The position numbers and the translations under genes were made by a program. Below are positions 1 through 64,000 of a stretch of DNA of 64,000 nt, one piece after another. The first letter of the stretch is position 1. Each line of letters starts with the position of its first letter. Source of the DNA: Polytrichum commune (Eukaryota; Streptophyta; Polytrichopsida; Polytrichales; Polytrichaceae); contig OX485803.1 in NCBI GenBank assembly GCA_950295325.1, positions 55,753,554-55,817,553 of the forward strand. The letters are read 5' to 3'. Below the pieces are notes generated by a model. That model was given only the letters and a program-made list of their open reading frames with translations. It did no database searches and was not told where the DNA came from.

Positions 1-163
1 AGATGTGCGTCAACTATAAATGGAACATGACCACGAATTTTGGAACTTAGACAGAGCCTTACCTTTTTGTCAAGCCTCTGCAAACCCTGGACAATTTAGT
101 TTGACATGTAATGTGAGCTTTTCTGGCCTCTTGCTGAGTACTATGTTCTTTTCTTGTTTACAG

Positions 164-1266
164 GCTAGTTATGATACTGGCATCCAAGGCCCAGCTATGC
201 CTTATGCTGGAGGGGAATGGACAGAGTACCCCCAACCTCCCCCGGAACAGTATTCAGGGCCATGGCCTCCTGAGCAGTATGCTGCATACGTGGAGCAATA
301 TGCTAATGCTGCTGTAAGTGCAATAGGTTTTTTGTGCACAGAAATTGCTGTGTTTTTACCACAACTTAATATGTTGGTTATTTAGTTTTGATATGTAGAA
401 TTTGTTCAGTGGCATTGATGGTTCTTTGCAAAATTTCAATCTTTTCATCTTGTCATCGGCAGGTATGGTGTCTTTTCCATCATTTTGGGGCTAGCATCTT
501 TTGGCTACAGGCAATGTTGCCTTCTACTTAGTGTGGCTGAACCAGATTTTTCTTGAGGATTGCAGATCACAGGTGAGTTTGTCAATCCAGAGCTCCAAGA
601 GGAAGCACACTTGATGACTCAAGAGGAGAAAGACAGGGGCTTGGGATCTGTCTTCAAGCGTGATGACCAGAGGCTGCAGCAACGCAGGGAGCGTGATGAT
701 CGTGAGAAGGATCCCAATTTCATTTCGGAGAGTTACTCAGAGTGTTATCCAGGGTACCAAGAGTATAACCGTGAGATTGTGGACAGTGATGAAGATGAAG
801 ACTTGACAAAGATGGATATGGGTGGCCGGGTTAGATTCACTCCCTTTCTTTTTGCTGAAGATACTTGCATGAATTGGAACTATAAGATGGAGCTTCTAGT
901 GGATGTTTTGATGCTATTCTAGTTATTAAGGTGCCTGGTTGTTTGGATAGCTTTCAGTAAGTCTGAGATTGCTTCTCCTAACAGGCTAAAGGAAGGCTTC
1001 ACCGTTGGGACTTCGAGTCAGAGGATGATTGGGCCAAATATAATGAGCAGAAGGAAGCCATGCCCAAGGCGGCATTTCAGTTTGGGGTGAAAATGCAAGA
1101 TGGCCGCAAGACACGGAAGCAGAACAAAGACCAGAAGCTCACCAACGAGCTTCACAAAATCAACAAGATTCTGGATCGCAAAAAGACCAAAGGTGGCGGG
1201 TATGATGATGAACCAGGTGGATATGATGAGGATATGGGCACTCCTGCAAAACGGGCTCGAGCTTGA
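164..1266 (+). CDS. SMU2: SMU2 / protein RED (IK) homologue, 3' end of gene
   Basis: This is the C-terminal part of the splicing factor RED/IK, called SMU2 in plants, which works with SMU1 in the spliceosomal B complex in the nucleus. Three exons are visible: 164-313, 566-829 and 985-1266, all phase 0, each bounded by AG acceptors and GT donors. The order of segments is a Tyr/Pro-rich stretch, then the conserved SESYSECYPGYQEYNREIVD block and acidic DSDEDED run, then MDMGGR spliced onto AKGRLHRWDF, then the highly conserved MPKAAFQFGVKMQDGRKTRK region and a lysine-rich end finishing TPAKRARA. The upstream exons lie outside the window; bases 1-163 read as intron. No lesions are seen. The family assignment is from recognition of the C-terminal blocks and is firm. 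Confidence 0.93.
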
Positions 1267-2654
1267 TGGCCCATCTGACTCTGCACTTTGCCAACCTTTC
1301 CATGTTGGTTGTATGCTTAATTAGGTAGTATCAGTTTATACAATATATCAACTGTAGTTCACCATCCCCAAGTTTTGAAATGTAACTTGGAAAGTAGATG
1401 CATTGAAGTTAGCCGTTCTGAAAATGTGTAAAGCTCAAAGCAGAAGTGTTAGGAACGGGCATGCAACCAACTTTGAAATGTTGCCAGTGGTTTGAGAAGA
1501 TATGCGTGGGATTATTTTCTATACACCTTCAAATGACACCAGCCTGCCTTTACCTACCTAGTTGATGTGGAGTTACATGTGGCCTGAATATGTCCAGCTT
1601 CATTTCTAGGTGGATCAAATGTCTTGATTTCTATGCCACAGGTTTCTTTACATCAAATGTCTCCACAAACACATGAGACTATATTGTGGTTTCCATGAGT
1701 AGATGTCTATTCACTGATATTAGTGTAGCTTCATTGTCTTTTGCATCATGGCAAATGGAGGAAAGAAAAGTCTTATGAGGGAAGATCATCACTCAAATGT
1801 TGTGTATACTAATGTCCAGAGTCCAGACTCTATATATACAAAATGTATTTTACCCAAGTCACCCCCTAGAGAAAAGGAACCAAGTGATTTACTCATTGGA
1901 TCAAATGAAACCCCTCCCTGGTGTTCTTTGTCAAGGTTGAGAGGCTCGCACACCTTCACTAATTTTTTATGTGGGACAAGTGAAATTTCACTGGATTGTG
2001 AGAACATTGTTTTCTCTGTACAGTACCCCCTGCAGATGCTGTGCTCTGTGTACCTAGTAGGCAGCCATGCAGAGTCTCTCGAGCAAATTACTTTGTGTAC
2101 AAATGATGTCATAGCTGACTTAATGTGCAGTCAATATCAGGCTCAGGATCCAAAGCATTTGAATGCTTCCTAAGTTCTTATGGGGGTGTCCTTTTCATCA
2201 GTTGTACACCTGGGTCAGTGATTCAGTAGGTTCATTAAGAAGTTCATACTCTTAAGTGCTGGCATAGGTGCTGGGCCTACAATTCCCAAGAATTCTTGTG
2301 GAACATTGGTTTTTGTGCAGCTGTGGTTTAGAATTCTACACGGCTGCCTGGTACCAGCTCTAGCAGAGCATTTTAATGTCCATGAACGTGTTACATGTCT
2401 CTTTTTTCCTATTTCTTTTTGAGCTTTGGCGAATGTTTTGTTATGAACTTCAGTTTTATTGAAATACATTCTGACCTCCCTAATATTACACATGTGGCAA
2501 CCAATTAAAGTGCATGAGATATCAAGGAGGTTTGTAGTGTTAACTTGGATGCGTGATGATAGAGAATTAGTGTAGCATGTGACACTATGGAATAACAGGA
2601 AGTCAACATTGCAATAAGTGAGGAGAAATGAGCAGTTATGGCAAATTTTAGAAA
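1267..2654. other. SMU2 3' flank, no gene seen
   Basis: The first few hundred bases are presumably SMU2 3' UTR. An open frame at 1748-2173 has no recognisable motif and overlaps an open frame on the other strand, so I do not call it a gene. Confidence 0.5.
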
Positions 2655-3290
2655 TTGATAATATGTTCGGGCCAACTTTTGGCTTTGAAAATTTACAGTA
2701 ATTTCAGTTTAAGGAATAAATAACCATTTTTTTTGTGGTCCTCTTGATTTCTATCTTCCTACACGGGAATGGTTTGCACCACTTTATACTTCTCCAGATC
2801 TGGCACAATCTCTTAAGTGATTGGTTATGGGCGCCTCTACTGTAACCTTAAATTCTCAAAACAAATCCACCGGCCACCATTTCAAACTTGGAATGTTAGA
2901 GTAGAACCACCTATTATCAATGATGATCCCATCATGAATCTATAGAGTACCGGAATTTCAATCAGGGTGTGTCTAAATTTTGATCAAATTGGAATTGATT
3001 GTGCCATGACACTCTCCTCGGCTTTGGGTCATGCTAAAGTGAGGGGGATTTAGTCTCAAACTGAGCATATATGGCATACTCTAGACATTGGTAATGTGTT
3101 CAAGCCAACTTTTGTCTTCAAAAATTTACATTAATCTCATACTAAGGAATAAAGTTATCCAAACATTTGTAATCTTCTTGATTTCTATCTTCCTACACAT
3201 GCAGAAATTAACTTTGGCTTATATTTCTCTAGATTTGGCGTAAAATCTCGTAAGTGATCAATTATGGGCACCTTTACTCTAATGGTGCAG
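2655..3290 (+). repeat. Two diverged direct copies of a ~200-bp repeat
   Basis: Copy 1 spans about 2655-2850 and copy 2 about 3088-3290. Both contain CTTGATTTCTATCTTCCTAC, a preceding AAGGAATAAA and a following TTATGGGC, in the same order and spacing. The copies are clearly related but diverged. The segment between them is not duplicated. Confidence 0.7.
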
Positions 3291-3608
3291 TGTCCATGGA
3301 GATTTTTGGATATATTTTGTAATGTGTATCTACTTATTAGTTACCTTTGCTAGCTCTAATTCCAACTAGACTCTACTATATGTAAGACTAGTGGACTCCA
3401 CCCTGGGAGATCTAATAGTTCTAAAAGGTAAAAGGGAGTTATCCACTAGTTGGGACTGTGTAAGTAACATCCGTTAGTTAAGAGCACTTAACTCACCCCA
3501 AAGGCATGGAGGGAGAGGTGGTTAACTATATGCTTGTGGACTAGTTGAGGGGAGCTTCAACTCTTCATTCCTACAAGTATATTAGGCTCAAGGTGGGGTG
3601 GATCATGC

Positions 3609-3610
<2 letters not shown>

Positions 3611-3640
<30 letters not shown>
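3611..3640. repeat. (AT)n microsatellite
   Basis: Uninterrupted AT dinucleotide run of about 28 bp followed by a short T run. Confidence 0.95.
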
Positions 3641-3642
<2 letters not shown>

Positions 3643-3674
3643 TGAGATGTTACATAATCAATTGAGCTGCTCCT

Positions 3675-3835
3675 AGTGTTTCCAAGTCCAATTGGTTACA
3701 TGTTGACATCTTTGGTTTTTCTTTATAAAGCTAGGATATATTCGATAATTTCCTCTGAAACAATCAATAATTTTCTTGGAGTCTTGAACTTCAATTGGTT
3801 ATTTGTCAAACTCAACCGGTTCATGTGTAACTAAA
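3675..3835 (+). repeat. Dispersed repeat copy, related to 13180-13335
   Basis: The segment from CCTAGTGTTTCCAA through GGTTACATGTTGACATCTTT to ACTCAACCGGTTCATGT recurs at 13180-13335 in the same orientation with point differences. It holds several CCGGTT words. It could be an old MITE or retroelement fragment; no ends were defined. Confidence 0.7.
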
Positions 3836-3954
3836 TCAACTATTATATTTGGTGTCATATGATATTTTATGTCATTGTGGTAACTTTTTTAATGATATCT
3901 CTTATGAATAAGCTTACAAGTAATGTCATGGATGATTGAAAACTAGATGAAATC

Positions 3955-4216
3955 CATACCAATCATTGAAACAAAAGTTTGGAATATGTTGCATCCTAAC
4001 GATTCTATGCTGAAATATTTTCACAAATGATTGAAATGTAGATGAACAATCACTTAATAAGCGACAATATTTGCAACATGGTAGATCTACTGTGGCCAAT
4101 TTTTGTTTACAGGGAATAACAAATAATGTTAGGCTCACATTGAGTGTTGGTAACACTACATAGGCGGGCAGTTGACAATCAGTATCGAGCAAGACACATA
4201 GAATTGGTGACACTAA
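3955..4216 (+). repeat. Dispersed repeat family A, copy 1
   Basis: Shares with 36280-36485 (same orientation) and 37981-38262 (opposite orientation) the blocks TCATTGAAACAAAAGTTTG, TGCATCCTAA, CACTTAATAAGCGACA and GAGCAAGACACATAGAA, in that order. Moderately diverged, non-coding. Confidence 0.7.
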
Positions 4217-4226
4217 TTCAACAAAC

Positions 4227-4454
4227 ATGGAGAACCAACTGCTAGTTACAGATGAACCGGTTGAGTTTGAGAAACAACGGTTGTTGTTGTTCAAGACTTC
4301 AGGCAATTATCAACCCATTACCGATCAATGCAATATTATGCCTCAAATCAGTGAAGAACAACCGGAAGATCATAACATGCAACCGGTTGGACTTGGCAAC
4401 ACCACGATTTTGAGCGATCATACCCAAAAACCTTCCCGGATACTGCAGCCGTAA
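4227..4454 (+). CDS. Small unrecognised ORF (75 aa)
   Basis: I do not recognise this ORF. It begins at an ATG and would encode 75 residues rich in Gln, Pro and Thr, without membrane or signal segments. It starts immediately after repeat copy 3955-4216 and its stop codon lies 3 bp before the TIR of the element at 4458. It is therefore sandwiched between two transposon-derived sequences. The open length is near chance level, so a spurious ORF is the main alternative. Confidence 0.15.
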   Translation: MENQLLVTDEPVEFEKQRLLLFKTSGNYQPITDQCNIMPQISEEQPEDHNMQPVGLGNTTILSDHTQKPSRILQP

Positions 4455-4457
4455 ATA

Positions 4458-5032
4458 CAGTCTAACCACCTCATTAATACGACACCCTTGATATTACGAC
4501 ACATTTTTGCGAGGCCTAACTTTTTAGTTCAAAACTCCCTCTTTTATACGACTACAACTCTCGGTAATGCGACATCTAGAATCTCTGTCGTTTTGTCATA
4601 TTAAAGAGGTAGTTAATGCTGAAATCCCTTTCATCTATGTCATGTACATGTAAAATACATTCATTTTCACTTGAAAATTGCTTGGGAACTTCACTTATCA
4701 TTGGGTACTTAATGAGAATTAGGGTTACTAGTGTAGAATGAACACGGTTAGGGTTAGAGTGGCTTGCAACATCAGAGATCTTTGGACTCCTATTTCAAGT
4801 GTTCTTGAGAATATTTGTATGTGTTTGGAGTTATAAGTTATCATTTCATACCGTCTACATTGCTCAAACTCGTTGTAAATATTTTTGAGCTCATATTACG
4901 TATGTTTTCGTATTCCCTCAATAATACGACAAGTTTACGCCATTCCTCACATTAATGAGAAGATGACACCTCGATAATACGACTCTATTTTTGTGTGTTT
5001 CCCAAACGTGTCATACTGAGGAGGGAGAACAG
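4458..5032. mobile_element. 575-bp TA-flanked TIR element (pogo/Tc1-mariner-like MITE)
   Basis: The left end reads CAGTCTAACCACCTCATTAA and the right end, on the opposite strand, CTGTTCTCCCTCCTCAGTAT; both continue into (A/T)ACGACAC or ATGACAC. The two ends are imperfect terminal inverted repeats of about 28 bp. TA dinucleotides flank both sides (4456-4457 and 5033-5034), the classic target of Tc1/mariner/pogo elements. The interior repeats the word TACGAC several times near both ends. There is no transposase ORF, so it is non-autonomous. The superfamily call is from the TA site and the CAG-type end, and is inferred. Confidence 0.75.
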
Positions 5033-5034
5033 TA

Positions 5035-6730
5035 CAATAGTTAGTGTAGCAGCCGGTTCTCATGTTCATTGGAATGGTGGCCCAGCTGAAGTGCAGCAAG
5101 CAACACTGCCCTGACAGATGACACACACATCATCATTGCAAGCTGCAGCAAGCATCCTAGGCTGCAGCACAAGTGTTCAGTTAACTTAAGGCCAGGCCCT
5201 GGAAGAAACTTAAGGAAGGTGTAAGTTATATATGTGTACTGGTAACTGGAGCGTGATGCCGCTACAAATCATTTGCACAGAATGCTCAGAAAGATCTTGT
5301 GACGCTTCACAGATATAACAATACATAAGTTAATCATCTCTGATAACTTATTAGCTGAGCCCGTCAGGTTTCGTTTGTGGGTAAGGTTAGGGTAGATGGG
5401 TCTTTTTAATGGTTACTTCGTTTGTAGTCAGCCCACCCGACTTCTTGTAGGATATGGAACGTGCGATTCAAGGTAGAAATACCAACACCCGTGAAAATAA
5501 GGTGATTCGCATCGAAGATCTGGTCTGACAATCATGAGATAATTTTCCACGATAGACGAGAAGGATTCATGAAGAAAGAATGTAAGCTGTTTCATATTTC
5601 TCTGCCGTGTACAAAAATGTTTACAAATTTTCAAAGTGGAAAGTTGCCAAACCCTCTATTTGTTTACTAGATTCTCCCTACACCGAATACGGTAATCCGC
5701 ATTCCCATATAGAACATCGCCTAAATCGGTTACCTCATGCGTACATTAACACTTGACTCCCATTGGCTACACCAAGTGTACACGCATTGAAGTTGCCGCC
5801 GAGCCATGATCGGTTTCAAAAATGACACTTCACTGTTATGACGGCGGTCTAGTGCACAGGTAGAGGGTGGTTAACCGGTTTGGGTATTTCTACCTTACTA
5901 CTACGCGATGCTTCACAAATCTAGTTCTCATGATTTTGGAGCTCCTATGAATATTTGATTCATTGTCAAAGGGAAGATTCTTGTATTCATGAAGTGGTCA
6001 TATAGATTTTCCCTCTCTCTCCTTTCCATCATGTTGATTATCAAACTTAGAATGGTTATCATGTTTCGAGCACATAGTCTGATCTCTTTTTAAACATATA
6101 TCTTTTTGGTGTCCGTTCATAGATCCACACCTAAACCCATACCACTCACATATGAGTGTCTTGATAAATGTTGTGTTGGAACGAAGCACGTCTACCTTAC
6201 AACCACTTCACACACGAGCTAAGGACTATGCTCATGTAATTGTGAGAGCCCTGGATTCTTAATCAAAGGCCGTATCATTGACGTGATTTGCTCGAATTTG
6301 CGTCAGGCCTACTTATTGGAAGTGGTCATGATGCAAAATCCGATAGACCACAACACACTATATATAGTGTGCCATGTAGAATGCATGTAAACTTTCATGC
6401 ATGATAAATTTTTTTGGCCCTTAGACATTCACGTTCTAGTGTGAAGTGAACTTGGACAGTCTCGACCTTTTCGACCAATGAGAGATCTTGAAATGCAATG
6501 GTCACGGGCTTTCAGTCTCGTGTGTGAAGTGGCCCTTAGCTGTGTCGCTCACTTGCCTTCATTAAGACGTAGAGAGGTGATTCTCGAGTCAACCCAATTG
6601 AATCCTGGCAGCTTTTGTGATTTAAATAGTCTGCATGGGATTTTTTTCCCCTTCTTCTATAGGTGGGTGTACAGAATAAGATTCGCATTAACTTCAAGAG
6701 ATTGGTATGAATCCTCACACTGGCCCGAAA
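5035..6730. other. Gene-free stretch
   Basis: Read on both strands; only short scattered open frames without motifs. No repeat structure was recognised. Confidence 0.5.
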
Positions 6731-6786
6731 TGTGGACACCTATGTTATATTTGAGTGGCATGTGGTAACTTGTTTAGATGTGGATA

Positions 6787-7398
6787 TTAGAGCGGATGCA
6801 AAAAGAAAAGAAAGGCATGTGGGTAAAAGGAGATTGGAATGAAGAGGAGTGTGAGGCGATGCACAGGTATTATAGATGCCGATTGCTTTTCAATCACTAA
6901 TGGTTTCAAATGTTTGTCAATTGCTGTACAAAATTCTCTAACAATGATAGAAGCAGTACTTTCATGAATACCATACGTTTCAACACACCCACGTAATGAA
7001 TTTCCACTACAAAGCCTATTGAGTGAAAGTGCAAGTCGAGTTCGAACAGGAATGGCCAATCGCATGTGTGAATCTGATCGAATTAATGAAGGAGCTAATA
7101 CACCACACAAATATTCAAAAGTCTTTGGAAGTAACCTTGTATGTTGCTTGAATGCATATGTCGAATAGCTCCCCAATAATTGCCTCTCCATAAAATTGGT
7201 CCTCCGATCAACCATCCAAACACTCTGTGCCCCCCTTCGAGCTCCACTCCCCCCCACCATAACCGCAAACATCATCGTCATAGCACCATAATGTTGGTGC
7301 AAAGCTAGTTGCTGCAATATTACAACAACGGCCATAACATGCTGTATGGCCATGAAGAATACAAGAGCCACAAGTACCTTGTGCCTATGCTCATCCAT
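6787..7398 (-). pseudogene. PIF/Harbinger (HARBI1/ALP1-like) transposase, N-terminal fragment
   Basis: The protein read from the ATG at 7398 carries the N-terminal half typical of HARBI1/ALP1-like nucleases. It has a FMERQLLGSYSTYAFKQH-type segment, then LPKTFEYLCGVLAPSL, then the helix-turn-helix-like RTRLALSLNRLCSGNSLRGC and YGIHESTASIIVREFCTAI. In the family this block precedes a DDE nuclease domain. Here the homology stops after about residue 180 and the remaining ~20 residues are unrelated, ending at 6787. No DDE residues follow downstream on either frame. The fragment is therefore truncated and inactive as a nuclease; full-length relatives are about 350-400 residues. Terminal inverted repeats were not found. 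Confidence 0.8.
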
Positions 7399-8690
7399 CT
7401 TGAAAATAACAAGAAGAGCAAATGACAAAGAAGAAAGAGGGAAATGGGCTGAAATTTTCAAGGCTTTATACAACAACCTTGACTCTTTGGCCCCAAGGCC
7501 TTTACACACAAGAGTCTTGGCACCGGTTATACTCTTATTAAAATGACTACTTGAGGCCGAACTTGGGGCCATTAGGGCTGAAATTTTGGTTGAAATGGCC
7601 CCAACTTTTGATGGCCTCGATTCCAATATATAACACCCACATACCTGAAGACCTGCTTCCTTAATTAACTTACCTCAGATGCCGACGACTTGGCTTGACT
7701 CCACCTGTAATGCCTGACAATATTGATGCACATAAAACAGGTTATCATCACTGCACAATTAAATCCTAAGTAGATCCTCAGCAAAGTGACAACAACAACA
7801 ACAACAACAACTCTGACAGACATTGCTCCATTCATGTTCCCTCAAGGCTCCCAAAAGGTTCTCATGGCCGCCACTGAGGCTCACTTTGCTTGAATTCTCC
7901 ACTACTTATGCCCATCACCTCATGGCCATCACTATTGGCAACCTGCCCAGAACATCTCATCTGCTCTTCCACTCCTCACATCCCTCCCATTCTACTTGCC
8001 CGCCTGGATTGCTGTGCTGGTAAGTTATTAAGTTGAGATGCTACTCCTGATCCACTGGCTTGCATTGTCGGATGAGCACCTGATGAGCTACAAGATCACC
8101 ACTTGTTTGTTTGTTGGTTGGTTGGTTGCAGTCCCGTTGTTTGTTTTTCACCTCCTTGATCATGAAAACTACCTCCGGTTCACCCAAGGATTGATTTTTG
8201 TTGTCATGAGCACAAGTAGGTTGCTAATACCAGCTAATAATCTCCAGCTCATTCTGTATATGCTGCGCTCTTGGGTTCGAGGTTGCCAGAGTATTGATGC
8301 AGTAGTTGCAGGTTAGCTTCCAGTCATAAGCTTGTTATTTTGGGGGTTGTGAGTAATTTTTGCCCACTTCGTGGTACCAGTCAAGTTCTTGTGGTTTAGC
8401 TGGTCACATTCCTTTGCTCTCTCCTCCATTGACTTTCGCAGGTGGACTATTCATTATGTCTCGGTTTCAACGTTCTTAAAAATCTAGTTTGTCTATTTCC
8501 GGGATGTGTACACAGTGGAGAATAGTCTCCTGTCACGTGCCTCTTGCAGTGTTCAATGACAATTTCATCAAGACTTGCTTAAGATTCTATTCGACTGGTG
8601 AATCCCTAGAATCTGGAATCTTTGCCAGGAGACTGTGGTGCTCCGACTGTGTACCTTGTATACCGATAGATATTGCATCATCATTTCATT
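7399..8690. other. Gene-free stretch
   Basis: Contains the phrase GGGCTGAAATTTT twice (about 7447 and 7569) and a CAA-trinucleotide run near 7790-7812. Several short open frames around 7.8-8.3 kb show no motif and are not called. Confidence 0.4.
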
Positions 8691-8693
8691 GTG

Positions 8694-8885
8694 CAGACTG
8701 ACCCTGCTGGAATTGGCTACCCTAATCGATTTGTTGTAAACCGATGACATTTCTTTATACTTGTCATCAATCTGCACCCTGAAATTCGCTACCCCAACTT
8801 GTTTTGTTGCTAACGGAGATGACATTGGTTACCTCGTGCAGATTAACCCGTGGAATTGGCTACCCTAATCTGTTACGGTCGCAAA
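8694..8885 (+). repeat. Three-copy ~75-bp tandem repeat
   Basis: The phrase TGGAATTGGCTACCCTAATC, or a close variant, occurs three times (starting near 8710, 8778 and 8851), each preceded by a CAGACT/CTGCA-type lead and followed by a TGTT-rich stretch. It lies directly upstream of the membrane-protein ORF at 8923 and could be part of its promoter or leader. Confidence 0.65.
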
Positions 8886-8922
8886 TTGGCGGTCGAAGTT
8901 GGTGACACATTCAGATTGTGCA

Positions 8923-9333
8923 ATGGCAGGGCAGTACCGGAGCTCCTCCGTCTCCCCAGCTGCTCCGTCTCCGATGGTGCCGCTCTTCCTGGTGTCAGTG
9001 ATGATAGGCATGGCGGTCATTCCATGGATCTCACGCTACATTTCAGCCGTCATGGTGGCCCTGCAGCAGATGAACTTCATTGTGCTCCTGGCTCCCCTAC
9101 TCATCATGCTGGGAATCTCTCTCATCTCCGCTTACCAGGAGTGGATGTTCCCCACCTCTTCCTCCATGTACAACCGTAGCCGCACTAGCCGTGACTGGAC
9201 TGGTACCACCACTAGTAATCCCACCAGCCCTGCTGGAGACTATGCCCCCGACCACCTTGGCGATGGCTCTGGCTCTGGGATTGGACTCTTCATCCTCCTC
9301 ATCTTCGCCTTGGTTCTCATCCCCTGGAGATAA
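8923..9333 (+). CDS. Small hydrophobic membrane protein, function unknown
   Basis: I do not recognise a named family. The 136-residue ORF starts at the ATG in AATGGCAGG. An ATG 24 bp upstream is in frame, but the internal one gives the better context and a typical MAGQ- start. Two hydrophobic segments lie back to back near residues 18-65 (around VPLFLVSVMIGMAVIPWI and MNFIVLLAPLLIMLGISLIS). A Ser/Thr-rich, charged linker follows, and then a third hydrophobic segment at the extreme C terminus ending VLIPWR. The base composition is richer in G+C at third positions than its surroundings, which supports real coding. It is intronless as read. Its job is unknown. Confidence 0.55.
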   Translation: MAGQYRSSSVSPAAPSPMVPLFLVSVMIGMAVIPWISRYISAVMVALQQMNFIVLLAPLLIMLGISLISAYQEWMFPTSSSMYNRSRTSRDWTGTTTSNPTSPAGDYAPDHLGDGSGSGIGLFILLIFALVLIPWR

Positions 9334-10280
9334 AATCATCAATCATTCCGGTCCTACATATAATTACATATATTTTCCTTCAAGGTGCGTCATCTCTCTC
9401 CCATCTTCACTTTGTTTCAAGTCTGGATTGAATCATGTTCAGTCAAGTTTGTCAGGGATGGAACAATCAATTTCTGAACCATTTCAAGGTATGGTTGTAA
9501 TGAAATGAAATCCATTTCAAAGTCCGAGAACCCCAAGAAGCTTTTGGGACGAAAAGTACATCAAGATCATGGTGTGGCTAATTCCCTAAAGTAGCGGAGA
9601 GAGATAGAGGCTAATCTCAACTTGATGGTCCAATTGAAAGGGAAGGCATGAGACTCCCCAGTACACTACATTCTCAAATAGTGAAGGGAACTTATCTCTA
9701 ACGGAGTTGTAGAGTGGGACACTCCAGCACAAAGTGTGCCTCAATTTCAGCTAAATTTTAAGAGAAAAGGGAAATTGGCATAATCTGTTATTTCTAGGGG
9801 TTGGAATTGGTGCAGGACTATTTGTGACCCGTGCCGTCCTAGCTCGTTGCACCCGTGAGGCACCACCGAGGCAACGCTGGGGTTACGGCTTCAATGTCCG
9901 TGCATGTGCTTCATTGTATAGTAGATTGATGATTTGTTATTCCATGACCCTTTCACGAAGAAGAGAGCAACATGGTCGTCGAGAGGAATCCATTGAAATG
10001 ATTTGTGTCTGCACTAGAAAGGTTCACACTTTCAAATGTTGATGAAGGTTTAGGAGCGATACGTTGAAAGTGCTGGTCACCGTTGTAAGGTATTTATTGT
10101 CGGCTCGAAGAAAATTGTAAATTTTTCTTTAGAATTTGGTGGCTTGAATTTCTTGTAATATCAAAGCATTGACACGAAATGCTTTCTTCTCAGGAACTCC
10201 GAACCAGCATTCTGTCATTCTGTCGAAAATTCTTCAGGGTGGTATGGGGAACAAATTTTTCATACCGGCAGAGCTTATTC

Positions 10281-10311
<31 letters not shown>

Positions 10312-11423
10312 CTCTCCTTGCAGTCACTCAATTGGAGGATGGTTGGTATGTCAATTTTGCGGAGTCCCAGTTCGGAGATGCAATGTAATTATCATCACAG
10401 TGGAGGTACGATCTTGTGGTTTTGAGAGTCGGTGAGTTCAAGGATCGGAGCAAAGGCAGAGCAGCTTTCCAGAGGTTTGAATTTTGTACATACTAGGTGG
10501 CTAGAAACTCAGCTAGCTTCTGGGTAGGTGTTATAGAAAGCCATATTGCTTGACATGCGGGGTAGGTATCTGGCGTACGAAGTTTGCGCCACTTCTTTGT
10601 AAATATGAGAGACTCACGTTTTGGCAACATGATGTTACTTCCTTCTTTAGTAAACCCCTTCTGCTCTTTGAGAGGAGAAACTTTGCTGGTACTTGAGACC
10701 AGACAACTCAACATTTGATAGGATTGCAGGTAGATGTTTATGCCTTGGTGCAAAAGACACTGGATTGTGGAACTTGTACACAACGGGTATGTTATTAAGA
10801 GGGCGATGGTTTCCCAATCCTCGTAAGTTTTTGGGCAGTAAAATTTGCCAAGCTGGAATGAACAATGCTCAAAATTGCACATGTACGATATCATCATGAG
10901 GTTGCTTCTTTTTAACCAAGTGAAGGAGCCTTATTCATGCTTAGATTATATGGATATATAGATCCATTTTCATAGATGTAGTGAAACACTACACTGCTGT
11001 GGCAGAAGATTTTCAAGATCTCAGGAATCAAGCTTTCAGTCCAGATATGTGTATATTATAAGTGAGTTTGTTGTAAATGTTACATATCCTGCTCTGCATG
11101 CAGTCTCATTTATGTGTATATTTAAGTGCTTTTGGAGTGTAGAGAGTACTAGTAAAAAGAAAGAAGGGGAGCACCAGCTGAAGAATTCATGAGTTCATGA
11201 ACATGATTAATACAATAAAGGTCAAAATTCTCACTCAGATTCATTAAGGAGCTGAACTCACATACCTAGTATGAGACATCTCTGCAAATACGGTACATGA
11301 AGCAGACTGAATGCCAAGTGCCAACATAATATCTTCAAAGTATGAAATACTGTCAGTATGTCTTCACAGGAACTAAGTGGGCATTATCTCAAAAAACGTA
11401 AAAAGGAAAAATTTAGCATTTAA
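9334..11423. other. Gene-free stretch
   Basis: No convincing coding sequence. Open frames at 10493-10897 overlap on both strands without motifs. The only clear structure is the TG microsatellite. Confidence 0.45.
10281..10312. repeat. (TG)n microsatellite
   Basis: TG dinucleotide run interrupted once by TATG near its right end. Confidence 0.95.
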
Positions 11424-11771
11424 GGTATAAGGTTGTGAGCCTTATGTCGTTGCTGTCCAAGTTTACTGGAGACCTATGTTCGGAGTGGTAGATAGTAGAG
11501 GACATTGGACTTTGTGTTCAAAACACACTCTTTTCTATGATCAATAGGAACCACAAGTGGGAGGGCTTATGTGATCATTTCAAGATGAAGAGAATCCTTA
11601 CTTTGGCTTCTATATTTTTGCATCCCAGTTGTTCTGATGCTGTACCCTGAAATGACAATCTTCGTGATTTGTTTGCTGCTGTTTGAAGAAAAAAAAAATC
11701 TCAATCTGATCCAACAAATTAAAATTGTTCACGGAGTTAGACATGCCCACAGTAAAGCCTCATAAGTTACC
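11424..11771 (+). mobile_element. Diverged MITE copy, related to 26516-26890
   Basis: The copy begins TAAGGTATAAGG and ends near AAGTTACCTTGAAG. Blocks such as CTGAAATGACAATCTTC, AGAGAATCCTTA and TGCCCACAGTAAAGCCTC occur in the same order as in 26516-26890, where TIRs are clearer. Non-coding. Confidence 0.65.
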
Positions 11772-12539
11772 TTGAAGCTTGAGCATGCAATACTCCACTC
11801 GACTTTCCACATAGATTGTACCCTATTAATTTTGATCTGTAAGGAACCCAGCGGCATGTGTGTAGCCTGCAAACTGCATGTGAGCAGAAATATTCTCAAC
11901 GATGCGACTTGTCCAAATATGGGATTATAATTGGGGCTGGCACCAGGTACCATTGCAAGTATCCTTGTTCATTCAATGAGAGGTCTGTACATTGGTACCA
12001 AGCCCATGATCATCTTATGGACTGCGAGCTGGGCGGATCTCGAAGCGTGAGATAGAAACCAATGCTCCCACGTCTTCAACTCGTCATTACTAGCACAGCT
12101 CAGGTGGGCATTATCATCACACTTGAGAAAATAATTACAGCACCCCTGGTTAGCACTAATGTTGCAAGGATGGCTAATAATTAAGTAAGCGGGCCTAAAA
12201 TGGACACTGCTAGCTCTGCACCCACTTCTGGCAGGATGGGAAACACGCAATTAACTTAGGGCGTCCTCACAGGAGCGGCCACATTTTCTCGTTATCATTG
12301 GCTTTTTAGGTTTTGTAAGGTATGGCTACATGCCTCTACCTATAGTTTTGTATAACTGTCCTCTATAAATGGTTATATTTGGAGCGGTAGTCTACTCTCT
12401 TTTATAACACATTGTTTTTGGGGTGTCCAATCTTAGATCCATGCACTGAGTTTGAATATAGATGTGTGATTACAATAAGTAATCGAATTACCCATGCTTA
12501 CCTTAGGTATTAGAGGTTCTTCACCCATGTCATATGGGT
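11772..12539. other. Gene-free stretch
   Basis: Overlapping short open frames on both strands and nothing recognisable. Confidence 0.4.
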
Positions 12540-12626
12540 TGGGGCGAACCAACCTGTACACTGGTTCCTTGGAGGCAAGGGGTTAGGCATCCAACAAGGA
12601 ACGAGTGTATGGGTTGGTTCGCCCAA
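12540..12626. repeat. Short perfect-looking hairpin (arms ~33 bp)
   Basis: The left arm (12540-12572) reads TGGGGCGAACCAACCTGTAC... and the right arm (12593-12626) is its near-complete inverse, ending GGGTTGGTTCGCCCAA. The loop is about 20 bases. Only a few mismatches interrupt the stem. It could be a small-RNA precursor, a tiny foldback element, or a chance palindrome in repeat DNA. Confidence 0.7.
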
Positions 12627-12796
12627 ATCTGTCATATGTGAGATAAGATGATAGCATTCAACCTCGGACGAAAGATTTAGGTTGGTTCACTTCTCTGATG
12701 TTGCCATTGCATGTACGAACATTCCATTCTTGCTAGAGGGAACAATTTACAATTTGATATACTCACAAACTTCCAACAACTTACCTCATATGGAGG

Positions 12797-13140
12797 CCAC
12801 ACATGTCCAAAAACGTAGGTTTCGAATCAAAGTTTGGTGGGTCGAGGTAAAAGAATGTTGACCTTGACATGTGTCTAACTTAACCTTTGGGAGCTTGGTT
12901 TCAAGGTTGGTACCTCTTTCATCGAATATAAACTTTTGTTTTCAACTCCAATCCAAAGACGGCATTTTTGCAAGGCTCAACATAAACCTCCGATTCCGAA
13001 TGGAGTTGAAAGTGGATGATTTTAATGCAAAAAAAAAGAGGGACCAACTTTGAAACCAAACTCCTCAAGGTTAGGCACATGTCAAGTGACCAACATTCTT
13101 TTACTTTGGCTTCCCAAACTCCGTTTCAAAATGTGTGTGG
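12797..13140. mobile_element. 344-bp foldback element with ~105-120-bp inverted arms
   Basis: The left arm starts CCACACATGTCC and runs to about 12919 (GGTTGGTACCTCTTT). The right arm runs from about 13036 (AAAGAGGGACCAAC) to 13140 (ATGTGTGTGG) and reads as an imperfect inverse of the left throughout, including TAAAAGAATGTTG and GACATGTG blocks. A second inner inversion (TTTCAACTCC / GGAGTTGAAA) continues the stem towards the centre. There is no coding capacity. The structure fits a foldback-type MITE; target-site duplications were not defined. Confidence 0.8.
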
Positions 13141-13179
13141 CAACTTGGGGAGATTTTGAGGCATAAACGGTCCAGATCC

Positions 13180-13335
13180 TAGTGTTTCCAATATCGGCCG
13201 GTTACATGTTGACATCTTTCGGTTTTTCTCTTATTAAGTTGAGGTGTATTCTGTAAATTCCTCTAAATCGATGGGTAGTTTTCCCAAAGTCTTAAATCGG
13301 AACCGGTTATTTCTCAAACTCATCCGGTTCATCTA
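13180..13335 (+). repeat. Dispersed repeat copy, related to 3675-3835
   Basis: Same order of CCTAGTGTTTCCAA, GGTTACATGTTGACATCTTT and CATCCGGTTCAT blocks as at 3675-3835. Confidence 0.7.
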
Positions 13336-13339
13336 TAAC

Positions 13340-16300
13340 TGGCTGTTGGTTCTTCCCCATTCATTGGTGTGTGGCCTCCCCTTCACGCATTGATAGGAAG
13401 AGGGCTCGACTGTCCCATGATTTTCTTCCGAGTGTGTGAGGATTCCCCACATAATTACTTCAGGATTTGTGCACAAGTACACAATCTGGTGTGTGGCAAG
13501 TGATTTTGTCCAAGTTATAAGTGGCATGCGGAGATTATGGGATCCATGGACCGGAGGGTTTGGGAGATATGCAAATGTGCCGCCGTATCTGCCTGCCTCA
13601 ACTCCGGCACTAGGGATTGCAAGGATAGCATTGTGCATCACTACACATAAAATCATTCTTTCAAGCATTTGAGCACAATTAGATTGCTTTGAGTTTTGTT
13701 GCGATTTGTTGGTGATTGGAAGGAGATCTTAACACTTCTTGCCATAGTTTTATGATATCCTTTGATTATTTAAGTACAAAGTTTCAAAGTGTTACTTATA
13801 GGTGTGATCAAAACCAACTTTAGGTTCTCATGTTTGAATTTTGTTCATTTTAAGCAACAATCTACCGAGGTTCCTTTTGATCAAGGGTCATAGTTAGGCG
13901 TGGTTATCATATATGCGATTTAGTGTTGGCTTTTAAAATTGATATGCCATGTCAATTAAAGTGGCCTCTACGAGTTGCCATGCAGTAGCAACAAGTGTTC
14001 CATGCCACCTGCTTTGGTTTTCATCTAGTGATTGCACGATCAATTGCGTGGGTCGATGATGAATATTATGGACAATGTTAAATAAGATGTATATTGTACT
14101 TATTGTGGTTGTAGTGGACCACTTCGATTGACCCATTGTTGGATGACAACCCTAAGAGTATTTCTACTCCTAGCAACACATCTCCCTCCAACATTACTTT
14201 GAAGGGATTTGAAACACATTAATGATTGCCTTTGCATCCCACTAAATCTACCTCAACATTGGTAAACTAAATTCAGTCACAGAATCAAAACAAAGAGGGC
14301 ATTATATTTGGATGAAGAATGTGGTGGGTCATCCATCGTGGTCAAATATCTCTCAATGCAATATATTGCTCTTTTCAAAACACCTCATGCTTATACTTAA
14401 CTTTATCACATCTTTATATGGTTACTTCATTGGTATGAATTAGCACACACACTTTATTGTCTAATAGATTTGGAGTTTATAATACTCCTTTGGTAAGATG
14501 AATGCACGGACGTGCAAACTCAATCTCATGATTCTTAAAACCAATTTAGCAAAGAATGGTGCATCATGCATAATAGGTTCACGAAGAATGATGCATCATG
14601 CATAAGATTCTCCTAATTTCTCCCCTCGACCAACTCTACCAAAATTTTGATTGACCTCTCTTAATCTTGGACCATGTCTACGGTGATTGTTTGTACATCA
14701 TCATTAATGTACAATGTTCAAAGACCAAAGAAGAACTTAATAGTGCTTGCTTTTGGCTTTGAGGTGTTGTAATGAAAGACCAAAGAAAAATCAACGTGAA
14801 GGGTAGAGGCTTATGTGTAAATACATAAATAATAACGAGAAGGCATAGAATGTGAAATGAGGAGGTGAGAAGTTGGGAATATGAAAACTACAGAGTGCAA
14901 AAAGATTTATGAAATTGGTTTGGAAGATTCATGAAGTTGCTAGAGGTAAAGGCCCACTATCATGACATAGAGGAGTGCCACATGTTAAGTTGGTTTAGAA
15001 AAGTCACTAACTAACTTAGAAGGTTCATGAAATTGGTAGAACACTCTTGTGACATTGGTTGGAAGGTTCATGAACTAGCTTGGAAATCTTCATGAAATTG
15101 AGTTTGCAACTTTGTGAAGTACTCTCACCAAAAGAATATTACAAAGGGAATTGGTATGATAGATGTTACGCCTCCACTAGTATAGTTTTATGGTCCCTAC
15201 ACTTATAATTGAAGAACAAAAGGCATTGCATCTGACCATTGCGATAGAAAATATCATGCCACCGCCTTGTTGGCAATGTTTTCCATCATGTTATGTTTTG
15301 TCATTGTAGCCACGTTGCATAGGCCAGTGGTGTTTCCATATCATTCTTGCTCAAGAAAATTGCGAAAAATCTATATGCCACCATTTGTGGACGGGGGAGT
15401 GGTTGTAGAAGCATTTGCTGACTCATATGTCGATTCTTCTAACTCATGCATGACCACATCATGTGGGAGGTTCATGGTGGTTGTCGTCTACGCTAGTGCG
15501 TGTAATGGGTGCACTTCCTTCTTGGTTGCTCACCAACAACGGAGGCATAAGGTTCACAAATTATGGCCCACACATGCTCCAATTCCTGCGGTGGGTGACC
15601 GTTTTCACATTGTCTATCATTCACTTTATAGTGGTTGCCAAGCAACCATAATGTCTTATGCATTCCCAAGGCTCCCTCATTACAACCACATGTGCAAGTG
15701 CGATGCACAAGTTTGGGTGGAGGTCACTTGCGGCAATTAGGCCACGTGTGCGGTTGGCATGTGTTGCCAACCGATTGTTGCAACCACGGTGATTACGACA
15801 TGTGAACATCCATCGCAATAAACAACCTATATGTATCTATAAATTTCGGGTAATCCATGTCGTGTACATTGTCGATGTACATTGTCTTCTACATTGCATG
15901 TATTTGTGAGCATTGTAGATTGATTTGGGCGATGTGATATGATATTGGACCATTTAGTTTCGGATTATGAACCATACTTAATATTGTTGTGTGAAATTGC
16001 ATGGATATTAGCATATATATAGGATTTTCTTTACCGTAAATGCTCCATCAAGTACGACATTCATAGTCAGTGGAAAACCAAGACATGCTGTAAATTAATC
16101 ATGTTGGTATTATTCTAATAATGCCCTCAAATTTTGCACCTATACACATATGTAGTGGTTGGGGTTGGCATTCATTCCATTATAATGCCTTCCAATGCTT
16201 TAGCAACACCAAGCATGGATCCCAACCACAACCTCATTTCCCATTTGCAATCGTAAGGGCTTTCCAATATCATTTTGCAGCCTTTTATTTTTCTCCTTCT

Positions 16301-16975
16301 CCAAGTTGTTCATATCACATGCATACTTTTGTGTCACTTTTCTTTGAATGTCTTCCCAATCATAAGTTATATTGATTGTGGCTTGACATTGTGAGGGGAT
16401 TGTCCTTGCAAATTACATAGTCTAAACTCTTATTGACTCTAGAAGCTCCCATTCTAATATCACATTCAACATATTGGGAATTGCATGCAACATGCTTGCA
16501 ATCCCATTAGGCCTTCCCATACTTATGACCTATTTCAAAATTATTTTACACATGTGTTTGCTACCCCACACACATGTTATTTCCCTATCTCCTCATACTC
16601 CGCACGCACAACCACATTTTCCATGGGGATGATGTACTCCAAGGCCCATAGAGTGTACATGTTCACAACATGGAAACGTTTGTATATGGACTCTGGCTCG
16701 TTGGGCCACTGCAGAGGTGTTTGTGAGTGGTATGTCTCCATGACCCACACATGGTACCCACCTTTGCAACCAACATATTGTGGAAATTTTGTAGTGTTGG
16801 TCTCTCAATTAACTTATCCACCACCACCTTCACGCATCTATGTGTTACTCCACAAGGTATACAAGTTGCTCCAACTCAAAGGTCTGCAAATGATCTCACT
16901 TCTCACTTTACAAAAAAATCCTCTCCATATCTCAAAATTTCCTTCACTACAACATGCATATCCCATTCCTTATTG
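13340..16975. other. Gene-poor AT-rich stretch
   Basis: No gene recognised. It includes a duplicated 20-mer AAGAATGNTGCATCATGCAT (14552-14572 and 14584-14604). A run of loosely repeated TTGG...GGTTCATGAAATTGG phrases spans 14880-15120. Open frames near 15.3-15.7 and 16.5-17.0 kb overlap on both strands and lack motifs. Confidence 0.4.
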
Positions 16976-17039
16976 CAATATTTAAACGGCTTCCAATATG
17001 TTGCAATTGTCTATTTGCTTCTATTCCTTACCCACCCAC

Positions 17040-17379
17040 AAATCCCTTGAATGACATTTGTGTGCCCAATTCCATAGAGACTATTTCAGAAAAAATCAAC
17101 TCACTCACTTGTTGTGTGCCACCTTTAGAATGTTCCCCTTCCACAAATCTTGTGCCGTAACATCCTATAGTATTTTTGTATTCTTTGATGGCATTCCAAT
17201 TGGTTCTTTGCTCTCCCCTTCCTCCTTTGTGCTTTCAGTTGTGCTTGTGTTTTTTTTAATTGCGTCAGTTTTCTTGCGCTTCTTGGCAGTCTTATGCCTA
17301 ATTGTTTTTTCCTCTCCTCTTTATCGCATACACAAATACTATTGTAGCTTTCAATGCCTACTGAATTCAGTGAAGACAT
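17040..17379 (-). pseudogene. Possible decayed coding fragment, unrecognised
   Basis: On the minus strand a frame open from about 17379 to 17125 encodes a strongly basic peptide (ARKLTQLKKTQAQLKAQRRK). Coding-like sequence continues in a second frame from about 17160 to 17045 (SELIFSEIVSMELGTQMSFK) before a stop. The composition resembles the charged regions of CACTA-associated proteins, and the fragment sits head-to-head with the DUF4216 ORF at 17354. The family is not recognised; chance is a real alternative. Confidence 0.2.
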
Positions 17380-18184
17380 GAGACGTCAACACCGGGGTAG
17401 GAGATTGGAGTACCCAAGCAACATGCAAGAGGAGGCCTTCACAACCTGGTTTCATGTTGTAGTGCAAGATGACATCAACGAAGGGATTGATGTATCCATG
17501 GATGTTCAAGCATTGCTAATGCCACCTTCAAGGAATGCCAAGTCCTACAAGTCAATGTATGCGTACGGCAACCACATCAGGGTTCGCAACGTAGAATCAA
17601 ACATGAATACGTGTGATAGTGGTGTGGCAGCTACCTTTTTGCAAGCATGTCATGCGAGCAACAATGATCGAAATGTGCGGACAACAAATTTAGAATACAT
17701 AGGATGGGTGGAAGAAATAATAGGGGTAGACTATGGAGAGTTTGAGCTAATAGTTTTGTATTGCACATGGGTGAGAGCTAACCTTCAGGGCGCTGGAGCA
17801 ACAATGAAACGTGACGACTACGGTTTCACGTTAGTCAAATTCGATCTTGTTATCCCGTATTCAGCAGACTCCTTTGCATTTCCCCTCCATGTGCAACAAG
17901 TCTTTTTTGTGGACGATGTAGAGAATCCCGAATGGAAAGTTGTGCTGCGGAAAGAAGCTCGAGGTGCAAGAGTGGCATCTACAGCTGAGAGGAGACTTGA
18001 AACGCTCAGTTTAGTTCTAGGCAGAGATGAAGACTGCCGTGGATTGAGATCTAATATTTTAAACGACGATGTACAACCTCGTGCACTTGTGCTAGAAGAC
18101 TGCACAGTACTAGAAGCTGAGGATGTTCATGTAGCAATGCAAGAAAGAGAGGAAGAGCCAGAGTTCAATGAAGACATATTATAG
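17354..18184 (+). CDS. CACTA-transposon protein with DUF4216-like domain
   Basis: The 276-residue ORF has no internal stop. It carries the block typical of the C-terminal part of CACTA/EnSpm transposase polyproteins: an opening YAYGNHIRVRN segment, CDSGVAATFLQA, EYIGWVEEIIGVDYGEFELI, then a conserved FPLHVQQVFFVDDVENPEWK motif followed by VVLRK. The homologous minus-strand protein at 43905-44462 shares FPLHVQQVFF and WKVVL. In relatives this domain lies downstream of the Tnp2 nuclease; here no Tnp2 homology was found upstream in 13.3-17.3 kb. The stop codon lies about 250 bp before a CACTA terminus, which fits the usual 3' position. Residues 200-276 are acidic and low in recognisable motifs. 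Confidence 0.75.
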   Translation: MPTEFSEDMRRQHRGRRLEYPSNMQEEAFTTWFHVVVQDDINEGIDVSMDVQALLMPPSRNAKSYKSMYAYGNHIRVRNVESNMNTCDSGVAATFLQACHASNNDRNVRTTNLEYIGWVEEIIGVDYGEFELIVLYCTWVRANLQGAGATMKRDDYGFTLVKFDLVIPYSADSFAFPLHVQQVFFVDDVENPEWKVVLRKEARGARVASTAERRLETLSLVLGRDEDCRGLRSNILNDDVQPRALVLEDCTVLEAEDVHVAMQEREEEPEFNEDIL

Positions 18185-18431
18185 TGTGGTCTTTTGAGAC
18201 GTCGCCATCTGTAGTCAACGTTGACTAAAACTAGTCAAATTGGTCACCATGGTTGTTCCCAATGAGTAAAATTGTGTTCTCGAAGCTGTTCCCGTCGAGG
18301 TCCTCTTATTTTTTACTACAACTTGACTAGGAGTCTTATGGGAATCTTTTTTGACTAGTTGTAGTCATTTGACTAGTTAGTCAAGTTCGGTCAAGTTGCT
18401 GTAGTCAAAAAAACATGTTTTTGGCATAGTG
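18185..18431 (+). mobile_element. CACTA (EnSpm) element 3' terminus with subterminal repeats
   Basis: Read from the right, the end begins CACTATGCCAAAAACATG, the diagnostic CACTA start, at 18431. Just inside it, from about 18200 to 18416, TTGACTA/TAGTCAA words occur at least eight times in both orientations, as expected of transposase-binding subterminal repeats. The three bases outside are AAA. No matching left CACTA end was found in the window, so the element is truncated or its left end is too diverged to see. Confidence 0.75.
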
Positions 18432-18827
18432 AAACGGCATGGCTAGCACACATAAATTGACACTTATCATTCAATTTTTGGGGTAGGAATTATCCATTCT
18501 TGAAATTTTTGCTAGTGATAATTCAATAAAAAAGAAGATTAATGAACTAAGGGGTTGAACACTTTTGACTATTGGCAAGAGATGGTAGGATTTCTGGTTG
18601 AAGGCCATAGACATGTGAGCAATGTGGAGGAGTGATTAGAATCAAGTATGAACAAATACATCCTTTGGGGGTGGAGATCCTTGCTCCCCTCCCCCTTACA
18701 TGTTTTGGTAGGTCATGATAATGGAGAGTCAAGAGAGACTTAGGAAGTCTATGAACTAGGAATTCCTCTTGGGAAAAGAGTGGATATTTTTGGTGATATA
18801 CCTTTGTTTAAGTACCATTATTTGAAA

Positions 18828-20775
18828 TCACATGCAAGGCTCACAATCCCACATGTCAAGCTTTTTCAAACATGTCAAGGTTCCAAATCCTCTTGGCACA
18901 TACTCTAAACCTCGACATTTTTAACAATCAAGTTCTTCCAAGCCTATTAGGTTGTTCAATCCAAGGAAACACTTGCAAAGCCTCACACTCCCACATTAAA
19001 AATTCTTTTAAAGATATCAACGTTTCAACTCCTTCCGGCACGTGTTTCAAAGCTTGGCATTTCAGAAGTTGGAGTTCCTCCAAGACTATGAGGTAGTTCC
19101 ATCTAGAGGGAAACACTTCCAAAGCCTCACACTCGCGCTCCTTAAGTTTCTTCAAACATGTCAACATTCCAAATCTTTCCGGCAAGTGTTTCAAACCTTG
19201 AATTTTTTAGCAATCAAGACCCTCCAAGTCTATGAGCTTGCTCAATCTAGAGCGAAACACTTCCAAAGCCTCACACTCCGACATAATAAGTTTTTTCAAA
19301 CACGTCAACGTTCGGAATCCTTCCGGCAAATGCTTCAAAGCTCGACATTTACAAAAATTGAGTTCTTCCAATGCTATGAGGTTGTTCAATCCAGAGGGAA
19401 ACACTTCCAAAGCCTCACACTCCGACATGTTAAGCTTTTTCAAACAAGTCAACGTTCCAAATCCTTCCGGCACGTGTTTCAAAGCTCGACACTTATGAAA
19501 AGAAAGTTCCTCCAAGGCTATAAGGTTGTTCAATCCAGAGGGAAACACTTCCAAAGCCTCACATCCCTGTATTAAAAGTTTTTTCAAACATGTTAACATT
19601 CCAAATCCTTCCGGCACGTGTTTCAAAGCTCGACATTCAGAAAAGTTGAGTTCCTCCAAGGCTATGAGGTAGCTCAATCCACAAGGAAACACTTCCAAGG
19701 CCTCACATCCCCACATGATAAGTTTTCTCAAACATGACAACATTCCAAATCCTTCGGGTATGTGTTTCAAAGCTGGACATTGATAAAACCAGAGTTCCTC
19801 CAAGGCTATAAGGTTCCTTAATCCAGAGAGAAACACTTCCAAAGCTTCGCATCCACACATGAAAAGTTTTTTCAAACAGGTCAACGTTCCAAATCCTTCC
19901 AAAACGTGTTTCAAAACTCGACATTTAGAAAACTCAAGTTCCTCCAAGGCAATGAGGTTGCTCAATCCACATGGAAACACTTCCAAAGCCTCACACTCCG
20001 CCATGATAAGCTTTTTCAAACATGTCAACATTCCAAATCCTTCCAACACGTGTTTCAAAGCTCGACATTCAGAAAACCATAGTTCCTCCAAGACAATAAG
20101 GTTATTCAATCCAGAGGGAAACTCTTCCAAAACCTCAGATCCGCACATGATAAGTTTTGTCAAACATGTTAACATTCTAAATCCTTCCGGCACGTGTTTC
20201 AAAGCTCGACATTCAGGAAACTCGAGTTCTTCCAAGCCTATGAGGCTGCTCAATCCAAAGGGAAATACTTCCAAAGCCTGACATCCCCACATGATAAGTT
20301 TTTTCAAACATGTTAACATTCCAAATCCTTCCGGCACGTGTTTCAAAGCTCTACATTCAAAAAAATTAAGTTCTTCCAAGGCTATGAGGTTGTTCACTCC
20401 AGAGGGAAACACTTCCAAAGCCTTACACTCCGACATGTTAAGTTTTTTCAAACATGTCAACATTCCAAAACCTTCCGCCATGTGTTTCAAAACTCGACAT
20501 TATGAGAAATCGAGTTCCTCCAAGGCTACGAGGTTGCTCAATCCCCAAGGAAACACTTCCAATGCCTCACAATCAACCATTTTAGAGTTGCTCCTCCCGC
20601 ACTCCATGTATGCCTTCCACGTTTGTGTCATGTCCTTTGTCAATCTCAAAGTCCCTCCCTCATGTGTGGAAAAACACTTGTCCCTCCCCCATGCAAAGTA
20701 AGGTGTCTTGTGATTGTGTCTTACACCGTCCAATACAAAACTCATGAGCGGGATCAATATGAAGGTTGGGATCAT
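18828..20775 (-). pseudogene. Leucine-rich-repeat gene made of 144-bp tandem units, broken
   Basis: From the ATG at 20775 a 5' segment of about 60 residues leads into an LRR array. The repeat unit is 48 residues and consists of two 24-residue LRRs of the form LTCLKKLxMxxCEALEVFP and LIALEELxFxxCRALKHVPE. I count about twelve units plus a partial one. Lesions seen are TAA at 20500-20502 (where other units have Glu), TAA at 19207-19209, a 2-bp deletion near 18961 relative to sibling units, and TAA at 18921-18923 in the restored frame. LRRs of this kind occur in plant NBS-LRR and LRR-only proteins and mediate recognition; no NB-ARC or TIR domain is visible upstream. The leading exons could lie elsewhere or be lost. 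Confidence 0.8.
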
Positions 20776-23762
20776 TGACTAGAATGCGACCTCAATGCTA
20801 GTCTAGAGAGGAAACAATGTTCCAAGAATAATTGTGTGCATGCATATACACATCCAAACAAAAAACTTGTTGCACATGCTCAAGCCCCACATGGCATGGG
20901 GTCCTTACAAATGGGTGTCCTACTCTTTGACACTAGCAACAACCTTTCTACACAATCCTCTTCTCCATCTTTAAAAATGTATGCCGCCCTACACGTGATG
21001 GGTGGCAACCGCCGTAGAATCGTTATTATGCATGGGAAATGTAGTAGTTTGTCTCTTGCATCCTTTCATTGACAGCATTGTGCATATGGCTAGTTGTTCA
21101 TGTTCCTCAACACCCACAACTCCACTATGCTAAACATATGAAAGGGTGCATAAAGTATATGCATATGGAACCAACCCTGCAAAATACATGATTCACTAAA
21201 TAAACTATACGTGTTTGTGTATTGTTGTACAACAAAGTACCTTGCATATTGGATGTGGTATATCTAATGATCATGAAGGTATGTGCCCTCAAGACCTTCC
21301 TCTCTCATATCTTCCAATGTTGTGCGCAAACTAGCACCTTCCATGGTTGAGTTCACAATGTGCAACCACAACCTAACACACACTCTCAAACTCCTTAGAT
21401 CCTACAAGTACTAAAATAACAAATTGGGTTTTTGTTTACTGATATGAACATGCATGAGGATACGAGGAAACATGTTGTTAAATACAATGCTATTTGGCAA
21501 TCCATGTACGAGACATCCATGTTGTGCGCCTTTCAATCTACAACATTGTTTGCATTGCCCCAACATGCTTAAAGGAGGCATCAAACTTACTTGCAATTGC
21601 GAATCAACAATGTTTTTCTCTCAACGCACTCATAGGTTACAAGACCCACCTAGGTGCACTTATTTTTCAATAATTTAGCCAATGGGATTAACACATGTGT
21701 CAAAAGTATGTGCATTTACATGGGCCATCATAGGGTGCTTTGTGCACCCAAAGTGGATGGCAACCTCCTCAATGTAGGTGTGGATTTTATTTGCGATTGT
21801 AGGATCGACCATGTTTTTCTCTCAATGCACATAGGTTATAGGGCATATATTATGCAATAAAGAATGTGCACATGTGTGAGAAATATGCACATTCACATGG
21901 GCCATCCTAGGGTTTTCTATGCATCCGAAGTAGATGGTGACATACAAAACACCAAAAAGGAAGGCTAAGGTGTGTGGCGTGCGTAGACAACACCATAAAG
22001 TTGCAAATTGCAAGGCTTCATTGGAGAGATGTTGGTTGTTGTTGGACAATAATGATACCTCATATAGAAAATGTAAAGGGCCATGGATTGTTTCCCTCTT
22101 GCATCTAAGGAATGTGTTTGACAATTTTGCAATTGCGATTCCCACTATGACAACAACATACAAACAATTGAAGTTGTTAAAGCACAAAAATGATGCATAA
22201 TGGGTTTTGAATGGAAGTCCGATCATCGCATGGTTGTCACCGCGAAATCTATTCCAACCTACCATTCCTTGCACATGTGCCCATTGGCTGTAATATCACC
22301 CAAACAATGAAGAATTGTTGCTCAAGGACCTTGCCTGATGAATCTACTTTATAAATTAAGGCTATGGCCATCCCGAACGGATGCGAGATATCGTGGATTT
22401 GATAACCCACTTGCGATGTGGCCGGAGGCACGGTGGTGCCCATGTGGAGGACATATATTGGGACGTACTTACGTAGGAATGTATTGTGCAATATTGTATT
22501 AGCAATAGTGGATGCGGTTGAAGGTAATGAACATATGTGAAAGAGAAACCATTATTATTATTAATTTATTGGGGGGGCCACTTTGACGTGGTAGGAGAAA
22601 ACACAATCCATAGCTATGTAAAACATGTTGTAAGGAAAATGAACATCAAAGATGACATTGGATACGGATTCTCAATATATGCATAGGATGTGAAGTGAAG
22701 GTGTTTGAATGCAGTGTTGGAGTCGGGGGCCTCAATGTAAGTGTACACACCAATTGTTATTTTTATTTTTTTAAAAACCTTAAAAATTGCAGCAGTTAGC
22801 ATATTTAGTGCATAAGCCTTGGAGACTGACTGGAAACTGGACATAAAAAGACATAGTTATTCTATGTTGGTGGTTACATTGTGTGTCCAAATAGTGCAAC
22901 GAAAGTAACATTTGTGATGTTTCTTGTGTTGAGTGGAATGCAATTGGAGTGCATGTTCAGGAATGTGGCCATGGGCAATGATAAACATGTAATGCATGTT
23001 CAATGAGTACAAATGTTGTTATGCCTTGTAGCATGTTTGCACTTGAGTACACCAAATTGTGTAGCATAGAAAGATTTTGCAAGCAATTCATACATTGGTA
23101 TTGCCGATGAACATGAACAGTATGCATTAACCGCTTGCAATGTAAACAATTATCATGAACCACAACATTGTATATGCTTGAAGAGCATTGGGTAAACACA
23201 TGAGGCAACCATATGCCACACCATCACAAACTTTAGATGGTGAAGAATGATGGCAAGCATCCTTGGAGAGCATTCACCGATAATCGGCATGTTGTGGACG
23301 TTTGACATTGCCATAGTTGCTTCAAATGGGTGGATGTATAACGTGGAACTCCGTTTTGGGGATGGGCGCGTATACGTCACCCAAAATAAGGTACGATATT
23401 CATATTGCCATCACACATCAACTGTGGCCATGATGATAGTCAAGTTGCCCACCACCTTGGGATGGGAAAATACCATCATGTTGGACTCTGGTTCTTATTT
23501 TATGCAGTGGCAAGTTTCACCTATGCATGCAATTTTTTTTTGCAATGGGTACTTCCAAATCATGTTGCCCGTTGGCACTATTCACCACCTCGCACCCCAC
23601 ATGTACTCAATGAAGGATAATTCACATTATATTTATGGAAGCTCAAATCTCATGGGGGATTGGCCTTTGATTTTGGTTGCATAGAGCAGTTACTATACCC
23701 ACCGTGTTGCAACAGCCAATTGCATGTGGTTGTTGTGCACATGATTTCTTCTAGTGAGTTAA
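20776..23762. other. Gene-free stretch
   Basis: No recognisable coding region on either strand. Open frames of 80-150 codons occur on both strands in overlapping pairs and are not called. Confidence 0.4.
21598..21945 (+). repeat. Two-copy tandem duplication, unit ~190 bp
   Basis: ATGTTTTTCTCTCAACGCAC (about 21610) recurs as ATGTTTTTCTCTCAATGCAC (about 21810). The following ACATGGGCCATCATAGGG recurs as ACATGGGCCATCCTAGGG. The copies are adjacent and in the same orientation. Confidence 0.75.
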
Positions 23763-25355
23763 GGGGTTGTTTACATCATGGACCACAAAGTTGTCCTATG
23801 TCAAGACTCGGGTAGGTCATTCTATAGGATTTTTGTGCACCATGTGCAATTGAGGGGTATTTGTTTGAAGGTTATTTACTTTCACAACAAGATTTAAATG
23901 CTCCCTATAATCATTTAATTCTCTAAAATTATTTATATTATTCCACCCTACCATTAGTTATATTGCCAATGTTATTGCATTTTTTGGTAGTTTATATTCC
24001 TTATAATTACAAAAAATAATTCAAAAGTATACACATTGAAAAAGTGGTGCAAAAAAACATTGCAAAAAAAGGCAAGATACGATTGCAAATTTTACAGGTG
24101 CAACACCTCAAAAAGACACTACATACAACTACAACAACATGAACCAAAGCATTCCAAGAGTATAACATGAATGGAATATGCAACAAGAAAATTAAGCATA
24201 ATTTAAAAACTACTCACAAGTCTGAAAATTTTGGGTTTAATATTACAATATCATCATGCATCACAAAAGAAAACTTAGGGTGAAAACACAACAATAGTGA
24301 ACGTGTGTTCATAATTATAACACCCACTCCATGGCAATCTAGCCCCAAGCCATAATGCATTGTCAACCTATATACTACTCTTTACTTTCCTTGTTTTGTA
24401 AACACTAAACGCAAAACCAAAAAACACCAATCTTGACAAAAGTGGAACTACAACCCAAATTGTTGGAAAATGAGAGTGCAAATGAGGAAGACGATCAGTA
24501 ATGAACATTGGGAATTTCCATCATTTTTGGGCATACGATGTTGCAATTTTTGTTTGAATATTGTGAAGCATGCATGCAAAACTTAGCTAAGTCGACATAA
24601 ATCGTAAGGTCCATATCTTGAACCCCTATATTATTGATTAAAAATTTGAATGGTCCACAATTAATTTCTATCTACCTTATTGGTAATGGAATTATGCATT
24701 TTTTTATAGTCCCTAAATTATGTGGAAGTCTTTTATAAATTTTATGTCAAATGCCTTCAATCCTCCCTATATTAGGCTGCACATTTTTTGTAAAAAGAAT
24801 GCACTAAGTGACCTACCCATGATGTCAAATAGCCTTTTTCCATGGTCACACTTTCATGGTTAGATTTATGAGAAATGCAATTTTTAGAGCCTTTTGGACC
24901 CTTCACTAGGTGTAAATTGAATGTGGATCAAGAGCAGTGACCATGGACCAAAAAGTGGATGTGTTCATTTTTTTAATATATGCCCAAAAATGGAAAATTT
25001 AGATTCTTTCTATATGTCTTATTTTCTCCCCTTTCCTTGCTTCTTTCTTCTTGACTATAGTAGTGATTACCAAAAATAAACAAATTATTGAAACGGCATT
25101 TCCTTGTCATGGTCCCTTGACTTTTGCAACAAGAGAATCTCTTTTGCCTCTCTCATCACAAAACCTGTTGGACCATAACAATAAATAATGTAGGTCTGAA
25201 AATAAACCTTTTGGAGACCTCAAGCTTCATGATCACTTGACATTTTTTCTTTGATGTAAATTGAAAAGGTCCCGGGCCGAGTTCAACGGCCAATCGTAGA
25301 TTACGATTTTAGAGGAGCAAGGGACGCCTTCATGGTCCATGATGTAAACAACCCC
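23763..25355. mobile_element. 1593-bp element with perfect 23-bp TIRs and TAA target duplication (Harbinger-like, non-autonomous)
   Basis: The left end starts GGGGTTGTTTACATCATGGA and the right end, read on the other strand, is identical for 23 bp (continuing CCA). TAA flanks both sides (23760-23762 and 25356-25358). A 3-bp TAA/TTA target duplication and GGG-starting TIRs are typical of PIF/Harbinger elements. The interior is very A/T rich, with no open frame resembling a transposase. The perfect TIRs suggest a more recent insertion than most repeats here. It ends about 380 bp upstream of the U11/U12-35K start codon. Confidence 0.85.
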
Positions 25356-25529
25356 TAAGCTCCATCCGAGCCTCTTGTGCAATTGCTAAGGAAAATGGTA
25401 CAATCACACGAGGGGCAAAATCACAAAACCGGGTTGTTGCATCTGGGTTGTTAGTGTGAAACGCCCTTGCCACCTCAGGGTTTCGAAAACCTGGGTTTTG
25501 CATTTGCAGCAGAGGATTGCGAGTTCATG

Positions 25530-25555
25530 GAGAGAGAGAGAGAGAGAGAGAGAGC
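25530..25555. repeat. (GA)n microsatellite upstream of U11/U12-35K
   Basis: Uninterrupted AG repeat about 180 bp before the start codon, probably in the 5' UTR or core promoter, a common place for GA tracts in plants. Confidence 0.9.
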
Positions 25556-25732
25556 TCTTCGCTTTGCAGGAGGCACAGAATGTGGATGTGAACATGGGCG
25601 ATAGAGGAAAATCTCAGCTGCTGTAAACTGAGATTTAGGTTTAGCATGTGGGCCAAGAAGCATGTCGTCAATGCCCGGGGCTAACTTTGGTTGCAGCAAT
25701 TCACAGGAGGAGTTTCAATCAGTTAGGGCACC

Positions 25733-28700
25733 ATGGGGTTTAACATGATCAATGGAGTTTTTTATGCGACCACCTATCATCCCATTCAAGCTGGCAGTAT
25801 TGATGGAACAGACATAGCACCACATGACAATGGAGTGTATCGAGCTCTTTTGGCATCCTCTACTGGCCTCTGTATGCTCTCTTTTCTCTCTCCAACATTT
25901 CGTATTTCATGTAATGATCGCTTAAGTATAGATCTTGTCTTATCACGATTCTCACAATTGACAGAGATATGTGTTTACTTGGTATGTGATAACATGGCCA
26001 ATGGAAATTGGATTTTTTTAAGCATCGATACGTAAATTGACTTAGTTTAATCAGGACTTAAATTGGAATCAACTTTGGGTGGAAAATTTGTTCGCAGATG
26101 ATCCACTTGGTGATCCCAAAGCAGAGGGAGATCCTTACTGCTCCCTCTTTGTTGGCCGCCTTTCATCTCAAACTGATGAGAAGACCCTTCTTGAGGTATG
26201 TGCCTTAATTACTTTGACTATCATCTTATTTCTCTACTAAGTAAAATTTGTGAATTGCCTTCGGGACTCAGAATTGCGAATGTGTCGCTTTATTTGGTCA
26301 TGTGATTGGACTATTCTGAGGTCTTTACGTTTGGTGATTGTTGGAGTGCAGGCTATGTCAAGATTTGGTCGAGTTAAGGGTTTGAGGCTGGTCCGACACA
26401 TTGGTGAGTTTTGGATGTTATGGGTACCTCTGTTTAGAGTTCCTCTGATTTACTCTTTTTTAAGGTTTTTCTGTATTCTGAGTTTTGATTGTTAACTTTG
26501 AAAATTTGACCATAAGGTATGTGGGCCTTATGTGGTCACTCTTCTCAATTGGACACCTATATTTGAGTGGTATATGACAAGGCTTGTTGTTAAGAGCGGA
26601 GACCAAAAAGACAGGTGTTATAATGTGATAGGACTATGTGCTCAAATTTTAGACACCATTCTTGGTTCAATAGTTGACACAATTTGGATGACCAATGTGA
26701 TCAGCTAAGGTTTAAGAGAATCTTAAATTTGACCCTTATAAATTTTGCATCTCAGTTCCAGTTCTAAAACTTGAAATGACAATCTTCACAATTCGCAATT
26801 GCTAACTAGATGAGACAATTCCTGATCCAATCCAACGGCCTGCGTGTTGTTTTTTTGGAGTTAACATGGCCCACAGTAGGGCCACATACCTTAAGCAACA
26901 GATGGAAAAGAATCTTACTTTGTATTTGAGTTATGGTTTAAGTCAATGGGACTTTTTGTCGCTAGTTGGTCCCTTATGATATTTCATTGGTTAAAATGCA
27001 TGCAATGTCAATAATTTTTTCCCATTGTGGTGCATGCTTGGAGATAGTGATTGAAATTGAAGAGCAACCTATTTCAGTTCATTGAGGACCAATCTCATTT
27101 TAGCACCTCTAGGCATGCCAAAAAGAGTTTGATCCTTAATAAACCAATATAGAATGTTCTTTGTTCAAACCTCCACACTACCTCCAAGCATGCACCACAA
27201 ACTTACTGAAAACAGAACGCATTGTATGCAAAATAACCAACTCCTGACCAAAAGTCATGTTGAGTTAGAGGATAACTCTACTGTTTTTGATTTGTTGCAC
27301 CTAGCTAACAATTTTCTGTGACTGTCTACCTTGAACTTTGGCAGTAACAGGAGCTTCTCGTGGCTACGCATTTGTGGAGTATGAGACCGAGAAAGAGATG
27401 CATCAGGCTTATGAGGTAGTTCATGTTAAAAACTGATATGTATTCACCTATGTGGACAATCTTTAAGAGAGAGCCAATTCAAACCCTACATCCTAAGGCT
27501 TCTTGAGTGTAACAAAAATTGTGTTTGGAAGTTGCTCATGGACATTCACAACCTACAAAAACATTTCAGTGTTCTTGATGAGAACAAGATGTCATTCTAT
27601 CCCTCACTGGTATATCGTGAAGCCCTGTTATTAGTTCCCTTCAACACAGGCTCTTCCTTGTGTGAAAACCTTTGCTAAGAATCAATTACTGCGGAGATGT
27701 GTGTCATTGTAGGTTACCTTTATCAGATTTGCACATATTTTCAACGGTATCCATGATTTCAAGATTTTGTGTGGATGGTCTCTTCATGCAGGGCGCTTAT
27801 CATATGAATGTGGATAATGCCTTAATCATTGTAGACTACAATCGCCAACAATTAATGCCTGGGTGGATCCCTCGCAGACTTGGTGAGTACAAATGCACAT
27901 GTTCTTTCTTTAAAGGATCTAGACAAGCCAGAATTTAGTTTTTTAGAATACTAAAATTGTCATGAAGGATCTGAAACATATGGAATAAACATGGAATTTG
28001 ATAGGCGCTGATGTGCAGTTGTACTTAAGGGAATTTAGTCCTTATTTCCATCTTTATGCATAGTCTTTTTTGGATCAGGTCATCAGTCTTTAACCTAAGT
28101 ATTTTATCATCCTCTGAATCTCACTCGAACATAGGTAGAAAATTTGCACATCATAATTTCTGTTCTGTGAGCAGGAGGGGGCTTAGGAGGGGTCAAAGAA
28201 TCAGGGCAGCTGAGATTTGGAGGCAGAGACCGTCCTTTTAGGGCACCTTTGTAAGTGGCCTTTCAATTTCTTCTTGATAAATTTTTTTGTGGCGTCTTCA
28301 GAAATTGTCATCCAGAAATAGTGACTTCTGATTAACACCTTTAGTATTAGTTCAAGGACAAAAGTAGCTTAAAATAAAATAGTCACCTACATCAATTTTC
28401 TAGAAAAAAGTTAATGTTGCTCACACTAATTTAAAACTAAAGGTTTGGCGTGGGTTCTAGAGAATTATTGTGGCTCACACTAATAGGACTATTTAGTGTA
28501 GCTAGGGGATGGGGTTTGTAGAAATATTTGTATATCCTTAGGTAAATATAGGTCTTGGTGTCAAACATTATCTGTATCAAACTTTGTAGGATCTGTAGGA
28601 AAGCAGGGGTTTTCCCTTGTGAATCGAAATGAAGTTTAGCATTAAAGTATTTAATGATGTCAAGTTCTTGACACATTTGCGTTAAAGAAGACAGTGGGGT

Positions 28701-30361
28701 ACTTTTTGCAGGAAGCCTATACCTCACGAGGAGCTTCAAAAATTAGGAATTCCACCTCCACCTGAAGGCCGCTATATGAGCCGATTTCAGGTTCTCTGCC
28801 CTACGAAACTCACCTGATTTCCAGGGTTGTTGCTGTTATCATTTGACATAGCCTGTCACATAGACACCTGTCAAGACATGGGTCACTTTGGAAATGGGGT
28901 TAAGTGTGAACACATAGTTCATTGTAGGATTTCAAACCTTGTTACGATCCATGATTTGATGCCCTGACACACCCTAGACGAGTGGACGTAGATATTGATT
29001 ATAAGGAAGGGAAGAGTTCTGTATGTATATATAGTGGCTATTCTTCTGATTAAATTGTTAACCCTTAAGCATCCAATTGGCCCAAATTGGGCCTCTCAAG
29101 CATGATAATATGTATTTGAGCTACATACTTCCATTTCTAGTCAATTATGTCAAAAGATTTGGATTGAAATACACAACCTGAGTGCCCTTGGACGCAATTA
29201 TGTACTTAGGATTTTGTACCTTGACCCCCCTACATCATTTAAGTGTTAACATTTGTGTCCACTTTGCAGGTTCCACCACCACCAATGCGGAAGCATGACA
29301 CACTGCGGGGTGGACACAGTGGTAGCAGGAGTAAGGATCTTAAACATCAGGGTGAACATCCTAAAGAGGAGAATTATACATCTGCACAAGATTATAATAC
29401 TTCGCTAAAAAGTCATCATGGAGGTGAATCAAGAAAGGCAGGGTCAAGGGAAGAAGATGGTTTTTACCGAGGTGATGAGGATCATGAAAAAAGAGTGCAG
29501 GGGGGACGTAACGTGAAACGGCGCGACGACTACTCAGAGCATGATCGGGACATGGTGGAGGGTTTGTCCAAGTACGAAGGTTTTGAATTTGAACGTGAGA
29601 GATCTGAATTGAAAACCCGTCGAGAGGATATTATGCAGGATAGGGATGCTGGTCACAGTGGAAGTAGAGACCGTGAAAAGCGCCGTGAAGTTCGAGATGA
29701 CAAGTATCATAATGAGAAGCGGCAGCGACGAGAGGTTAGGGAGCATTCAAGTGAGAAAGGCAGCAAAGGTCTGCAAACTGAGGATTATTATGAGAAAGCA
29801 AATTGGAAGGTTGAGGAGTATAAAGAAAGGGAGTTCAAACAGAAAAATGATGATGAAAGACGTATTCGGGATAGGGAGCTTGACCATTCAAATGGGAGAG
29901 GCGAAAACAAACGCAGCACTGAGGACTACCAGGAGAGGGACATTAAGCACAAAAATGTGGATGCTGAACAAAGACGTGGTAAAGACAAGGAGCTTGAGCA
30001 CTCAAAGGGGAGAGGCGACAAAGAACGTGACAGCGACGAATATGAGAGGAGTCATCAGAAACGAGAGGAGCACAAAGAGAGGGACAAAAAACGTAACAAA
30101 GTGGATTCCGAACAAGGAAACCATGAGTCGAAACGTGAGAGGAGAAAAGACTCAAGAGAGCATGCAAAGGAGGGAGGTCACAAGAGCCACAGACATCATG
30201 AGTCAAAAAACCAGAAACAGGAAGATGTTGACCAGGAGTCTCTGCATGGAGTTGAGAGAAGAACTCATAGAAGCCATAAAAAGCATCATAAGCATCGCGA
30301 GAGGTCAAGGGGAGCCTCGGTTGAAGAAGAGCATGAAAGGAAGAAACATAAACAACATTAA
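25733..30361 (+). CDS. SNRNP35: U11/U12 small nuclear ribonucleoprotein 35 kDa protein
   Basis: This is a minor-spliceosome protein of the U11/U12 di-snRNP, related to U1-70K, which helps recognise U12-type introns. Eight exons join in frame: 25733-25871, 26098-26195, 26352-26403, 27345-27415, 27792-27882, 28175-28250, 28712-28790 and 29270-30361, giving about 565 residues. The start ATG sits in ACCATGG. Conserved features are the N-terminal [19 protein letters not shown], an RRM with RNP2 (LFVGRL) and RNP1 (RGYAFVEY), then [20 protein letters not shown], a Gly/Arg stretch with [13 protein letters not shown], and GRYMSRFQ. The last exon adds a very long Arg/Glu/Lys/Asp/His-rich tail of about 360 residues, which alone exceeds the whole protein length I would expect. 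No lesions. Intron 3 holds a MITE. Confidence 0.95.
26516..26890 (+). mobile_element. 375-bp MITE within intron 3 of the U11/U12-35K gene
   Basis: The ends are inverted: GGTATGTGGGCC at the left, and GGCCACATACC at the right reads GGTATGTGGCC on the other strand. The interior matches the diverged copy at 11424-11771 block by block. Part of it (GTGGACACCTATGTTATATT and GTGG...GAGCGG) also appears near 6733-6800. Flanks are CATAA and TTAAG, so a TAA/TTA target site is possible but not a clean duplication. Confidence 0.7.
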
Positions 30362-31515
30362 GTGGATCACTGAGGCTCCATGTAGATTTGTACATTATAT
30401 CTGAACCTCTTCTGGAAGTCTGCTGTGATTATTGCAGGACATGATTACTGGAAAATCTGTCTGAAGCTTTTCCCTCGGTGCTCTACTTAGGATTGTTGTT
30501 GGGGAGCCCCACATTTAGAGGGCTTAGAAAGAATTGTGGTATGTGAGCGTAATAGGTGGGTGTATCTGGCCCTGATGATGCTACATTTAAAGTCAAGAGA
30601 CCCCAGTTTAGTTTAAGGGGATATTGTAGTATTTAGAAGCAGAACACTTTAAATAGGCAGGTGTTATGCACATACCACAATACTCCCAAGCAGATTTGAG
30701 GGTCTAGAACTCTTTTCAGGAATGGCCTTTAGAGCACCTTAATGTAGTTATGATATACATCTTGTGGAGTTGCATATGAACTCACTGGGGCGCTACAACA
30801 AATTTCTGGTTTATTTGGAACATAACCCTTTTTTTCTTTTTCTTTTTGATAACTTTATTTTTGTGTGCGGGTTTGGTTTAGGTCTTATCTAAAGATGGTG
30901 AGTGTGTACATTCTGTATGACAGTGGTGAAGAACAAATTCCTCTTGTACAGTTTGTTGTGATTCTAGACTGAGACGTGAGTTGGAAAATGTTATTGTAGA
31001 TACATCATAGTCAGTTTACAAGCATTACTAATATGCATCGATATTAAGAGAAGGTATGCATGTATGACCAAGCTGCAACAAACTATAATGTGCCAATCCT
31101 TTTCTGTCCTGTGGAGGATCAACACGGCTGTCCTTTCTCCTGATGGAGCTGATGGAATGGAGTGGCTGGCAAGAGATTATGTAACCCTAAGCAGGCGTGT
31201 TGATTTCCCCTAATATATCCTACAGGAGAACTCCTACCAATGTGCTTCAAAACAAGATATTGCAAAAATGTGACAGTCAAAGTCATAACAAGAGTCATGC
31301 TCAGCACCTGGGTGTTTCAATCTCTGGGTAGAGAGTCTTAACAAGTTCACTCAAGTTCTGCCAAGAATATCTTTGTATGTCCTTTAAAATGGACTATTAA
31401 GTTATAGCATGAAGTACCTGAGAGTTTTCTCTTTCCATTTAAGTGTTGTGGATCATGAAGTGCACCACTTCACATTGAAGAACTTATGAGATTGTGATGA
31501 TATCTACACTAGGTA
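30362..31515. other. Intergenic between convergent genes
   Basis: 3' flank of the U11/U12-35K gene and downstream side of the convergent B3 gene. Nothing else recognised. Confidence 0.5.
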
Positions 31516-33366
31516 CTAGGGTGGCAGGCATCTTCCGCTGGACCTCTTATTCTTGGACGACCAGGCTTTTTTGACAATATTAACCTCAAAGTGTGCTTGT
31601 GCTATCAATGTGAACCCAAGCTCATCCCCAATCTCCAGAAGATTCTCCTCCACAAATGTGCCCCAACCAGCTTTGAAATGCACCGAGCACATGCTGTGAA
31701 AATAATATTTCACACACTGCACAGGCCATAACCCTCCTTTGGGTCCTCGTAGGCTGACTAGCCTGGGCAGAGTGAGCCGCGTGTGGCGCCCAAATCCAGC
31801 TGGAAGAATCTACATCCCAAACACAGATAGGTTCATATACCGTCACACTCTTACGAATGAAATTTAGTTACATTATTCAAGGTGATCAAATGTTGCCTCA
31901 CCCGACAAAATCGAGTGACAATCTGAGATTACCTCTAGGTGATAAGCAGGCTTTGGCAGTTTGGTGGCGTAATGCTAATTTCTGGAGGTGACAGATAGGA
32001 TTTTGTACAGGTCCTGACCAATAGCAAAACCATGTGTGGAGGTGAGAGATGGGATTCTGTAAAAGTCCCAACTAATAGAAAAACCAACATGTGGCCTTCG
32101 GCTCAAATTTTGAATTTAATTTGTGTTGAACCTGCTTATTATCACCTATGGGTGATGGTAAACTGGGAGGTCATGAATTCAAATCTCATGTAGGAAACAT
32201 ACCAGATGTGCACATAAATCGCTTCCAAAATGTTGTACGGCACTGCTGGCGAGTTGAATTTTGAATTGCACCACTTTATGAGTTGGAAGTTGATGATGCT
32301 GGATTCTCCTCTCTACCCTCTTCATCCACCTCATCATATTGCCATGCCCAAGATTTTCAACACTCTCAGTTTCTGCAGGAATATCCTGTTCTTGAGTGAC
32401 AACTCGCTCTTCCTGTGTTGAAAAGTCTGAGCTCGTGCAATTTGTAGATAATTTGCACACCATCAACTCATCATATCTTTCAAGATCATCTGCATGTGCG
32501 ATAACTTCTTCCGTACCTATATATTCTGCACTTTCCCCCAGGTGTAAGGTGTTTGGCAGGATCATCGAAGAAATAAGTTCAAGGCTTTTTGAAGGCCCAG
32601 TCTCACCAGGAAAATCCTGCTCCTGAACAACTCTAATTTCATCCTCTACTGAAAATTCTGAGCTCGTATAATTTGAAGATGTTTTGCACACCATCCATTC
32701 GTGTCTTTCATCTGCATGTGATGCCATCATGTCTTCTGTATCTAATTCTACACGCTTCCCGAGGTGTGAGGTGTTTGGTGGGAGCATTGAAGAAATGGGT
32801 AAATTGAGGCTTCTTGAAGGGGAATTAGGTGACTTGTCAATCACCTGAACATAGAAGGTCGAGACTGCGACGAGGTAGAACACAAGATGGTCATCTTTTT
32901 TGAAGCCATTGACGAAGGTGAACTCATCCCATCCATCTAAAAAGCTCACTCTCATCTGGCCATGTGACTTTGTTCGGATTTTCACCATGACGGTCATAAG
33001 TTGGCAGCTGGGTCCACGAAATCCATTCGTCATATGAAACTTGTCACCATGGGCTTGCACAAACTTGGCAGGAATCTCCTGAAACATCATCATGTCCAAA
33101 ATTTCCAAAAAAAGGTCAAATGATCCACAGAGTGAAGTAATTGATTAGAAACTCCTACTAAAAAAGTCTGCCAGGAATCAGCTCTGAATTAGTAGTCGAG
33201 AACACCAGTAACATATATATCTACACCCAAATTTCTTCACATGTAAATTCACGAGTCTTACCAGCTCGGCTTGACGTTGACTCTCAGAGCCAGGCCACAC
33301 CATTCTTTCCGTCAATATCTTTTGAAACGAAGGAGCTCTGGAAATGGACTCTCCCACACTCGCCAT
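31516..33366 (-). CDS. Two-domain B3 transcription factor (REM-like)
   Basis: A plant B3 DNA-binding protein of about 424 residues from three phase-0 exons: 33366-33262, 33078-32203 and 31809-31516. The first B3 domain is split by intron 1 (SFQKILTERMV... then EIPAKFVQAHG... and FLDGWDEFTFVNGFKKDDHLVFYLV). The second is split by intron 2 (FKIQLASSAVQHFGSDLC..., then ILPAGFGRH, SLRGPKGGLWPV, AGWGTFVEENLLEIGDELGF). The conserved intron position just before the IP motif is the same in both domains and in the neighbouring B3 genes. Between the domains, an acidic linker holds two tandem ~70-residue repeats, each running from SSM.LPNT.HLG through a Met-Val-Cys-Lys tetrad to an EQD.P.ET end. The start at 33366 is the first in-frame ATG. 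Confidence 0.85.
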
Positions 33367-34799
33367 ACTGGGAACAATACTTGTATTACGACTCACATTT
33401 GAATGTGAGACACAGCCACTTGCTTGATGCTACTAGCAGATGAGTCAGAAAGCTAAAAAATTAGCGAATTGGCAAGCTGAAGATGACATGCTTGCTGTGC
33501 ATTAAACTTCACATGGCTATGAAAGGTTATGGTCGGCAGCTCCGGTTACTGATTCATCCCAAGTTTGAGCAATGGGCATTTATCTTAGAAGGCACTCACT
33601 GATGTTTAGTATGAATTGATTGTGAGGGGGATGATTACTCTTTAGTGGAAAAATTTAATGTGAGTTCTCACATTGCTTGGAGTGCTTGGAGTGCTTGGAG
33701 TGCTTTTCAATGATGACTCCCATCACAGCTCCTTGAAACATTATTAGGTGCAGCTGCAACCATAAACACTAAATTTGCTGATGAGGAACATATTTGGTAG
33801 CTTGGATGGAATGCATTCATTGCACAAATGGACATGCTTTTTTTTTTTGGGGGGGGGGGGGGGGTCAATTATGTTGTTACCAAGAAGTTACATCAATAGA
33901 CGGTTTAGGGTATTTAGTGTCACTTGCTATTTGAAATTACACAACATTATTAAATATTTTGTATGGGTCTTATTTTTTACCACCAAAGGCCTGAGGTTGG
34001 ACTCTTCATTAAGTTAATGTGAGTGTAAGAAGGGGTATTATTTGAGGCATTAGCATATATAGTATACTTAAGGGAGAGGCATTAATTTTTTCTTTAGTGT
34101 GTACATTTAGAAAGGCTATCAAGAATGTTGAAGGAGATGTAGATGTACAAAAGAGGGCCCTAGGGTTTAGAGAAAAAGTTGACAATAGATGTGTTAGTTT
34201 CATTCAATTTACGTTTTCGTCCATTGTTATCTTATGGTTATAGTCCTCAGTGCCTCCCTTGTTCTTTCCTTTCCTCTCCAGATTGTGGCTAAGTTATTGT
34301 GATCTTCTCTTTGTTTGTTTGATGTAATCAACGAGTTACATGGTATGGATGAAAAAGAGTTCAATGACTTTCTCGTTAGAAAGCAAGCATGGATTTTACA
34401 TGTAATAAAGGCATATTTAATTCATCAATTAAATTTTGTATATGTAGTGGAGGCACTTATCACATTAAATTGATTCAGAACGGCTTAGTATACATACATG
34501 AGTCTAGCTATTTTCTAGTATGCCGGTAGTGCATATACATTTGTTTTTCTTTATAAACTTCTCGAAAACATGGGATTTAATTTCATAGTGACCCACGCAC
34601 ACCATTTAAGTTTCCAATCAAGAGTCCACCTCCCGGAAACAAGGGTGAAATATGTTGTTTAGACATTAGAGAACACAAATGTCTTACTTGGTAAAAAAAT
34701 TTGCTTACTAAGTAATAACTTATAGCATCATGTAATTTCGAATCGTAAGTGACACTAAATACCATAAACTGTCTAGTGCTCTTAGCACCACACTAAGGT
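33367..34799. other. Intergenic with low-complexity tracts
   Basis: Upstream region of the two-domain B3 gene. It contains a 10-bp tandem GCTTGGAGT-type repeat in about four copies at 33675-33706, and a T11 followed by G16 tract at 33838-33864. No gene recognised. Confidence 0.5.
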
Positions 34800-35472
34800 T
34801 AGTGTGGCGAGGTTCCATGTACCGGTCCCGGTCCATTTTTTGAAAAATAAATGAGTGGGCGGGTGGGAGAAGGGTGGTTCCATGTGCCCATCCCCCCTCA
34901 CCCAAGGACCGGTACCCCCCATGGATGGATGTCCCCCATTGTACGTTGTGCAAGGACCCGTGGTCTTAAGAAGGACATGTGCCGGTTAGAGAGCTCCGGT
35001 GACCGGATCAACCGGTCATCTTGGTTACACCCTTGGGTACTAAAGGCCATATTGTTCTTCAAGTCCTTTCTTTTGGGGTACTCCTAGGGCTCTTTGCTCT
35101 TGCATCATGCACTCTTTGTATACTCAAAGCCTAGTTATGAGAAGAAATGAAAAGGAAAGAAGAAATAGAAAATGATTGTATGTTATATCACTCACAATTT
35201 TAAATTCATTCAATAAATGTACGGGAATTCTTGTATAAGTCAAATATCAACAGTTAAATGATGATGACCCTCATTACCGGTCACCTTCATTAAGTGTGAC
35301 ATCTTATTATTCACCAAATTTGATAAGAAAGTAGGAAATCGAAATAAACCAGCACCCCACATAAAAGTACCCCTTCATTAAATGGGTGACATCACCCATT
35401 TTTTTGGATGATGTCACCTGTTTCTCACCCACTTAAAAAGTGGACTGGACCGGCACATGGAACTTGGCCCTA
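34800..35472. mobile_element. ~670-bp TIR element
   Basis: The left end contains GGTTCCATGTACCGGTCCCG followed by GTCCATTTTTT. Near the right end the inverse is present (AAAAAGTGGACTGGACCGGC then ACATGGAACTTGG), giving imperfect inverted repeats of about 35-40 bp. The interior repeats ACCGGTC and is non-coding. Exact ends and target duplication are uncertain. Confidence 0.6.
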
Positions 35473-36279
35473 ATGCTCCTTCAAGAAGTGGTTTCCTACT
35501 GCAGGGGGCTTCTTTCTTGGTTCGGGTTCTATTTGGGCACTGGAATCTAGTTTATCCCGCCCAAGTAATTTAGCCCCCAAATGATTTCATGCCAAAATTG
35601 TACACATGCTACAGTATATAAAATGTCTTCATCATGTCCTTTGGGAACCCTCTCGTGATCCTCTCACTTACATTCTAAGCTTCTAAATTATGTTCGTTTG
35701 TGAATTCATGGTAAAAATGCTGATGTATTCATGCACAAGTGTCTCTACAAGCTTAAAGAAAGTTGCCTTCATTATGGAGCAATAAAACTCATAAGGAACC
35801 TTCAAATTAGATTCAATGAAACACGGTTACATCAAAGATGTTCATTATACAGCAAGTTGAATTTTATTCAAATGCAAAGTATAGTTTGAGGCGAGGTCCA
35901 TTTTGAATGGCTTGGAATTTGTGCCGTCCAAGTAAACTCATCCATTGTGGATATAGGGGCTCTAATAAAATCAAAATCCAGGCTATAAGTTGAGGGCGGA
36001 TTAGTTTCAACTACATAACTAGACTGATTTGGATCTATGACGTTATCGTTGTTATCAAATAACCTTACCAGAAAATAAAATTTTATGCTTCAGATTAGTT
36101 CACTAGTTCACTAAAATTGTCACCATCTCAATGGATGAGTTCACTTAGACACCATGAAACTGTGGTGGAATGTATGAGCTCCGAAACTCATGAGACAAAT
36201 GACCACATGCATGATTTGCACTTGCTAATTGCCTTACACTAGTTGCATGATTCATAGTCTACATTTTTGTAATGAAATA
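35473..36279. other. Gene-free stretch
   Basis: Nothing recognised on either strand. Confidence 0.4.
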
Positions 36280-36485
36280 TTGTCATGAATGATTGTAATC
36301 TGGATGAAAATCACTTAGTAAGTGATAGTATTTACACAACTGTAAATACTACCCAAATTTCTTTAACAAAGTTTGACAAATAATGTTGGGTTTACAAATA
36401 ATGTTGGTGACACTACATGGGCGGTTTACAATTAGTATTGAGCAAGACAGATAGAAATGGTGACACTCAATATAATATTTAGTTG
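36280..36485 (+). repeat. Dispersed repeat family A, copy 2
   Basis: Shares AATCACTTAGTAAGTGA, ATTGAGCAAGACAGATAGAA and GGTGACAC blocks with copies at 3955-4216 and 37981-38262. Opposite in orientation to the latter, about 1.5 kb away. Confidence 0.7.
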
Positions 36486-37980
36486 CACTGTCTATCTGTC
36501 GATGTATAGGGGGTCATGAAGTTTGTGAAAAAAATATTATCAAACGGTTCATATTTTGACATAACATCATTCAGTCATGTGGGTTGGTTCCATGACCGTG
36601 GAATATGTCAATTATATTTTGTGGGGTTTTCAAACAAATTGGGAATATTCGTTTACTATTCATACATTCAGTCTGAACTTGGAAATTTGGGTGGAGTTAT
36701 ACACCCGGCACTATGCGTAGGAATTATTGTTCATCCCAATATCATTCCCTGAATTTCTTTTTTAATAGCAACACTATCATTGTAAATATCCACACTGTCC
36801 ACCATATTCTTATGATTCAAACCAACACTATTCATTATTCATACCAACATCAATTTCTTCCTCTTTTTTACATTTCATCCCATGAAAATAAGATAATGAA
36901 AATCCATGTCAGATAAATATAGAATGGAACACAACCATGCAGCTGATTAATGTTTTGGAAGACAGATAGCACACAGTCCTTCCAGAAGCTGGCCGCTTAG
37001 TTGCTGATAAGCTAATCTCCTGGTGTATGGATAGCTGCCACAAATGTCAGCAATATACATGGAAATGCTTAAGAAGAAATACTGACGGTCTGGCATTTAT
37101 TTGGTGTCTTTTTGGACCGATTGCAATTTGGTGTAATTTGTGTCAAATTCGCATCCAATGATGAAACCTTTTGTAAGTATCCCTCTGACCTCCACCATGA
37201 TGTCTCCACTGGTGCAGACATAACTCATGCAGGTCCTGTGTCTTCACTCATAAATACATGATCACTTGTGCAAATTACCTCGGCTGTGTATCGGATCACA
37301 GAAACTTATACCTTTGTTTATTCATACGTGACAGCAACCACAGTACAAAACAAAGTACTACAGAAATCTATTACCGTGATCATGAAGAGATTCAAAATAG
37401 TGTGGAATGCCGATAAACTAGTGTGAGGCCACCTAATTGTGTGTATCGGTGAGAATTTCTCAACAAGGAGGAGACTTGTGGGGATGTCCTTGGCAGTCAA
37501 TGTGGGAGCATGTGAACTTGTGAGGTGATCTTTGCAGAGGACGCAATGCATGTACACAACATCAGAATCTCACGTGAATTGACAAGACTGTCCGCTCATT
37601 ACGACGCTATCATCTGCATGGACGAGACGAGGCGAGACGAGACAAGAACTCTTTGATGACCAAGTCTACTTTGATCGCCATTTACTACACTGGCCTTGCA
37701 AAATACGTATCTTACGGAGGCTTCACATCCCAGTGACTGGTGTGCTAATTTGTACAAGTGGCGCTGAGCCAGGACAACTAATTATGGAATCGTGCCAACA
37801 GCCGAAGTTAACCGAACTGATCTAAGTCAGGTTATGAGCTATCACATAATGATGATGAGGAGCAAAGTTCTAACTAACATAGCCATCATTCGGGATGAGG
37901 TACTTCCTCTTTCATCATCAGGCCAACCTGCATCATGAGCAGCCGCTCAACGTCACTCCATGGCATTTGTGAGCTACACT
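36486..37980. other. Non-coding spacer between inverted repeat copies
   Basis: No coding sequence found. It may be the interior of a larger element whose ends are the two flanking family A copies, or plain intergenic DNA. Confidence 0.35.
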
Positions 37981-38262
37981 AAATATTGTACTTAGAGTCA
38001 CCAATTCCATTTGTCTTGCTCAATACTTATCGAGCAAAACCCATGGAGTGTCACCGGCACAAAATGTAAACCGAACAATACCTGTCGTTCCTTGTATGAA
38101 TTTTGGGTATTATAAATTTACGATGTTCCAATGATTGTCACTTACTAAGTTTTTAGATGTTCCAATGATTAGTCACTTACTAAGTGATTTTTTATCCATA
38201 GTTTTTAGACTCATTAGGATGCAAAACATGTCAAACTTTGTTTCAATAACTGGCACTTGGAT
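37981..38262 (-). repeat. Dispersed repeat family A, copy 3 (inverted)
   Basis: On the minus strand: ATTGAAACAAAGTTTGACAT, TTTTGCATCCTAATGAG, AATCACTTAGTAAGTGAC and ATTGAGCAAGACAAATGGAA, the same order as copy 1. It also contains an internal ~35-bp duplication of the GATGTTCCAATGATT...CACTTACTAAG phrase. Confidence 0.7.
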
Positions 38263-38766
38263 GAACTAAAAGTAAGTTGGGACGACGGCATTCGTAAATT
38301 TATTCATGAGAAGTTTCATTAGAAGCGTTACTGCAGTGACATAAACTACCATAAGACACTATATACAATATTCCGTGCACTCTGTGCAGCTTGTGATTCA
38401 TTCCTGCTTCCGCACCTAAGGATCAGTGAGGTCCTGCTGGACCAGTTTCGAGGCTAACTCCGGATGTGAATTGCAAACAAGTAGGTAAGCAATGCCTTCA
38501 GGTATTTTAAAAATTTGTTATAGTCCAATTTGTTGCATATTAACATTGGATTGGTTCTGGTGAAGAGAGCATCAGCAGCAGCAAGCAGGCAGTGAAGGTT
38601 AGCAATTGCATTTGGAGCTTGAAGTTATGAGCTGGAGTTGGAGTGCAAACGATCGAAATCAAACAGTACCACTGGCAAGAGAATCTGAAATGTGTTAAGT
38701 GATGTGTTTGACTGATGGAGCGGTGTTACAACTTCATGGTTGTGTAGTTATTTCAACCAGCCTGCG

Positions 38767-39792
38767 ATGGAGGATTGTGAAGTGGAGGATTCGGAGCATA
38801 GGTGGTTTGAGACCAAGAGAAGCCTCCATAACGCCAAAGTTCCCTACTTCTTGAGAACTATTTCAGAGAAGCATATACGGCGGCCTGCATTAAGCAATGA
38901 CGTTCGCACCTTTGAAATGGTAATTAACCTTCAAAGTCTGATGGATGGCACGACTGTTCCTAACTTTCTTGCATGATGATATGAAGGTTAAACTTCCATT
39001 TCTTGATTCATTCTACATCATGAATTTCTTCTTATTTTTCTCTGCTTTGTTTTGATTTGTTTTGATTTTTGTTAATGTGTCCAGGACATCCCTGCAGCGT
39101 TTGTGCGTGACCATGGTGAACAGATGAAGCCATCCGCCACCATTCAAGCAGCTGGAGATGGAGATGGAGATGGCGGCCAAGTGTGGCCTGTGCAGATCCA
39201 CATTGTTGCCACTCCCTTTCGAGCCAGGGTGGGATTCAGCCGAGGATTTCACAAATTCCTCCTCACAAATGACTTGAATGTCGGTGACCAGCTCATCTTC
39301 TCCCTGCCTGCCATGTCCAAGTTTGTGGTCTACATTTTCAAGTTGCACAAGATTAAAGCAGGCAGACGCTCCATGGCTCCTGCAACACCAAGTAGTTCCT
39401 GCACTCCTTCCAAGAAAGAGTGGATGCCATTTGAGGACATGGCCGAGACCATCTTCCCTGCTCACCACTATCATCATTCTATGAAGGTTGAACCGGGATG
39501 TGAGGTCAATGACCTCGATGCAAAAAGAGGCACAGAGATGATGTCAAAGAATATTAAAGACAAGATCAGAGTCAAAGGAGAATACAGCTGGAGCGTGAAT
39601 AGGCAGATTGTTGATGAGGAACCTGAAAGTGAGGAGGAAGAGGAGGAGCAGAAGGAAGAGGAAGGAGAGATTCGTTCCTCACAAATATCGTTCCGGAAAG
39701 TGGTGTCCGCATCATCTGCAAGTGGAAAACATGGGACTCCTGTTTGTTTCTCACGCCTGGTAACAAGCATCGCGGATCCGTTAAATTGTTAA
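38767..39792 (+). CDS. Single B3-domain protein (REM-like)
   Basis: Two phase-0 exons, 38767-38919 and 39085-39792, encode 286 residues. The B3 domain begins with VPYFLRTISEKHI in exon 1. After the intron it continues as DIPAAFVRDHGEQM, WPVQIHIVATPFRARVGF, GFHKFLLTNDLNVGDQLIF and FVVYIFK. A Gly-Asp tract (GDGDGDGG) is inserted in the loop before WPV. The rest is a Ser/Pro and Glu-rich tail with an acidic run (ESEEEEEEQKEEEGE). B3 domains of this type bind DNA in the nucleus. The start is the first in-frame ATG; the upstream bases contain an in-frame open stretch but no ATG. The intron site matches the other B3 genes in the cluster. Confidence 0.8.
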
Positions 39793-39902
39793 GCATCATA
39801 TAATACTCGGTGTTGACGATGTTGTTGTGCCAGATGTGTGAACTGGTTATGAAAATGGTGCTCAATGCTGCACTCACAAAGAGGATATATCTGTACAGAA
39901 TA

Positions 39903-40025
39903 TTCCTGTGAAGCAAACAGCAGTTGCATTTCTCCTCTGTGAAAGGTTATGTCGAAGGAGATAATATTTAATTTTCTGTGGGAATTCAATCGAAAATCTG
40001 CAACTCTAACATTTGAATTGTGTGT
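39903..40025 (+). repeat. Duplicated non-coding segment upstream of a B3 copy
   Basis: CCTGTGAAGCAAACAGCAG, ATTTCTCCT, ATAATATTTAATTTTCTGTG and CTAACATTTGA blocks recur at 41715-41825 upstream of the third plus-strand B3 copy. This marks a segmental duplication of the B3 unit. Confidence 0.75.
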
Positions 40026-40227
40026 TTCTTTCTTAGAGTGCAACTTACGTTGCCTCTGAGGGATTAAACGGAAAAGTAAAAAATTTCTTCCTCTGTGCCA
40101 TCACCGATTCCTCTTCATGCATTAAGTTTGTTGTCATGAGGACGAAATATGACCAGTTTTCCCCGAAGGAAACATTCCATATCCTCCTGGTTACTCTGTC
40201 TGTTCTGACATCCTGGTCATTCCTGTG

Positions 40228-41172
40228 ATGATGCAATTCCAGGAGCTTCCAATTGAGTTCGTTCGATGCTACGTCGGGAAGTACGTAGAATCGGATGCAG
40301 AATACACGCTCGAAGTTAGCCCAACAGGTCGTACATGGCAAGTGGACTGCCAACGAACCGCAGGAGGTCGAATCCACTTCACCTATGGGTGGAACGAGTT
40401 TGCAACTGCAAATCAGCTGAAACCAGGTGAAGGTCTCATCTTCACCCTCGCTTCGCCTCGACGTTTCGTAGTCCAGATTTTGCAGCTGGATCAGCCGAGG
40501 GGGCGATCAGAGGAAGAAGCTGAGGAGTCTACTAAGGCCTGGCACAAGAGAAAGTCTAGAGTCTATGATGATGATGATGATGATGATGAATTCGACTTCC
40601 AGGTGAAGAAGCCTCATCATGTGACAATGAAACGTGATGACAGATGTCGCAGTGAATCTCCTAAAAGTGAGGATCGACCGGTTGGGTCTTTGAAGAATAG
40701 TAATAGGAGAATGTCTGATCTGGTGCAACAATGGGCTCGAAATCGAATAGCCAGGTTGAAAGCTGGCAGGGTGGACCCGTATGAAGATCGACAACATGAT
40801 GAGAAGAGGAGCAGTGAAGAAGAAGAAGAAGAAGAGCGTTCTTTCATCAAGAAACTCCCTGATTCCAGCTCTTCCAAGTGCTCTCCATACCCATTTGTGG
40901 TAAATTTGCCAATCTATCTCTCAACTTCCTCTGATGATTTTTTAAAGTCATTCAATCCCATTGTTATCTATCGTCGGGCAAAGCCTTCTCTCATCTTTCA
41001 TGATTCAACTTGCAGAGCTTGCCAAGAAGAATCTCACCAAGTGTATACTTTTCAAGATGCTTATTTACGGGGAACACCTACTACACCACTTAAGAATGCT
41101 ATGGCATTACAGTTATTCTTGAAGTATCTTGGAGAAAATATATTCGGTGAGATTCTTTCTGGCAAGTTGTAG
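40228..41172 (+). CDS. B3-domain protein, possibly lacking its first exon
   Basis: The open frame from the ATG at 40228 encodes 314 residues. A splice-acceptor-like CAG ends at 40242, right before ELPIEFVRCYVG, which is exactly the conserved B3 intron site. The true gene may therefore begin in an upstream exon, for which a coding-like stretch about 40035-40186 (KNFFLCAITDSSSC) is a candidate. The B3 core continues WQVDCQRTAGGRIHF, YGWNEFATANQLKPGEGLIF and FVVQIL. After it come a seven-Asp run from a GAT microsatellite, basic and acidic low-complexity stretches, and an unrecognised last ~90 residues. A GTAAAT donor-like site at about 40900 makes the C-terminal part uncertain. Confidence 0.65.
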   Translation: MMQFQELPIEFVRCYVGKYVESDAEYTLEVSPTGRTWQVDCQRTAGGRIHFTYGWNEFATANQLKPGEGLIFTLASPRRFVVQILQLDQPRGRSEEEAEESTKAWHKRKSRVYDDDDDDDEFDFQVKKPHHVTMKRDDRCRSESPKSEDRPVGSLKNSNRRMSDLVQQWARNRIARLKAGRVDPYEDRQHDEKRSSEEEEEEERSFIKKLPDSSSSKCSPYPFVVNLPIYLSTSSDDFLKSFNPIVIYRRAKPSLIFHDSTCRACQEESHQVYTFQDAYLRGTPTTPLKNAMALQLFLKYLGENIFGEILSGKL

Positions 41173-41714
41173 AATGAAAGACTATAAGCACAACTTCTAA
41201 AATGTTAAGTTAAATCATGAAAAATGAGAGAAGGCTTTGTCTGAAGATAGGTATCAATGAGGCGTCGACTAATGAGATCTTGCGACTTGACTATCCTTGG
41301 CATTCATGCATGTAGTTAGGACCTCGAGTCCTGGAGATTTATTTCTTAAAGCTAGAATAAAAAGAGAATGTCCTGACACATGCTTAAGAATGCTATGGCA
41401 TCAGTAGAACTGATAACCACATTCGACTGAGTAAAATTTCTTCTACTGCAGGCAACACTACACACTGCCAGTCCAACGACAAATTACCAGAATTTAATGT
41501 ATTGAATTAGGTGCCCGAAGTTTCTAGTATACAAAGAAAGGTACAGATATCCATAGTGCTCTCTTGTTGGCACAACTCAAAACTCATTTTGATAGACAAG
41601 AGTAATATGTGGTTACACAAGATTTTTTCTTCCTTAATTCTACTTAGGATATAACTTTGGCATGTCGCATGTGCTGATGGATTCTGCCGCAGAAGGAGGC
41701 TCTATCCAGATTCC

Positions 41715-41825
41715 TGTGAAGCAAGCAGCACTAACATCTCCCATTTCTCCTATCTGAATAGGAAATAATATTTTTGTTTCCTGTGGGAGTAGTTCGACAA
41801 CCTCCAAATTTAACATTTGACATTA
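41715..41825 (+). repeat. Second copy of the duplicated B3 upstream segment
   Basis: Matches 39903-40025. The homology ends at ACATTTGA, a few bases before the 5S-like sequence. Confidence 0.75.
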
Positions 41826-41831
41826 TGCGTA

Positions 41832-41950
41832 GGGTGCCTAAAGCCAAGGCCTTAACCCAGATTCCATGGGAACTCCAAGGTCAAGCCGCCTAAGGCTGTA
41901 ATAGTCCTCGGATGGGTGACCTTTCTAGCTCTTGACCTCCGGTGCACCCT
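41832..41950 (+). rRNA. 5S rRNA-like sequence, diverged (probable pseudogene or 5S-derived SINE)
   Basis: The 119-bp stretch begins GGGTGCC and ends GGTGCACCCT, so the terminal helix (AGGGTGC/GCACCCT) is intact and the length matches 5S rRNA. Inside are recognisable 5S blocks in the right order: ATTCCATGGGAACTCC (loop B and helix III area), GGTCAAGCCGCCTAAGGC (box A area), TAGTCCTCGGATGGGTGACC (box C area). Substitutions in the box A region and in the sequence after GGGTGACC make it unlikely to be a standard transcribed 5S gene. No T-run terminator follows immediately. Confidence 0.7.
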
Positions 41951-42252
41951 AACACCTACAGTCCACTCAATCGTAGTGGAAGTATCCAGGTGATCCAGAT
42001 ATTTTCAACCTAGGGGCTCGCCCATGCGGGAGATAGGTGGCCGCATTTTCTCCTCAGACCAACGGTTCAATGCATTCAGTGAGGAGGAAATTTGGCCACT
42101 CCAAATCCTCCTCCTTGTGCAGCCAAAAATCTGACTGACCATTTCTATCATTAGGAATGGGTCATCGGAGGCTGATTAGCCAAGAGAAAAATCTAAATTA
42201 GTTGGCTAATCTTCGCGTGCTTATGCAATGTGTTGATGCTGCTGTGTGCCAG

Positions 42253-42486
42253 AATATTCCTGTGGCATTTTCGCGAAACCATCTGAGCTGGTTCTCAGAG
42301 CAAGTGTACCTTCAAGGGCCCAAGAGCACTGAGTGTTTTCCGGTGAAGTGCTCCGGATCCGGCACAATGAAGTCGTTTACAACTGGGTGGAAAAGTTTTT
42401 TTGATTCCAACTCTCTGGAATCAGGCGATGTGCTTCGGTTTACACACACTACAAAGACCAGTTTTTCTGTGAGCTACTACTTGTAA
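42253..42486 (+). pseudogene. B3-domain remnant (second exon only)
   Basis: An acceptor-like GTGTGCCAG precedes NIPVAFSRNHLSWF, then ECFPVKCSGSGTMKSF, TGWKSFFDSNSLESGDVLRF and a stop after FSVSYYL. This is a B3 domain cut off right at its last strand, with no basic or acidic tail. No matching first exon was found upstream, where the 5S-like sequence lies. The intact frame means a short expressed product is still possible. Confidence 0.65.
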
Positions 42487-43904
42487 GAAATTAAGCAACT
42501 GGTAGTGCACATACACATGACCCAACATTTTGAGATAAATGAGTTGAATGAATGATGCAGTGATTAATTGATTACTTTGCAAGGGAGTCTTTTATGTTTG
42601 GGTTTGAATGCAGTTTCGGTTTCAGTCTGGCTGTCTCTTTCTCTGTCTATTTGGTTGCATGCTATAGGTTTGAAGTTTATGGGCGGGCAGTAACACTCTT
42701 CATAGCACAGTTTGTTCAATCCAAGGTCAATTGCAGTTCAAAAAAGCCTCTACGCAACGTCTGGGTCAGTTTCGTATTTAATACTAATTAAGCAATATTT
42801 GAAGCATGTCTAAATCTTGATAAATGTGGTGACTGGCGTCCAAAAAACAGATGAAGTTGTATTAACAGATTTCTAGCACTTTGTGAACTTGGAAACTCCA
42901 GCATTAGCCATTTTTTGTGCAATGGGGTTCCGCGGTGTCATAAGCCCTTCAATTGCAAACTTTGCCCTGAATGGATTAGAAAATAGAGTGACTAGCGGAG
43001 AAGTTAATCTTACTCTTGCTACAGAATTTGGTTTTTTCGGTGTTGTGGTGAAAAAGTGTTCAAAGATCTGACAATGACATTTTGTATTGTAAAGACTTTC
43101 AAAACTAAATTATCTCGACACAGATGTGTTGAAACTGAGCTAGGGGTTCGGTATCTTCTCCACTCATTGTTACAAGTTATGCAGTCTGCACGGTGATTGG
43201 AGAAAATGCAGGATAAGTCAAAAACGTTGCACCCTTTATGAATGCTGTCAAAAGCTGCAAAAGTCAGGGTCAGATTCATAAATAATTACGCAAAATCTGA
43301 AGCATGTCCGAATTTTGATAAAACTGTAAACCAATATCTTAAAGATAGGGATATTTTGTCTATAGGCCATTTTAGCACTTTAGATGCTCAAAATCAATAA
43401 AATTCCCAAATATTCAGGTATTGCAAAATGACATTTTGGTATTTTTCACTACTAGCACCTGTGACCTACTTCGCTTGTAAGTGTCACTGCCATGTCCTAT
43501 GTCACTGCTGAACGTGCAAAGTTTACAACAATTTAGCATACGAGTGACATTGGTTAGAGTAGAGTAATTTCCAGTTCCATGAGTCATGTAAATAATGAAA
43601 TCAGTTGCATATGCAAATCCCAGTTACCAAGACACATTGTCTTTCAATTCCATGACAATGACTCAAGGCCGACAACACAAACAACATGACTAATGCAAAT
43701 CTGTTGTGAATGCTTTCTGTAAATCCACATACCAGAACCATTAATTCCATTGTAACATTCACTCGTTACTTGCAAGAACAATACATGTACTCCCATCGTA
43801 TTGGATATCATACAAAATACAAGTGTGCACAACCGAATTTCATGTACATGTTAAATATTGTATTATAATCTGATGTATATTTTGATGTGCATATGAAAGC
43901 TTGA
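42487..43904. other. Gene-free stretch
   Basis: No gene recognised. A CACTACTAGC sequence near 43448 could be the right-hand end of the minus-strand CACTA element, but no matching partner was found. Confidence 0.4.
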
Positions 43905-44462
43905 CTACAGTAGCGTCATCTGACCATCTGACCGTTTGCATGCAACATTGTGAATTGCATCTAGAGCATCAATACTAGGGTTGGCACCCAAATTCAATTC
44001 TCCGTCACTCAACACGGTTCGGATGCTTCGGCAATCATATTGCAACACGACCTTCCAACCAACCTCTTCCTCATTGTCATGAAAGAAAACTTGTTGAACA
44101 TGCAGAGGGAACACATATGGTTGTGTCATTGCATGTTGCCTTCTCCGAAAATTAGCCATCCAAAAACCAAATTTGTCTCTTTTAATGGCCACACAACCAT
44201 TCACATCAAGAGGGACCCATGATCCCCTAAAAACCACCAAAGGCAAGTTCCCATATCTAACCTCCAAAATTTCATGTAGTACCCCTACGTACGACAAAGT
44301 CCCTTCCCGGATATTTTGATTTGCTACACTTGCCCTAGAACCCTGCTCACATATCATTGCAATGCCACTATCATATGTAGCAAACCCCCTTGTTGTATCA
44401 TTAGTTGTTGCTCTGTAATGACAACCATATGCAAAGCATGATTGATATACAATGACGTCCAT
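43905..44462 (-). CDS. CACTA DUF4216-like protein segment
   Basis: The 185-residue frame from the ATG at 44462 shows the DUF4216-type pattern: CFAYGCHYRATTNDTT, YDSGIAMICEQGSRAS, LSYVGVLHEILEVRYGNLPL, KRDKFGFWMANF, then YVFPLHVQQVFFHDNEEEVGWK and VVLQYD. It is the C-terminal portion of the CACTA transposase polyprotein whose other pieces follow to 47.6 kb. In active elements this would be one protein or joined by splicing with the upstream parts. Paralogous to the ORF at 17354-18184 and shorter at both ends. Confidence 0.7.
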   Translation of the reverse strand: MDVIVYQSCFAYGCHYRATTNDTTRGFATYDSGIAMICEQGSRASVANQNIREGTLSYVGVLHEILEVRYGNLPLVVFRGSWVPLDVNGCVAIKRDKFGFWMANFRRRQHAMTQPYVFPLHVQQVFFHDNEEEVGWKVVLQYDCRSIRTVLSDGELNLGANPSIDALDAIHNVACKRSDGQMTLL

Positions 44463-44473
44463 GGTAGGAGGGT

Positions 44474-44545
44474 ATAATGTATAATGGAGCGGAAGAATGT
44501 ATACATGTATAATGGATACATGTATACATGTATAATGGAGCGGTA
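44474..44545. repeat. Short tandem repeat of ATACATGTATAATGGA
   Basis: The phrase TATACATGTATAATGGA recurs three times with short spacers, between the DUF4216 and DUF4218 pieces of the CACTA element. Confidence 0.85.
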
Positions 44546-44609
44546 GAAGCTAAATTTGTTACCACATGTAGATGTATGGATGCCACCTCTTGCTGCGACA
44601 ATCTTCGCT

Positions 44610-47219
44610 TCAATCCCTTCCCTTCACACACCACCTTTCTTCCTCATCCCATATCTTGCGTCGAGTGTGGCCGAAATCACGCATATACTCCGTGTAGAGC
44701 CCTGGAGCTTCGTCCACCAAATACCCTTCCGCCATACAACCCTGTGGCAGAGCTTTATTCCGCACATATTTTTTTAGAACTCCAAGATAGCATTCAGTCG
44801 GGTACATCCATCGGGCAAACATAGGTCCACATTCAAATAACTCATCTACGAGATGGATAACTAAGTGGGACATTATATCCCAAAATGAGGGGGGGAACCA
44901 AGCTTCTAAAATGCAAAGAGTCTCCGCACAATATTGTTTTAGCCACAGTCTTTCCCCATGATTAACCACTTTTGCACAAAGTTTTTGGAACACAACACAA
45001 AGACGAATGATACCCGCTCGAGCAGCTGGATGCAGTAAGTGCCTAACAACTACATGCAAGATTTGTTAACAAAGTACGTGTATGTCATGGGACTTGAGGG
45101 ATTGCAATTTCCTCTTCACTACATGTTTTTTCAAGGCGGCAGAATAACTTGTGGGTACCTTTATGTTGGAGATGCAATTCATGAACTTCGTTTTCTCCTC
45201 CTCGCTAAACACATAAGGTGCGTGAGGCTTGAACATGCTCCCATTAGGCAGGTCACCTTTGTTTTGGAACCCTCAACTCCCGCATATCTTCACGCATTGC
45301 CGTTGTGTCTTTGTCGCCAAGAATTGTCTTCAATACATTGTCGATGATGTTTCTTTCAACATGCATTACATCTAAAGTGTGGTGGATTAGCAAATGTTGC
45401 AAGACACCCTTCCCCATTCCCAATAAGTACACAACGTATTCTATGCATGCCATAGTGCATTACTATAACATACAACATATGCATGGTGCCAATATTGGAT
45501 ATGATGATAGGGCCTTTGCCATGAAATACCTCCCAGTACGGGAGGTCAAACAACACCGACCGTCGTTTGCCATATATGCGAACGGGATCAGCACGAGCCG
45601 GTCTTCCACCATATGTTACAAATGTATCCCGGGCTACCACCCATATTAGAATATATATATGTTGCCTTCATTTTCCTTGGGGCCTCCCCATGCTCTGCAC
45701 AATAATGAAAAGCAGCAATAGCTTCCTTAAAAGGATGATTACCAGGCAACCACCATCTATGTTGCGCATCGTACATAGTTTTCCACAATTCCGCGCTTTG
45801 TCAAGTTGTAGTATGTGGCCCGCAGTGAGTGCATGCAAGGTAACCTTTTGTGATTGCACCAGATATGAGACCAAGCCCGGGGAAATATGTTATGGTGCGT
45901 ATTAACAAAGTATTCATCATGAACCACTCTTGTGAAAGTCTCTTCAAACAATCCCGGGTCCACACCCCTATTCTCCATAATTCAAGCAACTCGTCCAAAA
46001 CAGGAGCAAGGTATACATCAAAATTTTCTGATGGAGGTGCCGTGGGACCGGATATGATGAGAGTGAGCAATATGAAGAACTTCTTTGTCGCCAACCAAGG
46101 GGGCAAGTTCAAAATCATAACCATGATTGGCCATGTTGACCATGTACAAGATCTTTGAGCAAAAGGGTTAATACCATCTATGGCTAGCATCAACCTTAAG
46201 TTTTGAGGATCAGCAGCAAAGTCTGGCCATGTATTATTCACATGCACCCACATTGGGGAATCAGTTGCGCACCTTATCAATCCGTCCTTCACGCGCTCAT
46301 CCTCGTGCCAAGTCAACATCTTTGCAAGATCAGGGCTGCCAAACATCCTCCTTAGTCTTGGTATAAGCGAAAAATGATGGAGAACACGGCGAGGTTTAAT
46401 TGATCTACCTCTTCTGTAATACATGTGCGCCCCACACATGGGACATGACAATTCCTTCCCCAAGGGTCCCATGAATAGTGCACATCCGTTGGGACATGCG
46501 TGGATGATATTATAAGAAAACCCAAGACTCTTCAAAATGGAGGTGGCCTCCCTCTCAGTGTTTGGGCAATTGTTGAATTGTGGTAGAATGATTTTGCTAA
46601 GTAGACCAAGGAGCTCATTGACAAAGGTATTTGCAGCTCCATGGCCCTTTAGACATGTTAGTAGGACAAGGGTTAGCCCTAGAATGGACAGGGTGGAGTC
46701 TTGGAACAATGGGACTTTGTCTGCCTCATGCATGGCAGTTGTCATGCAATCATCCTTGTTTACCCCCTCAAAACCTTTGGCACAAGTAGGAAAATCCCAT
46801 GGCCATGTTTTTAGTTCATCAATCCCCACATTGACACCTAGAGGGTCTTTGTCACAAACCCCTTCGTTGTCCTCTTCATTCCCCTCTGGAAATTCCACAA
46901 GTGCATCCTGGTATTCTTCGTCATCGTCAAGGTCCCCAATTTTTTCCCTTGGATTGCCAAACCCTCCATGATCAAGCTCCTCCATGTTCTCGCCTTCGGG
47001 ATGTTTTGCCCTTCTGAAAGCATTGACAACCAAGTCATGCATGTCCAAGTTTGTGTCCAATGCAACTGAAACTCGCAGGTTGTCTAAACTTGGCACTAGA
47101 ATATTCCCACCAATTTCTGCAAGACATGACCTAATTCTATGTTCTTCGGCAACCCACTCCTCATCGTCAAAATCCTCACACAGTGCTTGCCATGAATGAC
47201 AATTTCCATGTGAATCCAT
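44610..47219 (-). pseudogene. CACTA (EnSpm) transposase: Tnp2 and DUF4218 domains, decayed
   Basis: Reading down the minus strand, the pieces appear in canonical CACTA order. From 47219 comes a long frame of about 470 residues with the Tnp2 core: SLGFSYNIIHACPNGC, then LSCPMCGAHMYYRR, MLTWHEDE, ADPQNLRLMLAIDGINPF, NLPPWLATKKFFIL and FDVYLAPVLDELLELW. The reading then shifts frame several times between about 45.98 and 45.25 kb (WWLPGNHPF, VLFDLPYWEV, HHTLDVMHVERNI). It continues as NIKVPTSYSAALKKHV and LKSHDIHVLC, ending at an in-frame TAA at 45066-45068. It resumes with the DUF4218 block FPPSFWDIMSHLVIHLVDEL and RWMYPTECYLGVLKKYVRN. Multiple frameshifts and stops mean no functional transposase. 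Confidence 0.85.
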
Positions 47220-47306
47220 TCTGACATTTTTGAATCATTCATTATACAAAAGAGGCAAAGCACATGAATTGAAGTAATGCAACAAACTAAAAATGCACAA
47301 AAAAAA

Positions 47307-47567
47307 CTACCATTGCCTCACCGCCAAATTCACCCAAAGCCTCTCGTGACAGCCATGTTTTCTAAGGTGCCCCTTCACCGATTTCCTTTTCAGGTAGGTA
47401 GACCTCCCGCAAATTCGACACATGCACCAAACATGGTTGATGTCATTCTGAGTAGCCTCTGCCTCCTCCTTTAACCACATATTCCCATCCCGAGCGGCAA
47501 TTCTGTCTAGATCCGTGAGGGGCACTTTAGGTGCCCTGCAAATATCGATCTCGATGTTGTCATCCAT
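47307..47567 (-). pseudogene. Transposase-associated N-terminal segment of the CACTA element
   Basis: A short frame from the ATG at 47567 contains a Cys/His cluster (WCMCRICGRS, then VKGHLRKHGCHERLW). It resembles the zinc-binding transposase-associated domain found at the N terminus of CACTA Tnp2 proteins. A donor-like GTGAGG follows at 47321 and an acceptor-like AG precedes 47219. However, the simplest splice does not keep the frame, consistent with decay. Confidence 0.5.
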
Positions 47568-50500
47568 GCCTAAACCCTACATGTGTAGGCAAATGTCACT
47601 TACAATATGAATGCAACGTAAACCCTAACCCCTACATCTCACATTTAATTCGTGAAACAATTTACCTAAAGAAGAATGTTTGTGTGACTAATTAGCAGCT
47701 TGAGGTTAATACAAAGAATTATCGTATAGTTGGCATTGGTTATGGTTCAGACCAGGACGGTGTCTGTTCGTCTTCGAGCCAGATGATGACCACAATCCTA
47801 GTACGTTATTCATAGCTAATGTATTTAGAGCATAGGCTTGCTTTGAGCACTTTATTTTTTCAAAGTAACATCGTCAACTCCGCGTCCCAGCTAGTGAAGA
47901 CCAAAAAGACCAACAAGACCAAAATTCTTTGCTCAAGACCAATTCGGCATCCCCCTCAGGCACATGTGGGGCAGCTACAAGCAACGGCGTCCTGACCCAA
48001 CCAAACACCAAAGACCACCCCCAACCGGATTGGGAAGTTTAGAGGGATCTAAACTTGGGTGAGCCGGAGGGTATTAGGCAAGATTCCACACCTGATTGCT
48101 AGATTCCTCCCCACAATGTGCATGAGGCGAGACATCAACAACACCCATATAACCTCACATCCCAAGAAAACTATATTGAACACTGAGAGCCCCCCCAACC
48201 TGACCTGCGACTGCAAACACCAAGCAGAGTGACCACTGAGAAGCCCAAGGAAATTCTCACCACTTTATCATGGGTGAAGCCCAAGAGTCGCTCCAAGGTT
48301 TGCAATCAATTTGGAGCATGATCTTGAAGAGGATGTGCACGGCATCGATATGATTTGCCTACGAATTGTGATGCGCCCCCGTCACCAACAACACGATCGT
48401 TTCGTATTCTCCAGGGCCGCCCTAGTGTCGTCTCAACATCAGGATGGGGCGCCCAACCACCACCCGATCATGACGAGGATGCCCACTCCACGATTGAGGG
48501 TCGCCAAGACGTTGAATCGCCTAAACGTGGAGCCCACGCCACCTGTGCGATCGTAACCCAACCGTGGATCAAGTCACCTTCCAACACCATCCTCCCCCTA
48601 GATGCTCCCTATTTGAGCACTATAATGCATCCACATCTCAGGCGCCGAGCCAAAACCCTTATCAGAACGTGCAACGATGCTTAGGCATGTCTCCCACATA
48701 ATTCAAGGAGAGCATTGCTTCAAAAATAGATGATCTTCTTTGTGAGATTGAGCTCCTACACCAGCCAACACCTTCCCACTCCCAAGGCGCCTCACCCTCG
48801 ACCTCCGAGCGGGTACTCACCAAGGAGGAGTGCCTTCGCCATTTTAGTGATATGATAAATACGACTGAGCATTCCTTCGGCGAAATCGTTTTGTGTTGTT
48901 GGTGCACTCACTTGGTTTCATCGGGACACACGCACTGGGGTTGGGGTGCCTTGGGTCACTGCACTGCAACCGACGAGCGATGGCCTAGTGGATGGCCAAT
49001 CTCGTGATGGGTGTGGCGACCGACTGGCTTCGGCTTTTGCACACGGATGCTCCTCGCTGCACTGTGCACACTCGGTGCCTTAGCAGGAGACCACCCTGTG
49101 ACATGAAAATTCTTGCATGGGTTGGGACAATGTGGGTGCACTTGCAAGTTACAGCTACATGTATAGGCAAATGCCACTCACTGTATGAATGCAACGTGTG
49201 AGCCACAATCACCCCCACCCTTCAATTGCGTCATAGTCCGGGTTGGGGATCATGTGCTACATTCAAGCATACCATTCACATGTGCAAGTATAATCAAGAA
49301 AAATGGGAGAAGTGGTGTGTATAACACCCTTTTCATTATTAATCATGCAAGCATTCACAAATGCTTGATTATCATACAATGTCAATGTACCAATTGTCAA
49401 TGCAACCCATTGAATCACACTAACACTTAAGTCTAAATGTTCTAACCCACCATGTCCCCTTCATTTCCCATTAATTTCACCCAATTTCCCAAGTTGCAAC
49501 TTTACGTATTCTCCTAACCTCCTAGTGACACAACCATCCAGCAAGAAGAAGATTGCCGTCAGTTAACGAACTGTTTGTAGCCGCTTTCTTAACTTCAGCA
49601 GCCACCGCCACAACACATTAAGTGAAAAATTGAACATAGGTGTGACTGCATTGTAATGCACTCGGCTGGCCCTCACTGCAAGGCACAGCAGAATCCCTTC
49701 TGAGACAGCACGCTGTTAGTTCCCCGCATCCACCATCATCAGCAGTCCACCTGCACCTCCATAGCAGCTCCCATTCCCCTGTTCTTCGCCGAAAGGACGA
49801 TTTCCGTGACCGCCTGATTCTTAGTGTGTTTCCCTTAGTGCCTCTGCAGCTGCCCGGCTCCCACAACAAGTTTGTTGACTCCTTGAATTCACAGACGTCT
49901 AGACGACACCAGAAGTTCCTCCCGTTACAACTCCTTCATCTTAGTCGACGTTTCATGCCATTCCTTCCTAGTTGCCGCAACGTGGGTGGGTACCCTCAAC
50001 CCATCACCTCCTAATGCTAGCCACTTCCCTCTTGCCTCAGTCCTGCTGCTACTGCCGGAATCCTTATACGAAGTCGGAGTCACGAGAGATGACGTCCACA
50101 GAGGATGACGGCGTCGCGGCACTCTCATATTGCTATACTACTGGCGGCATGCGCACTCACGTCAACGAATTAACCACAACCGATTAAGTGTGGTGCGGAT
50201 GCCGCAGCAGGGTTGCATCTCGTCTTGGATTACCCACGCTACTCACTCATCCTCGGTGCCGCCGAATCTTCGGAAATAACTCCCAGTAGACGCATGTGGC
50301 CATCTGATTACAACTGTGTCTTCCCAACTTCCCCACACCAAGGTGGGTAATATGATTCACTCTCCCCTTTGCTCCTCCGTTTCGCCTGGTGTATGCAGTG
50401 TTTATAGCACATAAATTGATGCAATAATCAATGTTTGAAAATTGGGGTTGTGTGGGATGTTGTGTGTTCAGGAGAATTTTTCTGTGGAAGATTATCATGG

Positions 50501-50624
50501 CGACTGGAGCAACGAGCAATTAGGGAGGAGGCCGGTGAGTTTCATTTACATGTAGCTCCAACGTTGAATGTCATGGTAGCCCTGTAATTGAAATTTATGT
50601 GTGCCATTGTGAAATGATTGTGGT
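47568..50624. other. Gene-free, C-rich stretch
   Basis: Read on both strands. 47.9-48.9 kb is unusually rich in C on the plus strand (repeated ACCAC, CCACC) and may be an old retroelement, but no protein motif is recognisable. No left CACTA terminus was found. Confidence 0.35.
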
Positions 50625-51655
50625 ATGTCGCAAGGTTTAACGGCTTACCTAGAAGGGAATTACGTGGGGTACTCGGAGTATGCGGCTTGGAGACCCAAAA
50701 TGAATGGCAGCATGTTTAAGTTGTGGCGCTCGCATAAGAATCTACATGCCACATTGGAGAACCTGGAAAGGTTGGTCCACGGCCATGATGAGAGCATGCC
50801 CAGAATTCACACGGTATGTCCACAGTGCAGCAGGTCACCCGATATTGAATCTTAGAAGACAAAAACATCATAGTACTTGGTTGTAGTGGTTGTTGGGTGT
50901 GCGCGTGCTCTTGGGAAATTGTCTCTGAGAGACCTATTGGATTGCTTCAAAGACTGTGACGAGCCCATAATCATGCGCCATGACAATGTGGGCATCACTG
51001 GGAGTCGGGGTGGTGGGGGGAAGTCCTCACCAGGGTATGCAGGACGGGGACCAAAGGAAAACAGGGGGCCTAACCATCCAACTCGCTCTCCAAATCGCAC
51101 GCCATGTTCGCATAAGGGGAACAACAAGAAATCAAAAAGTAAAGAAGTGATGGCAATTGTAGCACCAATTGAAGGCGGTGACACGCAATTGGCGGACCAT
51201 GACAATGTGTTTGGTGCACCTTATGAAGAGACAGACTTTGTGGACTACAGACACCTTGCACCTCTGCAGTGTGTTGTTGCACATAAAAAAAAGGTGTGTA
51301 TCATCATAGTGGCCAATGCTTCAATAATTGCATAATTTGCATTGCGAAGGACCTTGTTTGATTGTTATGGATATTTATGCAAATCCCGAAGTCAAGGCAA
51401 TGATGTCCTAATGGCATGGTTTGCCCATCAGGTACCAATATGGGATAAATTCCTAAACGCGAAAGTATCTAGGCTAGTTGTGGGGAAGAATAAGATGGAG
51501 GCTAATGATGGTGGTGAGTGTGAGAAGGAAGACGACGATGAGGTACAACACGGAAGACAAATTGCATTCATGAATGGCAGATGTGTAGTAAGTTCAAGTG
51601 TAGAAGATGTAAATTGTTATGTGTCATTAAGTGTGTTTATTTGGATGTTGCGGAT
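50625..51655 (+). pseudogene. Unrecognised gene fragment interrupted by an LTR element
   Basis: I do not recognise the product. Three adjacent coding-like stretches lie on the plus strand: 50625-50855 (from an ATG; AYLEGNYVGYSEYAAWRP), 50877-51335 (hydrophilic, Gly/Arg/Pro-rich, LSLRDLLDCFKDCDEPIIM) and 51342-51655 (DVLMAWFAHQVPIWDKFL followed by an acidic stretch). Their spacing suggests exons separated by short introns. The LTR at 51659 begins immediately after, so the gene appears cut by the retrotransposon or continues beyond it. It could be a transposon gene or a host gene; a chance assembly of open frames is possible. Confidence 0.3.
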
Positions 51656-51658
51656 AGG

Positions 51659-52084
51659 TGTAAGGCCCCCTTAGGACTAGCACCGACCTTGGGGCGGGGC
51701 AAGCACCTAAGGGGTTTTGGGTGTGATTAGTCACACCCCTTAGAGTGGGGTTGAACCCGGTTGGGATATCTACACTTAGGCGGGTGGACTAAGTGTAGAG
51801 GTAGGGTGACCCGTGCGAGGGCACGAAGGGCTTAGCCGCAAGCGCTAAGGGGAGAGTTCACAACGGACTCGGAGCACACGCGGAGCGTGTGGGAATGCCC
51901 GTGCCTTGGGACTACGAAACGGACCAGGGTATCCCAAGGGTTGACTAGGGAGAACCCCAAGAGTGTTAGGATGTTAGCATCCTAAGGTTACTAAGTGTCG
52001 GGACTCACCTAACAAGTGGCTTGTGCAGGTGAGTTAGAGGTTTTACGCGGGGCACGAAGGACGTGACGCTAAACGGGCGTTACA
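51659..52084 (+). mobile_element. 5' LTR of a Ty3/gypsy-like retrotransposon
   Basis: The 426-bp segment starts TGTAAGGCCC and ends GGGCGTTACA, inverted termini matching at 9 of 10 positions, with canonical TG...CA. It is followed after 2 bp by the primer-binding site. It is rich in AAGG/GGGT words and carries no coding sequence. No second LTR is present in the window, so the age and target duplication cannot be read. Confidence 0.85.
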
Positions 52085-52086
52085 TG

Positions 52087-52098
52087 TGGTATCAGAGC
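52087..52098 (+). promoter_or_regulatory. Primer-binding site for initiator-methionine tRNA
   Basis: TGGTATCAGAGC is the standard plant LTR-retrotransposon sequence complementary to the 3' end of initiator Met tRNA. It sits 2 bp downstream of the LTR end, as required for minus-strand priming. Confidence 0.92.
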
Positions 52099-52172
52099 AA
52101 TTGAAGCGCGGGATCACGACTTAGAGTCCTAGAACTAAGCGAAGCTAGAAGGAGATCTTGGAGGTTTCAACG

Positions 52173-53993
52173 ATGGCGGCCGCTAAACGTTCAAAAAAGG
52201 GCGAAAATGAGTTGCAACGAGAAGACGATCGAGAAGACTTAGCACCGGGAGTCGAAATTGCGACTCAAGGTGAAGAGGGCAGGCCGAGCAAGAAAGTTCG
52301 GGCCACCCGCAAGAAGAAAATTCTTAAGGGTGAAAAAACCGCAAGTCAACTCCGAGAGGAGTTGAACTTAGAGCCAATTGCCGTTGAGACCAACCCGGAG
52401 CCGGGTGAGGTCAATCAAGATATGACGGAGTTGGAGCAACCCAACGTACCGCTCGTCGTGAGCGATGAGTTGACTCCGACGGGTCCGAAAGTGACTCGGA
52501 CCGAAAAGGACCTAGACGAAGTGAAACACGGTCAAACACCGGTTGCGAGGCTTAAGGATGAGGTCAAAGAGATAAGGACGGTAATGACCAACCTTATAGA
52601 CCAAAACCACTTATTGATGGAATTCTTTAAGAGCACGCGAAGTGCTTCGTCGGATGGACCTCGGCCCACGGACATGAAAAACGTGCCTAAACTAATGACG
52701 TGGGATACGAGAGACAAAAGAAACATAGAGGCATTTCTTACCGAGTACGAAGCGTACTGTGACGCCTCGGGCTACATTGGCGACGAGGTGCGAGTAAGGA
52801 GTTTTGGGTCATTTCTTAAGGATGGCGCATCCATTGCCTTTGCGGCTTGGAAGGGCTCGCGCGGCAAGGACCTTCCGTGGGATGCGCTAAAGGAATGGGC
52901 GGTGGATGCGTGGCGAAAGCCGCATCAGCATCTACTCGACGTCACGGCGCTAGGCGCTATGAAGTGGGGGAGTTATCAAAACCTCTCACGGTACGCCGAA
53001 GAATATAAGGCGAAGTTCTTGCAGTTGGACTGCGAGAAGAATCCGCAGTTGGGGATGATGGGATCATTCCTAGCTAGCCTAGACGAAAACATTCGTCGTA
53101 AAGTGTGGGAGAGGGAAAACCTCCCCACCACGATGATGGAACTACTTGACGTAGTTATTCGTCTAGGTGACGCGAGGGGGGTTAGCCGCCCCGAAATTCC
53201 GAATGGTAAGCGGCCGTTCGAAAGGAGTTTCGGGGGTGGAAAGCATAAATTTCCAAAACGGAAATATGAGGCTAAGGAAGAAGGCGACGGAGGATCGGTT
53301 GGGAAACCAACCACCCCGAAAGGTTACGTCAAGCGGGCGAAGCGAGTCAACCCGAAAGACGCAACTAAAAAAAGCCTTTGTTTCAAATGCGGGAAAGCAG
53401 GCCACATGTCGAGGGAGTGCCGTAAAGGTGGGGGCAGAAAGGTAGAGTTGAACTCTACCACGATTGCGCCACCCGAAAGGCAAGCCGATTGGCCGCCCGC
53501 ACTCTCAATCAAAGAGAGTGTGTTTAAGCGGGGGCACCGGGTGTTCGAGAGCTTAAGTCGTAGATTGCTAGTAGTCGAAGGTGGCTTCGAAGCAACTCCC
53601 TCGTTGGTTAGTCCGACGAAGAAAGATTTAGTCTATTTGAAAGGCCAAGTAAACGGGACTAACGTTTCTATGTTGATTGATACATGGACCTCAAATTCCT
53701 TCATAACGCCGAGGTGCGCCGAGAGGTTGAAGGTGGAGGTGACGGACACGGCCTTACCCGTGAAGATCAACTTTGCGCAAGGATCCTGTCAAGCAGCGCA
53801 AGTTGCTAAAGGAGTGCGATTCAAAGCGGGTGGAGCGAAGTTCGACGAGGATTTTACGATTTGCGGACTAGGGGGCGTAGATGTAGTGTTAGGAAATACG
53901 TTCCTACACTACTATGGAGTGGAGGTTAGGCAAAGGCCTAGCATTCACGTAGTAATGGTAGGTTCGGATGGAAACCGAAGCCGCTACCATTGA
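52173..53993 (+). CDS. Ty3/gypsy-like gag-protease polyprotein
   Basis: Starting at the first ATG after the PBS, the ORF encodes 606 residues. Residues about 1-130 are charged. A retrotransposon gag domain follows (MTWDTRDKRNIEAFLTEYEA, SRYAEEYKAKFLQLD, SFLASLDENIRRKVW). A CCHC zinc knuckle lies at residues 403-416 (CFKCGKAGHMSREC). A retropepsin-like aspartic protease follows around residues 490-600 with LIDTWTSNSFI and a later DVVLGNTFLHYYG. The catalytic motif is D503-T504-W505, where the family has D-S/T-G, so the protease is probably dead. The stop falls near the end of the protease. Gag packages RNA and the protease would mature the polyprotein in the cytoplasm. Confidence 0.88.
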   Translation: MAAAKRSKKGENELQREDDREDLAPGVEIATQGEEGRPSKKVRATRKKKILKGEKTASQLREELNLEPIAVETNPEPGEVNQDMTELEQPNVPLVVSDELTPTGPKVTRTEKDLDEVKHGQTPVARLKDEVKEIRTVMTNLIDQNHLLMEFFKSTRSASSDGPRPTDMKNVPKLMTWDTRDKRNIEAFLTEYEAYCDASGYIGDEVRVRSFGSFLKDGASIAFAAWKGSRGKDLPWDALKEWAVDAWRKPHQHLLDVTALGAMKWGSYQNLSRYAEEYKAKFLQLDCEKNPQLGMMGSFLASLDENIRRKVWERENLPTTMMELLDVVIRLGDARGVSRPEIPNGKRPFERSFGGGKHKFPKRKYEAKEEGDGGSVGKPTTPKGYVKRAKRVNPKDATKKSLCFKCGKAGHMSRECRKGGGRKVELNSTTIAPPERQADWPPALSIKESVFKRGHRVFESLSRRLLVVEGGFEATPSLVSPTKKDLVYLKGQVNGTNVSMLIDTWTSNSFITPRCAERLKVEVTDTALPVKINFAQGSCQAAQVAKGVRFKAGGAKFDEDFTICGLGGVDVVLGNTFLHYYGVEVRQRPSIHVVMVGSDGNRSRYH

Positions 53994-54170
53994 CTAGACT
54001 AGCGGGGCTAGATGGACTAGGAATAAATCTAGTCACGAAAGAGGCCCTCTTTGAGGAGCAATTTGTATTGATCTTAAACAAGAACTTTCTCGATAATAAT
54101 GCAAAGGGATTGCTCCCGCGGGAAAAGCTATTTTGCGAGCGGTGAGCGGTGAGCGGTAAGTTTTCTAGAA
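53994..54170 (+). pseudogene. Short continuation of the retroelement in another frame
   Basis: Directly after the gag-pro stop, coding-like sequence continues in the -1 frame (LTRLAGLDGLGINLVTKEAL, EEQFVLILNKNFL) and ends at a stop near 54142. No reverse transcriptase, RNase H or integrase follows. The element is truncated by the junction with the tandem array beginning at 54313. Confidence 0.5.
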
Positions 54171-54312
54171 TATTGAAATTTTATGTGGTGAAACATGCCC
54201 TATGACCGCGGTGTAGAGCTAACTTTTGAAATATTTATTGACAAATTTATTGACAAAAAGAACCTATAACCGTGGTTGAGGAACCTAAACTGTATTTGCT
54301 TGCACCTTCGCT

Positions 54313-54812
54313 TATAAGGTTTGTAGGTTGGGAATGGGTTTCGGATGGTTACAGGTTGTCATTTGAGGTGCACTAAGTCCCACTTGGAGAACGCCTCGGA
54401 TCCGAGGCCTCATGGCTGCGGTATCATTTCAGATTGGGTATAAGGTTTGTAGATTGGGAATGGGTCTCGGATGGTTACAGGTTGTCATTTGAGGTGGACT
54501 AAGTCCCACTTGGAGAACGCCTCGGATCCGAGGCCTAATGGCTGCGGTATCATTTCAGATTGGGTATAAGGTTTGTAGGTTGGGAATGGGTCTCGGATGG
54601 TTACAGGTTGTCATTTGAGGTGGATTAAGTCCCACTGGGAGAAGGCCTCGGATCTGAGGCCTCATGGCTGTGGTATCATTTCAGATTGGGTATAAGGTTT
54701 GTAGGTTGGGAATGGGTCTGGGATGGTTACAGGTTGTCATTTGAGGTGGATGAAGTCCCACTGGGAGAAGGCCTCGGACCCAAGGCCTCATGGCTTGAGT
54801 CCCTAAATTTTG
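54313..54812 (+). repeat. 126-bp tandem repeat, about four units, with GC palindrome
   Basis: The phrase TATAAGGTTTGTAGGTTGGG begins units at 54313, 54439, 54565 and 54691, a constant 126-bp step. Each unit carries a CTCGG-N2-CCGAG type palindrome (54395-54406, 54521-54532 exact; 54647 and 54773 with changes). A further related, degraded palindrome follows near 54884. Confidence 0.92.
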
Positions 54813-54929
54813 ATTGTGTTTAAAGTTGGTGGTTTCTGGGTGGGTCTCGGCATTTCAAGTGGAGGGGCTACTTTGCAGAAGGCTTCGGATCCGAGGTCTG
54901 TTGGCCTTGGGGTTTGCTGTTTGATTTGA

Positions 54930-55320
54930 GGTCAAGTTTATGGTTTCAGATTGAATGTAGGCATGCCATGTTTGGGTTTCATGTTTAGCTACATTCAACC
55001 TGACTCCATAAATTTGAAATCGAATCATTGGTTTCAATTTGGGTCTCGACATGCCCAATGGCTTAGATTTCATGTTCGGTCTCGGCATGGCCACTTTGGA
55101 CAAGGCCTAGGGGTTTTATGTTTAGGGTGAATTAAAGTTTATGGTTTCCGGTTGAATGTGGGCATGCCATGTTTGGGTTTCATGCTTAGCTACATTCAAC
55201 CTGACTTCATAAATTTGACATCAAATCATTGGTTTCAGGTTGAGTCTCGGCATGCCAAGTGGTTCAGATTTCATGTGGGAGTGACCACTTTGGATATGGC
55301 CTCGGATTTCTTGGGGTTTG
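54930..55320 (+). repeat. 192-bp tandem repeat, two units
   Basis: CATGCCATGTTTGGGTTTCATG occurs at about 54962 and 55154, followed in each by TAGCTACATTCAACCTGACT and TCATTGGTTTCA. The sequence shares TCTCGGCATG words with the adjoining 126-bp array. Confidence 0.88.
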
Positions 55321-55835
55321 ATGTTTGATTTGAACAAAAAACATAGGATGATGTCCATATTTTATGCACAAGCCTTTTTTGGGTTATTCCATTCTTCTTC
55401 CATTCTATCTTCTGATTTTTTTATTCTTCCATTCTTCTTCCAGTCTATCTTTTTATTTTTTGTAATTCTAAAAAACGTATTGATATTCTATACTTATCAT
55501 CTTTAATTTTTTGGTTTAGTTTTTTGGTTTAGTTTTCCTTAGTCTTTGTTTCATGTTTTGATCTATATTTTTACAACTACATTTCTTTATCTTTTTTGGG
55601 TTTTGTTTTGAATTTTGTTACATGGATGATGCTATGGTGGATAATGAGGTAGTTTACCTCTATGTCTTGTTGAATAATAGAGTGCAAGGAGGGTTTAGGG
55701 TAAGAGTGTAAGAAGGCATTACAAAATATAATTCACTGTCTAAGGAAAACCATGAAGATTACCGCACTAAACGGATAATTAACAATCAAATGCAAAAATA
55801 TATTATTATGCAAGCAATAAGACACAAAATTCTAC
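55321..55835. other. T-rich spacer
   Basis: Contains a TTCCATTCTTCTTCCA phrase repeated around 55388-55445 and a TTTTTTGGTTTAG duplication near 55508. No gene. Confidence 0.5.
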
Positions 55836-58743
55836 CTAAGACATATAATCAAAATCACAATTATCAGATAATGCTACAGAGACTTTAGAATCTGTACTAT
55901 TTGCATCTGAAGAGCCTTCATCCTCAGACTCAACAGCTTCTAAATCAACATACTCTATACCGCTTAGCATCAACTCCTTAGGTCTAAATGTACGATATGA
56001 ACCTTCCGCTAATTCATTGGCAACGTCATTTGCGTATGAAGGGAGCCGCCATGACTTTGGAGGGCTTGGATAGAACTTAGGGTCACAAAAAAAAGGGCGG
56101 TGACTAGGGTATCTCAAATTACCGCTTCTGCAAATGCAAATGGCAACATGGTCATAAAACCGCCTCATATGAAAGCAAATAAGAAAATATATCACTAGTA
56201 GTAGAAATAGTAGCTATACTCATTTACTAAACCTTGACTTCTTCACGATCTTCTGAACAACAATGATTTCGCTATCTGGATCCTCTGACATGACAATGTC
56301 TCTTGATTTCACTTTTATGGCCGAAGCAGATCGAATTAGAGGAGCGATCAAGGCTTCAAAAATTGCCTTGTCAGCCTCTAATGCCGCAATGTGACGGTTC
56401 ACATTGCGGCACGCATGAATAGAAACTCTTGCAAAATAAGAAAACAATGAAGTTCAGTTCTCAAACAACATAAAAATTAATTAACATGAAATGGTCAACG
56501 GTTATTTACTTAAACATGAAGAGATGTTCAACGTACCCGTAGCTGTAGAGCAGTCTAGAACAATATCCCCGGGTGAAGAAGATGCCTGAATGAGCATCTG
56601 TATAAGGGCGAGGGATTTTTCGCGAGGACCACGCCAAGGGGTGGATCCATCCATTAACTGATCCTCCCTTGACACCAAGTTCTGGAGGATGTCATCCCGT
56701 GCCACATCAACCCCGTGACGGTCTAGTGCAGGGATGTGTTGAAAGCAAAATCTGGAAGCACGCACCTCCGGAATGCTCCTCACAACTAAAGTTATTCCAA
56801 ACCTCATGGTCTGCATATTACAAAAATAGTTAATTACTTTACTTACGAAATAAGATAAAAATCATTAAGCACATTCCAACAAATGAAATGGAAGATTAGT
56901 TTCACAAGATTAATAACATAAGATACAGCTATCAATCAAATTAGCAATAAGTCATATCATAAAATAAACTCATAGTCAAGACTGGATTAATTGGGGACGT
57001 CAGGTGAAGCTTGTTCATCCCCCACCACTCCTTGCGAACAGCAAATCCATACGTTGAACAGTACCCAAGAATGATTGACTTTGTAGACATTCGAAAAGGA
57101 TGGAACAAAATTATCGCCCCATCGTCTTGGAGGTGATGGTTTGCGAAATCAAAGATTGTTTGAAACCAATCCTCAGGTTCTATGTTTTAGGCGGGAATAG
57201 ACGAAGGTGGATTCGAAATTCCTGGAACAGGAAGGCCCTCTGGAAGATCTGCAAGAATCAAGTCCACACAGGGTACTTCCGCAGCAGATCCCTTGTAGCG
57301 TCGGCCTTTGTCACTTGAGTGTTGCGCATGAAAATAAATTTATCAAAACTCTGACAAAAAAATCAAAGACTGCACACATTCTAACTTGACACCGTTCTGA
57401 ATTAATGTGAATCAATTACTTGACTTCGAGATCAAATACATGAGAAGGAGATGTGTATGTAATGAAATCGCATATAACATACAAAAACAGATAGAAGTCA
57501 ACGACTTAAGCAAGTGCTGAAGTTTTCATACAATGAAAATTAACAAAGAAATGTGTTGGATGTCATTGTAATGAGAATGATGACCTACGAATGATTGAAA
57601 GAAACTTGAGAACTCATTCATGGGACTCCGCAGCTTGAGAATTAGAATTGGATGAAAACATAAACAAAGCAAAGTTGTTGAGCAGTATGGTACCTTAGAA
57701 ATGAAGCTCTTTAACTCGTCATATAATGGACTCAAGCTGCCCGTGTCGCCACCAAGGACTTGCTCTAGTGAGAAGTTTTTAATCCACTCCCCAACTTGGC
57801 CATCATTCTCCTCAACCGATGTGAAAACAGGGATTCCTTGGCTTAACTGCTCATAGGAGGAATCGCGTTTGGTTCCTCTAGACTGAATTGGAGCATGAGA
57901 ACCAGAGTCATATGTAGGACTAGGCGCAGGTGGGCTCTTACATTCTGGCTCTGGAGGGGGGTTCATCTTCTTCTTCCCCCTCTAGTTAGTCTTCTCCAGA
58001 GAGTTGTGGAGTTTTGCCATCTCTTTCTGGGCCGCTTTCTCCTCATCTTCCTTCACCTTAAGCGCTTTCTTCCTATCTTCTTCTAGACGTCGCGAGAGGG
58101 CCTTTGCCCTCTCGTGCTCGTCTTCAATGCCCTGTAAATCAACCATCTCAACACCAGACTCTCCAACTGCATCCCTTGACTTCCTAAGTTCAGTTTCAAA
58201 GGAGGGAGTGAAACTAGGAGCACAGTCGAGGTACCATCCACCTCCTGTGAGATGCGAGGTAGACCACGTCCGCTGCTGATTTGCTGAGAACATGCACGTT
58301 GAGTTCGACCTGTCAAGCCATGTAGAGAGAAATATTGGGAGATCTTCTTTTGTTATTGCTCCTTTTGCAAGGAGCTCGTACTTGAAATACCTGCGGGTTA
58401 AAAAAAACCTCATCATTATATACCTTGCAATCAAAATACATGTCATGTGAACAACCAAATCAATAAGACAAATATAAGAATTCTAGTTGGAGAAGGATAA
58501 ATCTTACCGAAAGAGTACTTTTCTCACAATCAAGTCAGTTCCGTTGAAGCCCTCAAATTCGTGAGTTTTGTTAAAAACATCCTGCCCTCGGAAGAAGGTG
58601 GGGAATGCATTGTCCCATAACTTCATTCTACAATCCTCGATGTATGCAACCAAGGATAAGGGCTCGCTGGGTACTTCAAAGTTGATAACCAGTCTATCTT
58701 GATGCACTGTTTCTTCGTAGATAATAGAAGTCTGGTTGGATAT
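55836..58743 (-). pseudogene. Methyltransferase-like gene (permuted motif order), decayed
   Basis: Six exon-like segments can be read: 58743-58508, 58390-57694, about 57318-56983, 56810-56537, about 56428-56233 and 56127-55836. The first part holds a charged coiled-coil-like stretch (RRLEEDRKKALKVKEDEEKA). The core resembles Rossmann-fold DNA methyltransferases. VDLILADLPEGLPVPG occupies the place of the catalytic D/N-P-P-Y motif IV. Then come DDGAIILFHPFR and RKEWWGMNKLHLTSPINP, then EKSLALIQMLI and GDIVLDCSTATG (motif I), then CRNVNRHIAALEADKAIFEA. Motif IV preceding motif I is the beta-class arrangement. The catalytic Pro-Pro pair is absent. Lesions are TAG at 57982-57984, an apparent 1-bp deletion near 57268, and TAA at 57187-57189. 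Upstream exons may be missing. Confidence 0.65.
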
Positions 58744-58809
58744 CTGTGGAAAGAAAATATAATAGAAGCTCCCCGAATTCAAATAAGCGCACATATGCAC
58801 AATTCAGCT

Positions 58810-61165
58810 GAGGCCTAATCACAACCTGAGTAACATTTAGCCTAAACTAAATTCAAAATCAAATTTGATTTCAGGCCTAATCACAACCATTCCAATATCT
58901 AATCCAAACTCACATGACACTCAGATCAGATTCAGGCCTAATCACAACCATAGCAACATCTAACCTTACCTCACTTCACACTCACATCAGATTCAGGCCT
59001 AATCACAAGCAGCCCAAATTGTAACCTAACTCACTTCACTCTCAATACAGCCCACTTTAGACCCCCCTCTAGGAAGTCTCTGTACCGAGACACACTGATG
59101 AGAATAATGTTGAGTTTCAAAAATCTTATTTCAGGCCTAATCACAACCTAAGCAACATATATCCCAACCTCACTTCACACTTAAATCAGATTCAAGCCTT
59201 ATCACAACCTTATCAACTTCTAATCTTAACTCACTTCACACTGAATTTAGATTTCAGGCATAATCACAAGCTAAGCAACATATATCCCAAACTTACTTCA
59301 CACTTAGATCTGAGTCAAGCCTAATCACAACCATAGCAACATCTAACCCAATTGATTTCACACTGAATTTAGCCCACTTAAGACCCTTGTCTAGGGTGTC
59401 TCGGGACCGAGACACACTATTTTGAACAAATGTGACTCTCAGAAATTTGATTTCAGGCCTTATATCAGCCTTACCAACTTCACACTTAAATCAGATTTCA
59501 AGCCTAATCACATTATTACCAACATCCAATTCAAACTCACTTCACACTTAAGGTTGATTTCAGGCCTAACAAAAACCTTAACAACATCCTACCAAAATTG
59601 ATTTCACACATAAGTCTGCCCAGTTAAGACCTTGTCTAGGGTGTCTCGGGACCGAGACACACTTAAGCAACATTCAGGCCTAATCACAACCTTATCAACT
59701 TCTATACTTAACTCACTTGACACTGAAATCATAATCATAAGCTTAGCAACATCTAACCTAACTGACTTCACACTTAGATCAGATTCAAGTCTAATCAAAA
59801 CCTTATCAACTTCTAATCTTCACTCACTTCACACTGAATTCAGCCCACTTAAGACCCTTGTCTAGGGTGTCTCGGGACCGAGACACGCTTTTTTGATCAA
59901 AGCTAACTTTCAGATATTTGATTTCAGGCCTTATATCAGCCTTACCAACTTCACACTTAAATCAGATTTCAAGCCTAATCACATTATTACCAACATCCAA
60001 TTCAAACTCACTTCACACTTAAGGTTGATTTCAGGCCTAACAAAAACCTTACCAACATCCTACCCCAACTGATTTCACACATAATTCAGCCCAGTTAAGA
60101 CCTTGTCCAGGGTGTCTCGGGACCGAGACACACTATTTTGAACAATTCAGATTTCAGGCCTAAACACAACCTAAGCAACATATAACCCAAACTCACTTCA
60201 CACTTAAATCAGATTCAGGCCTAATCACAACCTAAGCAACATATAACCCAAAGTCACTTCACACTTAAATCAAATACAGGCCTAATCACAACCTAAGCAA
60301 CATATAACCCAAACTCACTTCACACTTAAATCAGATTCAGGCCTAATCACAACCTTATCAACTTCTAACCTTAACTCACTTGACACTAAAATCTGATTTT
60401 GGGCATAACCATAAGCTTAGCAACATCTAACCCAACTGACTTCACACTTAGATCAGATTCAACCTAATCACAACCATAGCAACATCTAACCCAATTGATT
60501 TCACACTCAATTCATCCCACTTAAGACCCTTGTCGGGACCTAGACACACTTAAGCAACATTCAGGCCTAATCACAACCTTAGCAACTTCTAACCTTAACT
60601 CACTTGACACTGAAATCATAATCATAAGCTTAGCAACATCTCACCCAACTGACTTCACACTTAGATCAGATTCAAGCCTAATCACAACCTTATCAACTTC
60701 TAATCTTAACTCACTTCACACTGAATTCATCCCACTTAAGACCCTTGTCTAGGGTGTCTCGGGACCGAGACACACTTTTTTGAACAAAGCTAACTTTCAG
60801 AAATTTGATTTCAGGCCTTACATCAGCCTTACCAACTTCACACTTAAATCAGATTTCAAGCCTAATCACATTATTACTTACCATCTAATTCAAACTCACT
60901 TCACACTTAAGGTTGATTTCAGGCCTAACAAAAACCTTAACAACATCCTACCAAAACTGATTTCACACATAATTCAGCCCAAGTTAAGACCTTGTCTAGG
61001 GTGTCTCGGGACCGAGACACACTTAAGCAACATTCAGGCCTAATCACAACCTTATCAACTTATAACCTTAACTCACTTGACACTGAAATCATAATCATAA
61101 GCTTAGCAACATCTAACCCAACTGATTTCACACTCACATCAGATTCAGGCCTAATCACAACCTTA
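58810..61165 (+). repeat. Satellite-like array (~60-bp monomers, ~245-bp higher-order units) with 20-bp palindromes
   Basis: The monomer reads roughly TTCAGGCCTAATCACAACCT followed by a CAACATCTAACC...CTCACTTCACAC half. About forty copies are visible over 2.35 kb. A GTGTCTCGGGACCGAGACAC block recurs exactly at 59396, 59641, 59867, 60112, 60754 and 61001, with degraded versions near 59074 and 60524. Most intervals are 226-247 bp, defining a higher-order unit. The array separates the methyltransferase-like pseudogene from the DUF7869-like gene. Confidence 0.93.
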
Positions 61166-61821
61166 ACACTATATTCGTTAATTGGAGACTTTGGAAAGTC
61201 TCAAAATAAATTGGACCCGTAGTTTCGGATGCGAATATTGTGAACGTAGGGAACATGGGGAACAATGGCAACATAATGTTCGAAAGATCCATATGTGATG
61301 AATATATATGTTTCTAAATATAGTAATTATTTGGGGGATAATCAAAACTACGCCAACACAATATTCCAATGTCACAAATTCACAATTATTTTGTATTTTT
61401 GATTTTGTATTGAACAAAATTAACAAATCTATAAATAGCCATCTGATTTTATATCTAGGGACTCTTGGATGCGTATCCCAAACATAACATCTTAGCCAAT
61501 TGTGGGTGAATTGAACGGCACATCCCAAACGCAACAATATTAAAATAATTTGACAGTGTGTATAAGAAATTGCAAATTAGCATCTGCAATATAATTATAT
61601 AGTTTGGACTCCACATCCGTAAACACAAACATATAAAAAACATTTGATAGCGCATGTAAAGTTGGATTCCACATCCGTAAATCAATACAATCATGATATA
61701 TAATTGTAATCTATAAAATTGCTATAAAATGTGTCTAATATAGTATTCGACCCCAATGTCATATATTTCATGAAAAACCAAGACACATTTCAAATAATTG
61801 TGGTCCAATCCTACGTCAATA
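61166..61821. other. AT-rich 3' flank of the DUF7869-like gene
   Basis: No gene. Contains two copies of a TCCACATCCGTAAA phrase (about 61609 and 61668). Confidence 0.5.
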
Positions 61822-64000
61822 TCATTCTCCATCTTCATCTTCAGCTTCATTTCCATTCTCGACATCGTTTTCTGCAGCAACAATACGTGCCAAATTGTCT
61901 TTGGCAAAATCTATATGTTTTTGGGGGATGGTCATTGTCTCTGATTTGGAATCTTTGCGTGGTTTCCAAGCACAAAGTATGGTATCTGTGTTTATCCATA
62001 TTGGTTCGTATGCTGAGTCCATTGTCCATTTGAAACCTTTTTTGGTGTCCCACCCTAAATATCTGCGGAGCACATTTTGATCTTTGGTGCTGGGACGGCA
62101 ATATTCCACCTCAATTTGATGAAAATTTGGGCTAGTTGGAACAAAATTTGGTGATGACAATGCTTTTACCAACCAAATCGGTTTAGGGTGCTCCTCATCT
62201 CTAGGACGTACGAGGATCATATACCCTTCGTAGCAATCAACAGCCACACGAAATGATGGAGCCGGACGATTACGAGCTGGGCCAACATAATGGTCGTCCG
62301 CTGCGAACTCTTCACGAATGTCCCCATTGTCGAAGAACATGGCCTCAGATTCCACGATTGTCACTCGACTTTGTGGCCAAAAATCTTGTGTCAAACATGA
62401 ATGTGTTTCGACATCGGGTGCTAGCAATGCTGAGCGAATGTGATCCCAGTACGTAATCAATGGTTCGTGGGTATCCCGAACACGCCTTGTGATGTCTTCC
62501 TCGCACAATTCTTTCCAATATTGGATGAATCCGGATATACCTTTGATGATTTCTGGTCCATTCCTCATGGGGTTGGGTTTGCAAGGCTTCGGCTCCCCAT
62601 CAGGTAGCATACATTTGCCCTCTTCGTTTTGGCGCCAGATGAGTATCCCTTCCTCTGGACCCCAATCTGGGGAAGTGCACAAAACTTTGAATTGCATGGC
62701 CGGCAGACCATCATCACGCATATAGAATCGGAATTGTTGAGCCTTGGTATGGCCCACTAAGCGGTCACCTCCCTTAAGAATGAATGGTTCGATAAACGAT
62801 TTGAAATCGGGCACTTCTTCAATCAAATGCGGGATGACTGGCACATTATCCAAATCCATGTATGATTTCATGAGAAGAGGAATCGTCGGAAAATCCTCCT
62901 CGTGCAACTTCATACTCCAACGTCCAAATGAAGCGTCAATGTCATCATGCGTGTGGCCAACCATCAAAAAAGACACAAACACTTCTTTGAAAATGTCCTT
63001 GGCTACGAGCAATGACCAAAAACAAAACACGTATCGACATTTGTTGTCTTTGGCACAATTGTCCAGTTGCACATGTAGAGTTGGAGGCAAAGGTTTAGCA
63101 AGAACGGTTTGTTCAGGCGGTTCTTGCAGTGACGATAGACATACTTCTTTCCCCTCTAGTACAGCCTCATAAATCGGTGTTGTTCCACATCCAACAAAAA
63201 AAGCGCGAGAGGATGATGTTGGCGGACTCTCAAGATCTCGTAGAGGTTTTGCAAAAGACCCTACGATATGATTGGCGTCGCCTGGATAGAAATCCAAGCC
63301 ATAATGTGCATACTTGACGTCCACATGGTCATGTGCAATCATACCTGAATTAAGACATACAAATGAGAAGTACATTCCAATATTATATATGATAAGGAAA
63401 TTCAATTTTTTCGCAAGTAGGCCAAGAAAATGAACAAACACTTACGGACGTACATCCGTAACTCTTAACGATGAGTATGTGGGTGCGCAAAAAAAATGTG
63501 AAAACCAACGAACCTGTGACAGATATTGGGAGCTTGAAATATCCATCTGTAGCCTTTATTTTCCGTGCATAACAAGGGCACGCAGTCTTCGCATGGTCCA
63601 TTTTGTCATGAATAATTGTCAAAACCTCATTCGGCCTCATTATCGATAATGCGCGATTCTTGTAGTAGTCTTGACGGTGTGCCTCCTGGTTGTTGACATG
63701 CTCAATGTATTTCCGTTGATGTCTATTGTGCGACTCAGTCCTTATTGGATGTGCATCTCGAAGGCCCTTATATTTCTCACAAGCAGAACACCTAGCAAAC
63801 TTATCCCCAGGCCTCTTCGTAATGTACTCTGCAAATTGTTGATTCTTGATCACACTCAATTTTGACAACGAAATCAGCCCACATCCAGCCTTTTCGCCAA
63901 CCTCATTAACATCCATAAGTATGTTCTTCCATTTTGTCCCTGTAGGCAAAACCATATGGACAACCTTTTCCCCCGACGGCAGAGTCCGTGTCTTGTGTGG
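61822..64000 (-). CDS. DUF7869-like protein, 5' end beyond the window
   Basis: Two exons are visible, 63344-61822 and 64000-63514; the second is open to the window edge, so upstream codons are missing. Over 650 residues are read. N-terminal part: a Cys/His-containing segment (FARCSACEKYK), then LRPNEVLTIIHDKMDHAKTA-like text (here MRPNEVLTIIHDKMDHAKTA), GYFKLPISVTG. After the intron: YAHYGLDFYPGDANHIVGSF, LHVQLDNCAKDNKCRY, VFCFWSLLVA, then VSFLMVGHTHDDIDASFGRW and SMKLHEEDFPTIPLLMKSYM, then a C-terminal half ending in an acidic tail. I associate this with the uncharacterised DUF7869 family, common in lower plants and some animals and often considered transposon-derived. The D in QLDNC and the HTHDDID segment are plausible active-site residues. 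No lesions. The family name is from memory and less certain than the motifs. Confidence 0.7.

Follow-up and report, generated by a model that had tools for sequence, protein, structure and literature searches.

A decayed plant gene with a permuted DNA amino-methyltransferase-like domain and altered motifs IV and I

Introduction

On the minus strand of the 64-kb stretch of DNA analysed here, referred to throughout as the window, lies a methyltransferase-like gene that is both real and dead, and whose fold and motif order were correctly recognised in an initial annotation. The gene is best explained, with a probability of roughly 0.88, as a decayed plant nuclear gene in which the core domain derives from a beta-class DNA amino-methyltransferase of bacteria or phages, most likely one of the DLPYG sub-type. 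Eukaryotes rarely have amino-methyltransferases of the bacterial type, and it is through reports on Marchantia sperm and on bdelloid rotifers that 4mC has been brought into eukaryotic epigenetics (PMC8566409, PMC8885841). What, then, is the interest of a broken copy? A plant gene of this type, with sizeable additions to the domain and a modified active site, would be evidence either of a further capture or of a turn towards a non-catalytic protein that binds DNA or SAM, and its importance, moderate at present, would become high only if the altered site were common to intact plant relatives. As the evidence comes from one dead copy, the present worth of the gene is as a probe with which to search plant genomes.

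Gene structure and lesions

The reading of open frames and splice sites across the window gives six exons, which extend from 58743 to 55836 on the minus strand and are separated by five GT-AG introns:

Exon A, 58743-58508, minus strand: N-terminal region with no assigned fold; an open frame with a GT donor, the phase of which (2) fits exon B
Exon B, 58390-57694, minus strand: N-terminal region with a charged stretch that appears coiled-coil-like by eye; carries a TAG
Exon C, 57350-56983, minus strand: the half of the methyltransferase domain that contains motif IV, KADATRDLLRKYP ... VDLILADLPEG ... DDGAIILFHPFR
Exon D, 56810-56537, minus strand: variable middle part, then motif X (PREKSLALIQMLIQ) and motif I (PGDIVLDCSTAT)
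Exon E, 56425-56233, minus strand: remainder of the SAM-binding half (HACRNVNRHIAALEAD)
Exon F, 56163-55836, minus strand: C-terminal tail with no assigned fold, closed by its own TAG stop

The introns are 69 to 343 bases in length, and the GC content of the five lies between 0.25 and 0.34, as against 0.41-0.51 for the six exons. The splice phases are consistent at all five junctions (A-B, B-C, C-D, D-E and E-F), the frame break being inside exon C, and five matching phases make a chance run of open frames unlikely. The multi-exon structure that the initial annotation described is confirmed, and the peptides that it quoted are all found on the minus strand where it had placed them. Exon A is preceded by what looks like a good acceptor (TTTCTTTCCACAG) and so may not be the first exon, although no exon further 5' was identified. 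Beyond the methyltransferase domain the gene has extra regions, about 310 residues at the N-terminus and about 110 in a C-terminal tail. A Pfam search with exons A and B gave nothing convincing (Ssr4, EDR2_C and DUF4407 at E-values of 0.11-0.19, the best for A and B joined being 0.19), a PDB search with part of exon B likewise gave no convincing match (E 0.18 or worse), and exon F had no match in Pfam.

Three lesions break the coding sequence:

Lesion 1, 57984-57982, minus strand: in-frame TAG in exon B
Lesion 2, within 57267-57339, minus strand: frame break in exon C somewhere between ..ADATRDLLRKYP and VDLILADLPEG
Lesion 3, 57189-57187, minus strand: in-frame TAA in exon C

With two stops and one frame break the copy is a pseudogene and makes no whole protein, in agreement with the earlier description of a dead copy with at least three lesions. 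Could the lesions instead be spliced around? The stretches that would have to be skipped have a GC content of 0.48, 0.39 (for the frame break) and 0.46, values that are similar to those of the exons and higher than those of the introns, and the ends of these stretches are without a pyrimidine tract. On these two grounds splicing around the lesions was rejected and all three are taken as real, with the frame break, given the 0.39 of its skippable stretch, as the least certain of them. At the D-E junction the acceptor (CAAGAG) makes motif I one residue shorter than it is in the relatives, which may represent a fourth lesion.

Homology of the methyltransferase domain

The open reading frame that holds exon D matches the Pfam family PF01555 (N6_N4_Mtase) with an E-value of 1.7e-4, and exons C-F joined match the same family at E 2.5e-5 and 24.8 bits, which is below the curated cut-off of 26.7, over a region that spans the D-E junction. 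In a phmmer search of the PDB, exons C-F find the DpnA-like 5hfj (E 3.3e-6, 29.1 bits) and 5hek (E 3.6e-6), together with weak matches to CcrM (6pbd, E 0.13, 14.1 bits) and MboIIA (1g60, E 0.43, 12.3 bits). Beta-class enzymes occupy the top four of the eight PDB matches with exons C-F and the top four of the seven with the exon D reading frame, and the best PDB score rises from 20.2 bits with the latter to 29.1 with the joined exons, in a match that crosses the D-E junction. Against NCBIfam, exons C-F give CcrM at E 5.4e-4, with 19 bits against a cut-off of 830. Pfam lists no MT-A70 match for exons C-F, with most matches weaker than about E 0.1 removed from that list, and DLPE stands in the plant copy in place of DPPW.

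A tblastn search of phage records returns 139 matches at E-values up to 1. The top-listed of these, the DNA methylase of Leptospira phage LE1, which itself matches PF01555 over positions 1-220, gives one unbroken alignment over 94% of the 282-residue query (24.8% identity, E 1e-3), and the methylases of an Enterococcus and a Sinorhizobium phage give one-piece alignments over 74% and 76% of the query. All three alignments, at 24-25% identity and E 1e-3 to 1e-2, pass through motif IV, then the variable middle and lastly motif I, and it is on these that the permuted order rests. Both the order of exons C and D and the single phage alignments place motif IV (VDLILADLPEG) before motif I (GDIVLDCSTAT), and the earlier claim of a permuted amino-methyltransferase-like protein is upheld by the PF01555, PDB and phage matches.

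Sharing of short peptides with the exon D reading frame picked out 45 viral and 294 prokaryotic stretches, of which 18 and 146, respectively, encode a relative. The 18 viral proteins all hold PGDIVLDC, an identity that arises by selection since their loci were found with exon D peptides, and scans of viral contigs with six short peptides from each of exons A, C and F found no relative. In the reverse direction, exon D is the best place in the window for every one of the 18 viral and three phage proteins, all of which had been picked using the methyltransferase-like gene itself. With the three phage proteins the motif IV place, at about 57267, reaches only E 0.34 to 1.4, and with one of them three places in the leucine-rich repeat region outscore it.

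How strong is this signal when compared with chance? Exons C-E score 36.6 bits with a profile of the 18 viral proteins and 33.0 bits with a profile of 104 DLPYG proteins, and none of 1000 shuffles comes near to these values (637 and 397 of them scored, with the best at 5.5 and 3.3 bits). For exon C alone the 18-protein profile gives 7.6 bits, a score that is reached by none of 2000 shuffles (1518 scored, best 7.0 bits). As judged from these sequence comparisons, it is the SAM-binding half that carries most of the homology signal. When the two halves are swapped as a control, the scores are 40.3 bits (18-protein profile) and 33.0 bits (DLPYG profile), better than or equal to those in the native order, so that profile scores carry no information on motif order. 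The placing within the DLPYG sub-type is not clear-cut, given 33.0 bits for that profile against 36.6 for one that is mostly DPPY and that was picked by exon D peptides. An early alignment of exon D with the viral proteins was dropped, as its invariant columns suggested that the start of exon D had been set against motif IV.

The resemblance might in principle be fortuitous, with an unrelated plant gene happening to contain a few methyltransferase-like peptides, and both the PF01555 score under its cut-off and the weakness of the motif IV half would be in keeping with this. Such a coincidence is, however, scarcely credible in view of separate matches in the PDB, Pfam and phages and of profile scores that the shuffles do not approach.

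The catalytic and SAM-binding motifs

If the domain does descend from a beta-class amino-methyltransferase, as we prefer to read it, what has become of its catalytic centre? The altered motif is located as follows:

DLPE codons, 57249-57238, minus strand: altered motif IV, which is DLPY in the three top-listed phage relatives

The initial annotation regarded DLPE as a replacement of the D/N-P-P-Y signature. That the motif is altered stands, but DLP is already present in the DLPYG enzymes of phages: the three top-listed phage relatives read VDLILSDLPYG, VDMILADLPYG and VDMILADLPYG, so that the leucine is a normal variant and within motif IV only the change from tyrosine to glutamate, which takes two or more base substitutions in the same codon, is odd. 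The 18 viral relatives, in which the aromatic residue is that of proteins found by a search for this motif, have DPPY in 13 cases, DPPF in 3, SPPY in 1 and DLPY in 1. The plant copy therefore departs from (D/N/S)-(P/L)-P-(aromatic), having glutamate at a position that is tyrosine or phenylalanine in the 18 viral and three phage relatives. Viral contigs were also scanned with the back-translated motif, where a methyltransferase is defined by a match to the 18-protein profile at E 1e-5 or better. The pattern D..L.DLPYG has at least 122 occurrences in at least 120 stretches, and 120 of the 122 occurrences listed lie in methyltransferases. The pattern D..L.DLPEG is found in five stretches, none of them in a methyltransferase, and glutamate is thus no common natural variant in viral contigs.

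Motif I is degenerate as well, which goes beyond the initial annotation. After VLD the plant copy has STAT in place of the glycine-containing xGSG or xGAG of its relatives, and the first glycine of the motif, which is invariant in the 104 DLPYG proteins, is a threonine. Across the 72 columns that are at least 75% conserved in those proteins the plant copy keeps 26, including D33, D38, L39, P40 and G42 of motif IV and K191, D212, R228 and E234 (plant numbering), and loses 46 (3 gaps, 1 X); as the 104 proteins were picked by motif IV, the letters of that motif are invariant by selection.

SAM binding involves the glycines of motif I. The aromatic residue of the catalytic motif is described as stacking on the flipped base (PMC5023411). 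From the replacement of both, the stacking aromatic by glutamate and the glycines of motif I, we infer a lack of catalysis in this copy, which probably methylates nothing. The ancestor would have been a DNA amino-methyltransferase acquired from bacteria or phages. It would have bound SAM through motifs I and X, and D-(L/P)-P-Y would have held a flipped adenine or cytosine while the exocyclic amino group of that base was methylated. The present copy would have no hold on the flipped base, and its binding of SAM would be poor or absent.

A related question is whether these motifs changed before or after the gene was broken. The living plant family may be catalytic, with DLPY or a similar motif, such that the glutamate and the changes in motif I reflect decay after the death of this copy, a reading that we place a little short of even odds. 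It is consistent with the two stops and the frame break that the copy carries, and with the aromatic residue at this place in all 18 viral and three phage relatives, but it has to allow for two or more base changes in the tyrosine codon while the flanking VDLILADLP-G has remained intact. Tentatively, and with odds that are clearly against it, the plant family could be a true pseudo-enzyme, in which both the change of tyrosine to glutamate and the disappearance of glycines from motif I predate the breakage and the intact relatives are non-catalytic. Here the argument is that both catalytic motifs are changed with the neighbouring core kept (VDLILADLP, GAIIL, PGDIVLD, and the R and E), that none of the five viral DLPEG occurrences is a methyltransferase, and that METTL14, with EPPL beside the DPPW of METTL3, offers a reported precedent (PMC5023411). 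The basis for it, though, is one dead copy, in which the loss of 46 of 72 conserved columns is explicable by plain drift.

Comparison with known enzymes

Within the DLPYG sub-type, the enzymes of Leptospira phage LE1 (AGS80478.1) and Sinorhizobium phage Susan (ATS92114.1) have motif IV followed by motif I, as does the plant copy. The DLPYG phage enzymes and the plant copy have in common VD(L/M)ILxDLPxG, GA(I/V)(I/V)L, the lysine of motif X, VLD, and the R and E of the following strand, whereas the plant copy differs from them in having glutamate for tyrosine and replaced motif I glycines, in being longer at both ends, in having introns and in being broken. The best solved-structure matches, 5hfj/5hek, 6pbd and 1g60, have the same SAM-binding half but are distant, and all are named methyltransferases, unlike the plant copy, which is without both catalytic signatures.

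A bacterial-type amino-methyltransferase in a plant has its precedent in MpDN4MT1a/b of Marchantia. The 4mC of Marchantia sperm is reported to be made by these two proteins (PMC8566409), and the N4-cytosine methyltransferase of Marchantia is described as being of bacterial origin and as having no added terminal domains (PMC8885841). By description, MpDN4MT1a/b resemble the present gene as plant-encoded amino-methyltransferases that came from bacteria, and they are reported to be active and essential (PMC8566409, PMC8885841). The N4CMT of bdelloid rotifers resembles the plant copy as a eukaryotic, permuted PF01555 enzyme with introns, but is reported to be active and to have a chromodomain, and is said in that account to be without eukaryotic homologues (PMC8885841). 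With METTL14 the likeness is in an altered catalytic motif (EPPL) that is without the aromatic residue (PMC5023411); this protein belongs to a different family, MT-A70. In literature searches, for which coverage of subscription journals and preprints is thin, the terms DUF7869 and DN4MT1 had no occurrence, and no title described a bacterial-type plant gene in which the domain has long additions and the active site is altered.

Genomic neighbourhood

The window is most likely plant DNA, a reading that is based on its B3 domains, its Transposase_21/DUF4218/DUF4216 transposon genes and its RPS2-type leucine-rich repeats. B3 is a plant domain. The features closest to the methyltransferase-like gene are:

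DUF7869 (PF25273) open reading frame, 61822-63441, minus strand: Pfam E 1.5e-38; upstream of the methyltransferase-like gene and on the same strand
Repeat array 1, 58811-61170, no strand: units of about 61 bp and 245 bp; six exact CTCGGGACCGAG palindromes; end after 60730 set by eye
Repeat array 2, 54313-55330, no strand: 126-bp units to 54795, then more diverged, with the end set by eye; two exact CTCGGATCCGAG palindromes

The residues DN...GHTHDDID of the DUF7869 reading frame may correspond to those of an RNase H-like transposase. A single-sequence structure of this frame was too poor for use (mean pLDDT 33), and a scan of viral contigs with six short peptides from it found no relative. The arrays are tandem repeats of unrelated sequence that lie to either side of the methyltransferase-like gene. 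The palindrome CTCGGNNCCGAG is present eight times in the window (6 + 2 exact copies) against an expectation of 0.01, and as the copies are tandem these count as two independent occurrences. The idea that the arrays are inverted copies of each other was discarded, with an inverted score of 25.0 against a shuffle mean of 24.8, and their direct comparison scores 29.0, which equals the best of 100 shuffles. Among the pairs found at 54000-64000 there were no long terminal inverted repeats, and an element could run past 64000.

A mobile element common to the methyltransferase-like gene, the DUF7869 frame and the arrays is possible. In one form of this idea, which we consider unlikely, the methyltransferase-like and DUF7869 genes are the cargo of a DNA transposon and the palindromic arrays bind proteins of the element. 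The DUF7869 frame does adjoin on the same strand, both arrays carry the same palindrome and the window has other transposon genes; set against this are the failure to find long terminal inverted repeats at 54000-64000 (the end of the element may lie outside the window), two arrays that are unlike in either orientation, palindromes that are tandem copies with two independent occurrences only, and the viral scan in which the DUF7869 frame gave no relative. A more elaborate scheme, in which a non-catalytic LADLPEG family in some plants would travel as cargo of a DUF7869 element, bind DNA, possibly the adjoining palindromic arrays, and shield the element from silencing, is a long shot.

Elsewhere in the window, no Rfam family reaches its gathering score and no tRNA is found. 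An LTR retrotransposon gag-protease reading frame, with a zinc knuckle and an aspartyl protease, lies at 52149-53993 on the plus strand, and since a repeat array starts about 320 bases downstream there is no pol directly after it. CACTA-type transposon genes, with matches to Transposase_21, DUF4218 and DUF4216 (the two DUF4216 matches falling below the Pfam cut-off), are located at 43905-47234 on the minus strand and 17348-18184 on the plus strand. Three reading frames with B3 domains occur within 9 kb, at 32179-33144 (minus), 39076-39792 (plus) and 40153-41172 (plus), two of them just below the Pfam cut-off. At 19207-20499 on the minus strand an open frame of 430 residues carries leucine-rich repeats that are similar to one another and resemble those in RPS2-type disease-resistance proteins of plants. 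Finally, a RED_C match (E 1.7e-9) at 557-922 on the plus strand is presumably part of a RED/SMU2-like splicing-factor gene.
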